From contig NZ_JH815225.1 in NCBI RefSeq assembly GCF_000238095.2, forward strand, positions 1,041,140 to 1,105,139: DNA of 64,000 nucleotides. Direction: 5' to 3'. A program made the translations under genes and the position numbers. Each line of letters starts with the position of its first letter. Within the stretch, counting starts at the first letter, position 1. Of the stretch, positions 1 through 64,000 are shown piece by piece. The DNA is from Peptoanaerobacter stomatis (lineage in GTDB: Bacteria > Bacillota > Clostridia > Peptostreptococcales > Filifactoraceae). The notes under the pieces were generated by a model. That model saw nothing but the letters and a program-made list of their open reading frames with translations. It ran no database searches and was not told the DNA's origin.

Positions 1-210
1 TAAATAAAATTAACTATAATTAAAATAAATAATTTATATAAATATATCTATTAATAAACATATATCCGTATTAAAAATATTGTTATTGTGTTGACCTGTA
101 TTTTAAGTAAAATTTATTCTATAAAACATATAAAAATATGCAAAGAAATATATTTTAACTACATACACTTAGGCTAAACAAATCAAGCATAACTATGCAA
201 ATATGCTGTT

Positions 211-1158
211 TTATGGCAGATTTAGATAAATTAATGTAAATGCGATACAAACACATATAAAAGTATTAACTCTCAACACTTTTACAGATTTTAATATATC
301 CTCTTTGTTCGGCTCTCTTATATTATCTCCAATTGTAGCTTTTTCTACAAGTTTTCCTTTGTAATGATGTGCTCCTCCAAGTTGTATTCCGAGTGCCCCT
401 GCTATTAAACCTTCAGGATATGCACAATTTGGACTTAAATGGTTTTTTCTGTCTCTTAATCCTATTTTTATACAATTTTTCCAATCAAGCGAATTTATAT
501 ATGCACTTAATGTGAATATTATAACAGATATTCTTGACGGAATAAAATTACATATATCATCCAACCTTGCAGAAAACTTACCGAATTGCTCATATTTTTC
601 ATTTCTATACCCTATCATTGAATCCAAGGTGCTTACAGCTTTAAATGCTATTGCAAGTGGCACTCCACCTATTATCATAAAAAATATAGGAGTTATAACG
701 GCATCTACAGTATTTTCGGCAACTGTCTCTATCGTAGCTCTTATTATATCTGAAAATGATAATTCTTTTGTATCTCTTCCCACTATATAAGATAGTTTTA
801 TTCTACTTGATGTTAAATCATTTTTTTTAATTTCTTCATATATTTTCATAGCTTCTTTTTCCAAACATTTGCTTGCAAGCACAGTATAAGCAAGAACACA
901 TTCAAAAACAGCACCAAGATAAAAATTTACACCATATGAAAGATTTATTAAATAATATGTCGCTATATAAGATATTCCTATTGTAATAACTGCTGTAAAT
1001 ATTCCGGATATAAATTTATTTATACGACTTTTAAAAAATATATTTTCCAGATAACTTATAAGCCTCCCGATAAATTTTACAGGATGAGGCATATTATATG
1101 GATCTGCAAATATTAAATCAAGTGTATAGGCTATAAAAACGCTATATTTAAAATACAT
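211..1158 (-). CDS. cbiB: adenosylcobinamide-phosphate synthase CbiB/CobD
   Basis: Integral membrane enzyme of the cobalamin pathway that joins adenosylcobyric acid to aminopropanol (or its phosphate) to form adenosylcobinamide phosphate. The 315 residues match the usual family length. The N-terminal DLIFADPYNMPHPVKFIG block and the central ATIETVAENTVDAVITP and FKAVSTLDSMIGYRNEKYE blocks are family hallmarks, and there are about five hydrophobic segments. It stands alone here with no other cob/cbi genes in the window, so the rest of the pathway or a salvage route must lie elsewhere. I see no cobalamin riboswitch in the roughly 280 bases upstream. Confidence 0.95.
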   Translation of the reverse strand: MYFKYSVFIAYTLDLIFADPYNMPHPVKFIGRLISYLENIFFKSRINKFISGIFTAVITIGISYIATYYLINLSYGVNFYLGAVFECVLAYTVLASKCLEKEAMKIYEEIKKNDLTSSRIKLSYIVGRDTKELSFSDIIRATIETVAENTVDAVITPIFFMIIGGVPLAIAFKAVSTLDSMIGYRNEKYEQFGKFSARLDDICNFIPSRISVIIFTLSAYINSLDWKNCIKIGLRDRKNHLSPNCAYPEGLIAGALGIQLGGAHHYKGKLVEKATIGDNIREPNKEDILKSVKVLRVNTFICVCIAFTLIYLNLP

Positions 1159-1478
1159 ATTTTCTCCAATTTTTATTATTTATTACGAACATTATATAAC
1201 CATTCAATCATATTTTAGTACAATACTTTTATTTTATAGTCAGATATAAAAATATTTTATAACTATCTATAAATGCCTGTATTGCAATATTTATATGGAA
1301 AATATTTCTAATTTAACCTTATAAATAAATATTTTTATGAATATTTTTAGTAATAATTGGTATCAATTATACAGACAATTTATATTAATCTTGCTTTAAA
1401 TTACTTAAAATTTGTAATTTTTAATAATTTATTCAGATATACATTGTTTCAAATTACGATTAACTTGGGAGGCTTTTT
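1159..1478. other. intergenic region between divergent cbiB and the FeoB-associated gene
   Basis: Very AT-rich spacer of about 320 bases. It must carry promoters for cbiB (leftward) and for the small Cys-rich gene (rightward). I see no convincing -35/-10 pair, riboswitch or repeat. Confidence 0.4.
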
Positions 1479-1655
1479 ATGCAAAACATAATTGCAGGTA
1501 TTATAGTTGGTGCTATTTTTATAACAGCATTGTATTTTTCTCTTCGTGGCGAGGGTTCTTCATGTTCTTCTTGTAACGGTTCATGCCATTCAAATTCTTG
1601 CCCTACTGATAAAAAGAAATATGATAAAAATTCTGATTTAAATGGTATCCTATAA
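1479..1655 (+). CDS. FeoB-associated Cys-rich membrane protein
   Basis: A 58-residue protein. One N-terminal membrane segment (IIAGIIVGAIFITALYF) is followed by a Cys-rich stretch CSSCNGSCHSNSCP and a charged tail. This is the layout of the small FeoB-associated Cys-rich membrane proteins (FeoB_associated family), usually found directly downstream of feoB and thought to assist ferrous iron transport. Here it lies about 12 kb from feoB. A strong GGGAGG ribosome site at 1467-1472 sits 6 bases before the ATG, and a hairpin terminator follows. The family call is good; a role in iron handling is inferred from the family. Confidence 0.85.
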   Translation: MQNIIAGIIVGAIFITALYFSLRGEGSSCSSCNGSCHSNSCPTDKKKYDKNSDLNGIL

Positions 1656-1666
1656 ATTATTATTCA

Positions 1667-1711
1667 AAAAAATACATCTAATAATTAAACAATTAATTAG
1701 ATGTATTTTTT
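1667..1711. terminator. bidirectional intrinsic terminator
   Basis: Perfect inverted repeat AAAAAATACATCTAAT / ATTAGATGTATTTTTT with arms at 1667-1682 and 1696-1711. It has T-runs on both strands and lies between two converging genes, so it can end both. Confidence 0.85.
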
Positions 1712-1713
1712 TC

Positions 1714-2397
1714 TTATTGTACTTTATATGGAATTATTTCTCCAACCGCTTTTGAAAAGTCTTTTTCATCTACTTGATATATATCGTTTTTGTCCTTTGG
1801 AACCTTTATAGCTATAGTCTTTGATGTATCATATTGCATATCTTTCATTGATGCTTCTTCAAACTTCTCCAAAAACCTTTGTGTAAATTCTGTATGTAAT
1901 TCTTCATCTGTTTTATTTACATTATTTTCATCAACATCTTTAGTCATTTCATCCATCAGAGCCTCATACTCGTCTTCCATATCCAACATTATTTTCATAG
2001 GCTCTATTTCAACAGTTACTTCTTTAGGATTTTTCTTCTTATCTGTTTCTTTAACTTCGTATTTTGCTTTTGAATATACCGTTTTAAAAATTTCATTTAA
2101 TTTTTCTTGATTTTCTTCTTTATAATTTTCATCCAGTCCGAAGTAGTAAAAAAAGAAATCCACTTCTGAGTTTATAACTTCTTCATAATTTTCTTTTAAT
2201 TCTTCATCGCTACTGTTATCTACCAGTATATCTTTATACTCTTTTGAACATGTACCTTTAAAATATAAATCCAAATCTCCTTGTGTCAAAATTTTGGCTA
2301 TATCTTTTGTGTTAAAAAAAGTAAATATCAGATATATGCCTATTATAACAAGGCTTACAACAAATGAAGCAAGTTTTCTTAAAAAAATGTTTCTCAA
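1714..2397 (-). CDS. membrane-anchored protein of unknown function
   Basis: About 227 residues. An N-terminal signal-anchor (LASFVVSLVIIGIYLIFTFF) is followed by a long acidic, lysine/glutamate-rich domain likely to lie outside the membrane. I do not recognise the family; it resembles small lipoprotein-like secreted domains of Clostridia but lacks a lipobox cysteine. Start choice: a TTG at 2395-2397 lies 6 bases after GGAGGG (2404-2409). A longer in-frame start at 2451 is possible but its upstream sequence lacks a ribosome site. It is a single gene sharing a terminator with its convergent neighbour. Confidence 0.6.
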   Translation of the reverse strand: MRNIFLRKLASFVVSLVIIGIYLIFTFFNTKDIAKILTQGDLDLYFKGTCSKEYKDILVDNSSDEELKENYEEVINSEVDFFFYYFGLDENYKEENQEKLNEIFKTVYSKAKYEVKETDKKKNPKEVTVEIEPMKIMLDMEDEYEALMDEMTKDVDENNVNKTDEELHTEFTQRFLEKFEEASMKDMQYDTSKTIAIKVPKDKNDIYQVDEKDFSKAVGEIIPYKVQ

Positions 2398-2663
2398 TTC
2401 AATCCCTCCAAAAATATCACTCATTGTTATACTGATTAGATAGTTAATCAATATAAAACATTGTAGTGAATGATTAAAAATTTAATATTTATTTTTTGAT
2501 TATTATACTATCGGTTATTAAATATAATACTAAAACCTATTCAAATTATAGATTTTATCTAAGTGATCAATGCTTTTCTATTAGATTTTAGTATACATAT
2601 TTTGATTTAAATGGTATTTCATCATTAAATAAATATTTAGTACAAATTTAAAATGGTTAACAT

Positions 2664-2707
2664 AAAAAAGTATGATATACTTTTTTAACAAATTATATCA
2701 TACTTTT
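2664..2707 (-). terminator. terminator of the V-type ATPase operon
   Basis: Hairpin with 14-base perfect arms AAAAGTATGATATA / TATATCATACTTTT (2666-2679 and 2694-2707). On the minus strand it is followed by a T-run, about 25 bases after the atpD stop codon. Confidence 0.85.
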
Positions 2708-2731
2708 CTATTATTTGCATAATTTTTTATA

Positions 2732-3346
2732 TTATGATTTTCTTTTTTTAATTTTTTTAAGTCTGTAAAAATCTTCTCTTTCTTTTTCTTCGAGCGATTC
2801 TGATATATATTTTACAGTATCTTCTAAATTAGGTATTTGTATTTTGTCTAATGCGTTTGCTCTTTTTTGGTTTTTCTTTATTTCTATAGACAATTTGTAT
2901 ACTGTATTTTCTGTTTCTGCCAAACGATATGTCAGCCTTTTTATTTTTTGAAATATTCTTATAGCCTCATCTATGGCAGGACTTGTCATGTGCATACTGT
3001 AGTGAGGTCTTAATTTACCATGCTCATATTTTACACTCGGTACGTCTAAGCCCATTACGGATTTATATGATATTTCAAAATTTTCCGCTTTGTCTATGGA
3101 TAATGCTATATCACTTACAGCCATAACTCCCATTGTTATGTTTGCCTCTTGAAGTACAGCATATGCCTGCTCGAACATTTGTTTTACATCTTCTTGTATC
3201 TTCTTGGCATTTTCTATTTGTTGCATCATCTCTTTTATCAAAACAGTTCTTTTTTTGTCTATAAGATTATATCCTGTTTTGGATAATTTCAAATTATCTT
3301 TGGTTTTCAGTAAATTTGATTTTGTAGGTGCTATGTTCTGTATCAT
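2732..3346 (-). CDS. atpD: V-type ATPase subunit D (central rotor stalk)
   Basis: A 204-residue rotor-axle subunit that transmits rotation between the A3B3 head and the membrane ring. The N-terminal segment IAPTKSNLLKTKDNLKLSKTG is the family signature and both ends are long helices. A GGAAGG-type ribosome site precedes the ATG, which starts one base after the atpB stop, so the two are translationally tight. It is the last gene of the nine-gene ATPase operon. Confidence 0.95.
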   Translation of the reverse strand: MIQNIAPTKSNLLKTKDNLKLSKTGYNLIDKKRTVLIKEMMQQIENAKKIQEDVKQMFEQAYAVLQEANITMGVMAVSDIALSIDKAENFEISYKSVMGLDVPSVKYEHGKLRPHYSMHMTSPAIDEAIRIFQKIKRLTYRLAETENTVYKLSIEIKKNQKRANALDKIQIPNLEDTVKYISESLEEKEREDFYRLKKIKKRKS

Positions 3347-3347
3347 T

Positions 3348-4718
3348 TTACCACCTTCCGTACTTGTCTATATATTTACTCTCCAATCTGTCCAATTCTA
3401 CCTTAGGGAACATTTTGAACAAATCCCAAGCTATATCTAATGATTGCTCTATCGTTCTCGATTCGTCAAATCTTTGAGACAAAAACTTTTGCTCAAACTC
3501 TCTACCGAACTGCATATATATCCTGTCTATAGGAGTCAAATCATCTTCTCCTATGATTTGAGAAAGTGAGCGTACATCTATAACTCTCGAATAAAGTGCA
3601 AAGAGTTGTGATTGTACCTGATCATGATCATCTCTTGTATATCCTTCTCCTATACCGTCCTTCATAAGTCTTGAAAGCGAAGGCAATATATTTATAGCAG
3701 GATATATATTTTTTTGGAATAAATCTCTTGATAAAACTATCTGACCTTCTGTTATAAATCCTGTAAGATCCGGTATAGGATGTGTTATATCATCATTTGG
3801 CATTGTCAATATCGGAATAAGTGTTATAGAGCCTTTTTTATCTTTTATCATTCCTGCTCTTTCGTACAAAGTCGATAAATCTGAATACAAATATCCTGGA
3901 TATCCCTTTCTACTCGGCACTTCTTCTCTTGCTGATGATATTTCTCTTAGAGCTTCGGCATAGCTTGTTATATCTGTCATAACTACCAATATATGCATTC
4001 CTTCTTCAAATGCCAAATATTCCGCTGCTGTAAGTGCTGTTCTCGGTGTTGATATTCTCTCAACTATAGGTGCATCAGCCAAATTTATATATGATACAAC
4101 CCTTGATGATGCTCCTGATTCTTCAAATGCACTTTTGAAAAAATCATAATCATCGTGTTTTATTCCCATACCTGCAAACACTATGGCAAATTTTTCATCT
4201 GAATTCTTTAATTTTGCCTGTCGTACTATCTGTGCCGCCAATTGATTGTGTGTAAGCCCGTTTGATGAAAATATAGGCAATTTTTGTCCTCTTATAAGAG
4301 TGGTAAGTGTATCTATCGCAGATATACCTGTCTCTAAATAGTCTCTCGGATATTGTCTTGAAACCGGATTCATAGGTCTTCCGTTTACATTATATTTTTT
4401 GTCGGTTATTATAGGATCTGCTCCATCTATAGGCTCTCCAACACCGTTAAATGTTCTTCCAAGTATTTCTTTACTGAGTGATACTTCCAAAGGTGTTCCT
4501 GTAAATGTAACTGCCGCATTTTGCGTGGATATTCCTGTTGTTCCTTCAAATACCTGTGCGATTACTTTATCTCCTTGTATACGAACTACCTTCGCTCTTC
4601 TTTTTTCCTTACCTTCTATCTCTATATCCATCATCTCATCATAGCTTACATCGTCTACGCCTTTTAATACTATCAATGGACCTTCTATTTTTTCAAGTTT
4701 TAAGTATTGTCTTTGCAT
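3348..4718 (-). CDS. atpB: V-type ATPase subunit B (non-catalytic head subunit)
   Basis: A 456-residue regulatory head subunit that alternates with A in the A3B3 ring. It shows the conserved blocks [46 protein letters not shown] and [20 protein letters not shown]. As expected for B, the Walker A position reads SSNGLTHN and has no GKT. It lies between atpA (8 bases upstream) and atpD (1 base downstream). Confidence 0.97.
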
Positions 4719-4726
4719 ATTTTCAC

Positions 4727-6502
4727 CTACTCTTCCTGATTTTTTGCTATCAAATCGGCATAATAGTTCTTGATTTTTTTATTTAATGTGTCAAATTTTT
4801 CTTCATAATTTTCATTAGGTATATCATATTTCATCTTTATTACTTCTTCAAAAATATTGTCATTTTTTATTTTTACAAGAGCTATTTGTTTTTTTACCGC
4901 CATATTTGCATTATCATAAAGAGTGTCTATAACTTTCAGCATCTCATACTGTTTTTTAAGAGGAACATATGAATCTGTTTCGTGCATTGCATTTTGTTGT
5001 AAAAATCCCTTTTTCAATACCTTGGCTACTTCAAGAAGCAATCTTTGGTCATTTGGAAGGACATCTTCTCCAACAAGCTGAACTATCTGATTTAATTTGT
5101 CATCCTCTGACAAAAGTTCCATCATTTTTGCCCTCAATTTCATAAGCTCAGGTGATACATTCTCATCATAATACTCTTTTATAAGTGATGTATATCCGCT
5201 ATAACTTGTCAAATAATTTACAGCCGGATAGTGTCTTATATATGCAAGATTTTTATCCAAGCCTATGAAAGCTGACACGAATCTCTTTGTATTTTCCGTT
5301 ACCGGCTCAGAGAAATCTCCTCCAGGCGGAGATACTGCTCCTATTACAGTTATAGAGCCTTCTTCTTTTCCAAGAGTTTCCACATAACCTGCTCTTTCAT
5401 AAAATTGTGCTATTCTTGACGGCAAATATGCAGGATAACCTTCTTCTGCCGGCATTTCTTCCAATCTTCCTGATATTTCTCTAAGCGCCTCTGCCCATCT
5501 TGATGTTGAATCTGCCATTATAGCAACGTGATAACCCATATCTCTGTAATATTCGGCTATTGTTATTCCTGTGTATATAGATGCCTCACGAGCAGCAACC
5601 GGCATATTTGATGTATTTGCAATCAATATTGTCCTTTCCATAAGAGGTTTGCCTGTTCTCGGATCTATCAATTCAGGAAATTGTTCAAGCACTTCCGTCA
5701 TTTCATTTCCACGCTCTCCACAACCTATATACACGATTATATCTGCATCTGACCATTTAGCCAACTGATGTTGTGTCATAGTCTTACCTGTTCCAAAACC
5801 TCCAGGAAGAGCTGATGTACCACCTTTTGCAATAGGAAAAAATACATCAAGTACCCTTTGTCCTGTAACAAGCGGTTTTGATATAGGCATTCTATATTTT
5901 ACAGGGCGTGGTATTCTAACCGGCCAAGTATGATATAATTTCAGTTTGTGTATCTTATTATCTTCATCCTTTACAGTTAACACTTCTTCTTCCAAATTAT
6001 ATTCTCCTGAAGGAAGTGCTTCTATTACTTCTCCACTCACATTGGGCGGTATTAATATCTTGTGCTTTATAAAACTTGTTTCCTGTGTTGTGGCAAACAC
6101 TTGTCCTGCTGTAACTGTTTCACCTGTTTTCACAAGCATTTCCACTTTCCACGTCTTTGACTTGTCTATAGATAATAGTCCTATGCCTTCTGCTATAAAA
6201 TCCCCTGTTATTTCATATATGTTTTCAAGAGGTCTTTGTATTCCGTCAAATATATTTCCTATTATTCCCGGTCCTAATGTTACTGACAGTGGTATATCCG
6301 TACTTACTATCTTTTCTCCTACTTTTAGGCCTTGAGTTTCTTCATATACTTGTATTGTAGCAATATCTCCATCTATAGATATTATCTCGCCTATGAGCTT
6401 CATATCACCTACAAGCACCATATCTCTTACTTTATATACACCCATACCACTTGCTTTAACAACCGGACCGTTTATATCAATTATTTTAGGTGTTTCATTC
6501 AT
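4727..6502 (-). CDS. atpA: V-type ATPase catalytic subunit A
   Basis: Catalytic nucleotide-binding subunit of 591 residues, the normal length. The P-loop GGFGTGKT is near residue 235, followed by the catalytic glutamate block [11 protein letters not shown] and by [23 protein letters not shown]. The archaeal/V-type non-homologous insert (about residues 110-190) is present. Start choice: ATG at 6502, 5 bases after GAGGG. A GTG four codons upstream is also in frame but overlaps that ribosome site. A 166-base gap separates it from atpE, the largest gap inside the operon. Confidence 0.97.
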
Positions 6503-6680
6503 AGTTACCCTCACTTATAATTTATTGATACTAATACCTATTTTACTGGTTGGTATTGTAAAAAACAATAATTAGTTTTTTTATGATTGTAAATTAAAAA
6601 TATTAATTATTTTATCAGGCATTAGTATGACTTTTACATTATAGTTGTTATTTCAAAGAACTATAATAATTCATAAGAAT

Positions 6681-7283
6681 TTATGCTCTTACATCCAACT
6701 CTTGTTTCAATTTTGTCAAAATATCTTTGTATTTATTATCTAATAAAAAATCTACAGAATAGTTCAGTCTATATGTTCTTTCTTTGTTTTCCACTTCAAA
6801 ACCGCCTATTCTTATATTATCGCTTTTTTGAATATCTACACCGCCTAATATATCTTGTATTATAGGCATATCTCTCTCATAAGATTTTTCAAAAACATAT
6901 ATTGTATCATCAGATTTAACATCTTTTTTTGCAACTTCCAATGTTCTTTTCAAATACGTCTCGCCTTCTTTTCCCAAATACTCTGATTTCAATTCTTCTT
7001 TGAGCGCTTTGAAAAAATCATCATATATTTGTTTATTAGCAGCTAATATTATATTTTGACCTTCTTTTTGTGTTTTTGAATGTATTCTGTCAGTTTTTGT
7101 TTCTAATTTTAAAGCATAATCTCTTTTTATTCTTTCTATATCTTCATACTTCTTAGCTTTATATGTTCTTATTATATCTTCCGTTTCTTGTTTTATCTTT
7201 TGTATTTCTACATCGTAAGACGATTTTATATCTTCATTTATTATTTTTTTAAATGACTCTATTTTATCTTCTATTGTTATCAT
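6681..7283 (-). CDS. atpE: V-type ATPase subunit E (peripheral stalk)
   Basis: A 200-residue peripheral stalk subunit that pairs with the G/H-type coiled-coil subunit and holds the head static. The N-terminal half is a long charged helix rich in K, E and R. The C-terminal half is a compact domain ending YSVDFLLDNKYKDILTKLKQELD. The start follows a GGAGG site. Placed between atpF and atpA. Confidence 0.9.
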   Translation of the reverse strand: MITIEDKIESFKKIINEDIKSSYDVEIQKIKQETEDIIRTYKAKKYEDIERIKRDYALKLETKTDRIHSKTQKEGQNIILAANKQIYDDFFKALKEELKSEYLGKEGETYLKRTLEVAKKDVKSDDTIYVFEKSYERDMPIIQDILGGVDIQKSDNIRIGGFEVENKERTYRLNYSVDFLLDNKYKDILTKLKQELDVRA

Positions 7284-7298
7284 AAAACTCCTCCCACA

Positions 7299-7607
7299 TT
7301 ATATGCTGATTCCTATCGACTCATTTATATACTTTGTTATAAAATCAGGATCTCTTTGAAGTCCATGTCTATCAGGTATTTCTACTATAAGAGGAAATCT
7401 ATTTTTCAGCTTGACATTCATAACCTCTTCGCTTATAAGATCAAATATTTTTTCTGTCAACAACAGTATACCTATGTTTTTATCTGAAAGACATTTGTTG
7501 AACTCTTCCAAAACTTCGCCTCTTTCATGCAAAACAGTTCCTGTTATTCCTGCCAATCTCATTCCTACAAGCGTATCTGTATTGTCCGCTATAAGATAGC
7601 TAACCAT
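7299..7607 (-). CDS. atpF: V-type ATPase subunit F (central stalk)
   Basis: A 102-residue small central-stalk subunit that binds subunit D and modulates ATPase activity. Typical features are the N-terminal LIADNTDTLVGMRLAGI (family A-D-x-D-T-x-x-G-F-x-L-A-G-I pattern), GILLLTEKIFDLI in the middle and a PLIVEIPDRHG segment. It is tightly spaced with atpK and atpE. Confidence 0.93.
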   Translation of the reverse strand: MVSYLIADNTDTLVGMRLAGITGTVLHERGEVLEEFNKCLSDKNIGILLLTEKIFDLISEEVMNVKLKNRFPLIVEIPDRHGLQRDPDFITKYINESIGISI

Positions 7608-7620
7608 AACTTATCTCCTA

Positions 7621-8043
7621 TTATACTCTTTGAAGTATCATTATTGATATTACAAGACCATATATTGCAATACCTTCTGCAAGTCCAAGTATGATAAGTG
7701 TCTTACCGAGTATTGATGAATCTTCTGATATAGCACCTATTGCTGCTGAGCCTGCTTGTCCTACACCTATACCTGCACCTATTGCTGCAAGACCTGTTGA
7801 TAAAGCTGCTGCCAAATATCCCAAACCGCTTGCAGAACTTGCTACTGCATCAGCTTCTCCTGTTGCAAATACAACATCAGGTATAAGACCTGTAACAAAT
7901 AATCCAAACATTGCCAATAAATTTATTGCTATGGCTTTTTTTAATCCTGCTTTACTTGTAGTCTTTTTTTGTTTCATATAAGAAACTCCTGTTAATATTG
8001 TAGCTCCTATACCTATTGTTAATAATAATAGTGTTGTTTTCAT
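7621..8043 (-). CDS. atpK: V-type ATPase membrane ring subunit K
   Basis: A 140-residue rotor-ring proteolipid. An N-terminal membrane segment (MKTTLLLLTIGIGATILTG) and a second hydrophobic stretch precede the conserved hairpin GLGYLAAALSTGLAAIGAG...SEDSSILGKTLIILGLAEGIAIYG. The ion-binding glutamate is in LAEGIAIYG and a glutamine sits in VGQAG. Whether H+ or Na+ is carried cannot be settled by eye. It has a strong AGGAGG ribosome site and lies between atpI and atpF. Confidence 0.93.
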   Translation of the reverse strand: MKTTLLLLTIGIGATILTGVSYMKQKKTTSKAGLKKAIAINLLAMFGLFVTGLIPDVVFATGEADAVASSASGLGYLAAALSTGLAAIGAGIGVGQAGSAAIGAISEDSSILGKTLIILGLAEGIAIYGLVISIMILQRV

Positions 8044-8084
8044 AACTTTCCTCCTAAAAATCAGTTAATAATTTATAAATAAAT

Positions 8085-10067
8085 TTATTTTTGTGTGCGA
8101 ACATCTACATGAAGCGGACTGTATATTATTCCGTCTCCTTTGAAGTATTTGCTGAACAACTCATAGTATTCCAATCTGATAGCCTGTATAAATACTATCA
8201 ACCCTTCAAGTCCTAATATTACTATATTTCCAAGTACAATCATAAGCACATTTCCAACTCCTGTGCCTATCATCTGTCCAAGTGCGTGAAATGCCATAAA
8301 TAATCCGACATGGTTTATTGCAAAAGCCCCTACCCTTATAAACGAAAGAGTGTTTGAGAAAAATCCCATTATGGTTTCAAACATCTCAAATCCGCTTTCA
8401 ACAGGAGAAAATTCTTCTTTATGACCAGATTTTTCAAATTTCTCCGCCAACTTAGGTTTCATGAACATAAGGGTTGATGTGACAATCATAATTGCAACGC
8501 TTATTATTACAAGCATTGATGAACCGCTTTCGCCCACATAAGATTTTAAAACTGTAATATTTAATATCAACAGTAAAAATGCCATATAGAATATAAACCC
8601 TGAAATACCGTTTTTATCAAAGTATAAGTTTCCTATATCATTTCTTGCCTTTAAATTATAAAATCCTATGAAATATGCCACAATTATCATTATTATACCT
8701 ATTGTAATTGTGCCTATAAGTATGGTGTTTATATCTTCCATCGGTCTTAACAATATTGCAGGCAATATATCCTCAATGCCGAATACACTTCCGTACATAA
8801 ATCCAAAAAATACCGATGATAGTCCGATTCTTTGTATTATCTTTGCAGTCTCTCCCACTTTTCTTGCAAGCAAGTTGCCTGCTATTACAAACACCAGACC
8901 TTGTCCGACATCTCCGAACATCATACCAAACAACAACATATATGTTATTGCAAAAAACGGTGTAGGGTCAGCCTCTTTATAATCAGGTATTGAGTACATT
9001 TTTACAAGTGCCTCGAAAGGTCTTAATATGAAATTATTTTTAAGTTTTGTAGGTATTTTGAATATTGAAGGAACTGCAACATCTTCCGAAAAATATACAA
9101 GTGCACTTTCAGACGTTTTTTCTATAAGATTTTTTATCTCATCAATTTTTGACTCCGGTACAAAAGCACTGAGAAGCACAAAATTTTTACTCTGTGCCAT
9201 ATGAGACTCAAGTTCTTCTATTTTTTCGATTATCTTGTATCTATAATATAATGCCAATATATCTTGTAAGTATTTTTTTCTGAATTCTTCTTTCTCTTTT
9301 TTTATTTCTTCCTGCTCTTTTTCCAAGTCGATAAGTTGTTTCTTCTTTGCAGCATTTAAATCTTTGAACGACATATCTATATTCGGTAAATCTATTTCGT
9401 CAAAAGACAGTGAACGCAAAAAATACTCCGTACTTTCTTCATACATGGAAGGAGTAAATATCATGAGAGTTTCTCCGTGATTATTAGAGCCTAAGTGAAC
9501 TACTATTCCTTTTATATTTTCATAATTTGATTTCAATTTTATCCAAGAGTTTTTTGAAATCTGACCCATATTGAATTTTATATGTTTTAAATTCATAAAT
9601 TCTGATATTTTTATGTTATCATGACAAAAATATTCAAGAGCGTTTAATAATATTTTTACTTTAGCTCTTGCATATCTGTTGGATTCTTCAAGATTTTTGA
9701 TTCTGTCGGACTCCTCAGATATTTTGTCCAATATTTTCAACTTTTCACTATAATTAAGGGATTGCAGATTTTCCAAAACTATTTCATCTTCTTTTATATC
9801 AAAAAATGTAAACATTTCATCTAAAAGGTCTTTGTATTTTTTCTTTTTAAATACTTTTTCACTTATATATGGAGATATTTTACTTATATCTACTCCCATT
9901 TTTGAAAACTCTCCAATTTGAGTGTCCATATACCTCATAGTAAAATTAGAAGAATTTGATGAGTTTGTTATATGAATGGAGCCGTTTAAGACTATCTCAC
10001 GAAGTATATTGTGAGTGTCTTGCTTGAGGGCAACCAAATTCATCATTTTCATCTTTTCTACAGCCAT
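8085..10067 (-). CDS. atpI: V-type ATPase subunit I (membrane a-type subunit)
   Basis: A 660-residue stator subunit. The first roughly 330 residues are a soluble, coiled-coil-rich arm that contacts the peripheral stalks. The rest has seven to eight membrane helices forming the ion half-channels next to the K ring. Family blocks are PTPFFAITYMLLFGMMFGDVG, FGFMYGSVFGIED and FSNTLSFIRVGAFAINHVGL, which contains the conserved channel arginine. It lies between atpC and atpK with an AAGGAGG ribosome site. Confidence 0.96.
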   Translation of the reverse strand: MAVEKMKMMNLVALKQDTHNILREIVLNGSIHITNSSNSSNFTMRYMDTQIGEFSKMGVDISKISPYISEKVFKKKKYKDLLDEMFTFFDIKEDEIVLENLQSLNYSEKLKILDKISEESDRIKNLEESNRYARAKVKILLNALEYFCHDNIKISEFMNLKHIKFNMGQISKNSWIKLKSNYENIKGIVVHLGSNNHGETLMIFTPSMYEESTEYFLRSLSFDEIDLPNIDMSFKDLNAAKKKQLIDLEKEQEEIKKEKEEFRKKYLQDILALYYRYKIIEKIEELESHMAQSKNFVLLSAFVPESKIDEIKNLIEKTSESALVYFSEDVAVPSIFKIPTKLKNNFILRPFEALVKMYSIPDYKEADPTPFFAITYMLLFGMMFGDVGQGLVFVIAGNLLARKVGETAKIIQRIGLSSVFFGFMYGSVFGIEDILPAILLRPMEDINTILIGTITIGIIMIIVAYFIGFYNLKARNDIGNLYFDKNGISGFIFYMAFLLLILNITVLKSYVGESGSSMLVIISVAIMIVTSTLMFMKPKLAEKFEKSGHKEEFSPVESGFEMFETIMGFFSNTLSFIRVGAFAINHVGLFMAFHALGQMIGTGVGNVLMIVLGNIVILGLEGLIVFIQAIRLEYYELFSKYFKGDGIIYSPLHVDVRTQK

Positions 10068-10107
10068 TTAGCACCTCCTTGTTCAATAATTTATATAATT
10101 ATAGCCT

Positions 10108-11148
10108 TTAGTGTGTACTAATCAAATATTTTCTCGTTTCTTCTTTACTTAAACTATATTTTTGTGCCTCTGATATTCTCGTCATATTCTCGTTTTGTAT
10201 CAACAGTTGTATAATAAATTTAAGAAATGTGGATATGGTATTTTGATAACTTTTCAATTTTTTTAATTGGTTGTTATATATATATCCTTGTACATTTCTA
10301 TAAGCTATTATCTTACCTTCTTCATTATTTCTAAGTAGCTTTTCAAGTTTTGTTCCCTTGAGTTTTTCCATTATTTCCTGTCCGTTTTCACTATACACAA
10401 GACTTTTTAAAAAATCGCCTTTTATATATTTACCGAATCTCAAAGTATAGTTGTATATTTCTTCGTTGGATAGGTTATAAAACCTCTTAGCTCTTATTAT
10501 CCATTGCAAGTTAATGGTATCTATAATTGCAGAATAATACGAATTTAATATTTCTTGACTTGATTTTGACAGCTTTTCTGTAGCTTTTTTCACAGCTATA
10601 AAATAAAGACTGTCCAAATTCATTTCTACGTGAAAATGGAGCCTAAGCACATCTTCATCAGTTAAAGATACCAAAGCTCTCCTATATATAGTTCCTTTAA
10701 GTATATCAAGTGCTTGATGAATACTTTCACATTTAGCCAATTTATCATAATCTACATGGTTACTGGTTTTGTACATCAAGGTTTCTTTAGCAAGATTTAT
10801 TTTCTCATTTTCTACTATACTTCTTAAAATTATTTTGATGTCTTCAAACTCATATCTTGTAAGCATAGCCTCTACAAGCATCTTATCTTCACCGAAAAGA
10901 AAATGTTCCAATTTTCTGAATATTTCAGTTTCCGTCTTGTGTATCATAAACTCCATAGCATATCTGTTTCTCGGAGAATTTTCTTCATAGTCTTGGATTT
11001 GATCTTTGTATATAGGATTGTTTTTCAAATAATTTATGACATCTTCTCTTTTCGAAAAAGATAAAAGCTTGTTGTAATCATCATCGTTAAAAATCCCTTT
11101 TTTTAAAACGCCAATCTTGGCATTTACAGCATGAAAATTATTGCCCAT
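10108..11148 (-). CDS. atpC: V-type ATPase subunit C (d-type, central stalk adaptor)
   Basis: A 346-residue almost all-helical adaptor linking the D/F stalk to the K ring. The N-terminal GNNFHAVNAKIGVLKKGIF and internal LTRYEFEDIKIILRS segments match the V-ATPase subunit C/AC39 family. Its start overlaps the end of the upstream coiled-coil gene by 11 bases, indicating translational coupling. Confidence 0.92.
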   Translation of the reverse strand: MGNNFHAVNAKIGVLKKGIFNDDDYNKLLSFSKREDVINYLKNNPIYKDQIQDYEENSPRNRYAMEFMIHKTETEIFRKLEHFLFGEDKMLVEAMLTRYEFEDIKIILRSIVENEKINLAKETLMYKTSNHVDYDKLAKCESIHQALDILKGTIYRRALVSLTDEDVLRLHFHVEMNLDSLYFIAVKKATEKLSKSSQEILNSYYSAIIDTINLQWIIRAKRFYNLSNEEIYNYTLRFGKYIKGDFLKSLVYSENGQEIMEKLKGTKLEKLLRNNEEGKIIAYRNVQGYIYNNQLKKLKSYQNTISTFLKFIIQLLIQNENMTRISEAQKYSLSKEETRKYLISTH

Positions 11149-11464
11149 TCAATTCACCACTTTCTAAAAGGGATTTAGCAAAACTTTTCACTAACAAGAC
11201 TTTTTTTTGAGCAAAAATATCTTTGATTTTCTCAGATTTTTTCTTATAATCATCCAGTTGTTTAGTATCCTGAGTCTCTATATTTTTTAATCTTGAGTTT
11301 AAATTGCTTTTTTCATCAGCCAAGACATTAATGTATTCTTTATCCAATTCCTCTATCTTAGATTTTCTGTCTTGCATGAGTTGTAGCTTCTCTTTTTCTA
11401 ATGATTTTTGATATTTTTCAGCTTCTTCGTCAATATCAAAAATGTTTTTGATGAAATTTTCCAT
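11138..11464 (-). CDS. V-type ATPase G/H-type peripheral stalk subunit
   Basis: A 108-residue protein that is nearly all coiled coil (residues about 10-95, rich in E, K, D and Q). In this position, first gene of a V-ATPase operon, it is the usual partner of subunit E in the peripheral stalk. A very strong AAAGGAGGGG ribosome site precedes the ATG. The call rests on gene order and coiled-coil character more than on sequence motifs. Confidence 0.8.
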   Translation of the reverse strand: MENFIKNIFDIDEEAEKYQKSLEKEKLQLMQDRKSKIEELDKEYINVLADEKSNLNSRLKNIETQDTKQLDDYKKKSEKIKDIFAQKKVLLVKSFAKSLLESGELNGQ

Positions 11465-11963
11465 TTTTCCCCTCCTTTCAAAAATTTTTCATAAAGATGA
11501 GCAATGTATAGCAAATTGAGTTTATTATAAACATTATATATATTATAACTTATTTATCAAACAAAGTTACAATATATTTTTATTTTATTTCCAGTCCAAT
11601 TTACTATAAAAATAAATATAACAAGTAATATTATAAATACTATAATATTACATCATCCATAAAATGCCTTATACATATACCTTAAATATAAATTTTAAAA
11701 CAAATTATATTAAGTTTTTTTATCAATTGAATTAGCAAAAACAGCTTTATTCATTTAGGGTATATTTTATAAACACCCTATTTTAGATTTTTTGTATTTT
11801 TATCAAAGTTTTTATGTTGTTTCAATATTTTAAATAACAAAAGACAAGATACTTTCATAGAAAATACCTTGTCTTAATATAAATTTGATTTCTTTTATTA
11901 AATAAAAATATGGGGTTATATATCTTTTAATACTGCATTATAATTTTCAATATTATTCATAAA
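11465..11963. other. intergenic region upstream of the ATPase operon
   Basis: About 500 AT-rich bases. Several TATAAT-like hexamers lie at about 11,535-11,555 (minus strand), and the ATPase promoter is probably among them, but I cannot choose one. The right end holds the terminator of the next gene. A short 6-bp repeat (TAGGGT/ACCCTA, 11,756-11,780) is too weak to call. Confidence 0.4.
11839..11878 (-). terminator. terminator of the short-chain dehydrogenase gene
   Basis: On the minus strand AAGACAAGGTA pairs with TATCTTGTCTT through one G-T wobble and is followed by a T-rich stretch. It lies about 86 bases beyond the dehydrogenase stop. Confidence 0.7.
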
Positions 11964-12752
11964 TTAATTAAATTTTTTATAAATTTTATAAGCCAATATA
12001 GAACTTAATTGTTTAATGTATAATCCCTCTATAATTGACAGAAGTTTCATAGTAATGCCAGGTACTATAACGGTCTTTTTCTTCAAATAACCTTTTATTG
12101 CTCTTTTAACTACAAAATTTGGACTTTTTATAAACATTTTTTTTATCATATTTTCCATTTTCGCATCCCTCTCACATATGTCAAAAAACTCCGTATTCAC
12201 AGGTCCGGGACAAAGAGCACTAACACTTATTCCTCTTTTTTTCAACTCTTTAGAAAGTGCCATTGAATAGCTTAATACAAATGCTTTTGTAGCAGAATAA
12301 ACCGCAAAATACGGTTGAGGACAAAAACCTGCAACAGATGCAATCTGCAATATTCCACTACCTCTACTCATATAATTTGTGCATATATTTGTGAGAGAAA
12401 ACAATGCCTTACAATTAAGCAATATCATATCTTCTTGCACTTTTCTGTTCATTTCACTACTGTCACCCATTACTCCAAAACCGCTTGAATTTACGAGTAT
12501 CTTTATATTAGGCTTTTGACTTTCCAATCTATCAGATATTTTTTGCAAAGACTTTTCATCAATTAGATCTAATGACATAATCACAACATTGACACCATAA
12601 TCTTCGTATATTTCTTTGCCTAATTCAACTAATCTTTCTTTTCTTCTCGCAATCAACCATAGCTCATCTATATCAAATCCCTTAGCTATTTCAATTGCGA
12701 TACCTTTTCCAAGTCCTGAAGATGCACCTGTTACTATTCCTATATTCTTCAT
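11964..12752 (-). CDS. short-chain dehydrogenase/reductase (SDR)
   Basis: A 262-residue classical SDR with a Rossmann fold. The nucleotide-binding TGASSGLG is at residues 8-15, an NSSG variant of the NNAG motif near 88-91, the catalytic serine near 139, and YSATK with Tyr152 and Lys156. The substrate cannot be read from the sequence; family members act on alcohols, ketones, fatty acyl or sugar substrates. It is a single gene with its own terminator. Confidence 0.88.
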   Translation of the reverse strand: MKNIGIVTGASSGLGKGIAIEIAKGFDIDELWLIARRKERLVELGKEIYEDYGVNVVIMSLDLIDEKSLQKISDRLESQKPNIKILVNSSGFGVMGDSSEMNRKVQEDMILLNCKALFSLTNICTNYMSRGSGILQIASVAGFCPQPYFAVYSATKAFVLSYSMALSKELKKRGISVSALCPGPVNTEFFDICERDAKMENMIKKMFIKSPNFVVKRAIKGYLKKKTVIVPGITMKLLSIIEGLYIKQLSSILAYKIYKKFN

Positions 12753-13179
12753 AGTTCACCTCTGTTTATATAACCATTATATCATTTTATTAAAACCCCA
12801 CTTTACAATAGTCTTTATACCTAATTTTATTTATTATAAACCTAAAACTATAAAATAAAAATAATATATTTTTTATATAAGACAATAACATTGATTTTAC
12901 TCGTTTTTCTTTTATAAAAGCACATAAATAAAGTATGTTTAATATCAATCCATAAACTCTTAAGGTCCTAAATTACGCAATAAAAATATAGTATATATGT
13001 CACATTTAAAAAGCAAAAATAAATATTTATAAGATTATATTAGTTTTAGTTATCAATTATTATAATTTAAAAAAAATAAAAAATATATTTTTTGCAGATA
13101 TAAGCACAAATTATCAAGATTTTATTACACATTTATAATAACGAAATTATTTTTCAAATGAAAACTTTAACTATATTCA
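12753..13179. other. intergenic region between the divergent SDR and feoA genes
   Basis: AT-rich. A small dyad TTTTC-AAAT-GAAAA near 13,151-13,164 lies about 15 bases upstream of the feoA -35 box. It could be an operator, but it is too short to assign to Fur, DtxR or any other regulator. Confidence 0.3.
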
Positions 13180-13208
13180 TTGACAAATCAAGAATTAAAA
13201 TATATAAT
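13180..13208 (+). promoter_or_regulatory. consensus sigma-A promoter of the feo locus
   Basis: TTGACA at 13,180-13,185 and TATAAT at 13,203-13,208 with exactly 17 bases between them. It lies about 55 bases upstream of the first feoA start codon. Confidence 0.85.
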
Positions 13209-13263
13209 TAAAAATAATTCCAATAATCTTTTATATTATTATTATTTTAATTTGGAGGTATAT

Positions 13264-13482
13264 ATGCCTTTGTCTATGATGAACACAGGTGATAAATGCT
13301 TGGTGACTTTAGTGAAGGGAAATCCTGAACAGAAAAAATTTCTTGAAAATTTAGGGTTTGTTATCGGTGCACAGATAACTGTAATATCAGTAAATTCCGG
13401 TAATATGATCGTAAATATAAAAGACTCAAGAGTCGCTTTAGGTAAAGACATGACTAATAAAATTATGGTAGCGCCTGAATAG
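13264..13482 (+). CDS. feoA: FeoA-domain protein (first copy)
   Basis: A 72-residue SH3-like FeoA protein, a small cytosolic partner of the ferrous iron transporter FeoB. Features are PLSMMNTGDKCLVTLVKG at the start and FLENLGFVIGAQITVISVNSGNMIVNIKDSRVALG, the usual position of the family's L-G-F-x-x-G-x-x-I pattern. Start chosen at ATG 13,264, 5 bases after GGAGG; the frame is open back to a TTG at 13,180, but that TTG is the -35 box. A long palindrome separates it from the second copy. Confidence 0.92.
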   Translation: MPLSMMNTGDKCLVTLVKGNPEQKKFLENLGFVIGAQITVISVNSGNMIVNIKDSRVALGKDMTNKIMVAPE

Positions 13483-13519
13483 TAAAAGTGATTTTATAAC
13501 TTATAAAATCACTTTTACT
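13481..13519 (+). terminator. 19-bp perfect palindrome after the first feoA
   Basis: Arms AGTAAAAGTGATTTTATAA (13,481-13,499) and its exact complement (13,501-13,519). It begins inside the feoA stop codon region. There is no clean T-run right after it, so it may be a terminator, an attenuator or an mRNA-stabilising hairpin that sets different levels for feoA1 and feoA2-feoB. Confidence 0.6.
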
Positions 13520-13702
13520 GATTATTCACTCTCTTAATATAATTTTTATTTTTTAATGTCTTTTTAGCAAGCATTAAACTTTTTAAGTTTTTTATTTTAT
13601 AAATTATTTATTGAACTTTACTTTTTTTGATAATTTCCAATAAATAATTTGCATTGATATTTTCATCAACATAAGAAAAATGTACAGATAGGAGGTTTAG
13701 AT

Positions 13703-13921
13703 ATGACATTGGATAAAGCAAAGATAGGCAGTACTGTGAAAGTTACAAAACTTACGGGACAAGGTGCTACAAAAAAAAGAATCATGGATATGGGTATAAC
13801 TAAAGGTTGTGACATCTTTATACGCAAGGTTGCTCCATTAGGTGATCCTGTTGAAATAACTGTAAGAGGATATGAACTTACTCTTAGAAAATCGGATGCT
13901 TCTTTTATAGAGGTTGAGTAA
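13703..13921 (+). CDS. feoA: FeoA-domain protein (second copy)
   Basis: A 72-residue FeoA protein with the pattern KIGSTVKVTKLTGQGATKKR, MDMGITKGCDIFIRKVAPLGDPVEI and VRGYELTLRKSDAS. This is closer to the classical FeoA consensus than the first copy. An AGGAGG ribosome site precedes the ATG and feoB starts 66 bases downstream, so this is probably the copy that works directly with FeoB. Confidence 0.95.
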   Translation: MTLDKAKIGSTVKVTKLTGQGATKKRIMDMGITKGCDIFIRKVAPLGDPVEITVRGYELTLRKSDASFIEVE

Positions 13922-13987
13922 TTTTTAAATTTTTTTTATTATTTGTTATCATTTATTAATACTTATTTTTAACAATTAGGAGGTATT

Positions 13988-16165
13988 ATGGGTATTAATG
14001 TCGCACTTGCCGGTAACCCCAACTCAGGCAAGACTACAATATACAACATACTTACAGGCTCTGCACAATATGTAGGTAACTGGCCCGGAGTAACAGTTGA
14101 AAAAAAAGCAGGGGCTTATAGAAAAAACAAGGAAGTAAACATAGTTGACCTTCCCGGAATTTATTCACTTTCTCCATATACACTTGAAGAAGTTGTATCA
14201 AGAGATTTCCTCATAAATGAAAAACCTGATGTAATACTTAATATGGTTGACGCATCAAATATTGAAAGAAACTTATATCTTACAACTCAACTGTTGGAAC
14301 TTAACATCCCGGTTGTAATAGCTCTTAACATGATAGATGTTGTAAACAAAAGAGGCGACAAGATAAATGTTTCAGAGATTGAAAAATCATTCGGATGTAA
14401 GGTTATTGAAATATCGGCTCTTAAGAACACAGGTATCGACAATCTTATGAATGAAGTAATATCAATAGGCAATTCAAAAAAATCTCATCAAGATGTGATA
14501 TTTAGATTTTCTAATGATGTTGAACAAGCAATATCAACAATAGAACACTGTTCTTCGCTTTCTACCGTTTCCAACAAGAGATGGACTGCTATAAAACTGT
14601 TTGAAAGAGATGAAAAAGTAGTAGAACATTTCAGTTTTTCAGGAGACGATAGAAATATAATTGAAGAGGCTATAGAAAAAGTAGAAAAATCTATGGATGA
14701 TGATTCAGAAAGTATAATAACAAATGAAAGATATAGTGTAATAGCTTCTATAATATCTACTGCTGTACAAAAAGTAAAATCCGATATGAGTCCATCTGAT
14801 AAAATAGACTCTATAGTAACTAACAGAATACTTGCTTTACCTATATTTATTGCTGTTATGTGGGCAGTGTACTATCTGTCCGTAAGTACAATAGGTACTA
14901 TGGGTTCTGACTATATAAATGAAACTGTATTTGGAGATGAAGGGTTTGTAACTGCATTCTTCTCAAACTTATTAGAACAAAATAACGTTAATGAAGTTTT
15001 ATCAGGACTTATAATGGATGGTATAGTAGGTGGAGTTGGTGCCGTTCTCGGTTTCTTACCGCTTATAATTGTACTTTATCTATGCCTTGGTGTTCTTGAA
15101 GATATAGGATATATGTCAAGAGTTGCTTTCGTAATGGATAGAATATTTAGAAAATTCGGTCTTTCCGGTAAATCATTCATACCGTTTTTGATAGGTACAG
15201 GCTGTTCCGTTCCAGGTATAATGGGTTCAAGAACTATAGAAAACGAAAAAGACAGAAGAATGACTGTAATAATAACTTCATTTATGCCTTGCGGTGCAAA
15301 AGCTCCTATAATAGCACTTATAGCTGCTGCAGCTTTTGACGGTGCCGCTTGGGTTGGACCGATGACATATGTACTTGGTATAATTGCTATTATAATATCA
15401 GGTATAATCCTTAAAAAAACAAAAATGTTCTCAGGAGACCCCGCACCATTTGTTATGGAGCTCCCACAATACCATACACCTGCTTGGAAAAATGTACTAT
15501 TACATGTATGGGAAAGAACAAAATCATATGCGACTAAAGCCGGTACAATAATATTAGCATCATCAATCATATTATGGTTCTTGATGAACTTTACTCCATC
15601 ATTCGAATTCATATCATTTAAAGATGATACATCAGGCTCAATACTTGCTATAATAGGTACTGCAATAGCACCGATATTTGCTCCGCTCGGATTTGGTAAC
15701 TGGATGGCTACAGTCGCTACATTTACAGGTCTTATCGCAAAAGAAAATGTAATATCAACTATGGGTGTTATATCTCAAATGGAAGTAGATCCAGAAACAG
15801 TAGCTGAAAATGCTCAATTCGTAGGACTTGCATCTAAGATGTTCGAAAATGGTGCTATCGGGGCATTCTCATTCATGTTATTCAACTTGTTCTGCATACC
15901 TTGCTTTGCAGCAGTAGGTGCAATAAAACGTGAAATGAACAGCCCAAAATGGACAGGATTTGCACTTTTCTACCAAACAGTATTCGCTTATGTAGTAGCA
16001 TTTATAACTTATCAGTTAGGTATAGTATTATTGGCAGGTCAAGGTTTCACAGTAGGCACAATAATAGCCGTAATACTTTTAATAGTAAGTTTATATTTAC
16101 TATTTAGAACTTACAAGGTTGACGACGGCGAAAGAATAACAAATCTTAACACTGTTAAAATGTAA
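13988..16165 (+). CDS. feoB: ferrous iron transporter FeoB
   Basis: A 725-residue inner-membrane Fe(II) transporter with an N-terminal GTPase. G1 is GNPNSGKT (9-16), G2 NWPGVTVEKK, G3 DLPG (54-57) and G4 NMID (114-117). A helical regulatory domain follows to about residue 270. The C-terminal membrane part holds two Gate-type repeats with LIGTGCSVPGIMGSRT and FMPCGAKAPI, whose conserved cysteines lie in the iron path. It is co-directional with two feoA copies; the Cys-rich partner lies about 12 kb away. Confidence 0.98.
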   Translation: MGINVALAGNPNSGKTTIYNILTGSAQYVGNWPGVTVEKKAGAYRKNKEVNIVDLPGIYSLSPYTLEEVVSRDFLINEKPDVILNMVDASNIERNLYLTTQLLELNIPVVIALNMIDVVNKRGDKINVSEIEKSFGCKVIEISALKNTGIDNLMNEVISIGNSKKSHQDVIFRFSNDVEQAISTIEHCSSLSTVSNKRWTAIKLFERDEKVVEHFSFSGDDRNIIEEAIEKVEKSMDDDSESIITNERYSVIASIISTAVQKVKSDMSPSDKIDSIVTNRILALPIFIAVMWAVYYLSVSTIGTMGSDYINETVFGDEGFVTAFFSNLLEQNNVNEVLSGLIMDGIVGGVGAVLGFLPLIIVLYLCLGVLEDIGYMSRVAFVMDRIFRKFGLSGKSFIPFLIGTGCSVPGIMGSRTIENEKDRRMTVIITSFMPCGAKAPIIALIAAAAFDGAAWVGPMTYVLGIIAIIISGIILKKTKMFSGDPAPFVMELPQYHTPAWKNVLLHVWERTKSYATKAGTIILASSIILWFLMNFTPSFEFISFKDDTSGSILAIIGTAIAPIFAPLGFGNWMATVATFTGLIAKENVISTMGVISQMEVDPETVAENAQFVGLASKMFENGAIGAFSFMLFNLFCIPCFAAVGAIKREMNSPKWTGFALFYQTVFAYVVAFITYQLGIVLLAGQGFTVGTIIAVILLIVSLYLLFRTYKVDDGERITNLNTVKM

Positions 16166-16176
16166 TTATATGTATA

Positions 16177-16211
16177 TAAAAAAGAACTCTTTTAAAAAGA
16201 GTTCTTTTTTT
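16177..16211. terminator. intrinsic terminator after feoB
   Basis: Hairpin AAAAAAGAACTCTTT / AAAGAGTTCTTTTTTT directly after feoB. The T-run is strong on the plus strand and acceptable on the minus strand, so it may also stop read-through from the convergent sugar kinase. Confidence 0.9.
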
Positions 16212-16376
16212 GAGAATTTACAAAATTTTTTTATTGTAGATTTATACTAATTTCTAATACTATTTTATAATAAAATTATGGATAACTTATATTAAGCATT
16301 AATTATTTATTTTAATTATATACTTAAAATATTTATATTTTTTAATATAATGCTCAAATTATTTTAATTCCGTTAT

Positions 16377-17336
16377 CTAATCTATTATAAAATTTAAAGC
16401 TTCATCTTTTGTAGGTAACGAATCCATTGCGCCTTTTTTAGTAGATACCAAAGCACCTACTTTATTTGCAAAATTCAATATTTCATCTAACTCACTTTTA
16501 CTCAAATCATCCGGTTTTTTGCCTATAATATCAAGCATATGAAGTACAGCTCCTACAAACGAATCCCCTGCACCTGTCGTGTCAATAGGAACTATAGAAA
16601 TACCGTCAGTGTGCAAATATTTACTGCCAAAGTATGCGCTTGCTCCATTTTTTCCAAGTGTCAATATTATATTTTTAACTCCCAGACTTTTCAAAAAGTC
16701 TATACCTGAATCTATATCAGCTTTTCCTGTTATAAATTCTATTTCATCATCAGATATTTTTAATATATCTGCATATTTCATAAAATACAATACAGTTTCT
16801 CTATATAAGTTCATATCATTCCATAAATTTTTTCTTATATTCGGGTCAAAAAGTATTGTAGCATTTGATGATTTCGCTTTTTTAAGCAGATACTCCGTAG
16901 CATCTTTGACAGGATATGGAACTAAATCAACTGAGCAGAAACTTATATAATCATCGCTTCTAAATTCTATATTTTTAACATTTTCTACAGATAAAAATAA
17001 GTCTGCACTCGGATCTCTATAAAAACTGAAATCTCTACTGCCATCTTTTCCAAGCGATACAAACGCCAATGCTGTCTTAGCTTTAGAAGTCTTATAAGTA
17101 TAAGCTGTATCAACACCATATTTATTCAAAGTATCAAGCAAAAAGTTTCCAAAAGAATCTTCTCCGAGCATACCTATAAAATATGATTTACTCCCTAATT
17201 TAGATGCTGTAACCGCAACGTTTGCAGGTGCTCCACCAGGCATTTTTGCAAAACTTTCTACTTCTTTTAGCGAATCTTTTATTTCAAGCGGAATAAAATC
17301 AATAAGTGCTTCACCTGTTGTAAAAACTCTTCCCAT
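16377..17336 (-). CDS. PfkB-family carbohydrate kinase, probable fructokinase
   Basis: A 319-residue ribokinase/PfkB-fold sugar kinase. Signature 1 includes GGAPANVAVTASKLG, and signature 2 is DTTGAGDSFVGA (252-263) with the catalytic Asp258. The start GEALIDFIP and the length fit the ScrK-type fructokinase branch, which phosphorylates fructose at C6. It is a lone gene with no adjacent sugar transporter, so the substrate is inferred from the family. Confidence 0.85.
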   Translation of the reverse strand: MGRVFTTGEALIDFIPLEIKDSLKEVESFAKMPGGAPANVAVTASKLGSKSYFIGMLGEDSFGNFLLDTLNKYGVDTAYTYKTSKAKTALAFVSLGKDGSRDFSFYRDPSADLFLSVENVKNIEFRSDDYISFCSVDLVPYPVKDATEYLLKKAKSSNATILFDPNIRKNLWNDMNLYRETVLYFMKYADILKISDDEIEFITGKADIDSGIDFLKSLGVKNIILTLGKNGASAYFGSKYLHTDGISIVPIDTTGAGDSFVGAVLHMLDIIGKKPDDLSKSELDEILNFANKVGALVSTKKGAMDSLPTKDEALNFIID

Positions 17337-17711
17337 ACCGTTTCCCCTTATCGGTTTTAATTTATAGTTTATATAAACTTTTGAATTATTTATATACTGT
17401 TATCTTATATAATTATTCATTTATATAAATTTCAATGCCGAATTTAAAGAAAATTTCTTCTTATTTTTTTAAACGAATGCTTAAAACTTAAAATATATTG
17501 ATTGGTTTATAAAAAAATTTTCTAATATATTCTATTTATGAAGAATTTTTTTATACTCGTTTTAAAATAAATTTTTATTTTCCTTTTTTTAATATGCTCA
17601 TTATAACAATTTTATATCTTAATAAAATTATATCACACTATAATTAAATATAAAAGATTATTATAATTATTTAAGTATATTTTGATATAAAAATATACTC
17701 TTAAAATATGA
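17337..17711. other. AT-rich intergenic stretch
   Basis: About 375 bases between the sugar kinase and the uracil-DNA-glycosylase-fold gene. I see no open frame, hairpin or clear promoter. Confidence 0.4.
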
Positions 17712-18341
17712 TTAGTTAAGTATTCTCTTAACTATTTCTTGAAGCTTTGGAACAACTTCATTTTCAAACCATGGATTTTTTGCTTGCCAGCGAAAATTTA
17801 ACGGACTTGGATGAACGATAGGGAAATATTCCGGCAAGTAGTCTTTATAATGTTTTACAGTTTCTGTAAGATTGTTTTTTGCTTTATTTTTTAAATAATA
17901 AAAAATAGAATACTTCCCTATCAGAATTGTAAGTTTTATATTAGGCATCATTCTAATGATATCTTGGTGATATTCTTGTGCTATAAAAGCTCGTGGTGGA
18001 AGATCACCCGTTTTGGCTTTTCCCGGATAATAAAAATCCATAGGCATAATAGCTATGTCTTTGGAATAAAAAATCTCTTTATTAATGCCGAGCCAGGATA
18101 TAAGTTTATCTCCTGATTTATCATTAAAAGGAATGAGTGTTTCTTCTACTTTTTTACCCGGAGCTTGACCTATAATTAAAATTTTAGCTCCGGAATCAAT
18201 TTGAAGAATAGGCGGTATAGCATTTTGGCTAAATTTTTTATTTCTTTCATCTTTTTTTAATTTTTCTATTATTTCTTCAAGTGAAGTGTTTTTATTATCA
18301 CAATTTTCTTTAATATTTATAATTGTATCAGCTTTCTTCAA
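17712..18341 (-). CDS. uracil-DNA-glycosylase family protein
   Basis: A 209-residue protein of the UDG superfamily, which removes uracil or other deaminated bases from DNA. Motif 1 reads IIGQAPGKKVEETLIPFND, the active-site loop, and the C-terminal IVHPSPLNFRW is the conserved HPSPxN loop. It starts at TTG 18,341, 8 bases after AAAGGAG. The exact UDG family and substrate are not settled; it is shorter than FeS-type family 4 enzymes and I do not see their four-cysteine set. Confidence 0.8.
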   Translation of the reverse strand: MKKADTIINIKENCDNKNTSLEEIIEKLKKDERNKKFSQNAIPPILQIDSGAKILIIGQAPGKKVEETLIPFNDKSGDKLISWLGINKEIFYSKDIAIMPMDFYYPGKAKTGDLPPRAFIAQEYHQDIIRMMPNIKLTILIGKYSIFYYLKNKAKNNLTETVKHYKDYLPEYFPIVHPSPLNFRWQAKNPWFENEVVPKLQEIVKRILN

Positions 18342-18501
18342 TTATATATTCTCCTTTAATAAAAAATTTATATTTATTTATACCATTCATCATTTAAAAA
18401 ATACCATATAGTTTTGATTTATATTTAATATTTTTGTCATAAGCATATTTAATTACTATATATAAATTGTAACACAAAATAATAGCTCATAAAATATAAA
18501 A

Positions 18502-18530
18502 GATGAACAGCTTTTAAAAAGTTGTTCATC
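18502..18530 (-). terminator. terminator of the metal ABC transporter operon
   Basis: GATGAACAGCTTT pairs with AAAGTTGTTCATC through one wobble and is followed on the minus strand by a T-rich tail, 80 bases after the last transporter gene. Confidence 0.7.
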
Positions 18531-18609
18531 AAATAAATAATTACTATTTCAGTCTTTCTATGGTATTTTTTCGGATAATTAGAAGTTTAATCAAACTTAC
18601 AGAGATGTA

Positions 18610-19680
18610 TCATGCTCTTAGCATATTTTCTACATATTTTATTCCATTTTTTGTAAGAATATACATATCATCGTTTTTTTCAACAAGATTCTCATTTATA
18701 AGATAATCTATATTTTCATTTGTCTTTTGTTTATCCCAATTCAAATGTGAATCTATGCTGTTTATTCCTGTTTCTATAAGATTGTTTTTATGTCTGTATA
18801 GATGTATCAATATTAAGTCATAGTTGAGTTGTTTTTTGATATTTATATTGTTTCTTGATTTTACTATTATACCGTTTCTTCCAAATACAATTACCATTAA
18901 ACAAGTAATCATACCTACAAAACTGCACATACCTGCCACCGACATATTAAAACTGATTGCCAATATAAAACCTATACTTACATTTATTACACTGAATAAC
19001 ATACTCAGCAATATCATCTGTTTCAAGCTCTTGGCTATCAAAAATGCACTCGCTGACGGTGCAATAAAAAGTGATATGACAAGTATTGCACCTGCTGTAT
19101 TAAACGCAGCCACGCTTGTCACAGATGTAAGTGTCATAAGAGAATAAAACAACGCATTTATCTTGATAGATTGCATAAACGCATAGTCTTTGTCAAAAGA
19201 TAATATTTTAAGCGCCCTGTAAAAAACTATTACAAATACAGAATTTATTATAAATAGTCCAAGCATCACTACAAAATCTCTCGGAAGATTGAACATTCTT
19301 TTAAACGGCGCCAACAACACCTCTCCCATAAGCACTATATCAACATCTAAATGTACGTTTCTGAAAAATTTACTTATTATTATAACTGCTATTGAAAAAA
19401 ATAACGGAAATATTATACCAAGTGCATCATCGTTTTTTACAAGCCCTTTTTGAGATAATTTTTCCACAACCCATACAGTAAGGACTCCAAAAAAACCTGC
19501 TCCTATTATAAGATATATAGAATCCAAGTCTTTTACTATTATAAATGCTAATACTATGCCAAGCAGCACGCTATGTGATAAAGCATCACACACCATGGAT
19601 AAATTTCTAAGTAGCAAAAATGAGCCGAGTAAACTGCAAGTAACAGCCGTAATAACAAGTGTCATAAATACTTCTATCAT
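18610..19680 (-). CDS. metal ABC transporter permease with C-terminal winged-helix domain
   Basis: A 356-residue protein. Residues 1-275 are an ABC-3 family permease with about eight membrane helices and the VCDALSHSVLLGIVLAF loop typical of zinc/manganese importers. Residues about 280-356 form a soluble winged-helix-like tail (LIHLYRHKN...IDYLINENLVEK...YILTKNGIKYVENML). This matches TroD/MntD-type permeases that carry a DtxR-like extension. It overlaps the other permease gene by 4 bases. The tail may sense metal or nucleotide state, which is inferred. Confidence 0.88.
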   Translation of the reverse strand: MIEVFMTLVITAVTCSLLGSFLLLRNLSMVCDALSHSVLLGIVLAFIIVKDLDSIYLIIGAGFFGVLTVWVVEKLSQKGLVKNDDALGIIFPLFFSIAVIIISKFFRNVHLDVDIVLMGEVLLAPFKRMFNLPRDFVVMLGLFIINSVFVIVFYRALKILSFDKDYAFMQSIKINALFYSLMTLTSVTSVAAFNTAGAILVISLFIAPSASAFLIAKSLKQMILLSMLFSVINVSIGFILAISFNMSVAGMCSFVGMITCLMVIVFGRNGIIVKSRNNINIKKQLNYDLILIHLYRHKNNLIETGINSIDSHLNWDKQKTNENIDYLINENLVEKNDDMYILTKNGIKYVENMLRA

Positions 19681-20552
19681 ATCTGAATCCTCACTTTTCT
19701 TTCTGCTATCATTCCATATTTACCGAATACCATAGATAACAATGTCAAAATGCACATCACTATAATAATTGTCGGACCTGTGGACATTCTGTCAACTGTA
19801 CTGCTTATAAAAACTCCCAAAAAACTGCTTATGCTTGCAATAATTGAGCTTAATATAAGCACATTTTTTATATTTTTAGAGTGTTGAGATGCAGCTATGC
19901 ACGGAATTATTAAAAAAGAACTTATAAGAATTGCACCGACTGTTTTCAATCCTACGCATATCAAAGAAATCATCATAACAAGTAATATATTGTCAATCAT
20001 TTTAGTTGAATATCCGAGGCTTTTTGCATAGTCTTTATCAAAAATACATATTATAAGTTCTTTGTAAAACATCAGCATAAGTATTATAGCTATTGCAGAA
20101 AATGATGATATAAAAATTATATCTTCCCTCATAATATATGACGCCTGTCCGAAAATATAATTTCTAAGTCCTGCTTGAGAAGCGTTAGAAAAATTTGCAT
20201 TGCCTTGAATAAAACTGTCAAGTACAAGGCCTAAGCCGAAAAAACCGCTAAGCACAATAGCAAGAGCTGAATCCAATCTTATTTTTGAATTATTAATTAT
20301 AACATTTATAGTATGATAAGATATTGCACCTATAATACCTGCTCCCAATGTCAATACAAGCGGATTTTTGGTTTGAAAAATCATAAATGCAAGCACTACA
20401 CCGGCATATGAACTATGACCTATTGCATCTCCCACCAAACTTTGACCTTTATATACGCTGAAGCATCCTACCATAGCCGATGCTATTGCAAGTATACACA
20501 CACCTATAGCAACAACATAAAAATCATATGAAAAGATAATATCAAATATCAT
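19677..20552 (-). CDS. metal ABC transporter permease
   Basis: An ABC-3 family permease of 291 residues with about eight membrane helices and the conserved loop GQSLVGDAIGHSSYAGVVLAF. It probably forms a heterodimer with the neighbouring permease. Start chosen at ATG 20,552 after an AGAGGTGG ribosome site that lies inside the end of the ATPase gene; an in-frame start nine codons upstream would lie deeper in that gene. Confidence 0.92.
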   Translation of the reverse strand: MIFDIIFSYDFYVVAIGVCILAIASAMVGCFSVYKGQSLVGDAIGHSSYAGVVLAFMIFQTKNPLVLTLGAGIIGAISYHTINVIINNSKIRLDSALAIVLSGFFGLGLVLDSFIQGNANFSNASQAGLRNYIFGQASYIMREDIIFISSFSAIAIILMLMFYKELIICIFDKDYAKSLGYSTKMIDNILLVMMISLICVGLKTVGAILISSFLIIPCIAASQHSKNIKNVLILSSIIASISSFLGVFISSTVDRMSTGPTIIIVMCILTLLSMVFGKYGMIAERKVRIQI

Positions 20553-21261
20553 AAGCCACCTCTTTATATGTCTTATCAATATTCTCTTTGGTAAAATAAT
20601 TATTTATATCTCCACCTGCAACAAAGAATTTATTAATCATAACTATATTGTCAAAATACTCTTTTATTGTATTTAAATCATGGTGTACGCATATTATTGT
20701 TTTTCCGTCTTTTTTTAGATTTTTTACCTTATTCATTATAATTTTTTCGCTGACTTTATCTACTCCTGCAAGAGGCTCGTCCATTATTAGAAGTCTGGCA
20801 TCTTGACATAAAGCTCTTGCGATAAATACTCTTTGCTTTTGACCGCCTGACAACTGTGAAATTTGTCTATTTTTTAAATCAAGTAAATCCATTTGTTCAA
20901 GAGCATTTAACGCTTTTTGTTTCTCATCTTTACTTATTGTTTTAATAAGACCGATTGAACGATACCTTCCCATCAATACAACATCTTGCACATTTATGGG
21001 AAAATCCCAATTAACACTGTTTGACTGTGGTACATAAGCCACTTGTAATCTGCTTTTATCAATATCATTGCCGAAAATTTTTATACTTCCGGCAACAGGT
21101 TTTATAAAACCGAGAATACTTTTAAGCAAAGTAGATTTGCCTGCACCATTAGGTCCGATTATAGCTGTTATTTTATTTTCTTCAAAATTTGCATCAATAT
21201 CCCAAAGCACAGGAGTTTTACCATATGCTACCGTCAAATCCTCTACTTTTACAGCATTCAT
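20542..21261 (-). CDS. metal ABC transporter ATPase
   Basis: A 239-residue ATP-binding subunit for Mn/Zn/Fe uptake. Walker A is GPNGAGKS (36-43), the signature LSGGQKQR (137-144) and Walker B LLIMDEP (157-163), with the switch histidine in CVHHDLN. It overlaps the permease gene by 11 bases and follows the binding-protein gene by 13 bases. Confidence 0.95.
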   Translation of the reverse strand: MNAVKVEDLTVAYGKTPVLWDIDANFEENKITAIIGPNGAGKSTLLKSILGFIKPVAGSIKIFGNDIDKSRLQVAYVPQSNSVNWDFPINVQDVVLMGRYRSIGLIKTISKDEKQKALNALEQMDLLDLKNRQISQLSGGQKQRVFIARALCQDARLLIMDEPLAGVDKVSEKIIMNKVKNLKKDGKTIICVHHDLNTIKEYFDNIVMINKFFVAGGDINNYFTKENIDKTYKEVAYDI

Positions 21262-21274
21262 AACATACCTCTTT

Positions 21275-22225
21275 TTATTTTAAATTATCATATATCAACT
21301 CTACATTATGTCTGAACATAGTTATAAATGTATCCCCTTCTTGACCTGAAGGTGCGAGCGAATCAGAGAAAAGCTCTTTTCCTTCTCCTGATACAACTTT
21401 TACATCAAAACCTTTTTCCTTGCAAGACTCTTTTAATTTTTCCATACGAGCCGGATCTGTTGTACTTTCTGCAAATATTGATTTTATTTTATGTTCTACG
21501 ATAAAATCCGCTGTCTTGCTCAAATCCTTGTTTGCAACTTCAGAATCTGTACTTACTCCTTGAGGTGCAATAACTTCAATATCAAACATTCTTGAAAAAT
21601 AGTTAAATGCGTCATGCGGAGTAACCAGATATCTGTTTTCTTTAGGTATCTGTGCTATTTTTTCCATTGCTTCTTCTTTTGCATTATCAAGTTCTTCTAA
21701 ATAACTTTCAAGATTAGACATAATCTCTGTTTTTTTATCAGGCAATAACTCTATAAGTGATTCAGCAGCCACTTTAGTTGCATCCTTATATAAATCTATA
21801 TCGAACCAAAAGTGCGGATCTATAATCTCTTCTCCATTTTCTTCCATACGTCCTATTTTATCCTGAGGAAAATTTTTTGATACTGCTATTCCTTTTGACT
21901 CTAAGGCTTCCACCATTTTGCCTTCAAAATGAAGTCCATGATAAAGCAACAAATCACAATCTTGTATTTTTTTATGATCTTCCGGTTTTGCTACATAAAG
22001 ATGAGGATCAGAACCGGCAGGTATTATCATTTGTACATCTACCATATCTTTTGCAAGCACATTTACCATATCATTTAAAAATGATGTTGTGACTGTAACT
22101 TTCGGTTTTGAATCCGCTTTATCACCAGATGTTTTTTCATCCTTAGCACAAGATGTAAACATAAATGTAAATACCAACATCATAACAAATGATATAAAAA
22201 CTTTTTTTGACAAAATACTTTTCAT
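21275..22225 (-). CDS. metal-binding lipoprotein of the ABC transporter (ZnuA/TroA family)
   Basis: A 316-residue surface lipoprotein that captures divalent metal for the transporter. The signal peptide ends in a lipobox FTSC near residue 26. Ligand regions GSDPHLY, YHGLHFEGK, DPHFWFD and a C-terminal acidic block match cluster A-I binding proteins. There is no His-rich loop, so manganese or iron is as likely as zinc. Start at ATG 22,225, 5 bases after GGAGG; a TTG four codons upstream overlaps that site. Confidence 0.93.
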   Translation of the reverse strand: MKSILSKKVFISFVMMLVFTFMFTSCAKDEKTSGDKADSKPKVTVTTSFLNDMVNVLAKDMVDVQMIIPAGSDPHLYVAKPEDHKKIQDCDLLLYHGLHFEGKMVEALESKGIAVSKNFPQDKIGRMEENGEEIIDPHFWFDIDLYKDATKVAAESLIELLPDKKTEIMSNLESYLEELDNAKEEAMEKIAQIPKENRYLVTPHDAFNYFSRMFDIEVIAPQGVSTDSEVANKDLSKTADFIVEHKIKSIFAESTTDPARMEKLKESCKEKGFDVKVVSGEGKELFSDSLAPSGQEGDTFITMFRHNVELIYDNLK

Positions 22226-22237
22226 AAATTCCTCCAA

Positions 22238-22739
22238 ATTATAAATTATTATTCTATATTAATTTATATAGTGAATTATATAAACACAACTAATAAAACA
22301 CTATTATAGAATATAAAAAATTTATATTTTTATATGTTTATTTTTAGAAAAATATAAATTTTTATATATACAATGATAACATAATTTTAATTAGCATTTC
22401 GTATAATAAATCAAATAATATATCTTCCATATACATATTATGGTTTAAATATTTAAAAAATCATACTCATTATAATTATATTAACTTATAATTGTTTTTA
22501 ATTCAAAAATATAAATTTTCTATTATGATATTTTATATCATTTATTATTTATTGTCAATCTAAAATATAAAAAAACATAGACTGTTTTTTCAATCTATGT
22601 TTTATACTAAGATTCCATCAAATAGATGCCATGTTCAAATCCCTTAAAGTTATACTTTTGAGCATATCTTTTTTTTGAAAGGTATTATATCTTATTTTTC
22701 TCTTTTGCACCGTTATTTTATAGAAGTTTAATTTTAATA
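22238..22739. other. AT-rich intergenic region between the transporter and IclR operons
   Basis: About 500 bases. The left half must hold the transporter promoter; many TATAAT-like strings prevent a choice and I see no clear metal-regulator palindrome. The right half contains the IclR-operon terminator. Confidence 0.4.
22564..22603 (-). terminator. terminator of the DUF1576/IclR cluster
   Basis: AAAACATAGA / TCTATGTTTT (22,572-22,581 and 22,594-22,603), followed on the minus strand by a run of eight or more T residues, about 137 bases beyond the IclR stop. Confidence 0.85.
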
Positions 22740-23489
22740 TTATCCTACATATCCCATTATATCAGACAGCTCTTTTGCACAATTTACTACAATTTTGCTC
22801 ATCTTTTCTATATTATTCTTATTTATCCTTGATGTAGTTCCTATTATACCTATTGATGCAACTAATTTTGATGTATAGTCAAATACAGGCGCACCTATTC
22901 CCACTCCGTTATGTATGTAATCTCCTGTTGATATTGCAAGTTTATTCTCTCTTATAGTTTTAAGCTCATCTATAAGATTATCTGTATTTAAGGTTATGCG
23001 TGTAGGTGTAGGTTTAAATTCTTCTTTTATATATTTTTGTATAAATTCATCACTTTGATATGCAAGCAAAACCTTTCTTATTGCTCCCCAGTGAAGCGAT
23101 ATTTCATATCCGAAATTTTCTACAACTTTAAGGTTATTAGGGCCTTGTTCTTTTTGTATAATTATACCTTTGTTTCCTGATCTTATCATCAAAAAAGAAT
23201 CTTCTTGTGTAAGTGATGACAATTTTTTCAAAATTCTGACAGATGCTTCTTGTAATTTTGTATTGTGTATAGCCGCTATACCAAGTGATATTAGTGCAGA
23301 GCCCAATTTATAATTATGTGTAACTTCATCATGAGTTACATAATTGCATTCTACAAGTGTTGCGAGTATTCTATGCACAGTGCTTGCAGATAATGATGTC
23401 GCAAGAGATATCTCTCTTATAGAAAACTCCTTATCGGGAATCTTCATTACATCAAGTATCTTCACCGCCCTTTGTATACTTTGTATCAT
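22740..23489 (-). CDS. IclR-family transcriptional regulator
   Basis: A 249-residue regulator. The N-terminal winged helix-turn-helix (IQRAVKILDVMK...SIREISLATSLSASTVHRILATL) binds DNA and the C-terminal IclR effector domain runs from about residue 80 (GSALISLGIAAIHNTKLQEAS...IGIIGTTSRI). It is last in a three-gene set with DUF1576 and a small protein, so it probably controls that operon in response to a small catabolite. The effector is unknown. Confidence 0.93.
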   Translation of the reverse strand: MIQSIQRAVKILDVMKIPDKEFSIREISLATSLSASTVHRILATLVECNYVTHDEVTHNYKLGSALISLGIAAIHNTKLQEASVRILKKLSSLTQEDSFLMIRSGNKGIIIQKEQGPNNLKVVENFGYEISLHWGAIRKVLLAYQSDEFIQKYIKEEFKPTPTRITLNTDNLIDELKTIRENKLAISTGDYIHNGVGIGAPVFDYTSKLVASIGIIGTTSRINKNNIEKMSKIVVNCAKELSDIMGYVG

Positions 23490-23498
23490 AAAATTCTC

Positions 23499-23849
23499 CT
23501 ACTGATCTAATCTTTTTCTTAAAAAATCCATTTTAAGCTCATCACCTTCATAATATATCTCGGCAATATCTACCATTATTGCTACAAGTCCGAGTTCTTC
23601 AGACGCATTGCCTTCTCCCGCCAAAGCCCAATAATATTGCTCCGTTTCAACTTCTCTGTGTGTAGAGTTCAAAAAATTACGAAGTTCGACAAGTTCTTTT
23701 TCACTCAGTTTTATATTTTGAGAAGTGGTTTGAATCATTGTATATTTAGGCAATTTTTCAACTTTTATATTTATATCGGTAGCATTTTTACCTAACAGAT
23801 AAGTCAGTACCTCGTCTACAATTTTAGATACTTTTTTATTTTCATACAT
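23499..23849 (-). CDS. hypothetical protein between DUF1576 and IclR genes
   Basis: A 116-residue soluble alpha/beta protein I do not recognise. It has no membrane segment, cysteines or known catalytic motif. The N-terminal half carries a KIVDEVLTYLLGKNATDINIKVEK stretch and the C-terminal half is acidic (VAIMVDIAEIYYEGDE). It is packed 9 bases from the IclR gene and 6 bases from the DUF1576 gene, so it is part of the same transport/regulation unit. Confidence 0.7.
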   Translation of the reverse strand: MYENKKVSKIVDEVLTYLLGKNATDINIKVEKLPKYTMIQTTSQNIKLSEKELVELRNFLNSTHREVETEQYYWALAGEGNASEELGLVAIMVDIAEIYYEGDELKMDFLRKRLDQ

Positions 23850-23855
23850 ATTATT

Positions 23856-25148
23856 TTACCTTCTTTCTCCTACTTTAAACGAATCCAAAATAGGTACAAC
23901 AGTCATAGCTATTATACCCCCTGATAATCCGTTGTTATACAGATTGAGCCCGGCATGAAGAGAACCGATGTTGGCAACAAGTGCAAGATGCAGAGGGCCT
24001 ATTAAAAGTCCGTATATGAATCCGTATTCTCCGACTATTGGAGCAAGAGTGGTTCCAAAAAGTCCGGATATTATTATGGTTGTTGTTGACAAGTCCGTAC
24101 TGAGCATCTTTGACGATATAGCCACACCGATCATTATTGAAATTGTATTTCTCGGATGTTTTCCAAGCGCTCCGAATCCCACAACGGTGAGAAGAGCCGC
24201 TATTGTCGGTCCATTTATACTTCCGCCCATAAGTATTATATAAGCTATTGATATTAATCCTAAAAAGCCCATATTTACAAGAGTTATAGGAAAACCGCAA
24301 AGCCTTGTATAGTCTGTAATAAGCCTTCCTGAATATGACATTAGTTTCGAATATCCGCTGAAGTCTTCATTATTATGCGAATATCCTATTAATATCAATG
24401 CCAAAAAATACATCACAAACATAACTAAAAGACCATAGTCAAAATTTAAGTTTACTATATTTTTAGGTGATACACGCTCTCCAAATACATTCAATATGGA
24501 ATTTATCACTATCGCCATAAATCCTGCTGCAAAGCCTGTATTATATACATTATAACCTGAATGTGCCATAAGCATTCTTGACGATACTTCAGGCATAACA
24601 TAACCTATAAAAATTCCTATTGAATAAGACAATATCACCGCCGCTATAACATTTATCGCAAATGTATGTGCCATAACAGATATTATAGGCGCAAGTGCGG
24701 TAGTATACATTGAAGTAACTATAACATTTTTGAAATCTACCTTATGTGTTTTTGCATATATATATCCACCTATGTAAAACGGCCATATATTGTATATATT
24801 TTTGCCGACAAAAGCAAAGCCTGTTATCAAAAAAAGTGCGGATATTATTATACCGTTTAACTTCAAATCAAATTTTCTAAGTATATATATATTTATAAGT
24901 GTTACTATTCCTGAGTTGAATAATCCTGCCCCTATTGAAGATATCTGCGTATAATCCGTTGCAAATACATCATTAGCTAATATTATTGTCCATAATCCTT
25001 TTACTATCTGTACAGGATTGTTATAGAAAAATGATATTATTATCATACTTACAGGTAATATAGCAACAACTGAATATTGCAAATCTTTTTTCAAAGGATT
25101 TTTATTCGTAGGCAGCCAAAAAGAAATTTTTTCAAAAAGTTTATTCAA
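23856..25148 (-). CDS. DUF1576 family membrane protein
   Basis: A 430-residue protein with about 11-12 membrane helices of the DUF1576 family. Visible family-like blocks are LFNSGIVTLINIYILRK, YNVYNTGFAAGFMAIVI, ALGKHPRNTISIM and GLNLYNNGLSGGIIA. The internal similarity of GLFNSG, GYNVYNTGFAAG and LNLYNNGLSGG suggests a repeated fold. Transport is likely but no substrate is known to me. It heads an operon with a 116-residue protein and an IclR regulator. Confidence 0.85.
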   Translation of the reverse strand: MNKLFEKISFWLPTNKNPLKKDLQYSVVAILPVSMIIISFFYNNPVQIVKGLWTIILANDVFATDYTQISSIGAGLFNSGIVTLINIYILRKFDLKLNGIIISALFLITGFAFVGKNIYNIWPFYIGGYIYAKTHKVDFKNVIVTSMYTTALAPIISVMAHTFAINVIAAVILSYSIGIFIGYVMPEVSSRMLMAHSGYNVYNTGFAAGFMAIVINSILNVFGERVSPKNIVNLNFDYGLLVMFVMYFLALILIGYSHNNEDFSGYSKLMSYSGRLITDYTRLCGFPITLVNMGFLGLISIAYIILMGGSINGPTIAALLTVVGFGALGKHPRNTISIMIGVAISSKMLSTDLSTTTIIISGLFGTTLAPIVGEYGFIYGLLIGPLHLALVANIGSLHAGLNLYNNGLSGGIIAMTVVPILDSFKVGERR

Positions 25149-25419
25149 GATAAATTACCTCATTTCTTAAAAGTATTAAGATAAATATTAAAGAAAAACA
25201 GCAAATGTATGTGTTTTATAAATTATTATATCATACAAACTCATAACTTATCTATCATTTTTTTAAGAAAAACAACTTTTTTTGAATAATATTTTTAGAA
25301 TTAATTCACTTTTATATAAAAAGTATATAACATCATAAAAGTATTATAGATTTTGTATAATAGTTCTATGAAGTCATTTATAATTTTTATTCTTATTTTT
25401 TAATTTTCTTGTTTTAAGT

Positions 25420-26301
25420 TTATTTATCAAACTTAGAAAAATATACATTTCTTATATTACAAGCTGTTTCTGTTCCTGCTATACCACCTATTCCGGTTTC
25501 TCTAAGTGAAAGAGGTAATGCACTTCCGACTATGTTTGCAGCTTTCATAACTTCCTCAAAAGGAACAACAGATTTTACACCTGCCAAAGCCATATCCGCA
25601 CATAGCATAGCATTTATTACGCCTGATGAATTTCTGAAAGCACAAGGATATTCAACAAGTCCGGCAACAGGATCACATACAAGTCCCATAACATTTAAAA
25701 GTGCAAAAGAACCTGCGTGAAAACATTGCTCCACACTGCCTCCCAACATCTGAACAAGACCTGCAGCCGCCATAGATGCAGCTGAACCGCATTCTGCTTG
25801 GCAACCGCCTTCTGCACCTGCGAATGTAAAATATTTGCCTATTATCTTGCCTACAAAACTTGATGTCAAAAGTCCGTTTATAAGAGTGTCTTTATCAAGG
25901 TCAAATTTTATTTTTGCAGACATAAATGCCGCCGGCAATATGCCTGATGCTCCGGCAGTAGGTGCAGCCACAATCTTACCCATAGATGCATTCACTTCTA
26001 TTGTTGAAAATGCCATCGCCATTGCTCTTGTAACATCATCTCCACAAAATGATTTTCCTTTTTTATAATAATCATTCATCTTTTTAGCAAATCCGTCTAT
26101 CATGCCCATATTCGTAACACTTTCTTTTTCCAAAAAATTAGAAGAAGACTTGTCCATGACATCGAGCATCTTATAAAATTCTGTTCTTATATATTCTTCA
26201 CTTACATTATTTTTATTCATCTCATCTTCGATTGCCAAATGATAAAGATGTATATTCCTGTCATTACATTCTTTTATTATATCTTTTGCAGTATACTGCA
26301 T
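25420..26301 (-). CDS. sdaAA: L-serine dehydratase, iron-sulfur-dependent, alpha subunit
   Basis: A 293-residue catalytic subunit that deaminates L-serine to pyruvate and ammonia with an oxygen-labile [4Fe-4S] cluster. Cluster cysteines lie in EGGCQAECGSAASMA, in CDPVAGLVEYPC and near the C-terminus in GTETACNIR. It also has PTAGASGILPA. It follows sdaAB by about 75 bases, the two-gene arrangement common in Gram-positive anaerobes. Confidence 0.96.
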   Translation of the reverse strand: MQYTAKDIIKECNDRNIHLYHLAIEDEMNKNNVSEEYIRTEFYKMLDVMDKSSSNFLEKESVTNMGMIDGFAKKMNDYYKKGKSFCGDDVTRAMAMAFSTIEVNASMGKIVAAPTAGASGILPAAFMSAKIKFDLDKDTLINGLLTSSFVGKIIGKYFTFAGAEGGCQAECGSAASMAAAGLVQMLGGSVEQCFHAGSFALLNVMGLVCDPVAGLVEYPCAFRNSSGVINAMLCADMALAGVKSVVPFEEVMKAANIVGSALPLSLRETGIGGIAGTETACNIRNVYFSKFDK

Positions 26302-26374
26302 ATATCCTCCTAAAAATTTTTATGTCCACTTATTTTTGCGAAAATTGCAAGTAAAATTTTATATAAAAATATAA

Positions 26375-27040
26375 TCAATATCCGCCTGATATATACTTTG
26401 TAAGCAAAAACCTGTCGTTATGCAATATCTGAGACTTTATATTGTCATCCACCTCTTCACTAATCTCTACAAGTAGTGTCACAACGCCATCACTCTTGTC
26501 TGTAAGCATCTTTTCTATATTATATCCGTTTTCTGCAAGCAAAGTTGAAACAAATGATATAACTCCTTTTTGCTCAGTATATTTCAGTATTATTGTAGGA
26601 AATTCGTTTGTAAAATCGGCTTTTAATCCGTCAACATCTATAATTTTGATATTCCCTCCGCCTATTGAAGAACCTATTATATACGAAATTCTTCCATCTT
26701 TGTATTCCATTTCTACTTTCACACTGTTTGGATGAACATCACCAAGGTCAGTTTTTATAAACTTAAACGGTATATTGTTCTGTTTTGCAATTTCAAAAGA
26801 GTGTCTTATTCTCTCATCATCAGGCATCATGCCTAAAACACCTGCCACAAGAGCTTTATCTGTACCATGTCCTAAATACGTTTCTGCAAATGAACCATGA
26901 AGATAAAAAGTCACTCTTATAAAATCTTTACCACACATTTTTTTTGCAAGCCTGCCGATTCTAACAGCTCCGGCAGTATGTGAACTTGATGGACCTATCA
27001 TTATTGGTCCCATCACGTCAAAAATACCATAATCAGCCAT
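26375..27040 (-). CDS. sdaAB: L-serine dehydratase, iron-sulfur-dependent, beta subunit
   Basis: A 221-residue partner subunit. The N-terminal IFDVMGPIMIGPSSSHTAGAVRIG block is the serine dehydratase beta domain, and residues about 145-215 form an ACT-type regulatory domain (GVISFVSTLLAENGYNIEKM...GVVTLLVEI). It is transcribed just ahead of sdaAA and has a GAGGG ribosome site. Confidence 0.96.
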   Translation of the reverse strand: MADYGIFDVMGPIMIGPSSSHTAGAVRIGRLAKKMCGKDFIRVTFYLHGSFAETYLGHGTDKALVAGVLGMMPDDERIRHSFEIAKQNNIPFKFIKTDLGDVHPNSVKVEMEYKDGRISYIIGSSIGGGNIKIIDVDGLKADFTNEFPTIILKYTEQKGVISFVSTLLAENGYNIEKMLTDKSDGVVTLLVEISEEVDDNIKSQILHNDRFLLTKYISGGY

Positions 27041-27391
27041 ATATCCCTCTTTTTTTATAATTTCTTATATTGATACACAAATTACACTATATTAATCACA
27101 TATAAAAATATAATTCGAATAAAAATGATATCATTATAAATTTATTATATCATAAGAGTTATCAATTTACTACAATATAATGATTTGTTATTTTCAGGGG
27201 AATTTTATTTTTTAACACTAAAAAATGGCTATTTTCAACAAAACATTGAAAACAGCCATTTAATTAACATATCATACTAATGCCTAATTAAATAGTAATA
27301 TAATAAAATGCTAAATTGAATGTATTTGATTAATGGCACTCGCATCTTTTATATTTTAGTGCTATACGATATTTTAAAATAGGTTTTAGTA
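27041..27391. other. intergenic region between bioY and sdaAB
   Basis: About 350 AT-rich bases containing the bioY terminator at 27,221-27,261. The remainder should hold the sdaAB promoter, which I cannot place with confidence. Confidence 0.4.
27221..27261 (-). terminator. terminator of bioY
   Basis: AAATGGCTATTTTCAA / TTGAAAACAGCCATTT (27,223-27,238 and 27,246-27,261), one wobble in 16 pairs, followed on the minus strand by five or more T residues. It lies about 130 bases beyond bioY and upstream of sdaAB. Confidence 0.85.
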
Positions 27392-27952
27392 CTAATTAAT
27401 ATTTGGAAGTCTTGATGCAACTTTTGCAGACAATATAGCAGATAAAGTATCCGTTGGAATAAAAATAATTACAGCTCCTTTTAATAAATTGAACAATGCT
27501 ACTGTTTTACCTGCAATTACAGTCGAAACAAAATATAAATGTATAAAACCTAATGTATATACAAATACAAGCCCAATCATATTAGCTATAAAATAATTTT
27601 TAAAGTTTTTTTCTTTATTTTCGCTTAATTTTCCTATAACAAAAGCTGCTATTGCAAAGCCTACCAAATATCCAAACGTAGGTTTGAAGATGTATGATAT
27701 TCCTCCACCTTGAGTAAAAACAGGAAGTCCTATAAGCCCAAGCACTAAATAAACAGCCACACTTGTAAATCCTAAATTACTACCAAGCACAAGACCTGCC
27801 ATCGCTACGAAAAACCATTGCATTGTAAAAGGCACAGGTGGTAACGGCACTTTTATAAACGCCCCTACACAAACAAGTGCTGAAAATAATGAACACATAA
27901 CCACAGCTTTTGTATCAAACTTTTTTTTACTAATATTTTTTGTTTCTTGCAT
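27392..27952 (-). CDS. bioY: biotin transporter BioY
   Basis: A 186-residue S-component of an ECF-type biotin transporter with about six membrane helices. Visible blocks are KVPLPPVPFTMQWFFVAMAGLVLG and YLVLGLIGLPVFTQGGGISYIFKPTFGYLVGF, the BioY biotin-binding signature. No ECF ATPase or T-component lies nearby, so it relies on a shared ECF module or acts alone. It is controlled by a promoter wrapped in an inverted repeat. Confidence 0.96.
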   Translation of the reverse strand: MQETKNISKKKFDTKAVVMCSLFSALVCVGAFIKVPLPPVPFTMQWFFVAMAGLVLGSNLGFTSVAVYLVLGLIGLPVFTQGGGISYIFKPTFGYLVGFAIAAFVIGKLSENKEKNFKNYFIANMIGLVFVYTLGFIHLYFVSTVIAGKTVALFNLLKGAVIIFIPTDTLSAILSAKVASRLPNIN

Positions 27953-27975
27953 TGTAAACTCTCCTTAAATATATA

Positions 27976-28018
27976 TTTGACATTTAGCATTATATTACTT
28001 TTTCTTTTAAATGTCAAA
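27976..28018 (-). promoter_or_regulatory. bioY promoter overlapped by an 11-bp inverted repeat
   Basis: The minus strand carries TTGACA (28,012-28,017), 17 bases, then TATAAT (27,989-27,994). Perfect arms TTTGACATTTA and TAAATGTCAAA (27,976-27,986 and 28,008-28,018) overlap the -35 box on one side and lie just past the -10 box on the other. This is the layout of a repressor operator. BirA is the natural candidate from context, but the arms differ from the GTTAAC/GTAAAC-type BirA half-sites I know. Confidence 0.8.
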
Positions 28019-28041
28019 CATTATTTTTTATACAGTTTACA

Positions 28042-28722
28042 TTATATATCAAGCTCTATTATTTGATTTTTATTTTGTATATCGTATATTGTTGTATCTT
28101 TGTATATAGGGGTATATACGTCTTTAAATTTAGTCGTTATGCTGTAATCTTCCCAAAAGTGCATAGGAAGAAAATTTTTAGGTTTTAACTGTAATATTTG
28201 TTTTCCGCCCAAATCATATTGCCCTGCTTGTCTTGGATCCACCAAGAAAAACGCTATATCCATTTTTATGTTTTTTATCTTATCTATTTCTCTTACAAAT
28301 CTTGCATGCATATCATTTTTTTGCATAATACTGTCTTCCATTTCCCAGTACCAATCATTTAAATCTCCGGCAAAAAATATATTTTTACCTAATATATTTA
28401 TCATAAATGCAACTCCGGCATCTGTTGAATTAAGTGTAGTTATCTCCATTTCATCAACTTTTATCTTTTCATCATGCTTTACAAAAACCACATTATCCTC
28501 ATTGCAACGTACATCTTTTGATATTATATATTTTTTTACTTTTTCTTTATAATCAAATATTTTACTGCTATAATGGTCACCGTGTGCATGAGATACAAAA
28601 AAATACACATTTTTATCTTTAGGTATATTGAGATGTCCTTCAAAATAATCAAATATTAAAAAATTATTTTCAATTTCTAAAGTATAACAACTGTGGTGTA
28701 TATATTCTATTTTTACTCTCAT
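28042..28722 (-). CDS. metallo-beta-lactamase-fold hydrolase
   Basis: A 226-residue protein of the beta-lactamase-like/UlaG-like group. The metal motif HAHGDH is at residues 45-50, followed by VFVKHDEKI, FFAGDLNDW and a late metal-site histidine in LPMHFWEDYSIT. The short length and the opening MRVKIEYIHHSCYTLE fit small MBL-fold proteins that hydrolyse sugar lactones or phosphoesters. The substrate is unknown. Confidence 0.85.
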   Translation of the reverse strand: MRVKIEYIHHSCYTLEIENNFLIFDYFEGHLNIPKDKNVYFFVSHAHGDHYSSKIFDYKEKVKKYIISKDVRCNEDNVVFVKHDEKIKVDEMEITTLNSTDAGVAFMINILGKNIFFAGDLNDWYWEMEDSIMQKNDMHARFVREIDKIKNIKMDIAFFLVDPRQAGQYDLGGKQILQLKPKNFLPMHFWEDYSITTKFKDVYTPIYKDTTIYDIQNKNQIIELDI

Positions 28723-28894
28723 ATAAATCTCCTTTTCATACTTAATATTAGTTTAATCAATGGATACAATATATAAGATTTTTACTTTAAGTATACTTAT
28801 ATAAAACTCTTAAAAACAATAATATCCATCATCATATTATTTTTTTAGCATCAAATTATGAATTGTCTTATTTTTTTACATAATATATTCCATT

Positions 28895-29398
28895 TTATAT
28901 TATTCTACCCATATTAACTGCATCATAAAACTTGCCGTCTATAAATAAACTTCTCTTTTCAATCCCTTCTATCACAAACTCGAATTTTTTGTAGAAATTA
29001 ATTGCATTGGTATTTTCTTTTACCACCTGCACATTTATTTTACCTATTACATCACATTCATATGCGTAATCTATTGCTCTTTGCATTAAATTACTGCCTA
29101 TTTTTTGATTTTTATACGAGCTTAACACTCCTATTCCAAGTGTACAGCTGTGATAGTTTCTTACCCTGTTTCCACCGTATAAATATATCAAACCCGCCAA
29201 TTTTTCATCATCAAAGGCACCTGACAAATAACAGTTGTCATTCATATTAAGTCTGTTTATGAAATTGATTTGCTCTTCATCACTTACATTATAATCACTT
29301 GATGTAAACGGGTAATAGTTGCTCTCATCAGATAATTTTTTTATCATATCCGTTAAAATTTTATGTTCTTCTACTTTTATATCTCTATATATAATCAA
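28895..29398 (-). CDS. GNAT-family N-acetyltransferase
   Basis: A 167-residue acetyltransferase. The acetyl-CoA loop is in LGIGVLSSYKNQKIGSNLM (the R/Q-x-x-G-x-G/A variant KNQKIG), followed by NVQVVKENTNAINFYKKFEFVIEG, the usual motif B. Members acetylate amines on proteins, antibiotics or metabolites; nothing here points to a specific substrate. Confidence 0.85.
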   Translation of the reverse strand: MIIYRDIKVEEHKILTDMIKKLSDESNYYPFTSSDYNVSDEEQINFINRLNMNDNCYLSGAFDDEKLAGLIYLYGGNRVRNYHSCTLGIGVLSSYKNQKIGSNLMQRAIDYAYECDVIGKINVQVVKENTNAINFYKKFEFVIEGIEKRSLFIDGKFYDAVNMGRII

Positions 29399-29798
29399 AC
29401 TCCCATACTCCTTACAAATTTTTTTATTCTGATATCTGTATTAAACTGATAGATATTTTCCGCTTGTACTTTTATAAGATTTTTTATCTTTGTGAAAATC
29501 AATAAAAAATAATGCTAAACCTTGTTTAATATAAAACTCTAATTAAATTATAATATCATTAAAATATTATAATTTTTCAAAGCAATAAATATATAAATTC
29601 AGAAATATTATAATCGGTAATAGTGTTTAGTATAAATAATATCTTATAATGCTTATTCTAACATAAAAAATTCAAACCATAAACTATTTTTGCAATAAAG
29701 TATATTAAAATATTGCATTTTTTTGCTCTGATATGATATAATATTTTACATATTTGATTTATACATGAAAATTTTACATATTTAGGAGCGATTATTTA
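29399..29798. other. intergenic region between divergent GNAT and S1-domain genes
   Basis: About 400 AT-rich bases. The right end holds the promoter of the S1-domain gene; I see nothing else. Confidence 0.4.
29713..29742 (+). promoter_or_regulatory. promoter of the S1-domain gene
   Basis: TTGCAT (29,713-29,718) and TATAAT (29,737-29,742) with 18 bases between them, about 55 bases upstream of the start codon. The -35 box matches four of six consensus bases. Confidence 0.55.
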
Positions 29799-30242
29799 AT
29801 GTCTAATGTTTTAAAAGTTGGTAATATTGTTGATGGTAAAGTTATAAATGTTAAGCCTTATGGTGCTTTTGTATCCATCGGAAGTGACAAAAAAGGTCTT
29901 GTGCACATATCTCATATATCAAATGATTTTGTAAAAGATATAAATGAATTTTTACATCAAGGAGATGTTGTAAAGGTCAAAATTTTGAGCATGGACGACG
30001 ACGGAGGAAAAATAGCTCTATCCTTAAAAGACGCTAACAGCGAGCTTAAAATAGAACAGACTTCTCAAGAGGATATAAAAGAGGATAAAGTTATAGAAGT
30101 TCACCACAAAAGCTTTGCCACTTCAAACGATAGAGTCGCCAATGATGAAAAAAAGACAAAAACATTGGAGGAATTACTGAAAGAATACAATAAACAAGCA
30201 AATGACAGACAGGTTGATATAAATAAAAGATTGAAGAGATAA
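29799..30242 (+). CDS. S1 RNA-binding domain protein
   Basis: A 147-residue protein. One S1 domain spans residues about 6-75 (VGNIVDGKVINVKPYGAFVSIG...GLVHISHIS...GDVVKVKILSMDDDGGKIALSLKD). The charged tail of about 70 residues is lysine-rich (KEYNKQANDRQVDINKRLKR). It resembles small Gram-positive S1 proteins of the YugI/general stress protein 13 type that associate with ribosomes or RNA. Confidence 0.9.
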   Translation: MSNVLKVGNIVDGKVINVKPYGAFVSIGSDKKGLVHISHISNDFVKDINEFLHQGDVVKVKILSMDDDGGKIALSLKDANSELKIEQTSQEDIKEDKVIEVHHKSFATSNDRVANDEKKTKTLEELLKEYNKQANDRQVDINKRLKR

Positions 30243-30305
30243 ATTTTTAATAAAATATTCATTCTAAAAATTAAAAGTATTGTAATAATTTAAAACTTAA
30301 TAATC

Positions 30306-30388
30306 ATTGCTGGGGGAGCTTTGTGCTGAGAGAGTATTACTCGACCCTTGGAACTTGATGCGGTTAATACCGACGTAGGGAAGCAAAT
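30306..30388 (+). ncRNA. TPP riboswitch (THI element)
   Basis: Classical thiamine-pyrophosphate aptamer: GGGGGAGC at 30,312-30,319, GCTGAGAGAG, ACCCTTGGAAC, TGATGCGGTTAATACCG and CGTAGGGAAGC, closed by an outer ATTGCT/AGCAAAT stem. It lies directly upstream of a thiamine-precursor transport operon. Confidence 0.97.
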
Positions 30389-30405
30389 TTTTATTTTAAG
30401 CATAT

Positions 30406-30443
30406 AACTTTGTGTACCTACGATGGTATTGCAAAGTTTTTTT
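30406..30443 (+). terminator. TPP-controlled terminator hairpin
   Basis: AACTTTG...TACC-TACGAT-GGTA...CAAAGTT followed by seven T residues. The hairpin segment CCTACG (30,417-30,422) is complementary to CGTAGG (30,374-30,379) in the aptamer's 3' side. An alternative antiterminator can therefore form when TPP is absent, which fits transcription attenuation by TPP. Confidence 0.85.
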
Positions 30444-30460
30444 ATTTTGAGGAAATTTAT

Positions 30461-31222
30461 ATGAACATATTGGAATTTGAAGACGTATCTTTTTCATATG
30501 AAGGATACGGACCTACTATACAAAACCTATCATTTACAATAGACAAACCGAAATTTGTGAGCATAATAGGTGCAAGCGGTTGCGGTAAAAGCACGATATT
30601 CAAACTTATATTGTCACTGCTTCATATGCAAAGTGGCAGCATATTTTATAAGGGTAAAAATATAAACACACTTAGGAGTTATGCAGGTTATATGCCTCAA
30701 AAAGATTTGCTTTTTCCTTGGAAAAACATAAAAAACAACCTATCCATACCAATGGATATTAAAAATATACCTAAAAAAGAAAAAGAAAAAAAAATATCAT
30801 CTATCTTGGAAGATATAGGACTGTCAGATGTAGCTGAAAAAATGCCTTATGAATTATCAGGAGGTATGCGCCAAAGAATATCTTTTGCAAGAACTATATT
30901 GACCGATTCCGATTTGTTGCTGTTCGATGAACCTCTTTCAGCTCTCGATTATATCACAAGAATACAAATGCAATCGTGGTTACTTGATAGACTAAATAAA
31001 TTCAGCGATAAGACTGCTATATTTATAACACACGATGTTGAAGAAGCTATATTTTTGTCAGATACAATACTTGTCGTTAAAGACGTACCTATAAAAGAAT
31101 TAATAAGGGTAGATGTACCTCTTTCGAGGAACAGAACAAGAGATATGCTTGACACAACAGAAATGATAAATCTTAAAAATAATATATTATCTATGCTTAA
31201 AAACGGAGGCGCAAATGAATAA
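30461..31222 (+). CDS. thiZ: ABC transporter ATPase for a thiamine precursor (ThiZ-type)
   Basis: A 253-residue ATP-binding subunit of the nitrate/sulfonate/pyrimidine importer class. Walker A is GASGCGKS (37-44), the Q-loop YMPQKDLLFPW, the signature LSGGMRQR and Walker B LLLFDEPLSALD. Start at ATG 30,461 after GAGGAA; the frame is open upstream but runs through the riboswitch terminator. First gene of a TPP-riboswitch operon, so its cargo is probably a thiamine pyrimidine precursor. Confidence 0.9.
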   Translation: MNILEFEDVSFSYEGYGPTIQNLSFTIDKPKFVSIIGASGCGKSTIFKLILSLLHMQSGSIFYKGKNINTLRSYAGYMPQKDLLFPWKNIKNNLSIPMDIKNIPKKEKEKKISSILEDIGLSDVAEKMPYELSGGMRQRISFARTILTDSDLLLFDEPLSALDYITRIQMQSWLLDRLNKFSDKTAIFITHDVEEAIFLSDTILVVKDVPIKELIRVDVPLSRNRTRDMLDTTEMINLKNNILSMLKNGGANE

Positions 31223-31961
31223 AAAAAATCTTCCGTCAATTATAATAAACATCTCCTTACTTATATTATGGCAAGTGCTTGCAAATATAATAAACGCACA
31301 TTATATTTTGCCGTCACCGCTTCAAATATTACAAAAAATTTGGGAACTGAGAATTCCGTTATTTACTGTACATTTACCTTACACAATGCTTATTACATTT
31401 TTAGGATTGCTAATATCTATAATACTCGGCTTGTTTTTTGCTATAATAATGGACTTGTCAGAAACAGTAAAAGACGCTATATATCCGATAATAATAGCAT
31501 CTCAAACTATACCTACAACTGCAATAGCACCTCTTTTCATACTGTGGTTCGGTTATGGTATATGGAGTAAAGTTGTAGTTACAGTACTCATAACTTTTTT
31601 CCCTATAGTAATAGCTACATATGACGGTTTCAGATATACAAAATCAGAAATGCAAGAATTGTTATTTACATATGGAGCAAGTAAAAGACAAATATTTTTT
31701 ATGCTCAAAGTAAATACAGCTATACCAAACTTCTTTTCTGCAATAAAAATGGCTGTGCCTATGAGTATAATAGGAGCAGCAATCGGAGAATGGTTAGGCT
31801 CACAAAGTGGACTTGGATATTTCAGCAAAAGAATGCTCACACAACTTGACGGAGCCGGAGTATTTGCTCCGATAATAATATTGTCTGTTGTTGCTATGAC
31901 AATAGTATACATAATAGATTTTTTAGAAAAAAAACTAATCAAATGGAGGGACAAGATATGA
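31215..31961 (+). CDS. thiX: ABC transporter permease for a thiamine precursor (ThiX-type)
   Basis: A 248-residue permease with about six membrane helices of the SsuC/TauC/ThiX family. The coupling-helix region AYTYGASKRQIFFMLKVNTAIPN has its equivalent at LLFTYGASKRQIFF, with EWLGSQSGLGYF near the C-terminus. It overlaps thiZ by 8 bases and thiY by 4 bases (ATGA). Confidence 0.9.
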   Translation: MNKKNLPSIIINISLLILWQVLANIINAHYILPSPLQILQKIWELRIPLFTVHLPYTMLITFLGLLISIILGLFFAIIMDLSETVKDAIYPIIIASQTIPTTAIAPLFILWFGYGIWSKVVVTVLITFFPIVIATYDGFRYTKSEMQELLFTYGASKRQIFFMLKVNTAIPNFFSAIKMAVPMSIIGAAIGEWLGSQSGLGYFSKRMLTQLDGAGVFAPIIILSVVAMTIVYIIDFLEKKLIKWRDKI

Positions 31962-33007
31962 AAAATATCAAAAAATTATTAATCATTTTTACATCTATTC
32001 TTATGATTTTTATGCTGAGTGCTTGCAAAAGCGAAAACAAATCCGCAAGTGAAGACGCAAAAAAAACACAAACGGCGAGTGAAGACAAAAAACAAGACTT
32101 GCAAGAAGTAAATGTAGTGTTGGACTGGTATCCAAATGCAGTACACAGCTTCATTTATGATGCGATAGAAAAAGGATATTACGAAAATGAAGGCTTAAAA
32201 GTAAACATAATATTTCCGTCAAACGCAAATGACGCAATATCTCTAACTGCCGCAGGAAAAGCACAGATAGGAATATATTATCCTCATGATGTAATACAAA
32301 CATATGCAAATCAAGATATACCGATAAAAGCTATAGGTTCAATTGTACAAAAACCTCTTAACATAGTCTTGTCATTAAAAGAAAAAAATATTACCAAACC
32401 CGAAGATTTTGTAGGTAAAACTATAGGGTATGCCGGCACTCAATTAAGCGAAGATATGATAAAATCAATGGTAAAATCTCGAGGATTAGATCCAAACTCT
32501 GTAAATTTATTAGATGTAGGTTTTGAACTTATGACAGCTATGACAACAAACAAAGTAGATGCAACCATAGGTTGTCTTGTAAATCACGAAGTACCTCAAA
32601 TGGAAGAAGAAGGATTTGAATTAAATTATTTTTCAGTAGATGAATACGGTATGCCGTCATTTCCGGAGCTTGTATTCGTTACAAGTGATGACTATATAAA
32701 AAACGATAAAGAAATGCTCGTAAAATTTTTAAATGCCTCAAAAAAAGGCTTTGAAGATATGAAAAATAAACCTGATGAAACGTTAAAAATACTGCTTGAC
32801 AATCAAAATGAAGAAAATTTCCCACTATCACAAACTGTAGAAGAAAAAAGTATGAATACCTTATTACCGTTAATGGAAACAGACACTGACAAATTCTTGT
32901 CACAAAATAAAGAGGATTGGCAAAATACTATAAATTGGATGAAAGAACAAGAAATAATCAAAAAAGATATACAAGTAGACGAAGTTGTAGTAGATTTAGT
33001 AGATTAA
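31958..33007 (+). CDS. thiY: thiamine-precursor-binding lipoprotein (ThiY/NMT1 family)
   Basis: A 349-residue lipoprotein. The signal peptide ends at lipobox LSAC, followed by an NMT1/THI5-like domain starting VNVVLDWYPNAVHSFIYDAIEKGYY. This is the signature of proteins that bind N-formyl-4-amino-5-aminomethyl-2-methylpyrimidine or related pyrimidines. Start at ATG 31,958 after GGAGGG. The TPP riboswitch and the ThiX/Z partners support the role. Confidence 0.93.
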   Translation: MKNIKKLLIIFTSILMIFMLSACKSENKSASEDAKKTQTASEDKKQDLQEVNVVLDWYPNAVHSFIYDAIEKGYYENEGLKVNIIFPSNANDAISLTAAGKAQIGIYYPHDVIQTYANQDIPIKAIGSIVQKPLNIVLSLKEKNITKPEDFVGKTIGYAGTQLSEDMIKSMVKSRGLDPNSVNLLDVGFELMTAMTTNKVDATIGCLVNHEVPQMEEEGFELNYFSVDEYGMPSFPELVFVTSDDYIKNDKEMLVKFLNASKKGFEDMKNKPDETLKILLDNQNEENFPLSQTVEEKSMNTLLPLMETDTDKFLSQNKEDWQNTINWMKEQEIIKKDIQVDEVVVDLVD

Positions 33008-33178
33008 TTTTTTAATTAAACATCAATACTAAACACTATTTAATCTAAGATATGTTCAAATATATTTTGCCCTATGCACTCTTTTCTAAATATCTGCACA
33101 GCATCTATTTATAAAAGCGTTAACAGTCTACTCAAAAAACAATTTGAGCATTATATAAAAAATAAAAGGAGACCTGAA

Positions 33179-33670
33179 ATGAATACCAGAAAATTAAGCT
33201 ACAGTGCCTTATTTGTAGCACTTGGAGTCATATGTTCGCCATTTAATATTCCGCTCGGATTTGCAAAATGCTTTCCGGTTCAACACCTTATAAATGTACT
33301 TACAGCTGTATTATTAGGTCCGCTATACGCTGTTATGTCCGCTTTTACGACTTCACTTATAAGAAACCTGTTAGGCACAGGAAGTTTATTGGCATTTCCA
33401 GGAAGTATGATAGGAGCATTCCTTGCCGGTATGCTTTATCAAAAAAGCAAAAAAATTTCATTCGCATTCTTGGGAGAAATAATAGGTACAGGAATAATAG
33501 GTTCGCTTGTTGCATATCCTGTAGCATTGTTTTTTATTGGAAAAGAAGTCGCAATCTTCACATTTGTATTGCCATTTAGCGTATCTACAATAGGCGGAAG
33601 CATATTTGCCTTAATATTGTTAAAATCACTCGAAAAAACAAATATTTTAGACAAACTTCATATCGCATAG
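33179..33670 (+). CDS. thiW: ThiW, ECF-type S component for a thiamine thiazole precursor
   Basis: A 163-residue protein with five or six membrane helices. It opens MNTRKLSYSALFVALGVICSPF and contains FPVQHLINVLTAVLLGPLYAV and LAFPGSMIGAFLAGMLYQ, typical of ThiW, predicted to carry hydroxyethylthiazole. Start at ATG 33,179 after AAGGAG gives the usual ThiW length. With thiXYZ the operon would import both halves of thiamine. No ECF energising module is nearby. Confidence 0.88.
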   Translation: MNTRKLSYSALFVALGVICSPFNIPLGFAKCFPVQHLINVLTAVLLGPLYAVMSAFTTSLIRNLLGTGSLLAFPGSMIGAFLAGMLYQKSKKISFAFLGEIIGTGIIGSLVAYPVALFFIGKEVAIFTFVLPFSVSTIGGSIFALILLKSLEKTNILDKLHIA

Positions 33671-33803
33671 ATTTATACTAAAAGCAAATACAAAAAATAG
33701 TATTGCATACATCTAATAAAACATAACAAATATTTATGAAGCACTCAGTATAAATTATCTGTTATTCTATTAGATATCAGCATTATAATTTTACAGTATC
33801 TCA

Positions 33804-33845
33804 AAAATGCTTTAAATCACATTAAAACGGTTTAAAGCATTTTTT
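33804..33845 (+). terminator. terminator of the thi operon
   Basis: AAAATGCTTTAAA / TTTAAAGCATTTT (33,804-33,816 and 33,831-33,843) followed by T residues, about 130 bases after thiW. Confidence 0.85.
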
Positions 33846-34070
33846 CATTTTTTAACAAAATATAAGCTAAATATGATATAATCAAGATATATTTAGAATA
33901 AATAATTTATACTGACTGATTAATGAAAGTTCATCATTATACTGAAATCTTATAGAATACATGGAAATTTATAATAATTAATCTTTAAAATAAAATATTT
34001 ATATTAATCTTGTATAATTATTTATCCATAATTTTATTAGATAGCAGTATCCATTAATAAAGGGGGATTT

Positions 34071-35147
34071 ATGAGTAAGGTTGTACAGTTTTTATCAGAA
34101 TTTTATAATATGCCAATAGCAGATATACTAAAATTATCTAATAATATAAAAGATGATGAACTCTATAAAATAAATAACCATACGATAAAATCTATTCTCC
34201 CTGACTTTGATTTATCCAAGTCGAATATAGACAAGTATAAAGAAGTTTTAAATAAAATTGATGAGGAAAATTATAAAAATAACATAGATTTTATCACATT
34301 TGCAGATGAAAAATATCCTCAAATTTTAAAAAATATAAAAAATTTTCCTAAAGTTTTATATTACAAAGGTAACGCTGAATTATTAAATTACAAAAGAAAA
34401 ATAGGTGTAGTTGGTAGCAGAAAACCTACACCGTACGGCAAATTTGTCACAACATCCCTCGTGAAAGACCTTATCCAAAATGATTTTTGCATAGTAAGTG
34501 GCTTTGCAAGCGGAATTGACTCCATTTCACACAAATCAGCCATAGAAAATGGAGGTAAAACGATATGCGTTTTCGGTACACCTATAAACAAAATATATCC
34601 GGCATCCAATAAAAAATTATTTGAAGAAGTGTTATTATCAAACAGTTTGATAATTTCAGAACAACATTGTTTAAAATCATCTTTACCGGCATATTTTGCA
34701 CTCAGAAACAGAATAATAAGCGGCCTGTCAACAGGTCTGCTCGTTACAGAGGCAGGTGCAAAAAGCGGTACATTGATTACAGCAAATTATGCAATGGAGC
34801 AAGGAAAATATATATTCGCCGTACCCGGTAATATAAATTCTTCAAACTCAATAGGAACAAATTCACTCATAAAAGATGGTGCTTGTATGACTACAAGCAT
34901 TTCCGATATATTGTTTGAATACGGTTATGAACAAAATCTGCAAATAGCAGATGAAACCTATGATGATTTATCCCCTCTTGAAAACAGTATATATACACAA
35001 GTCAAAAATGCAGGCAGCTGCCATGCAGAAAAAATCGCAATGTCACTATCATTAAGCATACAAGACGTAATATCTATATTAAATATACTTGATATAAAAG
35101 GCTATATATCATATGACGGCTTCATGGCAAATTACAAGATCAGATGA
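34071..35147 (+). CDS. dprA: DNA-processing protein DprA
   Basis: A 358-residue RecA-loader for incoming single-stranded DNA in natural transformation. The Rossmann-like core shows VVGSRKPTPYGK, IVSGFASGIDSISHKSA, FGTPINKIYPASNKKLFEE, LRNRIISGLSTGLLVTEAG and GTLITANYAMEQGKYIFAVPGNI. The C-terminal winged-helix region (about 290-358) is present. The GGGGG-type ribosome site fits the ATG. It is the last backbone gene before the accessory region. Confidence 0.96.
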   Translation: MSKVVQFLSEFYNMPIADILKLSNNIKDDELYKINNHTIKSILPDFDLSKSNIDKYKEVLNKIDEENYKNNIDFITFADEKYPQILKNIKNFPKVLYYKGNAELLNYKRKIGVVGSRKPTPYGKFVTTSLVKDLIQNDFCIVSGFASGIDSISHKSAIENGGKTICVFGTPINKIYPASNKKLFEEVLLSNSLIISEQHCLKSSLPAYFALRNRIISGLSTGLLVTEAGAKSGTLITANYAMEQGKYIFAVPGNINSSNSIGTNSLIKDGACMTTSISDILFEYGYEQNLQIADETYDDLSPLENSIYTQVKNAGSCHAEKIAMSLSLSIQDVISILNILDIKGYISYDGFMANYKIR

Positions 35148-35294
35148 TTTATTATTTGTACTAACACTAAGAACCTATTATAAAATTTCCAATTTTTATA
35201 TATTTGACTTTAAAAAATATAATTTTTTAGATATATAATTATGATACAGTTTTAATTAAAATGTACTCAAATTACTATATTAAAATAAAGTTTT
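35148..35294. other. spacer between dprA and the accessory region
   Basis: AT-rich, no recognisable terminator, gene or repeat. The composition starts to change beyond it. Confidence 0.4.
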
Positions 35295-35420
35295 TTATAA
35301 TTCTACTCTTTTCAAAAATGTTACGCTTTCTATGTGGCTCGAATGGTCTGAATTGATAACAAATATAATTTTTGAAATCTTGGGTTGTCGGAAACATATC
35401 GTAATATTTACAAATATCAT
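35295..35420 (-). pseudogene. possible 3' fragment of an rlmD/rumA-like methyltransferase gene
   Basis: A 41-codon open frame whose end reads SDHSSHIESVTFLKRVEL and stop. The S-H-I/V-E-S-V-T-F/L-L-K-R ending resembles the C-terminus of 23S rRNA uracil-C5 methyltransferases (RlmD/RumA), which usually end H-V-E-S/T-V-x-L-L. No upstream catalytic part of the gene is present. From memory, the 3' end of rumA is an integration site for some serine-recombinase elements, so this could be an attachment-site scar. The match is short and unverified. Confidence 0.4.
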
Positions 35421-35428
35421 TATATACG

Positions 35429-35487
35429 AAAAAAGCAACATAGGAGATTAGAAAATTTGATTTTTCATATTGTATTTGTTGCTTTTT
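35429..35487. terminator. hairpin AAAAAAGCAACA / TGTTGCTTTTT
   Basis: Eleven-base arms (35,430-35,440 and 35,477-35,487) around a loop of about 36 bases, with A/T tracts outside. It may end the DUF3592-like gene on the minus strand, or be a small mobile-element scar. Confidence 0.45.
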
Positions 35488-35572
35488 ATAATTTTCTTTT
35501 TATATTTTCGAAACAATTACCCGTACCTATGTTTTATTTCGTACTTGGAGATACAAATTTTAATTTATCTCA

Positions 35573-35800
35573 CTAAATATTAATCGTAGACCATCCAAAA
35601 TCATTTACAAATACCCCAATCAAACTATTCTCATTGTAAATTGGTTTATCCCAAAAAAGTACTGTACTCTTTTTTATATATTCTTTTCCTTTGTAAGTAT
35701 ACTTGTATTTTATACGGTATGGATGGCTTCTATTTACTTTAATAATATCCCTATAAACTTTTATAACATTGCCTTGAACAAAAGAGCCCTTTGATTTCAA
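35573..35800 (-). pseudogene. DUF3592-like protein, C-terminal part after a frame break
   Basis: A 75-codon frame opening at TTG with a soluble beta-rich domain (HPYRIKYKYTYKGKEYIKKS, then FVNDFGWSTINI) typical of the C-terminal half of small DUF3592-like membrane proteins. The expected N-terminal membrane helix is encoded just upstream in another frame. A minus-one shift in the run of seven A residues (35,801-35,807) would fuse the two parts. Either a real frameshift mutation or two overlapping genes. Confidence 0.55.
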
Positions 35801-35934
35801 TTTTTTTCCACCTTAGTTTTAATTATGGAAATTATAAAATTTATAATTCCCATAATTAAAAGTACTGCATAGCTAATGCGAAAATCTGAAGCAGGTTCAG
35901 ATGAACATCTGACAAATTCCAATACAACCATCAT
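35797..35934 (-). pseudogene. N-terminal membrane-helix part of the DUF3592-like gene
   Basis: A 45-codon frame opening ATGATG, with a membrane helix ISYAVLLIMGIINFIISIIK. Its stop (TGA, 35,797-35,799) overlaps the TTG of the downstream part, giving TTGA. AAGGTGG just before the poly-A run could also be a ribosome site for the downstream part, so translational coupling is an alternative to a broken gene. Confidence 0.5.
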
Positions 35935-36289
35935 AAGTCACAACGTTGTAAACAAAAAAGCATAGAACTGTTCAACATATTTAAACATTTTTTTCAGTAT
36001 CCTTTCAATAATTTCTAATTTAATTAATCATATTATATAATATTATTTATGTATTTCAATACTTTATTTGCTTACTGGGTATAATCTTTGATATAAATAC
36101 GACTTCTGCACAGTAGCCTGCTACCAATCTAACTTCGCTTTCACTCATTCTCTTGGGCAGACTTTACGTGAGACATATCAGCTATTAGTTTGCATCAATT
36201 TTGGACTTAACTATAGGTATTTGATAATATATCTTAAAACCTTTTAACTATAGTATTGATTTTGCACTCACCTCTTTATCTTAAAATAA
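35935..36289. other. degenerate region with gene and IS remnants
   Basis: About 355 bases. It contains a decayed IS30 right-end-like segment (36,055-36,102) and a 30-codon minus-strand frame of no recognisable family. I see nothing else. Confidence 0.4.
36055..36102 (+). repeat. diverged copy of the IS30 right end
   Basis: Aligns with 38,801-38,850, the right end of the IS30-like element, over about 48 bases. Both share ACTTTATTT, CTTA, TGGGT and an ACTTTTGACATCAATAC / TCTTTGATATAAATAC segment; roughly three quarters of positions agree and both are in the same orientation. Interpreted as the remnant of another IS30 copy. Confidence 0.6.
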
Positions 36290-37765
36290 CTACGTATTCT
36301 TGATATTCAAACATTTTTTATATAATTCACTTCTCCTTACTAATTCAAATAAACCAGCACTTGTACAATTTAATTTATCCAAGTCATCGTTAATCCAAAA
36401 ATTTCGATTTTCAAGAAGATTTATATTTATCCTATGAATTGCACTCTTACTCTCATAGTTACCAATAAGTGAACCTCCCAACTCCATATCATCAATTACA
36501 AGAATAAACGACAGTTCATGTCTCAATCCAACAAGACTCATTGTTGAACCAAGCAATTGCATCTTTGTACCATCAGTACTATCATTAATTTTTTTTATTA
36601 ATTTGCTTATTTCATCATTATAATATATCCTGTCTGGTGAAATATTGTAACCACATGCACGTTTGTCATCTTCATCTTGCCCAAAACACTCCTCAAGTAA
36701 TTCTCGAAATACTGCTTTTGTAATAGAATAATTGTCCCATTGTGCATCGTAATCAACACAATCATTCATAGCTTCAAAGCCACCAGATGGTATGAACTGC
36801 AAGAAACCTGGTTTAATTACAACATTCTCGGAACGACGAATTCTCAATACATCATATTCTTTACTGTGATTTTTAATCAGCACAAAAACCTGCACTCCAA
36901 GTAAAGAAGATCTATTTTTACCTGAGGTAAGAACATCACATTCATTTTCAAAATTAGTATGAATATAATTTCTTATTGGCAACTCTTTAAGTATCTCTTT
37001 ACCGCATTTTTCTTTAATATTCAAATGATATTTTCTATCTTTAATATATAATTTGTACAATTCATATTCCAGAACATGACTTGTCTTCAAATTATTCTCA
37101 TAATTTCCTACATATGAATCTAAATACCACTCTACCTGATTATTCTTCTTCTCCTGATCATTATTCGTATAAAATATAATTTCATCAAGCATATATCCGA
37201 GCCTCTTAGGATATTTTATTGTTTGATTAATAAGCCTATAATATCTTTTTATAAAGCCTTTATACTTTTTTTGAATACCAGGATATTTTTCCTTAGATAT
37301 TTTTTCCTTTCTTTCAAGATGATCACTATCCTTTGGACAAATATCTTTAAAAGGAAAATCTACTGGTTTAGTACTAATAGTTATCGCTTCATATTCTTTA
37401 GTATCCCCCTCACAAAAACTTACCTGAGCAAAGGCAATCTGAGGAACATCTTTGTATCCTTTAAACTGCTCAATTAATAAAGCATTTTTTTCATTAATCA
37501 ACGGCTCATATATTTTTTTCATAATTGCCAATTGCCAAGATAAAAAGTCTTTCTCATATAATTTTTCATTATATTTTTTTCTTAAATGCGAATATATTAG
37601 AGTATCTAAGTGTTTTCTAAAATCAAATATTTTTTTAATAAGGTTTGTAATCTTATCAAAATCATCTGATATATTCAAAATAAGGAACACCAAAAATGCA
37701 ATACTGGTTAAAAGTTTTGCAGTTTGTGGAAAATAACTTGTGACAAGCGAAATAAAATTCTCCAT
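36290..37765 (-). CDS. membrane-anchored Nudix-domain protein
   Basis: A 491-residue protein. An N-terminal membrane helix (about 17-33) and a charged helical region lead to a C-terminal Nudix-like domain at about 285-430. The Nudix box is split but readable: SGGFEAM (327-333), an insertion, then AVFRELLEECFG (351-362) with the R-E-x-x-E-E core at 354-359. Such domains cleave nucleoside-diphosphate-linked compounds. It sits alone between IS30 remnants. A defence role is possible for a membrane-tethered nucleotide hydrolase, but there is no direct evidence. Confidence 0.65.
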   Translation of the reverse strand: MENFISLVTSYFPQTAKLLTSIAFLVFLILNISDDFDKITNLIKKIFDFRKHLDTLIYSHLRKKYNEKLYEKDFLSWQLAIMKKIYEPLINEKNALLIEQFKGYKDVPQIAFAQVSFCEGDTKEYEAITISTKPVDFPFKDICPKDSDHLERKEKISKEKYPGIQKKYKGFIKRYYRLINQTIKYPKRLGYMLDEIIFYTNNDQEKKNNQVEWYLDSYVGNYENNLKTSHVLEYELYKLYIKDRKYHLNIKEKCGKEILKELPIRNYIHTNFENECDVLTSGKNRSSLLGVQVFVLIKNHSKEYDVLRIRRSENVVIKPGFLQFIPSGGFEAMNDCVDYDAQWDNYSITKAVFRELLEECFGQDEDDKRACGYNISPDRIYYNDEISKLIKKINDSTDGTKMQLLGSTMSLVGLRHELSFILVIDDMELGGSLIGNYESKSAIHRININLLENRNFWINDDLDKLNCTSAGLFELVRRSELYKKCLNIKNT

Positions 37766-37812
37766 TATACTTACTACCTCTCCGTTTATTTAATGATTTT
37801 AGGTTTACAATA

Positions 37813-38835
37813 TAAGTGCAACACCTAACAAAAAAATAATGACTCATAAAACAAAAACTTGTATAATAGAGTTTGCGAAAACAAAATACAAGGAGTTGAT
37901 ATTTTATGAGTCATTACACTCATCTTAGCATAGAAGAAAGAGAAAAGTCAAGAGTTATGTTAGAACAAGGTTCAAGTATACGTGCTATAGCACGTATACT
38001 TGGTCGTTCGCCCTCAACTATATCTCGTGAATTTAATCGTAATTCATACGCTAACGGCTCTTATGCCGCTCATCATGCTCAAAAAAAGTATCTTAAAAGA
38101 AAATCTAAATGTGGTAAAAAAGCTATATTACAATCTAATGAACAAGCTAAAAACTATGTTATTGATAGACTTAAGTCTATGTGGACTCCTGAGCAAATAT
38201 CAGGTAGAGCAAAGTTAGAAAAACAACCTTTTAGTATTTCATATAACACTATTTATAGAGCTGTCCATTCAGGTATTTTACCTATAGATATAAAGAAGAA
38301 AATGAGATTTATGAATAAACATAAAAAACGTAAATCTTCTAACGATAACAGAGGTAAAATACCCAACACCATTAATATTTCTCAAAGACCAAATGGATGT
38401 ACTAACAGAAGCAGATTTGGTCACTTTGAAAGTGATACAGTGCTTGGTATGAGAAAAACAGGTCTACTTGGAACTCACGTAGAAAGAAAGTCAGGTTTTC
38501 TTGTAGCTTTTAAGTTAGAAACAAAAACAGATACTGAGTTTAGTTATAAGACCATTCAAGCTTTTGAAAACATACCTAAAAGACTTAAAAAGAGCTTCAC
38601 AGTAGATAACGGTAAAGAGTTTGCAATGCATGAATACATTAAGGTGGGTGCAAGTGTGTACACTTTTTCTTGTTATCCATACCCTAGTGTCAACTCTCAT
38701 CTATAGATATGTTCCCACTTAACCTTATTTTCTCTAAAAAAACAAGGCCTACTCTAGGCTACCGATACCTTTTAACGATAGCCTATGAATAAGCCTTTGT
38801 TTTCTACACTTTATTTACTTAGTGGGTGCAACTTT
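37813..38835 (+). mobile_element. IS30-family insertion sequence, C-terminally deleted
   Basis: About 1 kb with imperfect terminal inverted repeats: AGTGCAACACCTAAC near 37,815 and, at the right, the complement of AGTTGCACCCACTAAG near 38,834. It contains the transposase frame and a hairpin with arms around 38,740-38,800. No target duplication is evident by eye. Confidence 0.8.
37906..38706 (+). pseudogene. IS30 transposase lacking its C-terminal end
   Basis: 266 residues where IS30 transposases usually have 310 or more. An N-terminal HTH (HLSIEEREKSRVMLEQG...ARILGRSPSTISREFNRN) is followed by the DDE core with Asp177 (FGHFESDTVLG) and Asp234 (FTVDNGKEF). The frame then ends abruptly in YTFSCYPYPSVNSHL. 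The expected R-G-x-N-E-x-x-N segment with the catalytic glutamate is missing, so the protein should be inactive. A GGAG-type ribosome site precedes the ATG. Confidence 0.88.
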
Positions 38836-38925
38836 TGACATCAATACTACCGTCTCAACTTGCAGTTATCTTCAGTTTTTCTTCGTCTGTTATCTTCGCT
38901 TGTTTTCTGTTATTACAGACAATAA

Positions 38926-40832
38926 ATCGAGTAGGAGGCGGTGACTAACCGCCGTCCTCTCACAGCACTGTACGTACGGTTCTCGTATACAGCGCTTTCA
39001 ATAGTTGACGTGCACAGACTGATATGAAGTGGCTAAATCGTAAAAACCACTGTTTATCAGCCTTTTTTTCGTCATTGCCATGTTTATGGCAACTGTGTGT
39101 GTTGTAAACCAATAGCCACGTCTGCTGTTTGCCGTTTTCCAAGCCAAGTCTTTGGGAACTCCCATAGCCCTCAGGTTTCGGTATCTTGTTCTCACACGTT
39201 TCCATTGTTTCCATATACACATACGTATTCTGTGATAGAGCCATCCGTTGACATCATCCATGTTATTCTTCATACTTGCAATTCCATAGTAGCTAAGCCA
39301 ACCTCTTGCATATACCTTGATTCTTTCAAGGCTTGGCTTTATTGACTGACAGCGCTTACGGGAAGAAAGCTCTTTCAGTCTCGACTTAAACTTGTCCCAT
39401 GACTTTGAATGAACTCGTACATATATACCACTTCCGTTCCTTCCCAATGCAAAGCCAAGGAATTTAAAATTTCGGATTGCAAATACGCTGACAGTACGGC
39501 TTTTCTCTCGATTCACTGTAAGTTTCAGCTTCTCCTCTAGGTATCTCGTACTGCTCTCTAAGAGTCTCTCCGATGCCCTTTTGCTTTTCGCAAGAAGCAC
39601 TATATCATCTACATATCTTATGCATGGGACACCTCTTTTCAAGAACTCCCAGTCGAACTCATTGAGGTAGATATTTGCAAGCAAAGGGGATAGATTCCCT
39701 CCTTGTGGCGACCCTTCCTCTGTTTCGGTAACTACTCCATTTTCCATTACGCCACTTTTCAGATACCTCTTGATAAGTTGCACCACACGTTCATCTTTTA
39801 CGTTCTTACTCAGAAGGTTGATAAGAATCTCGTGGTTTATTGTATCGAAATATTTCGATAAGTCTAGAACTACCGCATACATGTAGCCCTGTTCAGCGTA
39901 CTCCTTAACCTTAAGTATTGCTCCTTTTGCGTCTCTGTTTGGACGGTATCCATAACTGCCGTCTGCAAAAAGTGGCTCATAGATTGTCACTAGCTGCTGT
40001 GTTATCGCCTGTTGAAGTATACGGTCTATCACTGTTGGTATGCCAAGCTTTCGCACACCACCATCCGGTTTAGGAATCTCAACTCGTCTTACCGGAGACG
40101 GAGTATACTTTCCACGATAGATACGGGATGTTAACTCTTGTTGATGTTCCCGAAGGTAAGGAAGTGCCTCTTCGATGGTCATCCCATCAACTCCAGGTGC
40201 TCCCTTGTTTGCCTTAACCCTCTTATACGCTCTGTTAAAGTTATCCTTATACAGTATCGCTTCCAAGAGCTTCGGCTGTGCACTGTCTCTTTCTTTCCAT
40301 ATCAGATTGAATGATCTGCGCGCTTTTGCATACCCTTCATGTTCCGCACTATCTCTCTGCAAACAGCCACTGCTTTCAGTGTATTCTGCCATGTCTAGTC
40401 ATTCCTCCTTTCTCAGTCATACTTGGGACTCCTACTGATTCGATCCTTTGTCTCTCGACTACTATGACCTCTGCTGACTTCTGTGTGTTCAACATTGCTT
40501 TGGGCAATGATTACCTCTTTCGAGGCATATCACACAGACCTCCCCAGGTACCACACGTTTCTTCCTCTCCATCTATCTGCCTCATTTATCATGCATGATT
40601 CCGTGTAGTTATCGGACTTTGGCTTGTTTTGCAGTCTTATCCTCATGCATAACCTCATATGAGATTTCTGTTCGTCAGACCAGAGATTTGCCCATGAGTT
40701 AGTATCTTCCTCATATCCAGCTTCCTTCAGATTCGAAGTCACCCTCGACACCCTTGCTTTCGGCTATATCCTTCCCACTACCGGGCGGATTCGGGACTTT
40801 AACCCGTTAGAAACGTGCACCGCTGGGCGCAC
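38926..40832 (-). mobile_element. group II intron
   Basis: About 1.9 kb. The 5' end at 40,832 reads GTGCGCCCAGCGGTGCAC on the minus strand. The 3' end near 38,926 carries a domain V-like hairpin (AGCGCTGTATACGAGAAC / GTACGTACAGTGCT) and a domain VI-like stem GGCGGTTAGTCACCGCC with a bulged A region, ending CCTACTCGAT. It encodes a reverse transcriptase/maturase. It is inserted directly after a hairpin terminator, a habit of group IIC introns. The class is inferred, not proven. Confidence 0.85.
38998..40392 (-). CDS. ltrA: group II intron reverse transcriptase/maturase
   Basis: A 464-residue protein. Reverse transcriptase domains span about 40-330 with GYRPNRDAKGAI, DLSKYFDTINHEIL, GSPQGGNLSPLLANIYL and the active site YVDD (260-263). 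The maturase X domain is about 340-420. There is no C-terminal HNH endonuclease domain, consistent with endonuclease-less intron classes. It is intact and could support mobility. Confidence 0.95.
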   Translation of the reverse strand: MAEYTESSGCLQRDSAEHEGYAKARRSFNLIWKERDSAQPKLLEAILYKDNFNRAYKRVKANKGAPGVDGMTIEEALPYLREHQQELTSRIYRGKYTPSPVRRVEIPKPDGGVRKLGIPTVIDRILQQAITQQLVTIYEPLFADGSYGYRPNRDAKGAILKVKEYAEQGYMYAVVLDLSKYFDTINHEILINLLSKNVKDERVVQLIKRYLKSGVMENGVVTETEEGSPQGGNLSPLLANIYLNEFDWEFLKRGVPCIRYVDDIVLLAKSKRASERLLESSTRYLEEKLKLTVNREKSRTVSVFAIRNFKFLGFALGRNGSGIYVRVHSKSWDKFKSRLKELSSRKRCQSIKPSLERIKVYARGWLSYYGIASMKNNMDDVNGWLYHRIRMCIWKQWKRVRTRYRNLRAMGVPKDLAWKTANSRRGYWFTTHTVAINMAMTKKRLINSGFYDLATSYQSVHVNY

Positions 40833-40837
40833 AATTA

Positions 40838-40875
40838 AAAAGCACCACAGTATTCTAAACTGTAAGTGCTTATAT
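40838..40875 (-). terminator. terminator hairpin at the intron insertion site
   Basis: Minus strand AAGCACTTACAG...CTGTGGTGCTTTTTAATT forms an imperfect stem followed by T residues. It lies just downstream of the 62-residue membrane protein gene and ends immediately before the intron's first base. Confidence 0.75.
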
Positions 40876-40911
40876 TTATCCATAATTATGACATTTCAAA
40901 ATGTGTATTTA

Positions 40912-41100
40912 CTACTTTTTTCTATATACAATTACCGCCATAAACACAGGAACCGCCAAAGCTACAACACTCAAGGCTATTTGCCTCCAATTTATTCGTT
41001 CTTTCTGAGTCAAAAATGGTGGAATTTTAATCTCGTTTTTCATTTCATCTGTCATTCTTTTAGAATTGTTAATTTCGCTTAAATTTTCATTGTTATTCAT
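40912..41100 (-). CDS. small membrane protein of unknown function
   Basis: A 62-residue protein. A hydrophilic N-terminal half (MNNNENLSEINNSKRMTDE, KIPPFLTQKERINWRQIA) is followed by one membrane helix ALSVVALAVPVFMAVIVYRKK. Its ATG overlaps the stop of the decayed gene upstream (ATGA), so the two formed a coupled pair. No function is assigned. Confidence 0.6.
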   Translation of the reverse strand: MNNNENLSEINNSKRMTDEMKNEIKIPPFLTQKERINWRQIALSVVALAVPVFMAVIVYRKK

Positions 41101-41360
41101 TTTATTATCTTTTTTTCATCAAATTCTTCAACTTCCCTAACTTTTGATAATTCTGTTTCCCTTTTCTCAGCATCTTACATCTTTTTATAATGAATAATTT
41201 CCTATTTCTTATCTTTCATAAGTATATCAAGTCAACCTGTGGCTACTAATGCAATTGAACCAGCCATGATTGATACTGATGAAACAGCTTTTATCGCTGC
41301 AATTTTCTTTTCTATATTTTTAGCATTTTCACTTTTGTATTGTTTTTTTGTTCAATTCAT
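41097..41360 (-). pseudogene. decayed small membrane-protein gene
   Basis: Reading in one frame from ATG at 41,360 gives a protein-like string with a membrane segment (AAIKAVSSVSIMAGSIALVA) and a charged tail (DAEKRETELSKVREVEEFDEKK). It is interrupted by four in-frame stops (two TGA, one TAG, one TAA). It overlaps the next gene by ATGA. Interpreted as an inactivated partner of the 62-residue protein. Confidence 0.6.
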
Positions 41361-41459
41361 TATACAACAGAATGCCCTATACGTCATTCTTTTATGAAAA
41401 AGTTGTAAAGTGGTGTATTTATATAAACTTTCTCTTAATGCTATTATTTTCTCTAGAAA

Positions 41460-41585
41460 CAGTGTACCACCCTTGAAGACTTCAATGATGCATGGGTGAA
41501 ACGCTGGCTATGACAAATAACCGTCTGGCAAGACCACTTCACAGCAAATCTCAAGTCCGTACTGAAAAGTTATATTGAAGGATAA
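41460..41585 (+). pseudogene. 3' remnant of a mobile-element gene
   Basis: A protein-like frame CTTLEDFNDAWVKRWL, an in-frame TGA at 41,511-41,513, then QITVWQDHFTANLKSVLKSY and IEG, ending TAA at 41,585, followed by a strong terminator. The string has the look of the end of a conjugative-transposon gene, but I cannot name the parent. Confidence 0.5.
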
Positions 41586-41602
41586 TACCTATATACGCAC
41601 AA

Positions 41603-41642
41603 AACCCTCTCGACCTTAGTTGACCGAGAGGGTTGTTTTTTT
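41603..41642 (+). terminator. strong GC-rich intrinsic terminator
   Basis: AACCCTCTCG / CGAGAGGGTT (41,603-41,612 and 41,625-41,634) followed by GTTTTTTT on the plus strand. It also faces the end of the large minus-strand operon and may stop it from the other side. Confidence 0.85.
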
Positions 41643-41840
41643 ATTATCATTATTAACACCACGATGATATGGCTCTTTATCTACCCATTTTACACTACCA
41701 TCTTTATAATGGTATCTCTGTTTTCCTACTGGAACATCTATAACTGGCTTATGCTCTATTCCATATAACTGAACACCTGTATGAAACATATTCAAGCCCC
41801 ACAGGTCAGAACACTGATATGTCCTGCCTTGCTTGTATTG
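41616..41840 (-). other. 74-codon open extension in frame after the 1314-residue gene
   Basis: After the TAA at 41,841-41,843 the same frame stays open for 74 codons, to a TAA at 41,616. Its composition is protein-like (YQCSDLWGLNMFHTGVQLYG, then KPVIDVPVGKQRYHYKDGS). There is an internal ATG but no ribosome site. It could be a fused remnant of another gene's 3' end. I do not recognise the sequence. Confidence 0.4.
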
Positions 41841-44800
41841 TTAATCATCAATATTAAGAGATATTCTAATTTCCCCTTCAGTATTATTGCCCGTTACATA
41901 TACGAACAATACATATAACAAATCACAAATTTTTTCGTAAATACCTTTAGAAGTAATCTCTAATTTTAGGAACGAGAATATCTTTGTATTGTTGTCAGCC
42001 ATCACTTCAAGATACTTGTAAAGTTCTTGCATTTTGGGATTGTTTAATGACAAGTATTTATTTGTTATCATCGAGTCATTCAAATTACGAAGTCTCATAA
42101 TTCCAAGAATATACTCTAAACAATACTTTACATTTTCTAAATCGTCCTTTAGCACACGTTCACCTCTTGAACGATATAATGCACTACCAATATAATCTAC
42201 TGCCTTTGGTAGATAGTTGTTCAGCAACATATCCAAATCTGCATTATAAACGAATTGCTCATTGTGCCATACTGCCTTTGCTAAAATACCTATTGCCTCA
42301 TAACCTTCAGCCACTTCGCTTAACGTAAACTCCATTAGTTCCTTCTGCATATCATTTGTCAAATCACAAAAGGCACAACCAATTTCATATGGAACATCTA
42401 TCTCTCCATGTCTATACATTTCCAACAACTCATAGGCCATTTCGTAATAGTCTTTTCCTATATCCTTAGCTGCTAATGAAAGAAGAGTAAACAGTTCTTT
42501 TTTATCATTTGGTTCTCTGTATTGATAAAACAGATTGACCCAATTATTAACAGACCTAGCAAAACTTTTCTGGAAATCCGGTGGGCATTCTCTTTCTGCC
42601 AACGATCTATTATTGGCAAATAATGTTCTCGTCCATTTTCCATAATAAGCATTTGTAAAAAATCTAGGTGGAACAGGCGTTTTTCCGCCTTCACAAATAT
42701 TTCTTGCTTTAAATTTTTTCAATGGTTCTGGTCCATCTTCATCATGTATATTTATAGCCTGCAAATTTCCATTTGGTAACTTTCTTACTTCAAATGTAAT
42801 GTCATTTATTCCAGTATGAAATCTATCGGGCATATCAAACTTCTGATCAATGATAGCTATTGTTTTCATATCTCCATCATAATCAAAATTTACGATACAC
42901 TGATATCCGCCATTTCTATTTGTAAACCATAAATTATCTCTTGTTCTCGCTTCCCAGAGATTTGATATTCTATATCGCTTTCCACTCTTCTTTTTATCCT
43001 CATAAAACTTCGGTTCAATCCAACATGATATTTCTGAGATAGTTTGTGGTGGTATTGAATCTCTATCCCAATCTCTTTGTGACCACTGTACCTTTACATC
43101 TTCGCCATCTTTTTCAAAAACAAATTCACCATACCATCTTCCATCTTTATCCTGTTTCATAAATGTATCGGAAATATCAAAAGTATAATAGCCCTCATTC
43201 AAAAGTTTAAACTCATCTTCTATTACATCAAATACATTAATCAAATCACCTTTTCTGCCTGGATAACGATGCAGTTCTGCCCACGGTATCTTTGTAGGGA
43301 AATCAGGTGCTTCTAAGTCTTCGGCATCATATTTCTCCAATCTGAACCATTTTACTTTTGCTTCCGAAAAACCTGCTGTTTTAGAATCTTTTGGAACAAA
43401 AACTAATTCGTATGGCTCTTCTGCCCCATACTGATATGTCATCATCAAACCGCATTCTACATCATGATTAAGTGGAAATGCTGGATTCTTAATAACAGCC
43501 TCATATTGCATCTTTCTGGCATTTTCATCTTGGACTAGATTAAAATGGTATTCCTTGCACTTTTTAGGCAAAGTAAATGTTCCCATAATTGGAATGCTTT
43601 GTTTTTCCTCAAATCTTGGCTCAACTCTAGCATTTTTAATCAAGTCAAATTTTCCATACATCAGCTTAATCGCTAAAGCAGGCAGGTGGTCATGCCACAA
43701 TGGGATATCTGTTAATTGTTCTAGTCTTTCTAATTCCTTACACCCCTCCAATGCAGCTTGTTTGCCAATACTGTAATATGGCAAACTTCCTTTATACATT
43801 AGATTGTCGACAAGTGAAACAATATGAACATTTGCTCCACGAACAATAGATCTATTGCGCATAAGAAACTCAGCTACCGCATCAGTAATATTTAATTTGA
43901 ATCGGTCTACTATCTGCTTAATTTCAGATGTTACCTGAAACCATTCACTACCGAAGAATACGCTCAAATTATCTACTCCATCACGCAAACCATCTAAGCC
44001 AAGCAATTTATATAATTTCTCTGACTTAGCACAACCTGCTTTGGTTAGAAGGTCAATAATGTTATTATCTATTTCATCTTTAAAAAGAGTAGTCGAAGTA
44101 GGATGTCTTTCCCATACAATTCCTTTGTAATCACTTAATTCACTTTCGAGTTTTTCATCATGCTCACCAGCTACTAAAGTAAATGTCACCTCATCATCTA
44201 TGAGATTTACAACCAAAAGGAAATCTCCTGGTTCAAAATTATTCCTAAAGCTATCGGTTGTTTGATATTTAAAGGCAGTTCCTATACTTAATGGTACATT
44301 TCTAACCCTTCTATATACCATTCTAGCTGCTTTATGAACCATACTTAACTGAAGTTCATTGTAAGCGTCCGGAAAAACATAAGTGAATGAATCCGTTACT
44401 ATATAGTTTTCCATCATATGAACCAAACGTTTCATCTGATCCATGGAACCATTATCCACAGCAAACGGAATTGTATAAGTATCTGTCACCCCAGATATCA
44501 TTTTGATAGCATTTGAATTATCACACGGAATATAATAATCCCTCTCATCACCATCAATGTCTCTTCCAGTATATCTCTGTTGTAATAATCTTTCTGTTAA
44601 TTTTTCGTATGATGCATCATCACCTATGTAGCTTGGGTGTAACGAAAATAAGTCAACGACAATATTCTGAAACTTTTGTGCCTCTTTTCTCTGCACCACA
44701 GAATTTGTTTTTGGTGACCCTACTCCCAATTTTGTTGCTATTAACTTCACATAAGTATATATTTTATCCTGTGTTACCTCATATTCTTTGTCTTCTTCTT

Positions 44801-45785
44801 TGCTCACCCTAACAATAAGTTTATTACCTATAAATTCTACATCAATATCTTTCTTTGCAGACTTAAGGTATATATGATTATTGTCCTTACTAATTTGAAC
44901 TGTATTTCCGTCTCCATCCAAGCAAAATAATTGTTTTTCACACAAATACACTCTATACTCATCATAATCGACCTCTACAGGCTCCTGCGGTATTTGAAGT
45001 ATTTCTCTGAAATAAACTAACAATTCAACAAAAAATATAGTTGCTAAACGCTCTCCCATATAATCAGAATCATTTTGTATGCGTTCATCTAATTTTTTCA
45101 TTTCATTCCACGCATGCCATATTTTTTTATAATTCTGATCTGAAAGAAGGGTATTATTAGGCGGTAAATTTTCCCATCTTCTTACTTCTGCAATATCATC
45201 TCGTCTTAAGAAGACTGCCAATTCGTCACGCATGTCTTCTTCTTCAGCTATCTGTCGTTGATCAATTTCTCCTAAACTCTCCAACTTAGTATTTAGCTGT
45301 TCAAATATCTCCTTTGCAAAAGCAACAAATAGTCTGTTTTCTGCCGTATCAAAGCTCATTCTTCTTTGAACAGCCATGATAGAATTACCAGCCGAAGAAA
45401 CTTTCTGTCTGATTGTTCTTCCGGATTGTCTACTCAACCAATTCAGACCGTAGCTATTAATCTCTCTAACTTTGTACACAGGCATCTGAACATTTTCACG
45501 AATAATCTTTTCGCGCATATTTTCATTCAGGTGCCTAAAGGCCAAGTCCGAATCATCCACAATACTAGAAAGTGCATCCTTCAAGGTATGTATATTAGAC
45601 ATTTTGTCCGCATTCTGTTCTACCATTTTTTTCAGACTATAATCGAGAGTATCTTCCTCCATATAATCTAATATTCTAATTATCCAATTTTGAATAAACA
45701 GTAACAGTTTTGCCTCTTTTTTAAGTTCATTATCATCACTCCCAAAGGCTTTACAAAACTGCTCATAGTTATCGATTTGTCTCAT
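41841..45785 (-). CDS. DUF2357-containing McrC-side protein of the defence operon
   Basis: 1314 residues. The N-terminal DUF2357 region carries the hallmark SFDTAENRLFVAFAKEIFEQL (144-164), the domain that precedes the nuclease in McrC-like proteins. I find no convincing PD-(D/E)XK core after it; the nearest string, FDYDGD...IIDQK (967-982), is weak. Residues about 430-705 resemble a degenerate Hsp70/actin-fold domain (FPDAYNEL, PGDFLLVVNLIDDEVTFTLV, YYSIGKQAALEG). The C-terminal part is helical. It is the last gene, 58 bases after the McrB-like gene. It probably partners that GTPase; function inferred. Confidence 0.7.
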   Translation of the reverse strand: MRQIDNYEQFCKAFGSDDNELKKEAKLLLFIQNWIIRILDYMEEDTLDYSLKKMVEQNADKMSNIHTLKDALSSIVDDSDLAFRHLNENMREKIIRENVQMPVYKVREINSYGLNWLSRQSGRTIRQKVSSAGNSIMAVQRRMSFDTAENRLFVAFAKEIFEQLNTKLESLGEIDQRQIAEEEDMRDELAVFLRRDDIAEVRRWENLPPNNTLLSDQNYKKIWHAWNEMKKLDERIQNDSDYMGERLATIFFVELLVYFREILQIPQEPVEVDYDEYRVYLCEKQLFCLDGDGNTVQISKDNNHIYLKSAKKDIDVEFIGNKLIVRVSKEEDKEYEVTQDKIYTYVKLIATKLGVGSPKTNSVVQRKEAQKFQNIVVDLFSLHPSYIGDDASYEKLTERLLQQRYTGRDIDGDERDYYIPCDNSNAIKMISGVTDTYTIPFAVDNGSMDQMKRLVHMMENYIVTDSFTYVFPDAYNELQLSMVHKAARMVYRRVRNVPLSIGTAFKYQTTDSFRNNFEPGDFLLVVNLIDDEVTFTLVAGEHDEKLESELSDYKGIVWERHPTSTTLFKDEIDNNIIDLLTKAGCAKSEKLYKLLGLDGLRDGVDNLSVFFGSEWFQVTSEIKQIVDRFKLNITDAVAEFLMRNRSIVRGANVHIVSLVDNLMYKGSLPYYSIGKQAALEGCKELERLEQLTDIPLWHDHLPALAIKLMYGKFDLIKNARVEPRFEEKQSIPIMGTFTLPKKCKEYHFNLVQDENARKMQYEAVIKNPAFPLNHDVECGLMMTYQYGAEEPYELVFVPKDSKTAGFSEAKVKWFRLEKYDAEDLEAPDFPTKIPWAELHRYPGRKGDLINVFDVIEDEFKLLNEGYYTFDISDTFMKQDKDGRWYGEFVFEKDGEDVKVQWSQRDWDRDSIPPQTISEISCWIEPKFYEDKKKSGKRYRISNLWEARTRDNLWFTNRNGGYQCIVNFDYDGDMKTIAIIDQKFDMPDRFHTGINDITFEVRKLPNGNLQAINIHDEDGPEPLKKFKARNICEGGKTPVPPRFFTNAYYGKWTRTLFANNRSLAERECPPDFQKSFARSVNNWVNLFYQYREPNDKKELFTLLSLAAKDIGKDYYEMAYELLEMYRHGEIDVPYEIGCAFCDLTNDMQKELMEFTLSEVAEGYEAIGILAKAVWHNEQFVYNADLDMLLNNYLPKAVDYIGSALYRSRGERVLKDDLENVKYCLEYILGIMRLRNLNDSMITNKYLSLNNPKMQELYKYLEVMADNNTKIFSFLKLEITSKGIYEKICDLLYVLFVYVTGNNTEGEIRISLNIDD

Positions 45786-45843
45786 AACCTACGCCCTTTC
45801 TAAATAAAAGTATGTGGCTTAAGAATGATTCTTTACTCTACTT

Positions 45844-48447
45844 TTATTCTTGTGATTCATTTTCTTCTTTCTCATCAAGGTATTTTGCACTATTCCAAAT
45901 AAACTGACCATATCCCTGTTCTCTAGCAATTTGGAAATCTTCCTGTAAGCTTGCAAAATCGTGGGTTACAAGTAAGTCTTCAATTTTATCAAGACTGCTC
46001 TTTCCTCGTTTATCACGAGTTTCAATACCTCTCAATTTTGGCATGATTTTCTGTACAATTTGGTCCTCAAAAGCAGTTCTCATTGCCTCTTTTAATTCGC
46101 CAGTCAATTCACTGTTTGTTGGAACCCATACAATCTTGCCCTTTTCGTTCTGTTTAGGCTGATAATTCATAGCTTGTCTAACAGTAGGATAATTTGCAAT
46201 GTAGTACTCAATAGACTGCCATACACGATGTCCTAATGCTCTACCAACCTCTTCTAATGCATTATTAATTTTCTGAACGATTATTCTATAACTCTCAACT
46301 TCTTTCTTTTGTTCTTCAGAAAACTCGATTGTATGACTTGTCCATGACTGCCAGGTATCCTTATGAAGTTTTGCTCTATCATCACTGATATAGTCCGTAA
46401 TAAGTCCCATTTTTGCTCTACTTTCGAGATTCTTTGGTCTAGGGAAATTAATTACAATTCCTCTATCCAAAACTTTATCTGAAAGTGACTTAGTAGTTTC
46501 GTCTTGGTTCATTGTACCTGTCCAAAGCAAAGTTCTAGAAAGTTTTAATCCATAAGGCTTTACTCCGGCACCTAATTTAACCTCTATTTCAGGCAAGTAA
46601 CTACGTGACAGACCACGTCTAGATTCCAACTTACTCAAGAATTCTGCAAAATAGTGTTCTACATGAGCCAAGTTCATCTCGTCCAAAAGGACAACGCTCA
46701 TATATTCATTGTATCTATGATCAGTTGTACACTGAACCAAAAACTTAAGTAATTCTTCTGGTTCAAACTGATTATCGATAGAATTAAAGAATCCCAACAT
46801 TGACTCCTGACTATCCCAGTTTGGTTGTACTGCCACAGAACAGAAATTCAAGCCACCAAATTCAGAATACAAACGTGGAAGTTCTGACTTACCTGTTCCA
46901 CTGACACCAGCCAATACAGTAATTGTTGACCATTCATTTATTTTTAAAGCAGTGTGGAATGCATATAGAATTCTCTTATTAAACTTAATTCCATATTCCT
47001 CACACTTCTTCCAAACATCCTCAAGCCATGCAATCTCGTCCTTCTTATTGTATCTACTATCTAATCCATCTCCAGCTCCGACCAAATCCTTTTTATCATC
47101 CATTGCACCTGTCATGATAGCAGCAATACGAGCATCTCTATCCGCCACTCTGCCTTCAGGAGTTGATAACCTAACCAATTCTTGATTTTTTGCCTCTAAC
47201 TGATTTTCTAATGACTTACATGTAGCTAATAATGATTTGTGTTCGCTACCTAATGTTCTGAATTGTGCTTCAAGCGAAGCCACTCTTCCTTGTGAATCAC
47301 TTAAATGTCTGTTTTCTTCTAACAGTCTTTCTACTTCAGCTTTTGCTTCTCTATATGCGGCTGATAATGAATCCAATTCTGCTTTATCTGATGAATTTGA
47401 TAGCTTATCTCGAAGTTGCTTATTACTGTCCTCCAACTGCTTTATTGACTGGATTAACACTTGTGGATCCTCTCCATAAGCCTCTCTGAAGCTCTTTACT
47501 AATTCGATTTCTCCAACTGTCGCAGCTAACTGTTCTCTTAAACTCTCTAATTCCTTATTCTTCGTTTCAATTAATTGATTCAACTTCTTAATAGTATCCT
47601 CTATTTTCTGGTTTACAACCTCTGTGAGATTACTATCTGCCTCTTCAATTCTTGTACGTTCTCTTTCTAATCTTCTCTTATCACGTTCTAAAACTATCTG
47701 CTGATCGAGCAAATCTTCTTCTCTTTTTTCAAGTTCTTTTTCCAAACCTTCAACCCTAGTATTTTCAGCTTGTACCCTTGCTTGCTCACTACTAAGTGCA
47801 GATTCTCCTCTTGTCAATTCAGCGGTTCTTTCTGCTATTTCAGTTTCAAGATGCTGCAGTGCTAATTCTCTTTCTTCTTTTAACTTAGCTTTTTGTTCCT
47901 CACGTTGTTTCTGAAGTTCTTTTTCACTATCTTCTCTAGCCTTCTTTAACTCCGCTTCCTGACTCTTTCTTAATGCGTCTAATTCCTTTTTAGCCTCTAT
48001 TCTAGCACCTTCAAGTTCCTTATCTAATTCTGCAATTGCCTTCTGTCTGCTCTTTTCAAATTCGCCTCTTTTTCCATCTAGTTCTGCGACAAAATCAGTT
48101 CTACTCTTTGCTTGCTCTTCTGATAATTTTGATTTAGCTTCGGCATATTCTGAGTTAATTTTTAGCTTTAAGCCTTCTTCTATAGTCTTTTCTCTTTCAT
48201 CAAGAGCCACATTTTTTTGATGAATTCTAACTGACTCTGCTTCAAGTTCACTTGCTTTTTCAGCTAATTCTTTCTGCCACTTTGCTAACTCTGTTTCTCT
48301 TGCTTCGAGAGCCTTTTTTACTGCCTCAATATCAACTTCTGGAGTTGAATCTACATCAACATTTTCAGTTTCACTCATTACTTCTGTTTCCTGCACTACT
48401 TCCTGTGAAACTTCTTGTTCAATATCCTGCTTTACTTCAGTACTCAT
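45844..48447 (-). CDS. McrB-like AAA+ GTPase with long N-terminal coiled coil
   Basis: 867 residues. About 40-430 is an almost continuous coiled coil. The AAA+ domain of the McrB type follows: Walker A GVSGTGKS (514-521), QPNWDSQESMLGFF, Walker B and the McrB hallmark LLDEMNLAHVEHYF (587-600), GTMNQDETT (644-652) and the arginine-finger region KVLDRG. McrB proteins are GTP-driven translocases that drive an McrC nuclease. The coiled coil in place of a DNA-reading N-domain is the trait of CoCoNuT-type systems. Its neighbour downstream is the DUF2357 protein. Confidence 0.88.
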   Translation of the reverse strand: MSTEVKQDIEQEVSQEVVQETEVMSETENVDVDSTPEVDIEAVKKALEARETELAKWQKELAEKASELEAESVRIHQKNVALDEREKTIEEGLKLKINSEYAEAKSKLSEEQAKSRTDFVAELDGKRGEFEKSRQKAIAELDKELEGARIEAKKELDALRKSQEAELKKAREDSEKELQKQREEQKAKLKEERELALQHLETEIAERTAELTRGESALSSEQARVQAENTRVEGLEKELEKREEDLLDQQIVLERDKRRLERERTRIEEADSNLTEVVNQKIEDTIKKLNQLIETKNKELESLREQLAATVGEIELVKSFREAYGEDPQVLIQSIKQLEDSNKQLRDKLSNSSDKAELDSLSAAYREAKAEVERLLEENRHLSDSQGRVASLEAQFRTLGSEHKSLLATCKSLENQLEAKNQELVRLSTPEGRVADRDARIAAIMTGAMDDKKDLVGAGDGLDSRYNKKDEIAWLEDVWKKCEEYGIKFNKRILYAFHTALKINEWSTITVLAGVSGTGKSELPRLYSEFGGLNFCSVAVQPNWDSQESMLGFFNSIDNQFEPEELLKFLVQCTTDHRYNEYMSVVLLDEMNLAHVEHYFAEFLSKLESRRGLSRSYLPEIEVKLGAGVKPYGLKLSRTLLWTGTMNQDETTKSLSDKVLDRGIVINFPRPKNLESRAKMGLITDYISDDRAKLHKDTWQSWTSHTIEFSEEQKKEVESYRIIVQKINNALEEVGRALGHRVWQSIEYYIANYPTVRQAMNYQPKQNEKGKIVWVPTNSELTGELKEAMRTAFEDQIVQKIMPKLRGIETRDKRGKSSLDKIEDLLVTHDFASLQEDFQIAREQGYGQFIWNSAKYLDEKEENESQE

Positions 48448-50553
48448 TTAGTTTCCTCCTATCAGTTTAACAATATCTAGCATATTATCTCTAATCTTAT
48501 TTAGAGCCTGCGTATTTACACTTAATGCCACATTGTTACCATGTTTTCTCAATTGAACTAACTGCTCAATAATCTGAACAAAATTAGCATTCTTCAGTTT
48601 ATCAACCACATCATCTTTTTGATAATACAGATACACCATTGCATTGGCACCCAATGTACCATTTTCACTCATTAATATCTGTGCAACAAAAACTTCATTT
48701 ACAGTATCAAAACTACTTGAAACTACACCCTTTTCTTTTAATTTTGAAAGAATTTCTGATTTACCTAACTGCGAATTTTTTCTTATATCCTTCAAAGCAT
48801 AATATAATGTATCCTGCATAATTCTATACAATATGTCGAAATATTCTGCTGCTTCCGGGTAATGCACCTTGTCTGGTGATACTAAAATCCATTCTTCTTT
48901 TATTGTCTCAGGCAATAAATTGTAATAATACAAGGTCCCTAATCTTTTAGAAAGACTTACTTCTGCATTCAACTTATCCTGCGAAATTTGAGATAGCACT
49001 CTTCTATTCTTCACTCCATTACTATCGCCAATGTCATAGTCTGGTTGTAATATCGTAATAAAATCAATCAACAAATCATGTATCTCTTTATTTCTTCTCT
49101 TATCTACCTCATTAGTAAAAGTCTGATGGGCTAAATCACCATGCTCTCTAAAGAGGTTACGCAAAACTCTAAATAGACCTGGTCTTTTATTAAACAACTC
49201 TCTAAATTCACACTGACTATTGTGAACCGAAGTTACAGTTGCCAGACTTAGGGCAACCCTTAATTCCGGAGTATTTGTTCTAAACATTCTTTTGATTCTG
49301 TTACTATCCAAAGAATAGAACAGTTCTTCATATCTTTCGGGATTTACAACTCCAATTTTCTCTGCCATCTGAAGCAGTGTATTGGCATTTTGGAAAGCTG
49401 TTTGATTCTCGATTATGCTACTAACATTGCTATTCATCGGATATTTTGTATCATAGTAGAATAAACTCCATTCAAAAGCTGAATAGCAATTCAGCAGAAA
49501 CTTTTTTTGTTCTGCCTGCAACATTTGATTTTCATCACGGCTTGCAAACGCATCGTTTTCACTTTCATCTTCATCATCTGAGCATTCATATACTTTTGAA
49601 AAAGAATTAATTCGTGACATTAAACTTCTAAGTTCTCGATATTTATAATTAGGTGTAACCTTCGTTTCTTCATCTGATTCTTCTTCAGTTTCTTGAATAA
49701 TATTCCTTGTAGCTCTTTCTTTAACCACTGAAATGAAATCTGGGTGGTTTTTCTTAATATAATCATTTACAAAGTCTATATTAACTACTAATCCATCTGA
49801 AACTAATATTTCATCAATATTTCCATCTTGGACAACAGCTTGCATATGAAAATACACATCATCAGAAGAAGTATTTTCAATAGCCCATTCTTGTGCATAC
49901 TCGATAGAATCAAAATTAACGTTTTCTTGTACAATTCTGTTATATTTATCTATCACCGCTCTTAATGAAGAACTTTGAAGCATCCCTTTCTTTTTATCGC
50001 CTCTGTTCTGTCGGAGAATTTTTCCCTTAATTCTTATTGGATTACCCACAGTTCCATATTCAACAGTTAACAATGACCCTTGAATATTCTCTATAGGATC
50101 TGATATTAATTCGCCTTTTTGTATGTATGGTAATATTTCTCCGGTCTGATTGATAACAAACACTTTAGCCTGAGCAAACTCAACATTTGCATCATCTGTA
50201 ATTTTTTCATCGACACGAATATATTTTTTCCCTTGCTCTGTCAAATCTCTGCCATTATCTTGAAGAAGATCCATCTCCTGTAATCTAATGATAATAAAAT
50301 TTATCAGATCAGGTGTTAGACACAATATATCGGCCATATCCTCTGATGTTGTTGTCTTATATGCAATCAGTTTCAATACAGCTTCTTCAAATACATCTAA
50401 CTTACTATCACCCTTTACCTTGACTGGCAAAATAACATCATACGAACTACATTCCAAGAAAAAATCGACTTTTTTTCCAAGCACCGAAATATTAGGAAAA
50501 CATTCCGCATAATTCTTAGTTTTGAATAAACTAAACACTTTCGGATTGGCCAT
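48448..50553 (-). CDS. winged-helix protein of the defence operon, unknown role
   Basis: 701 residues. Residues about 54-125 look like a winged helix-turn-helix (FEEAVLKLIAYKTTTSEDMA, LTPDLINFIIIRLQEMDLL, LTEQGKKYIRVDEK). The rest is mostly helical with an acidic patch near 310-340 and shows no catalytic motif I recognise. It overlaps the helicase gene by 23 bases and abuts the McrB-like gene. A nucleic-acid- or partner-binding adaptor is plausible. Confidence 0.6.
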   Translation of the reverse strand: MANPKVFSLFKTKNYAECFPNISVLGKKVDFFLECSSYDVILPVKVKGDSKLDVFEEAVLKLIAYKTTTSEDMADILCLTPDLINFIIIRLQEMDLLQDNGRDLTEQGKKYIRVDEKITDDANVEFAQAKVFVINQTGEILPYIQKGELISDPIENIQGSLLTVEYGTVGNPIRIKGKILRQNRGDKKKGMLQSSSLRAVIDKYNRIVQENVNFDSIEYAQEWAIENTSSDDVYFHMQAVVQDGNIDEILVSDGLVVNIDFVNDYIKKNHPDFISVVKERATRNIIQETEEESDEETKVTPNYKYRELRSLMSRINSFSKVYECSDDEDESENDAFASRDENQMLQAEQKKFLLNCYSAFEWSLFYYDTKYPMNSNVSSIIENQTAFQNANTLLQMAEKIGVVNPERYEELFYSLDSNRIKRMFRTNTPELRVALSLATVTSVHNSQCEFRELFNKRPGLFRVLRNLFREHGDLAHQTFTNEVDKRRNKEIHDLLIDFITILQPDYDIGDSNGVKNRRVLSQISQDKLNAEVSLSKRLGTLYYYNLLPETIKEEWILVSPDKVHYPEAAEYFDILYRIMQDTLYYALKDIRKNSQLGKSEILSKLKEKGVVSSSFDTVNEVFVAQILMSENGTLGANAMVYLYYQKDDVVDKLKNANFVQIIEQLVQLRKHGNNVALSVNTQALNKIRDNMLDIVKLIGGN

Positions 50554-53500
50554 CGTATATCACATCCTCTCCCTTACAAAGTTCATACAATCTTTTCATT
50601 CCAGGCACGCATATTTCTGCAATGCGTCCCCATTCTCCGTTGTAAAACATTTCTGTATTTCCAACAACAATTAGTAATTTTTTCTGTCTACTTAAAGAAA
50701 CACATAATCTGTTTTCAGATATTAAGAAACCGTAATTCTGCATTCCAACTTTATCGCGGTATATTTCCCACTCTTTGTATTCTTCTGATTTCTTATCAAT
50801 CTGCTTTTTATCAATTCCTTTATACTTTTCTAAATAATCGTAATTAATTGGTTCGGGTTTCGAAGTCTTATCAATTCTAACCATCGGTTTCTTATCATTG
50901 CTTCTTACTACCGATAAGAAGATTACATCAAATTCCATTCCCTGAAAGGCATCTACACTTCCTACTCGAACTCTCTTTGCATCGTCACCCAACTTGTTCT
51001 TAAGTTTTCGTTTTATGCTTTTAAATTGCTCGCTATAGAATGTGATGACTCCATAGGTAAGATCTTTACCTTCCTCCAATTTCATGTAATACTCAATTTT
51101 TTCAACTATAAAGTCAGCTTCACAATCTCTAACTCTACTTGTTCCCTCTTTATGCTCTTTACCGTATTTATCTGGAAAGTTATACCACTCCAACGGAAGA
51201 GTTTTTTGAGAAATAAACTGTTGATAATTTGATGCTGGCATAGGAGAAGCAAACTGCTCATCATTTGGTTGATAAAATACTTCATTTACAAACTCACCAA
51301 GCATAGGGTGCATTCTGTATTGAGCGTCCAAAACAATAGTTCTAGGAACATTGTCAATTTTCTCAAGTTCCTTGGCTTTCTCCAAAAGGTACTCAAACAT
51401 ACTCTTTTTGATATTGTTCATATCAACAGTTTCACCGTTTTCTTTCATACTTTCAAAAACTTCTTCATCATAAATATGAGGCAACTGTCGATGGTCTCCA
51501 ACCAAAATAATTCTCTTCTTTGCCTGTGCTAACGGAATCATTAAGTCTGCCGGGCTTACTCGTGCAGCTTCATCTACAATAACTGTTTCGTATTCAGGAT
51601 GTTCATCTGAATATTTATTTATCCCTTTAGCTTCTTTGATTTCAACACCTTCACTTTGCTGTGTAGTCGCAGAATATACAAACAAGTAATGTTCTAAAGA
51701 TCGTTCCACCTCTGATCTATTGGTTCGTAACTCTTTCAATAAATCTGCTAAAATTGCAGCCTTCTCATCTTGATGTTTTTTTACACTCTGATTTATCTGT
51801 TTATAAATCTTTGAGATTTCTTCATCTGGTACTTCTTTTTTATATGAAGGTTTAGGAACACACTTATCCAATAAATATGTTTTTGCATCGCATAATTTTT
51901 CTAATAATTCTTTACTCGGCTCTTTTCCATAACACATTGCAGCCTCATCAAGAATATCAAAAACTTTTCGGTTTTCTGGTATACTCTGGTTTATCCCCAT
52001 ATCCTCAAGATTTTGTAATAGATAATCTGCATTGTCTGCTCCATCATCCATAAAACCTTCTCTTGTAGTTCTTAATCTTCTAATAAGCAGCAATAGCTCC
52101 GAAGTCTTTTCTCCACCACTAACACTTCTTGACTCAATCATTCTACTTATTTTTTTATCAAGTTCTACATCAGTATTTATTTCCTTCGCACACTGTAAAA
52201 ATTCCAAAGCATTCTTATCACTTGGATATATTAAATACATATTATGCAAACGACTTAATCTATTTCTCTTTTCAGTTTCAATCAGTTCAGGATTTTTTGC
52301 ATTTAACCTTGCAATGTATTCTTCACACCACTCTTCAATAACTCGTTCTCTGGTAAGATCCTCTTCCCCAGCTCGATCCTGTTTACCAAATTTAATTGTA
52401 GGTAATGAATTAATTCTTAATCGTTCAATAACATTTCTTACCGCGTCATGCTGAAAACTCGTTATTAATACTTGTCCATTTACTTTCTCTCGCTTATCGC
52501 ATAATTCATTCAAACGTTCGATAATCGCAGTAATAACTGTTGTTTTTCCTGTTCCAGGAGGTCCTTGAATAATTGCAATATCTGGTGTGTTAAGTGCAAT
52601 ATCTATTGCCTTCTTCTGGGTTTCTGTCGGTTCATATTTGAAAATCTTTTCCTTCACAAAACTAGATAATGGCATTATTTTCTTTCTAGTAGAATATGCA
52701 CCTAATTCTTCAGTAAGTTGCCCCTCTAAAATCAAACCCAATGCTGGATTTGCGGCATTTCCTTCTGCAATTCTTTTTCTAGCCTCTTCTCTTCTTGCAA
52801 TCTGTCTTTCATCTCCAAAAATAGATAAAGAGACATATTTCTGCTCCGGCAGATGACCATCCTCAGTTTCTATAATAAATCCACCATTTTTTCTCTTATT
52901 GACTCTTACTTGTACTCCTTTATTAATCGAATACCCTATTTGACTTGCTTCTTTTGATAAAGTTCTGTAATCGCTCCATGTCATTTCACGGTCTGCTAAA
53001 TACACAGGTATTTCATCCGAAAAGAATAAATAAGTATCATTTGCTATCAGTTCTTCTGCTTCTTTTGTTAAGCCCGAATAAGGCAAATGAATACCTTCGC
53101 TATCAAAGGTTGCAGCTCCTCGATTTACAGTTATTAAGCCAACTTTTCGGACTTCTTCTAATAAAAGATTTCCTTCTTGTTCAGCATATTGGTTCCATAA
53201 GTCTAGATACCCTTTTGTACTCTCTAATGTTTCTTTAACCTTTTTTGAAAGGATAGAATTATGGTCAAAGAACTCTAAAGTTCCCTCCGCCATACGCATC
53301 ATTGGTACGTTCTGCTTTCTTTTTCCTATTTTTTCAACATACAGTTTTTCGTTGAATTTATCACCTTGAATAGAAACATATATGTAGAACTCGCGGCCAT
53401 AAATGACCAGTGTATCTTTCTTTTGTTTTTCCTTCTCAATAATTTGTTCTATTTTTTCTTTATCTAACTTTTCTTCTTTTTCAGATTCATTCTCTGATGC

Positions 53501-54058
53501 AGCCGATTCTTCAGTTTTCACTTCCGGCGATGGAATTTTCCCCTTATCAGCATCTTCTACTTCGTTTTCATCCTGTTCTTCAGAGCCAAAATAGTACTTT
53601 CCACTTGTATACGCAAAGTATGAACTAACTCCATCAGAAAGCTTAAAATTCTCTTCTAAAACTTGTTCTAATGTTTCTCTACCTTTAACATACTTTTTTT
53701 CAATATTACTTTTCATTTCATCACTGAGAATAACTGGTGTTTTTCCCCAACGTTGCAAATTGTAAAAGAAACCTATATGAAGGAAAAACACTTTTCCATC
53801 ATCACCGGCATCACTGCAACTAGTAACATTTGCAAGACAATAGAAGTGTCTATTAAATGACTCCATTATTAGCTTTGCGTCATTTTTATCCACAATCGAA
53901 AAATCTATAACATTGTCCTTAGTTATAAACTTAAATTGATTGTCACCAAACATTTCTACTCGACCGTTCTTCGCAACAATCTTTTGTTTAATCGTCATCC
54001 TACATTGTATATCAGTAAAACAACTATCTTGATTCATCACCAATTCATTTATTATCAT
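50531..54058 (-). CDS. SF1 (UPF1/DNA2-like) helicase
   Basis: 1175 residues. The N-terminal 470 residues hold a beta-rich region and an acidic linker (about 160-210). The helicase core follows: motif I GPPGTGKT (499-506), motif II VDEAA (828-832), motif III GDHRQLPH (854-861), motif IV QYRMHP (913-918), motif V SVDAFQGMEFD and motif VI SLSRQK. A helical insertion of about 220 residues sits between motifs Ia and II (580-800) and contains an R-x4-H string at 600-605. Its stop side overlaps the winged-helix gene and its start overlaps the kinase gene by 4 bases. Confidence 0.92.
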   Translation of the reverse strand: MIINELVMNQDSCFTDIQCRMTIKQKIVAKNGRVEMFGDNQFKFITKDNVIDFSIVDKNDAKLIMESFNRHFYCLANVTSCSDAGDDGKVFFLHIGFFYNLQRWGKTPVILSDEMKSNIEKKYVKGRETLEQVLEENFKLSDGVSSYFAYTSGKYYFGSEEQDENEVEDADKGKIPSPEVKTEESAASENESEKEEKLDKEKIEQIIEKEKQKKDTLVIYGREFYIYVSIQGDKFNEKLYVEKIGKRKQNVPMMRMAEGTLEFFDHNSILSKKVKETLESTKGYLDLWNQYAEQEGNLLLEEVRKVGLITVNRGAATFDSEGIHLPYSGLTKEAEELIANDTYLFFSDEIPVYLADREMTWSDYRTLSKEASQIGYSINKGVQVRVNKRKNGGFIIETEDGHLPEQKYVSLSIFGDERQIARREEARKRIAEGNAANPALGLILEGQLTEELGAYSTRKKIMPLSSFVKEKIFKYEPTETQKKAIDIALNTPDIAIIQGPPGTGKTTVITAIIERLNELCDKREKVNGQVLITSFQHDAVRNVIERLRINSLPTIKFGKQDRAGEEDLTRERVIEEWCEEYIARLNAKNPELIETEKRNRLSRLHNMYLIYPSDKNALEFLQCAKEINTDVELDKKISRMIESRSVSGGEKTSELLLLIRRLRTTREGFMDDGADNADYLLQNLEDMGINQSIPENRKVFDILDEAAMCYGKEPSKELLEKLCDAKTYLLDKCVPKPSYKKEVPDEEISKIYKQINQSVKKHQDEKAAILADLLKELRTNRSEVERSLEHYLFVYSATTQQSEGVEIKEAKGINKYSDEHPEYETVIVDEAARVSPADLMIPLAQAKKRIILVGDHRQLPHIYDEEVFESMKENGETVDMNNIKKSMFEYLLEKAKELEKIDNVPRTIVLDAQYRMHPMLGEFVNEVFYQPNDEQFASPMPASNYQQFISQKTLPLEWYNFPDKYGKEHKEGTSRVRDCEADFIVEKIEYYMKLEEGKDLTYGVITFYSEQFKSIKRKLKNKLGDDAKRVRVGSVDAFQGMEFDVIFLSVVRSNDKKPMVRIDKTSKPEPINYDYLEKYKGIDKKQIDKKSEEYKEWEIYRDKVGMQNYGFLISENRLCVSLSRQKKLLIVVGNTEMFYNGEWGRIAEICVPGMKRLYELCKGEDVIYDGQSESV

Positions 54059-55467
54059 TGCTTCACCTCAATTTCTAATAAATAATCATTACCATTTCTT
54101 TTATCGATAGTAGAAAGCATAAGATTTTTTGTAGAACTAAATTTTGTACTTCCATATATTTGCTTGCCTATACTATCATTCAAAAAGAAATCATATTGAT
54201 TCGAGAGATCTCCAATCTCAATTCCATCTTCTACACAAGCGATTCTTAAAACCGTCTCATCTAAGTGATTGCTGCTAAATCCCTCCAAGACTCTCAATGG
54301 AACATTAAGAACACCTTCAGATTTTTCGTGTACAAAATCCCACTTAAATTCTTTTCTATCTCCGACAATCTTGTATGCAGTAACTTTAATTACACTGTTT
54401 TCAACATCACACCACGGACAAACCGATTCCTCATTTCCGTAATAATCCATTTGGCAACATTTGCATCTTACTGTGTGATCTAATTCCTTTGCCAAAACAT
54501 ATGACCATTCTGGCATCGTTGTTCGTTTCTGCCTGTTTCTTCTTCCTGTTTCACTAAAAGTTTTTTGGAATTTCTCAAAAAGCGAAGCATTAACAAACAT
54601 CTCAATCGGCATACCTGAAAATGATCTATTACTATCATCTTCTTCATCGCATACCCAAGCAAAGGCACCAGTACAGGTATAATCTTCCTCAGGTGCATCT
54701 AACATATCAAGTTCATCCAACATCTCTGATGCTGCAAATCCCATAAATGGATGACTCATTGTCAATTCCCAAAACAATGCTATCGCAAAAGAAAAGGCAT
54801 CAGAATACATTGTCTTACCCTTGTCTTCATATATTTCAGGAACACCATAGCCGGGACTATGCAATCCTCCGTTCCTTTTCTTCATAGACTCCTTCATAAA
54901 ACTCAAATTGTCGCAGTCAATCAACCACACATGTGACATTTGAGGGTCGGCAGATACAAACATGTTTTTTTCAGATATATCACAATATACAAGTCCACTA
55001 GCATGAATTTTCGCTAGTACACATGAAGCGTTTAGAAAAGCATTCAATCTCTTACGCATTCCACCCGTTGCAATATATTTTTGTAACCTATCTCCCAAAT
55101 ACTCATTAGCCTCTTTCATGCTATTAATCCATTCATTATTTGGGAGTTCATAATCATCTCCGCTAAAGGCCTCTTCAAATGACACCATGCCATCTAACAT
55201 CTTCATGGTATATCCCACAACATCCCTTAATATCGTCTGCGGAAGAGTTAAGTTTGTATTCTCTAACATCGGTAAAATTCTTATATTATCAAATTTATCA
55301 TTATTAGATGTGTCCTTCTCTATTTCCTGCGTCATTGGATTCCATTCCAATTTAAGTAACACATTCGGTTCTTCTGTTAGATAAACAATGCCCTGTCCAC
55401 CACTACTTAACACTTTTGATGCAACATGACTTCTACCATATGTATCTACATATATATCTTTAGCCAT
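54055..55467 (-). CDS. protein kinase with C-terminal zinc ribbon (TerY-P triad kinase)
   Basis: 470 residues. The kinase fold shows a glycine loop LSSGGQGIVYL (20-30), Lys39, a catalytic loop YCDISEKNMF with Asp163 and Asn168, and an IDCDN metal-binding motif (183-187). A zinc-ribbon-like segment CKCC...CPWC (335-353) follows, then a beta-rich tail. This architecture is that of the kinase in the vWA-phosphatase-kinase triad. It is contiguous with the phosphatase gene and overlaps the helicase start. Confidence 0.88.
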   Translation of the reverse strand: MAKDIYVDTYGRSHVASKVLSSGGQGIVYLTEEPNVLLKLEWNPMTQEIEKDTSNNDKFDNIRILPMLENTNLTLPQTILRDVVGYTMKMLDGMVSFEEAFSGDDYELPNNEWINSMKEANEYLGDRLQKYIATGGMRKRLNAFLNASCVLAKIHASGLVYCDISEKNMFVSADPQMSHVWLIDCDNLSFMKESMKKRNGGLHSPGYGVPEIYEDKGKTMYSDAFSFAIALFWELTMSHPFMGFAASEMLDELDMLDAPEEDYTCTGAFAWVCDEEDDSNRSFSGMPIEMFVNASLFEKFQKTFSETGRRNRQKRTTMPEWSYVLAKELDHTVRCKCCQMDYYGNEESVCPWCDVENSVIKVTAYKIVGDRKEFKWDFVHEKSEGVLNVPLRVLEGFSSNHLDETVLRIACVEDGIEIGDLSNQYDFFLNDSIGKQIYGSTKFSSTKNLMLSTIDKRNGNDYLLEIEVKQ

Positions 55468-56154
55468 TTATCTCTCACCTTCCATCACGAAAGCCAAGGT
55501 TTTATCATCCATCCCCGGCCAATCTTTTAGCCATGACTCTATTTCTTCAATCACTTTATCTTTTTCTTTATAAGAATACTCATCAACAAATTCTTGCGTA
55601 AATCCTGTTATATCTTCTTCTTGCATTGTTCCTATTTCAACACCATCAGTACATGATAACGCCCCATGAAATCTCGAATATTCTATTTCAACTATTTCAA
55701 TCTTTTCTCGATCTAGTTCTTCCTTCAAACAATCAGTTTCATTTGCGAAATAATTTTCTTTTTTATCATATAAACATGTAACTTTTCCATCCGCATAGAT
55801 AGCCAAAAAACCGTCACCTAATCTAGCAGCTTTAATCGTGTTTTCTCTCACCACAGCAACAAGTAGTGTTGCATAACACTGTTTAATATCATAATCAGAT
55901 AAACGCTTTTTCCACTCCTCATGACATGCATAAATAATATCCTTAAAGCTTATTACATCCAAATCAAATGCATAATTACTTACTACATCGAATACACTTT
56001 CGCATATACATTTTGATCCAAAATGTGAAAGTGACTTACTCCCCATTCCATCGGAAACCACCATAATGTATCCATCTTTATATGGTTTGCTTAAAAAAGA
56101 GTCTTGATTCACATCATGATAACTTCCCATTATCGATAATCCACCAGAAATCAC
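55468..56154 (-). CDS. PP2C-type protein phosphatase (TerY-P triad)
   Basis: A 228-residue compact PP2C phosphatase that would remove serine/threonine phosphates. Metal-binding motifs are NQDSF (16-20), VSDGMGS (33-39), GDG (113-115), CTDGVE (168-173) and DDKTLA (216-221). The stop is directly followed by the kinase start, so kinase and phosphatase are made together. Confidence 0.92.
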   Translation of the reverse strand: MISGGLSIMGSYHDVNQDSFLSKPYKDGYIMVVSDGMGSKSLSHFGSKCICESVFDVVSNYAFDLDVISFKDIIYACHEEWKKRLSDYDIKQCYATLLVAVVRENTIKAARLGDGFLAIYADGKVTCLYDKKENYFANETDCLKEELDREKIEIVEIEYSRFHGALSCTDGVEIGTMQEEDITGFTQEFVDEYSYKEKDKVIEEIESWLKDWPGMDDKTLAFVMEGER

Positions 56155-56179
56155 CTTATCACCTCACATTCGTATTCAT

Positions 56180-56629
56180 CTACACGCATTCATAAACTGC
56201 TTGCATAAAATCAGTTACGGAATAAACCACTTTCTCAGTAGCAATATCCTGTAAAATTGTCCTATTTGCATCAATGCCAACAAAAATAGGAATGATGTTT
56301 ACACTCATTTTTTTAATGTGTGCCTTATCTCCACTATTGAAATTGCCATCACTAACAAATATCATTGTTTGATTTTCATCTATTATTTGTTTTAATTCTT
56401 CAAGGCCTGAAAGTGGAGACCTTCCCGCAAATTCAATTTTGGCCTTTTCTAAATTATCTATTTTCTTACTTTCTTGTCCCCATTGGTACAATGCAAATTC
56501 AACATCATCAAAACCCGGGGTTCCCATTACATTACATATTCCATTTAGCAGATACTTTACTACTGCGTTTTTATCATCTTCCGCCATACTTCCAGAAGCA
56601 TCCACTACTATATTTACTGTTTTACTCAA
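56180..56629 (-). CDS. vWA-domain protein (second copy, short)
   Basis: A 149-residue minimal von Willebrand A domain. The MIDAS motif is DASGSM (10-15), with PLSGLEEL supplying the threonine-loop region (serine instead) and FVSDGNFNSGD the second acidic site. It lies 25 bases upstream of the phosphatase, the usual place of the TerY member of the triad. It differs from the vWA protein at 61,035 in length and loops, so the two are paralogues with separate roles. Confidence 0.88.
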   Translation of the reverse strand: MSKTVNIVVDASGSMAEDDKNAVVKYLLNGICNVMGTPGFDDVEFALYQWGQESKKIDNLEKAKIEFAGRSPLSGLEELKQIIDENQTMIFVSDGNFNSGDKAHIKKMSVNIIPIFVGIDANRTILQDIATEKVVYSVTDFMQAVYECV

Positions 56630-56640
56630 TGAATAACCTC

Positions 56641-59286
56641 CTATACTGAATATGGTCTAAACCATGCTTTTAACTCTAAGTTATCAACAAGGAAAGCTCT
56701 ATTCTTCTTCACTGATGCATTCGACTGCAAGCCAGCTCCTAATAAGAAATTCTTTTCATCTACATTAACCGAGTAGCCTATCCTATAATTGAATTCGTCT
56801 TTCGGAACACCACAGTTCTTAATACGGTTACTTCCTTCATAGAAGGCAATAATATAACTTCCTTTTTCATTCGCATTATCTAGATAATCTTTAAAGAAAG
56901 CTGCCTCCGACTTAGGAGTTCCATACATTATCGGTGCATAACCAATTTGTTTTGTCAAATTACAATTGTCTATTATCAGAATACATTTTTTATCAAAAGC
57001 ACATTCTGAATATTTTTCACAGAAATCTTTCATCGACCAAAAACAAACTACATTAGATATTAATGCTGTATCAATCATCTCATTGTCATCACCAACATAA
57101 ATGATTTCTTCGCAGTATTCACTTTCCAAAGCTGCCCCTATAACAGAATCCAGCAGACTCTTCTTTATCAAATCATCATGGCCACATATCAATAGATTAT
57201 CCGTAACTCGTGGTCTTAAATTAACTGAAAACGGTTCCGCGTTATAATCCATCAGTTCACCAAAAATAATCTGAAGATTAGTTCTTTGCGAAACAAATGA
57301 TTTAATAGGTCTTTTTGGAAGACTCTGTCCTTCAAATATCTTGGTTTCAGTATCTATACCGATGTCATTACACTTCTTCTCAATTTTTACAATCCACTCT
57401 GCTATTTTCTTTTCTTCTGCTCTTGGAATCATGAATTTAACATTTCCAGAAACACTTCCCTGTGATGTATTCAATATAGCGAATGGAACTTTCAGTTCTG
57501 CTGCCTCTTCGTTATTTGATGCAATTCCACCTAACAAATACTTTGAGTCTTCTGCCGAGCACTTTAATGCAACTCTTCCACCAAACTGTGGACCTAGTGT
57601 TGAAAAATCAATTCCTTTTAACGATTGAGTTGCTAACACTAAATGGATGCCACATGCTCGTCCCTGTTTAGCAAGCATTTCGAGTGTTGAAATCGTCTGA
57701 TCCTTTTGAGCATTCCCAAACAATACCTGGAATTCGTCAATTACTACCATTATTCTTGGCATTATTTCATCGGGATTCTTATCTCTATAACCTTGAATAT
57801 CTTTACAACCACAAGTTTTAAATGCGGCATAACGTTTTTCTTTTTCTTCAACCAAATGTCTCAATACAGTAATTCCATACTCTGTATCAGCTTCAGTTGC
57901 CACAAGTTTTGCATGTTTCAAGTTAGGATTTGCATACTGACTAAATTCAACACCTTCCTTGAAGTCCAACAAGTAAACTCTCATTTCATTTGGTGAGTAA
58001 CGACAACACGCACTAATAATCAAATTATGTAAGAAATTCGATTTACCAGAACCTGTTGTACCACCAATAAGGTAGTGTGGCGTTGCATCCCCTATATCAA
58101 GTTCAATAATGCTATTTCCAGACGCTCCACACCCCACCGGAATCATCAGCCCGTTTCGTGAATTACAATTGAACATTGAACCATGCTCCATAATTTCATC
58201 GAAAGACATTCCTTGGCTATTCTGCTTCTCTGCTATAGCCTTTAAATCGTCTAAAAGAACACTTAATTGATAATCATCTGGAAATTTCTCACCTACATTT
58301 TCAATTTCTAGATGTTCGAAATCATTACTAATATTATCTTCTTCAAAGACGTTGTGTAGCTGAACACTATTTTCAATACAACCTCTCAATTCAATTTCCA
58401 TCTTTTTCATTTTGCTATCTTCCGTGTTCAAAATAGCTTCATTAAACGAAAAAAGAACGAGCAAACCACACTGTTTTCCATGAACAATTAATGTTCTGAA
58501 CATATCAAAACATTCTTGATCCATTCCATCTGGGACTGCAGTAAAAATGAATATTTTATAAGGCAACATTCTTCTTAGTTCTCGTTGCGAATATAACCTT
58601 CTATTATATGAATCCCAATCCTGACAATCTGTAGCAATATTGAACACATTGCTTTGTAAATCAAGGATGTACTTCGTAACATCTTTTAATGCTACTTTCA
58701 ACTCCAAAGTAGAAGAAAGAATTTTCTTTTGAGGAAATAATCTCTCATTCGAGAACAAAGAATTGAATTTACTTACAGTCTTTCCTAATCCTATAGGATC
58801 AAAAACATAGTATTCCTGTTTATCAACGGGTAACGCAAACAAAAGCCTTAGTAAAACTTTGTGAAGAATAACATTTTTTGACTCATCACAAATATACATA
58901 GGCTTCTCAAACGGAAATGAGAAAGTCTTCGGAACAAAAAAATCCAAGTTATTGTATGTAACATGCAACTTTCCTAATGCAATATTTCTTGGAAACCTAC
59001 CTTTTGTATTAATAAACTCTGAAGACAATTCCATTAATGAAGGCTGGCTTTTGCGTATTCGTTGACATAGTCTATCTATCTTTTCCTGGTAATCTATAGC
59101 TTCATTCTTAAATCTTCTAGTTATAGATTCCTTTCTTGCCGAATACTCATCATATTCTTTATGTAAAATATGTCCGTCTGCATTTTTGTATTGTGCATCT
59201 AATGTTTCATATCTTCTATCTCTAGAAGTAATAGAATCATCTAAACAATGTAACAGACCTTCCATTGTTTCCTGGTTTTTCTCCAT
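56641..59286 (-). CDS. FtsK/SpoIIIE-type ATPase, tandem domains, no membrane segment
   Basis: 881 residues. A coiled-coil start (1-90) precedes a degenerate ATPase-like region with DPIGLGKT (163-170). The active FtsK/HerA-like domain has Walker A GGTTGSGKS (408-416), Walker B VVIDEF (514-519) and LATQSLKGID. A third ATPase-like remnant follows about residue 690. Tandem FtsK domains recall EssC of type VII secretion, but I see no membrane helix or FHA domain. It lies 11 bases ahead of the short vWA gene and downstream of the WXG100-like and nuclease-like genes. Confidence 0.85.
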   Translation of the reverse strand: MEKNQETMEGLLHCLDDSITSRDRRYETLDAQYKNADGHILHKEYDEYSARKESITRRFKNEAIDYQEKIDRLCQRIRKSQPSLMELSSEFINTKGRFPRNIALGKLHVTYNNLDFFVPKTFSFPFEKPMYICDESKNVILHKVLLRLLFALPVDKQEYYVFDPIGLGKTVSKFNSLFSNERLFPQKKILSSTLELKVALKDVTKYILDLQSNVFNIATDCQDWDSYNRRLYSQRELRRMLPYKIFIFTAVPDGMDQECFDMFRTLIVHGKQCGLLVLFSFNEAILNTEDSKMKKMEIELRGCIENSVQLHNVFEEDNISNDFEHLEIENVGEKFPDDYQLSVLLDDLKAIAEKQNSQGMSFDEIMEHGSMFNCNSRNGLMIPVGCGASGNSIIELDIGDATPHYLIGGTTGSGKSNFLHNLIISACCRYSPNEMRVYLLDFKEGVEFSQYANPNLKHAKLVATEADTEYGITVLRHLVEEKEKRYAAFKTCGCKDIQGYRDKNPDEIMPRIMVVIDEFQVLFGNAQKDQTISTLEMLAKQGRACGIHLVLATQSLKGIDFSTLGPQFGGRVALKCSAEDSKYLLGGIASNNEEAAELKVPFAILNTSQGSVSGNVKFMIPRAEEKKIAEWIVKIEKKCNDIGIDTETKIFEGQSLPKRPIKSFVSQRTNLQIIFGELMDYNAEPFSVNLRPRVTDNLLICGHDDLIKKSLLDSVIGAALESEYCEEIIYVGDDNEMIDTALISNVVCFWSMKDFCEKYSECAFDKKCILIIDNCNLTKQIGYAPIMYGTPKSEAAFFKDYLDNANEKGSYIIAFYEGSNRIKNCGVPKDEFNYRIGYSVNVDEKNFLLGAGLQSNASVKKNRAFLVDNLELKAWFRPYSV

Positions 59287-59300
59287 ACTTTCCCTTCTTC

Positions 59301-59507
59301 CTACAATATGGTTCTAAGCTCCATTAGAAGAGTCATTATCTCCATTTTTTTTACTTCGGCTTCATCCCATGCAAAATCTAATTTTTGCAAATCACCTTCA
59401 AAAGGTTCATATACATTTCTTACAATAGCGCTACCAAATGAATCATTAACTCTTTCAGAAAAAGTGGATTTACTATTGCTTAATTGACCACGAACTTCAC
59501 TAAACAT
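59301..59507 (-). CDS. small helical protein of the defence operon
   Basis: 68 residues, no recognised family. It is soluble and mostly helical, with WDEAEVKKMEIMTLLMELRT at the end. It overlaps the nuclease-like gene by 8 bases and precedes the FtsK-type gene by 14 bases. Its size and position suggest a chaperone or adaptor for the neighbouring nuclease-like protein; this is inference. Confidence 0.6.
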   Translation of the reverse strand: MFSEVRGQLSNSKSTFSERVNDSFGSAIVRNVYEPFEGDLQKLDFAWDEAEVKKMEIMTLLMELRTIL

Positions 59508-60735
59508 CTTTCAATTTCCCCTTTACAAAGTTAATGCATCTGTTATCTAAATCATCTTTTCGAGGCAGCATACCTATCATAGGAGAGCCAGCCTCTCTAA
59601 GTTTTTCTCTAAGCTCATTCTCCTTTTCTGGAGATAAATCATGTATATCTCTTGTACATATTACGCAAGAAGCATCACAACCTTTATGACCAAAAGCTTG
59701 ATCCTGCATATGACTTAACTGTTGGTATAAATACGAACTATGACCAGACTTGACTTCAACTGCCAAACTGCCACCTTTTCTTGCTCCCATACCTTCACCA
59801 CGGCCTAATACCAACGGATTTGTAAGCCCATACACAATCATATCTACCTTTGTATAGCGTCCATCCGGGAGTGATTCCCTCGCTTGTGTACTTATTTGCG
59901 TACTAATTGGCTTAAACGCCCTTATAACAATTTCTTCACATAGTCTTCCGACCATCTGTTTCTTAATCTTTAACTCAGCACCTGCTTCATTTCCTATTTT
60001 CATTTCATTGCAGTAGCTATCAACATTAGCTCTAAATCCCATATCTGTAGCATATAAATACTCCAAAATGGCATCTACTACATTCTCATCAACATCAAGT
60101 TTGTCTCTAATTTCATTAGGGCGAACAGGTGTATTTTCTTCCGGTTTCTCATTAAACCATTTATCAAGGCTATTTCTAACGTCCGGTGCAATCCTTGATA
60201 TATACTTTTGTAAGTCTTGATATGCAAGATTCAACCTTGCACATCCCCTATCAACCGTGACCTCAATGCTTCTCTTCCCCGCTTCAAAATGCATCTGTAA
60301 GGTATCATGTCTTTCTTGTGCAAGGTTCATAGCCTTGACGGCCATTTCATATCTTCTTTCCAATGCTTCGCGGTGTCTAACTGCTTCCTCATATTCTTGT
60401 CTAGCAGGAACCAATTGAGACTCTATATCAGCTATCCTAGCTCCCACTGCTGCCATAGCAATAGGATCTGGAGTAACTGCTGCCAACTCTGCAAGAGCGG
60501 CCGCAAGTCTAGCCTCCAGTTCAATTACAATGGCATGTTTAGCCATCTCAACTCCCTTAGCGATATCAAGCATGGTCTTGCTAGTTTGCTCCTCCGCTTG
60601 AGTTTCCTCTAACAACTGCCTTGCTTGATTGAGTCCATCATTGCAAGTATCAAAGGAGCTATTTTTAATTTGACTTAATTCCTGTGCAGCATTACTTATT
60701 GCATCAACTTCAAAAACACTTGCAGCCGTACTCAT
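59500..60735 (-). CDS. coiled-coil protein with C-terminal PD-(D/E)XK nuclease-like domain
   Basis: 411 residues. Residues 1-175 are a helical, Ala/Glu-rich coiled coil, and about 200-240 looks like a small winged helix (VRPNEIRDKLDVDENVVDAILEYL). The C-terminal domain has the restriction-endonuclease pattern: EEIVIRAF (267-274), TKVDMIVYG with Asp298, and LAVEVKSG with Glu327 and Lys329. That is D-x28-E-x-K, followed by a conserved-looking QLSHMQDQAF helix. It is a candidate effector nuclease of the operon. A WXG100-like gene lies directly upstream. Confidence 0.75.
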   Translation of the reverse strand: MSTAASVFEVDAISNAAQELSQIKNSSFDTCNDGLNQARQLLEETQAEEQTSKTMLDIAKGVEMAKHAIVIELEARLAAALAELAAVTPDPIAMAAVGARIADIESQLVPARQEYEEAVRHREALERRYEMAVKAMNLAQERHDTLQMHFEAGKRSIEVTVDRGCARLNLAYQDLQKYISRIAPDVRNSLDKWFNEKPEENTPVRPNEIRDKLDVDENVVDAILEYLYATDMGFRANVDSYCNEMKIGNEAGAELKIKKQMVGRLCEEIVIRAFKPISTQISTQARESLPDGRYTKVDMIVYGLTNPLVLGRGEGMGARKGGSLAVEVKSGHSSYLYQQLSHMQDQAFGHKGCDASCVICTRDIHDLSPEKENELREKLREAGSPMIGMLPRKDDLDNRCINFVKGKLKDV

Positions 60736-60744
60736 ACTATTTCA

Positions 60745-61014
60745 CTACCTTCCCAAATATGTACTTAAATCTTCCGCCATTGTTCTTAAATGTGGAATCT
60801 GTTCAGACGCATTCTCCTTAAAATTCTGAAGAGCATTAATCAGCTGCTTATAAGTTTCTTCAAAACTAGTTCTCTGCTGATCCTGCCAAGACTCTCCTAA
60901 CTGTTCAAAAGCAGAATTAAGTCTTCCTGTTTCTTCCTCTACGGTATTCAAATAATGTTCAAGTGAATTTGAAAAGCTTCTGATCTCCTCTGGATCGCCA
61001 ATTGCCTGTGCCAT
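60745..61014 (-). CDS. WXG100-like helical hairpin protein
   Basis: 89 residues with two amphipathic helices around LGESWQDQQRTSFEETY, a W-x-D variant of the W-x-G turn. The length, the F...W...F spacing and the helical ends fit the WXG100/ESAT-6 fold. A strong GGGAGG ribosome site precedes the ATG. It lies 9 bases upstream of the nuclease-like gene and close to an FtsK-type ATPase. In type VII systems such proteins escort effectors; here no membrane apparatus is visible. Confidence 0.75.
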   Translation of the reverse strand: MAQAIGDPEEIRSFSNSLEHYLNTVEEETGRLNSAFEQLGESWQDQQRTSFEETYKQLINALQNFKENASEQIPHLRTMAEDLSTYLGR

Positions 61015-61034
61015 CGTTCATTCCTCCCTTAGAA

Positions 61035-61727
61035 TTAATACAAATCATCATCGTCATCGTTAGCGATATTGTTATCATACTTTGGTGCAGTTGAAGGAGT
61101 AGGTACGCTATTTGAATTAGGTGCTGTAGCCATTGTAGAAATAGACATACTAATTGTCTTAAACTGCTCTGAAATATCCTTTGCATCTTCAGCAAATAAA
61201 ACTGCATTTGGATCCTGTATAAATCTCTCAAGAACACTTCTGTCTGCATCATTACCAATAGCGACAGCAAATCTCTGACATTTTGCAGAACGTCCATCAT
61301 TAATGAACTTATCCATAGGTCCTTTCCAATCATCATTTGGAGCGCCATCAGAAACTAACACAACAGCAGGACGATAAATTCTTGAAGGTGTTTCATTCTT
61401 GTCATCAATCATGTCCTTCGCCATTCTTAATGCAGTTCCCATTGGTGTCATTCCTGAAGCCTTAAACTTACTAATGCCTTTTGCCTGTAAATCTTTCACA
61501 GGAGTATATCTGGTATGTAAATCAACACTGTCACCAAATGTAATAATAGCAACATCTATAATCTGTTCTTTTGCCTGAGCAGCAGCAAATGTTTCAATCA
61601 TATCAATGGTTGCGTCATACAAGCTATCAATCTTTGCTCCACTCATACTTCCACTTACATCAAGTAATAAAATAACCGGTAATTTTTTTGCTTCTGGTGC
61701 TTTGTAATTGTTTGGATTAAATGCCAT
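61035..61727 (-). CDS. TerY-like vWA-domain protein
   Basis: 230 residues. vWA domain with MIDAS DVSGSMSG (23-30), threonine loop GMTPMGTAL (92-100) and acidic loop VSDGAPND (125-132). The tail is disordered and ends in a run of six or so aspartates (NIANDDDDDLY). This is the TerY type, a metal-dependent scaffold. An AGGAGG ribosome site precedes the ATG. There are no TerC/TerD/TerZ genes nearby, so tellurite resistance as such is unlikely. Confidence 0.88.
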   Translation of the reverse strand: MAFNPNNYKAPEAKKLPVILLLDVSGSMSGAKIDSLYDATIDMIETFAAAQAKEQIIDVAIITFGDSVDLHTRYTPVKDLQAKGISKFKASGMTPMGTALRMAKDMIDDKNETPSRIYRPAVVLVSDGAPNDDWKGPMDKFINDGRSAKCQRFAVAIGNDADRSVLERFIQDPNAVLFAEDAKDISEQFKTISMSISTMATAPNSNSVPTPSTAPKYDNNIANDDDDDLY

Positions 61728-61799
61728 CTTCGTTTCCTCCTAAATAATTTAATAAGTGATTATATAATATCTGCATGACACATATTGTCATATAAATAT

Positions 61800-63203
61800 T
61801 TAAAACATTAGTTTCTCAATTATAGACGATAAGTTCATACCTGCTCGCCCATCACTACAAGTTTTAGCTGCTGTTGCAACATATCGATGATCTCCGTAAT
61901 AAATCCACTTATAATGCCTTCCATCATCGCTTATTTCAAAACCTAAAGTTTCAAGCAATCCTTTTAAAGAGCCGTTCAAATTTTTATATCCTTTTAAGGC
62001 ATTCTTTAATTGTTCCTTTCTTTTTTCTGGCAATCCCTTAAACTCATTGCTTTCTAATAAGTCAGAGATAATATGCCATCGTCTTGAATCTTCTTTACAA
62101 TTCTTTTGATACTCGGACATAATATCTAATACAATTTCTTTTATCTCATCAGTGTAAAACTCTCTCTCGTCTCCTAGATATAGAACAGGACTTTTGTCCT
62201 TATCTGAATATCTCATTCTTAAACCTTGCAGTTCTGCATTCAAACGTTGCACTTCATTACTTAACTTAACATTTGACTCCTCCATTTTTTCGAGTTGTTC
62301 ACCAAAAATGTCATACAAATTATTATTCTCTTCTTCAATTGCGCTTTGATTTGACAATAACTTTTTATTTTCTATATGAAGTTTTTCAGTTAACACCCCA
62401 TCCCACGTATCTATCGCTTTACGTATTCTTGAGTTCATATAGTTATAAACATCATTAACTACTCTATCTTCTAAATAATCTGCGTCTTGGCATGAACCCG
62501 TCAGATTAAGAATTCGACTTTTTTTATTATGACTAGGATAATATAAAAATATTTTCCCTGCTCTAGCGTCATTGCTATCTAAAACATCTGAAAATCCTGT
62601 TAGCTCAATACCATCCTCTGGCTCACATATTACATGCGCTACTCCTTGCAATTTAAATGCCAACTTATTTACATCTAGAGGATTGTCACCCATACTCGTT
62701 CTAGCCACATAAACCACAGGCAATTTTGAAATTATTGTTTTATCTACAACACCCTTAAAAAATGATAGGCACTCTAAAATGCTATGTTCCCTATTTAAAA
62801 CCATTATCCCATTATCATCACCTGAAAATTCTCCAAAAATAATCATTTTAACAAAAAACGGTTGGTAATATGTAGGAAAAAAATCTGTAGTAAATTCTGT
62901 AGTTTCCAATGTTGCTGAAATAGAAAGCATCTTATTTGCATTATCTAAAACAAAATCAGTACACTAAACTCCATGTTCATCTTCCTTCTGTAGTCTTGAA
63001 GCTATGATTCCTTTTTCCTGAATTTCTTGTAGCGACAAAACTATATTCTCTTGTTTCCATGAGCAATTAAAATCAGTTTCATCCCATGCTAAGTCATTAA
63101 TTCTGTCATATTTGCTTCCCTGGTTCCACCTAATGACCATTTTAACAAATTCACTTTTTGTCAAAGAATCATTTATTGTAAATTTTGTAGTATAGGTAAC
63201 CAT
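61800..63203 (-). pseudogene. HicA-like-tailed defence-operon protein, split by an in-frame amber stop
   Basis: One frame of 467 codons interrupted once, by TAG at 62,964-62,966. The first part runs MVTYTTKFTINDSLTKSEFV to KEDEHGV; after the stop it continues CTDFVLDNANK and then about 376 codons. The second part has PVVYVART...QGVAHVICE (about 75-140 of the 376), a coiled coil (about 190-240), and a HicA-like end (DGRHYKWIYYGDHRY...SDGRAGMN). Related proteins, as I recall them, read G-V-x-W-T-T-D-F here, so TAG probably replaced TGG. Start at ATG 63,203 after GGAGG. The downstream part could restart at ATG 62,930. Confidence 0.75.
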
Positions 63204-63216
63204 ATTAAATGCCTCC

Positions 63217-63423
63217 TTAAATTTCATCTGCATTTGGTTTCTTTACATATTTTCCCGATTTGACTCTTTCATCTTTTGGTTTCTGTACATCTTCTGGTAT
63301 TGCCCAGGTATTTCCAAATTTAATTGCCCCTTCTATGCGTCCTTCTAAACATAAAGTATTGATTCTTCGTTCCTTGATTCCCCATTTTTCTGAAATATCT
63401 GAAATTTTTAAATATCCATTCAT
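63217..63423 (-). CDS. small helix-turn-helix protein
   Basis: 68 residues. An excisionase/MerR-type HTH shows LKISDISEKWGIKERRINTL, GRIEGAIKFGNTWAIPEDVQ and KPKDERVK, the pattern of small HTH proteins that head restriction-like operons in Clostridia. First gene after the operon promoter with an AGGTG ribosome site, so it may be the operon's own regulator. Confidence 0.85.
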   Translation of the reverse strand: MNGYLKISDISEKWGIKERRINTLCLEGRIEGAIKFGNTWAIPEDVQKPKDERVKSGKYVKKPNADEI

Positions 63424-63675
63424 AATTCACCTCACTGATACAAAAAATAGACACACCCTTCCCTATAATTGGAAAAAACTGTATCTAATCAATACTGCAA
63501 CTGGCTGACATTCAACAGTCCCTGTAGTTTTGCATCATACACGTTCTCGTGATTTGCCACAATATCCCACTAAAGAAAATTATATACTTTTATTCGCACA
63601 ACGTCAATTATTTCTTATATGTTTTGCGTTAAATTATATATATTTGTTCTATTCTTTTATGTATTTTGCACAAAT
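63424..63675. other. operon leader and upstream spacer
   Basis: About 250 bases without a gene. It contains the consensus promoter at 63,579-63,607 and a transcribed leader of about 148 bases before the HTH gene. The leader has no clear hairpin, riboswitch or leader peptide that I can support. Confidence 0.5.
63579..63607 (-). promoter_or_regulatory. consensus sigma-A promoter of the defence operon
   Basis: Minus strand TTGACG (63,602-63,607) and TATAAT (63,579-63,584) separated by exactly 17 bases. All downstream genes are closely packed, so this one promoter could drive over 21 kb. Confidence 0.8.
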
Positions 63676-63882
63676 TTAAATTGTAGCTTTTGCTCCACTC
63701 TTAAATTCAATAATTAATCGCTCAATCCCATACACAGTTATCTGTTCAATAAGACTTCTGACCAATCCGTCATCAAGCTCATCAAGTTCTGTCGTCTGCT
63801 TATTTAGGAAAGCTATAAGTTCTTCCTTCCTCATCTGTCTTCCCTTATATTCTACAATAAAAACTGTACTATATTTTGTCAT
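63676..63882 (-). pseudogene. C-terminal remnant of a serine site-specific recombinase
   Basis: A 68-codon frame whose last 50 residues (RKEELIAFLNKQTTELDELD, LVRSLIEQITVYGIERLIIE, FKSG) match the C-terminal tail of large or Tn-type serine recombinases, which end L-V-R-x-L-I-E-x-I-T-V-Y...F-K-S-G. No resolvase catalytic domain is present upstream. It may be a remnant or a separately translated tail; ATG at 63,882 or an internal ATG 16 codons later are both possible. Confidence 0.6.
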
Positions 63883-63980
63883 ACATTACTTAGCTACAAC
63901 ATATAGATTTGGATCTATACTAAAAAAGTAGACAAAAAGATGAATACTAGGATATAATAAAGTAGACAAAGGAAGGTGTT

Positions 63981-64000
63981 ATGTTTATGCAAAAGAATTA
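63981..64000 (+). CDS. start of a gene cut by the window edge, possibly an IS transposase
   Basis: ATG at 63,981 after GGAAGG (63,971-63,976), reading MFMQKN before the window ends. Upstream, AAAGTAGACAAA occurs twice (about 63,927 and 63,960). ACTAAAAAAGTAGACA resembles the end of IS3-type elements. Too short to identify. Confidence 0.3.

Follow-up and report, generated by a model that had tools for sequence, protein, structure and literature searches.

Background

Type III-A CoCoNuTs with an EssC-like 5' extension have been described in PMC11090510, and the gene order given for these EssC-extended systems in the accessible part of that article is the one found in the operon studied here, at 63423-41841 on the minus strand. 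For the fragmented CoCoNuT genes of Helicobacter two readings exist in the accessible parts of the literature, conditional translation being proposed in PMC11090510 and deletion together with gene disruption in PMC4978471.

We analysed a window of 64,000 nucleotides from Peptoanaerobacter stomatis, meaning by this the whole stretch of DNA under study, in which the operon carries a gene interrupted by an in-frame TAG. We conclude that a recent single-base nonsense mutation has most probably inactivated the accessory gene heading a Type III-A CoCoNuT-like operon that is otherwise open. The event itself is an ordinary mutation; what is interesting is its place, a large and otherwise intact anti-virus cluster.

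Results

Gene content of the operon

All genes of the operon other than the broken one are open. Scanning genome contigs gave, among 32 pattern-matching stretches, two relatives of the broken gene, one in a Lachnospiraceae bacterium MAG (L004; 94% identical) and one in a bacterial MAG (L005; 72% identical), each as one frame at the same position at the operon head. The L005 genome has the same core with uninterrupted frames at 70 to 78% identity, and the L004 contig ends within CnuH. The features of the window are as follows.

63579-63607, minus strand: promoter-like TTGACG-17-TATAAT upstream of the operon; in the corresponding position L004 has TTGACA-17-TATAAT
63217-63423, minus strand: small HTH protein, also in L004; Pfam HTH_17 below cut-off
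61800-63203, minus strand: accessory gene of 467 codons with one in-frame TAG; HEC-07-like N-terminus, coiled coil and C-terminal domain as in phrog_2053
62964-63203, minus strand: 5' fragment of 79 codons, with the strong ribosome-binding site TAAGGAGG
62964-62966, minus strand: amber codon 80; TGG in L004 and L005, W in 8/8 uninterrupted homologues
61800-62930, minus strand: longest ATG-started ORF past the stop, 376 aa; ATG without ribosome-binding site
61764-61791, minus strand: promoter-like ATGACA-16-TATTAT and inverted repeat TGACA-N5-TGTCA, between the broken gene and VWA1
61035-61727, minus strand: TerY-like VWA protein 1 (VWA1), 230 aa
60745-61014, minus strand: WXG100-family protein, 89 aa; Pfam above cut-off, no literal WxG motif
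59500-60735, minus strand: 411-aa protein with a D...ExK nuclease-like motif (LAVEVK) and a predicted coiled coil
59301-59507, minus strand: 68-aa protein, no Pfam match
56641-59286, minus strand: FtsK/EssC-like ATPase, 881 aa, one Walker A motif
56180-56629, minus strand: VWA protein 2 (VWA2), internal and shorter, 149 aa
55468-56154, minus strand: PP2C phosphatase
54055-55467, minus strand: protein kinase-like (below Pfam cut-off), two CxxC motifs (zinc-ribbon-like)
50531-54058, minus strand: CnuH-like SF1 helicase; Pfam AAA_11 and AAA_12 above cut-off
48448-50553, minus strand: CnuE-like protein; RxxxxH (487) and RxH (669) motifs
45844-48447, minus strand: CnuB-like protein; coiled coil and McrB-like NTPase, NxD motif NQDE at 647
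41841-45785, minus strand: CnuC-like protein with DUF2357 (36.1 bits against a cut-off of 23.3)

Promoter-like sites are not more numerous in this region than in shuffled controls. The inverted repeat TGACA-N5-TGTCA, in the gap at 61728-61799, is kept in L004 and not in L005, and is possibly an operator. At E 1e-100 the FtsK-like protein was found in one of 393 genomes of the order, namely its own, and VWA2 has, by eye, no middle threonine. The best PADLOC models are MkoA (3.5e-88) for the helicase and MkoB for the CnuE-like protein, whose motifs RNKEIH (487) and RKH (669) are short pattern matches that REH (469) fits too. The CnuB-like protein has the Walker A motif GVSGTGKS, a weak coiled-coil match and Pfam AAA_5 below cut-off, and a Pfam scan detected no Hsp70-like or HEAT-like domains in the CnuC-like protein.

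IS3-like transposase frames, named by eye, lie upstream of the operon from about the window's end (L059, 2221-3275). A short frame at 63676-63882 resembles the end of the frame upstream of the L004 operon, which we take to be recombinase-like; the operon may lie within a mobile-element remnant. Downstream of CnuC, a frame at 38998-40392 looks reverse-transcriptase-like by eye and probably belongs to a group II intron.

One gene with a single amber codon

The frame at 63203-61800 (minus strand) counts 468 codons including the terminal stop, and its only stops are codon 80 (TAG, 62964-62966) and codon 468 (TAA); the amber codon, at the place originally predicted, is the sole disabling change and elsewhere the frame stays open. 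In alignments the two halves keep register with the single, uninterrupted 467-residue frame of L004 (94% identity) and of L005 (72%), and are therefore one gene and not two chance ORFs, as the original prediction held. The positions that it gave for the frame and the stop stand as well; its start at 63233, an in-frame ATG that lies upstream and overlaps the end of the HTH gene, gives way to ATG 63203 as the probable start, with TAAGGAGG, a strong ribosome-binding site, 8 nt upstream. The amber codon falls within the HEC-07-like N-terminal region, and no second copy of the gene was found in the organism's own genome.

Eight uninterrupted homologues were available for comparison: L004, L005, a Klebsiella plasmid copy (L006), a Skermanella plasmid copy (L011), G477 and G514 from 391 genomes of the class (three matched, the own genome included), and G637 and G855 from 398 genomes of the phylum (five matched, the own included). 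The column aligned with codon 80 is W in all eight, in agreement with a tryptophan expected at or next to the stop, and the codon is TGG in L004 and L005, the two near homologues, so that the single G-to-A change that had been proposed (TGG to TAG) accounts for the break. None of the homologues found is split at this point.

The phylum matches G823 and G896 are not full-length and stand outside this set. Three stretches with E 6.7e-4 to 9.0e-4 and unrelated neighbours (L002, L003, L015) were judged chance and excluded from the count; also excluded were L014 and L018, which share the C-terminal domain alone (frames of 97 and 108 aa). This domain is thus also seen as separate frames of about 100 codons. 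The downstream half, compared with 198 relatives, gave three matches, the own genome and two judged chance. Among ten plasmid records, five carry the entire Klebsiella gene, 100% identical and in the same place, and were counted as one homologue, the Skermanella plasmid is a separate one, and CP052273 is listed as two places; CP109708 and CP109709 hold about a quarter of the gene each, and a Citrobacter plasmid copy, in two places beside Tn4401 and blaKPC-3, is described only. The homologue of L006 (641-2062) lies on 5.9 kb ColRNAI Klebsiella plasmids, adjoins a RelE/ParE-family toxin gene and carries no functional annotation.

The viral contigs scanned held no relative of the broken gene and the phage records searched gave no match. 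The family is rare and scattered. At E 1e-30, an FtsK-like gene is absent from G477, G514, G637 and G855, where the homologue therefore stands apart from this operon. The broken gene would thus be a plug-in module, occurring also away from the operon on small Klebsiella plasmids, on a Skermanella plasmid and in four other genomes.

Family of the broken gene

HEC-07 is a PADLOC candidate defence family, HEC standing for Hma-embedded candidate (PMC12988326, accessible part). Its models match seven of the eight uninterrupted homologues at E up to 0.1 (best 2.3e-14), with partial coverage of the 553-position model, mainly by the N-terminal 200-odd residues, whereas the coiled coil and C-terminal domain of the broken gene's family fall outside most of these matches. 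In their C-terminal 60 residues, all four proteins scanned match phrog_2053 (best 1.6e-12), a phage family of 72 positions with no assigned function. A weak HicA-like match appears in two of the eight members (best 7.1e-4), and 'HicA' does not occur in the main text of PMC11090510. On the strength of the HEC-07 match and the weak HicA-like match, the intact protein might, as a tentative guess, be a sensor or effector acting on RNA or the translation machinery. The AlphaFold model of the L004 protein (four rows; mean pLDDT 44) was unusable, a PDB profile search returned coiled-coil and weak matches only, and four of six function-telling RNA or protein features were weak. Literature searches on HEC-07 and on disabled defence genes found no relevant paper.

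TAG as a stop codon in this genome

Searched with the Rfam tRNA model, the own genome yielded 46 matches among the 150 candidates scored out of 174, and a CUA anticodon occurs in none of the 46 tRNA genes named by ARAGORN (46/46) in the fetched stretches; as contigs end at tRNA clusters and 150 of the 174 candidates were scored, a tRNA in an assembly gap could be missed. PylS had no match in the own genome, in a search whose control gave matches in 13 of 14 known genomes, above cut-off in one. TAG terminates five operon genes in the window as well as in L004, and in L005 it ends three of the five. Since no TAG-reading tRNA is among the 46, PylS gave no match and five genes end in TAG, we regard TAG as a real stop here; a suppressor tRNA and pyrrolysine decoding were both searched for in the own genome and not found.

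Selection and timing of the loss

Against L004, the broken gene has a whole-gene dN/dS of 0.042, a value inside the span of 0.012 to 0.115 seen in the other nine genes; selection thus acted on the protein during most of the window-L004 divergence. Parsimony with L005 as outgroup assigned 12 of its replacements to the window lineage and 3 to that of L004, with 13 unplaced, against 39 and 38 for the eight other genes with an L005 counterpart. This window-lineage excess is marginal (binomial p 0.035, Fisher p 0.048), many of the replacements are conservative and the distant outgroup makes parsimony crude; it is suggestive of a recent relaxation and weakly supports a real, recent loss. At face value, an excess of about nine replacements is what about 6% of the window lineage without constraint would give, so the loss would be recent. 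Identity to L004 drops within the gene from about 94% to about 81%, and silent divergence from L004 is far lower in codons 1-79 than beyond; from these two observations, the gene is possibly a recombination mosaic.

The amber codon was read from the assembled sequence alone and a single substitution separates the frame from an open one, as would also be the case if a base-calling or assembly error had been made and the gene were intact in the organism. We consider such an error improbable. The alignment of the region with L004 spans 10,048 columns and contains 9 gap positions, and ten of the ten comparable genes have the same length as in L004, so that the assembly is not visibly error-rich, and a sequencing error would not yield an excess of replacements, marginal as it is, on the window lineage and confined to this gene.

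Restart and read-through

Restart or read-through of the stop codon could in principle give two working proteins, or a little full-length protein, as a long ORF of 376 aa follows the stop and codons 81-467 show strong purifying selection when the entire divergence is considered (dN/dS 0.034); this selection seems, however, to predate the stop. No ribosome-binding site was found before the restart ATG 62930, and further on the best candidate is AGGTGAT ahead of codon 134, 12 nt off. Folding after and around the stop is no better than in shuffles (z 0.26 and 0.93), which argues against programmed read-through by way of an RNA structure, and a CUA tRNA was not found. Rfam gave no match within 60000-64000. 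Among the homologues found, none consists of two proteins with the same break. Two products or leaky full-length synthesis are therefore very unlikely, and the tuning by read-through or restart that had been envisaged goes without support, there being no CUA tRNA among the 46 genes named, no ribosome-binding site at the restart ATG and no stable RNA after the stop.

Read-through confined to conditions such as phage attack, giving full-length protein and a translational switch for the CoCoNuT head gene, is hardly credible: conditional decoding is suggested in the accessible part of PMC11090510 for fragmented Helicobacter Type III-A CoCoNuTs, the same system type, but here the interruption affects a single gene rather than many, and only one of the three genomes with the operon, the L004 and L005 copies being without the stop; the 2016 pan-genome study PMC4978471, in its accessible part, attributes the broken state of the Helicobacter TerY-P clusters to deletion and gene disruption.

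Discussion

A recent loss is the most likely explanation, a sequencing error is less likely and a regulated stop unlikely. In the scenario that we favour, a TGG-to-TAG change occurred recently, in this strain, at the invariant tryptophan codon 80. Translation would end after 79 residues, inside the HEC-07-like region, so that no functional protein would be made, and the untranslated message might lose some transcription at a weak terminator-like site inside the gene (62200-62187). The rest of the operon would be expressed from the upstream promoter, perhaps also from one before VWA1, and as the broken gene appears to be a plug-in module also found away from the operon, the CoCoNuT core may continue to work without it. 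To call the whole operon disabled, as the original prediction allowed, exceeds the evidence: every other gene of the operon has an open frame, purifying selection acts on the nine that were compared with L004, and promoter-like sequence precedes VWA1. The locus would offer a clean early case of gene loss in a defence operon, with two intact relatives by which to date it.

Comparison with known systems

Judged from its sequence, the operon agrees in most respects with the EssC-extended Type III-A CoCoNuT as published. Shared with the system as set out in the accessible part of PMC11090510 are the CnuH-CnuE-CnuB-CnuC core and the TerY-P triad, the two VWA genes flanking the FtsK/EssC-like ATPase, with the internal VWA the shorter, and the WXG100 and D-ExK nuclease-like proteins. 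CnuH is defined there as a UPF1-like SF1 helicase and CnuB as an McrB-like GTPase with an NxD motif and a coiled coil, and the genes found here agree with both. In the published ATPase only the central site is active, and here one Walker A motif is present in 881 aa. The same part of the article gives two WXG100-type proteins and, following the nuclease fusion, a further small protein, whereas this operon has two small genes (89 and 68 aa), one fewer; CnuC is there an Hsp70/HEAT fusion, neither being detected here by Pfam, and CnuE has two HEPN domains (RxxxxH and a C-terminal RxH), of which we see short pattern motifs only. Another difference is the extra 5' gene, broken here, which heads the EssC-type CoCoNuT operons in all three genomes found and is not mentioned in the accessible part of PMC11090510.

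The TerY-P triad islands of Helicobacter pylori (PMC4978471, accessible part) likewise combine TerY, kinase and PP2C with WXG, FtsK and helicase; in those islands several genes are missing and gene disruption is reported, whereas here a single codon is affected. The present case thus bears on a published puzzle, the fragmented Type III-A CoCoNuT genes that PMC11090510, in its accessible part, considers a possible instance of conditional decoding: for a single stop in the same system type, the explanation found here is an ordinary one.
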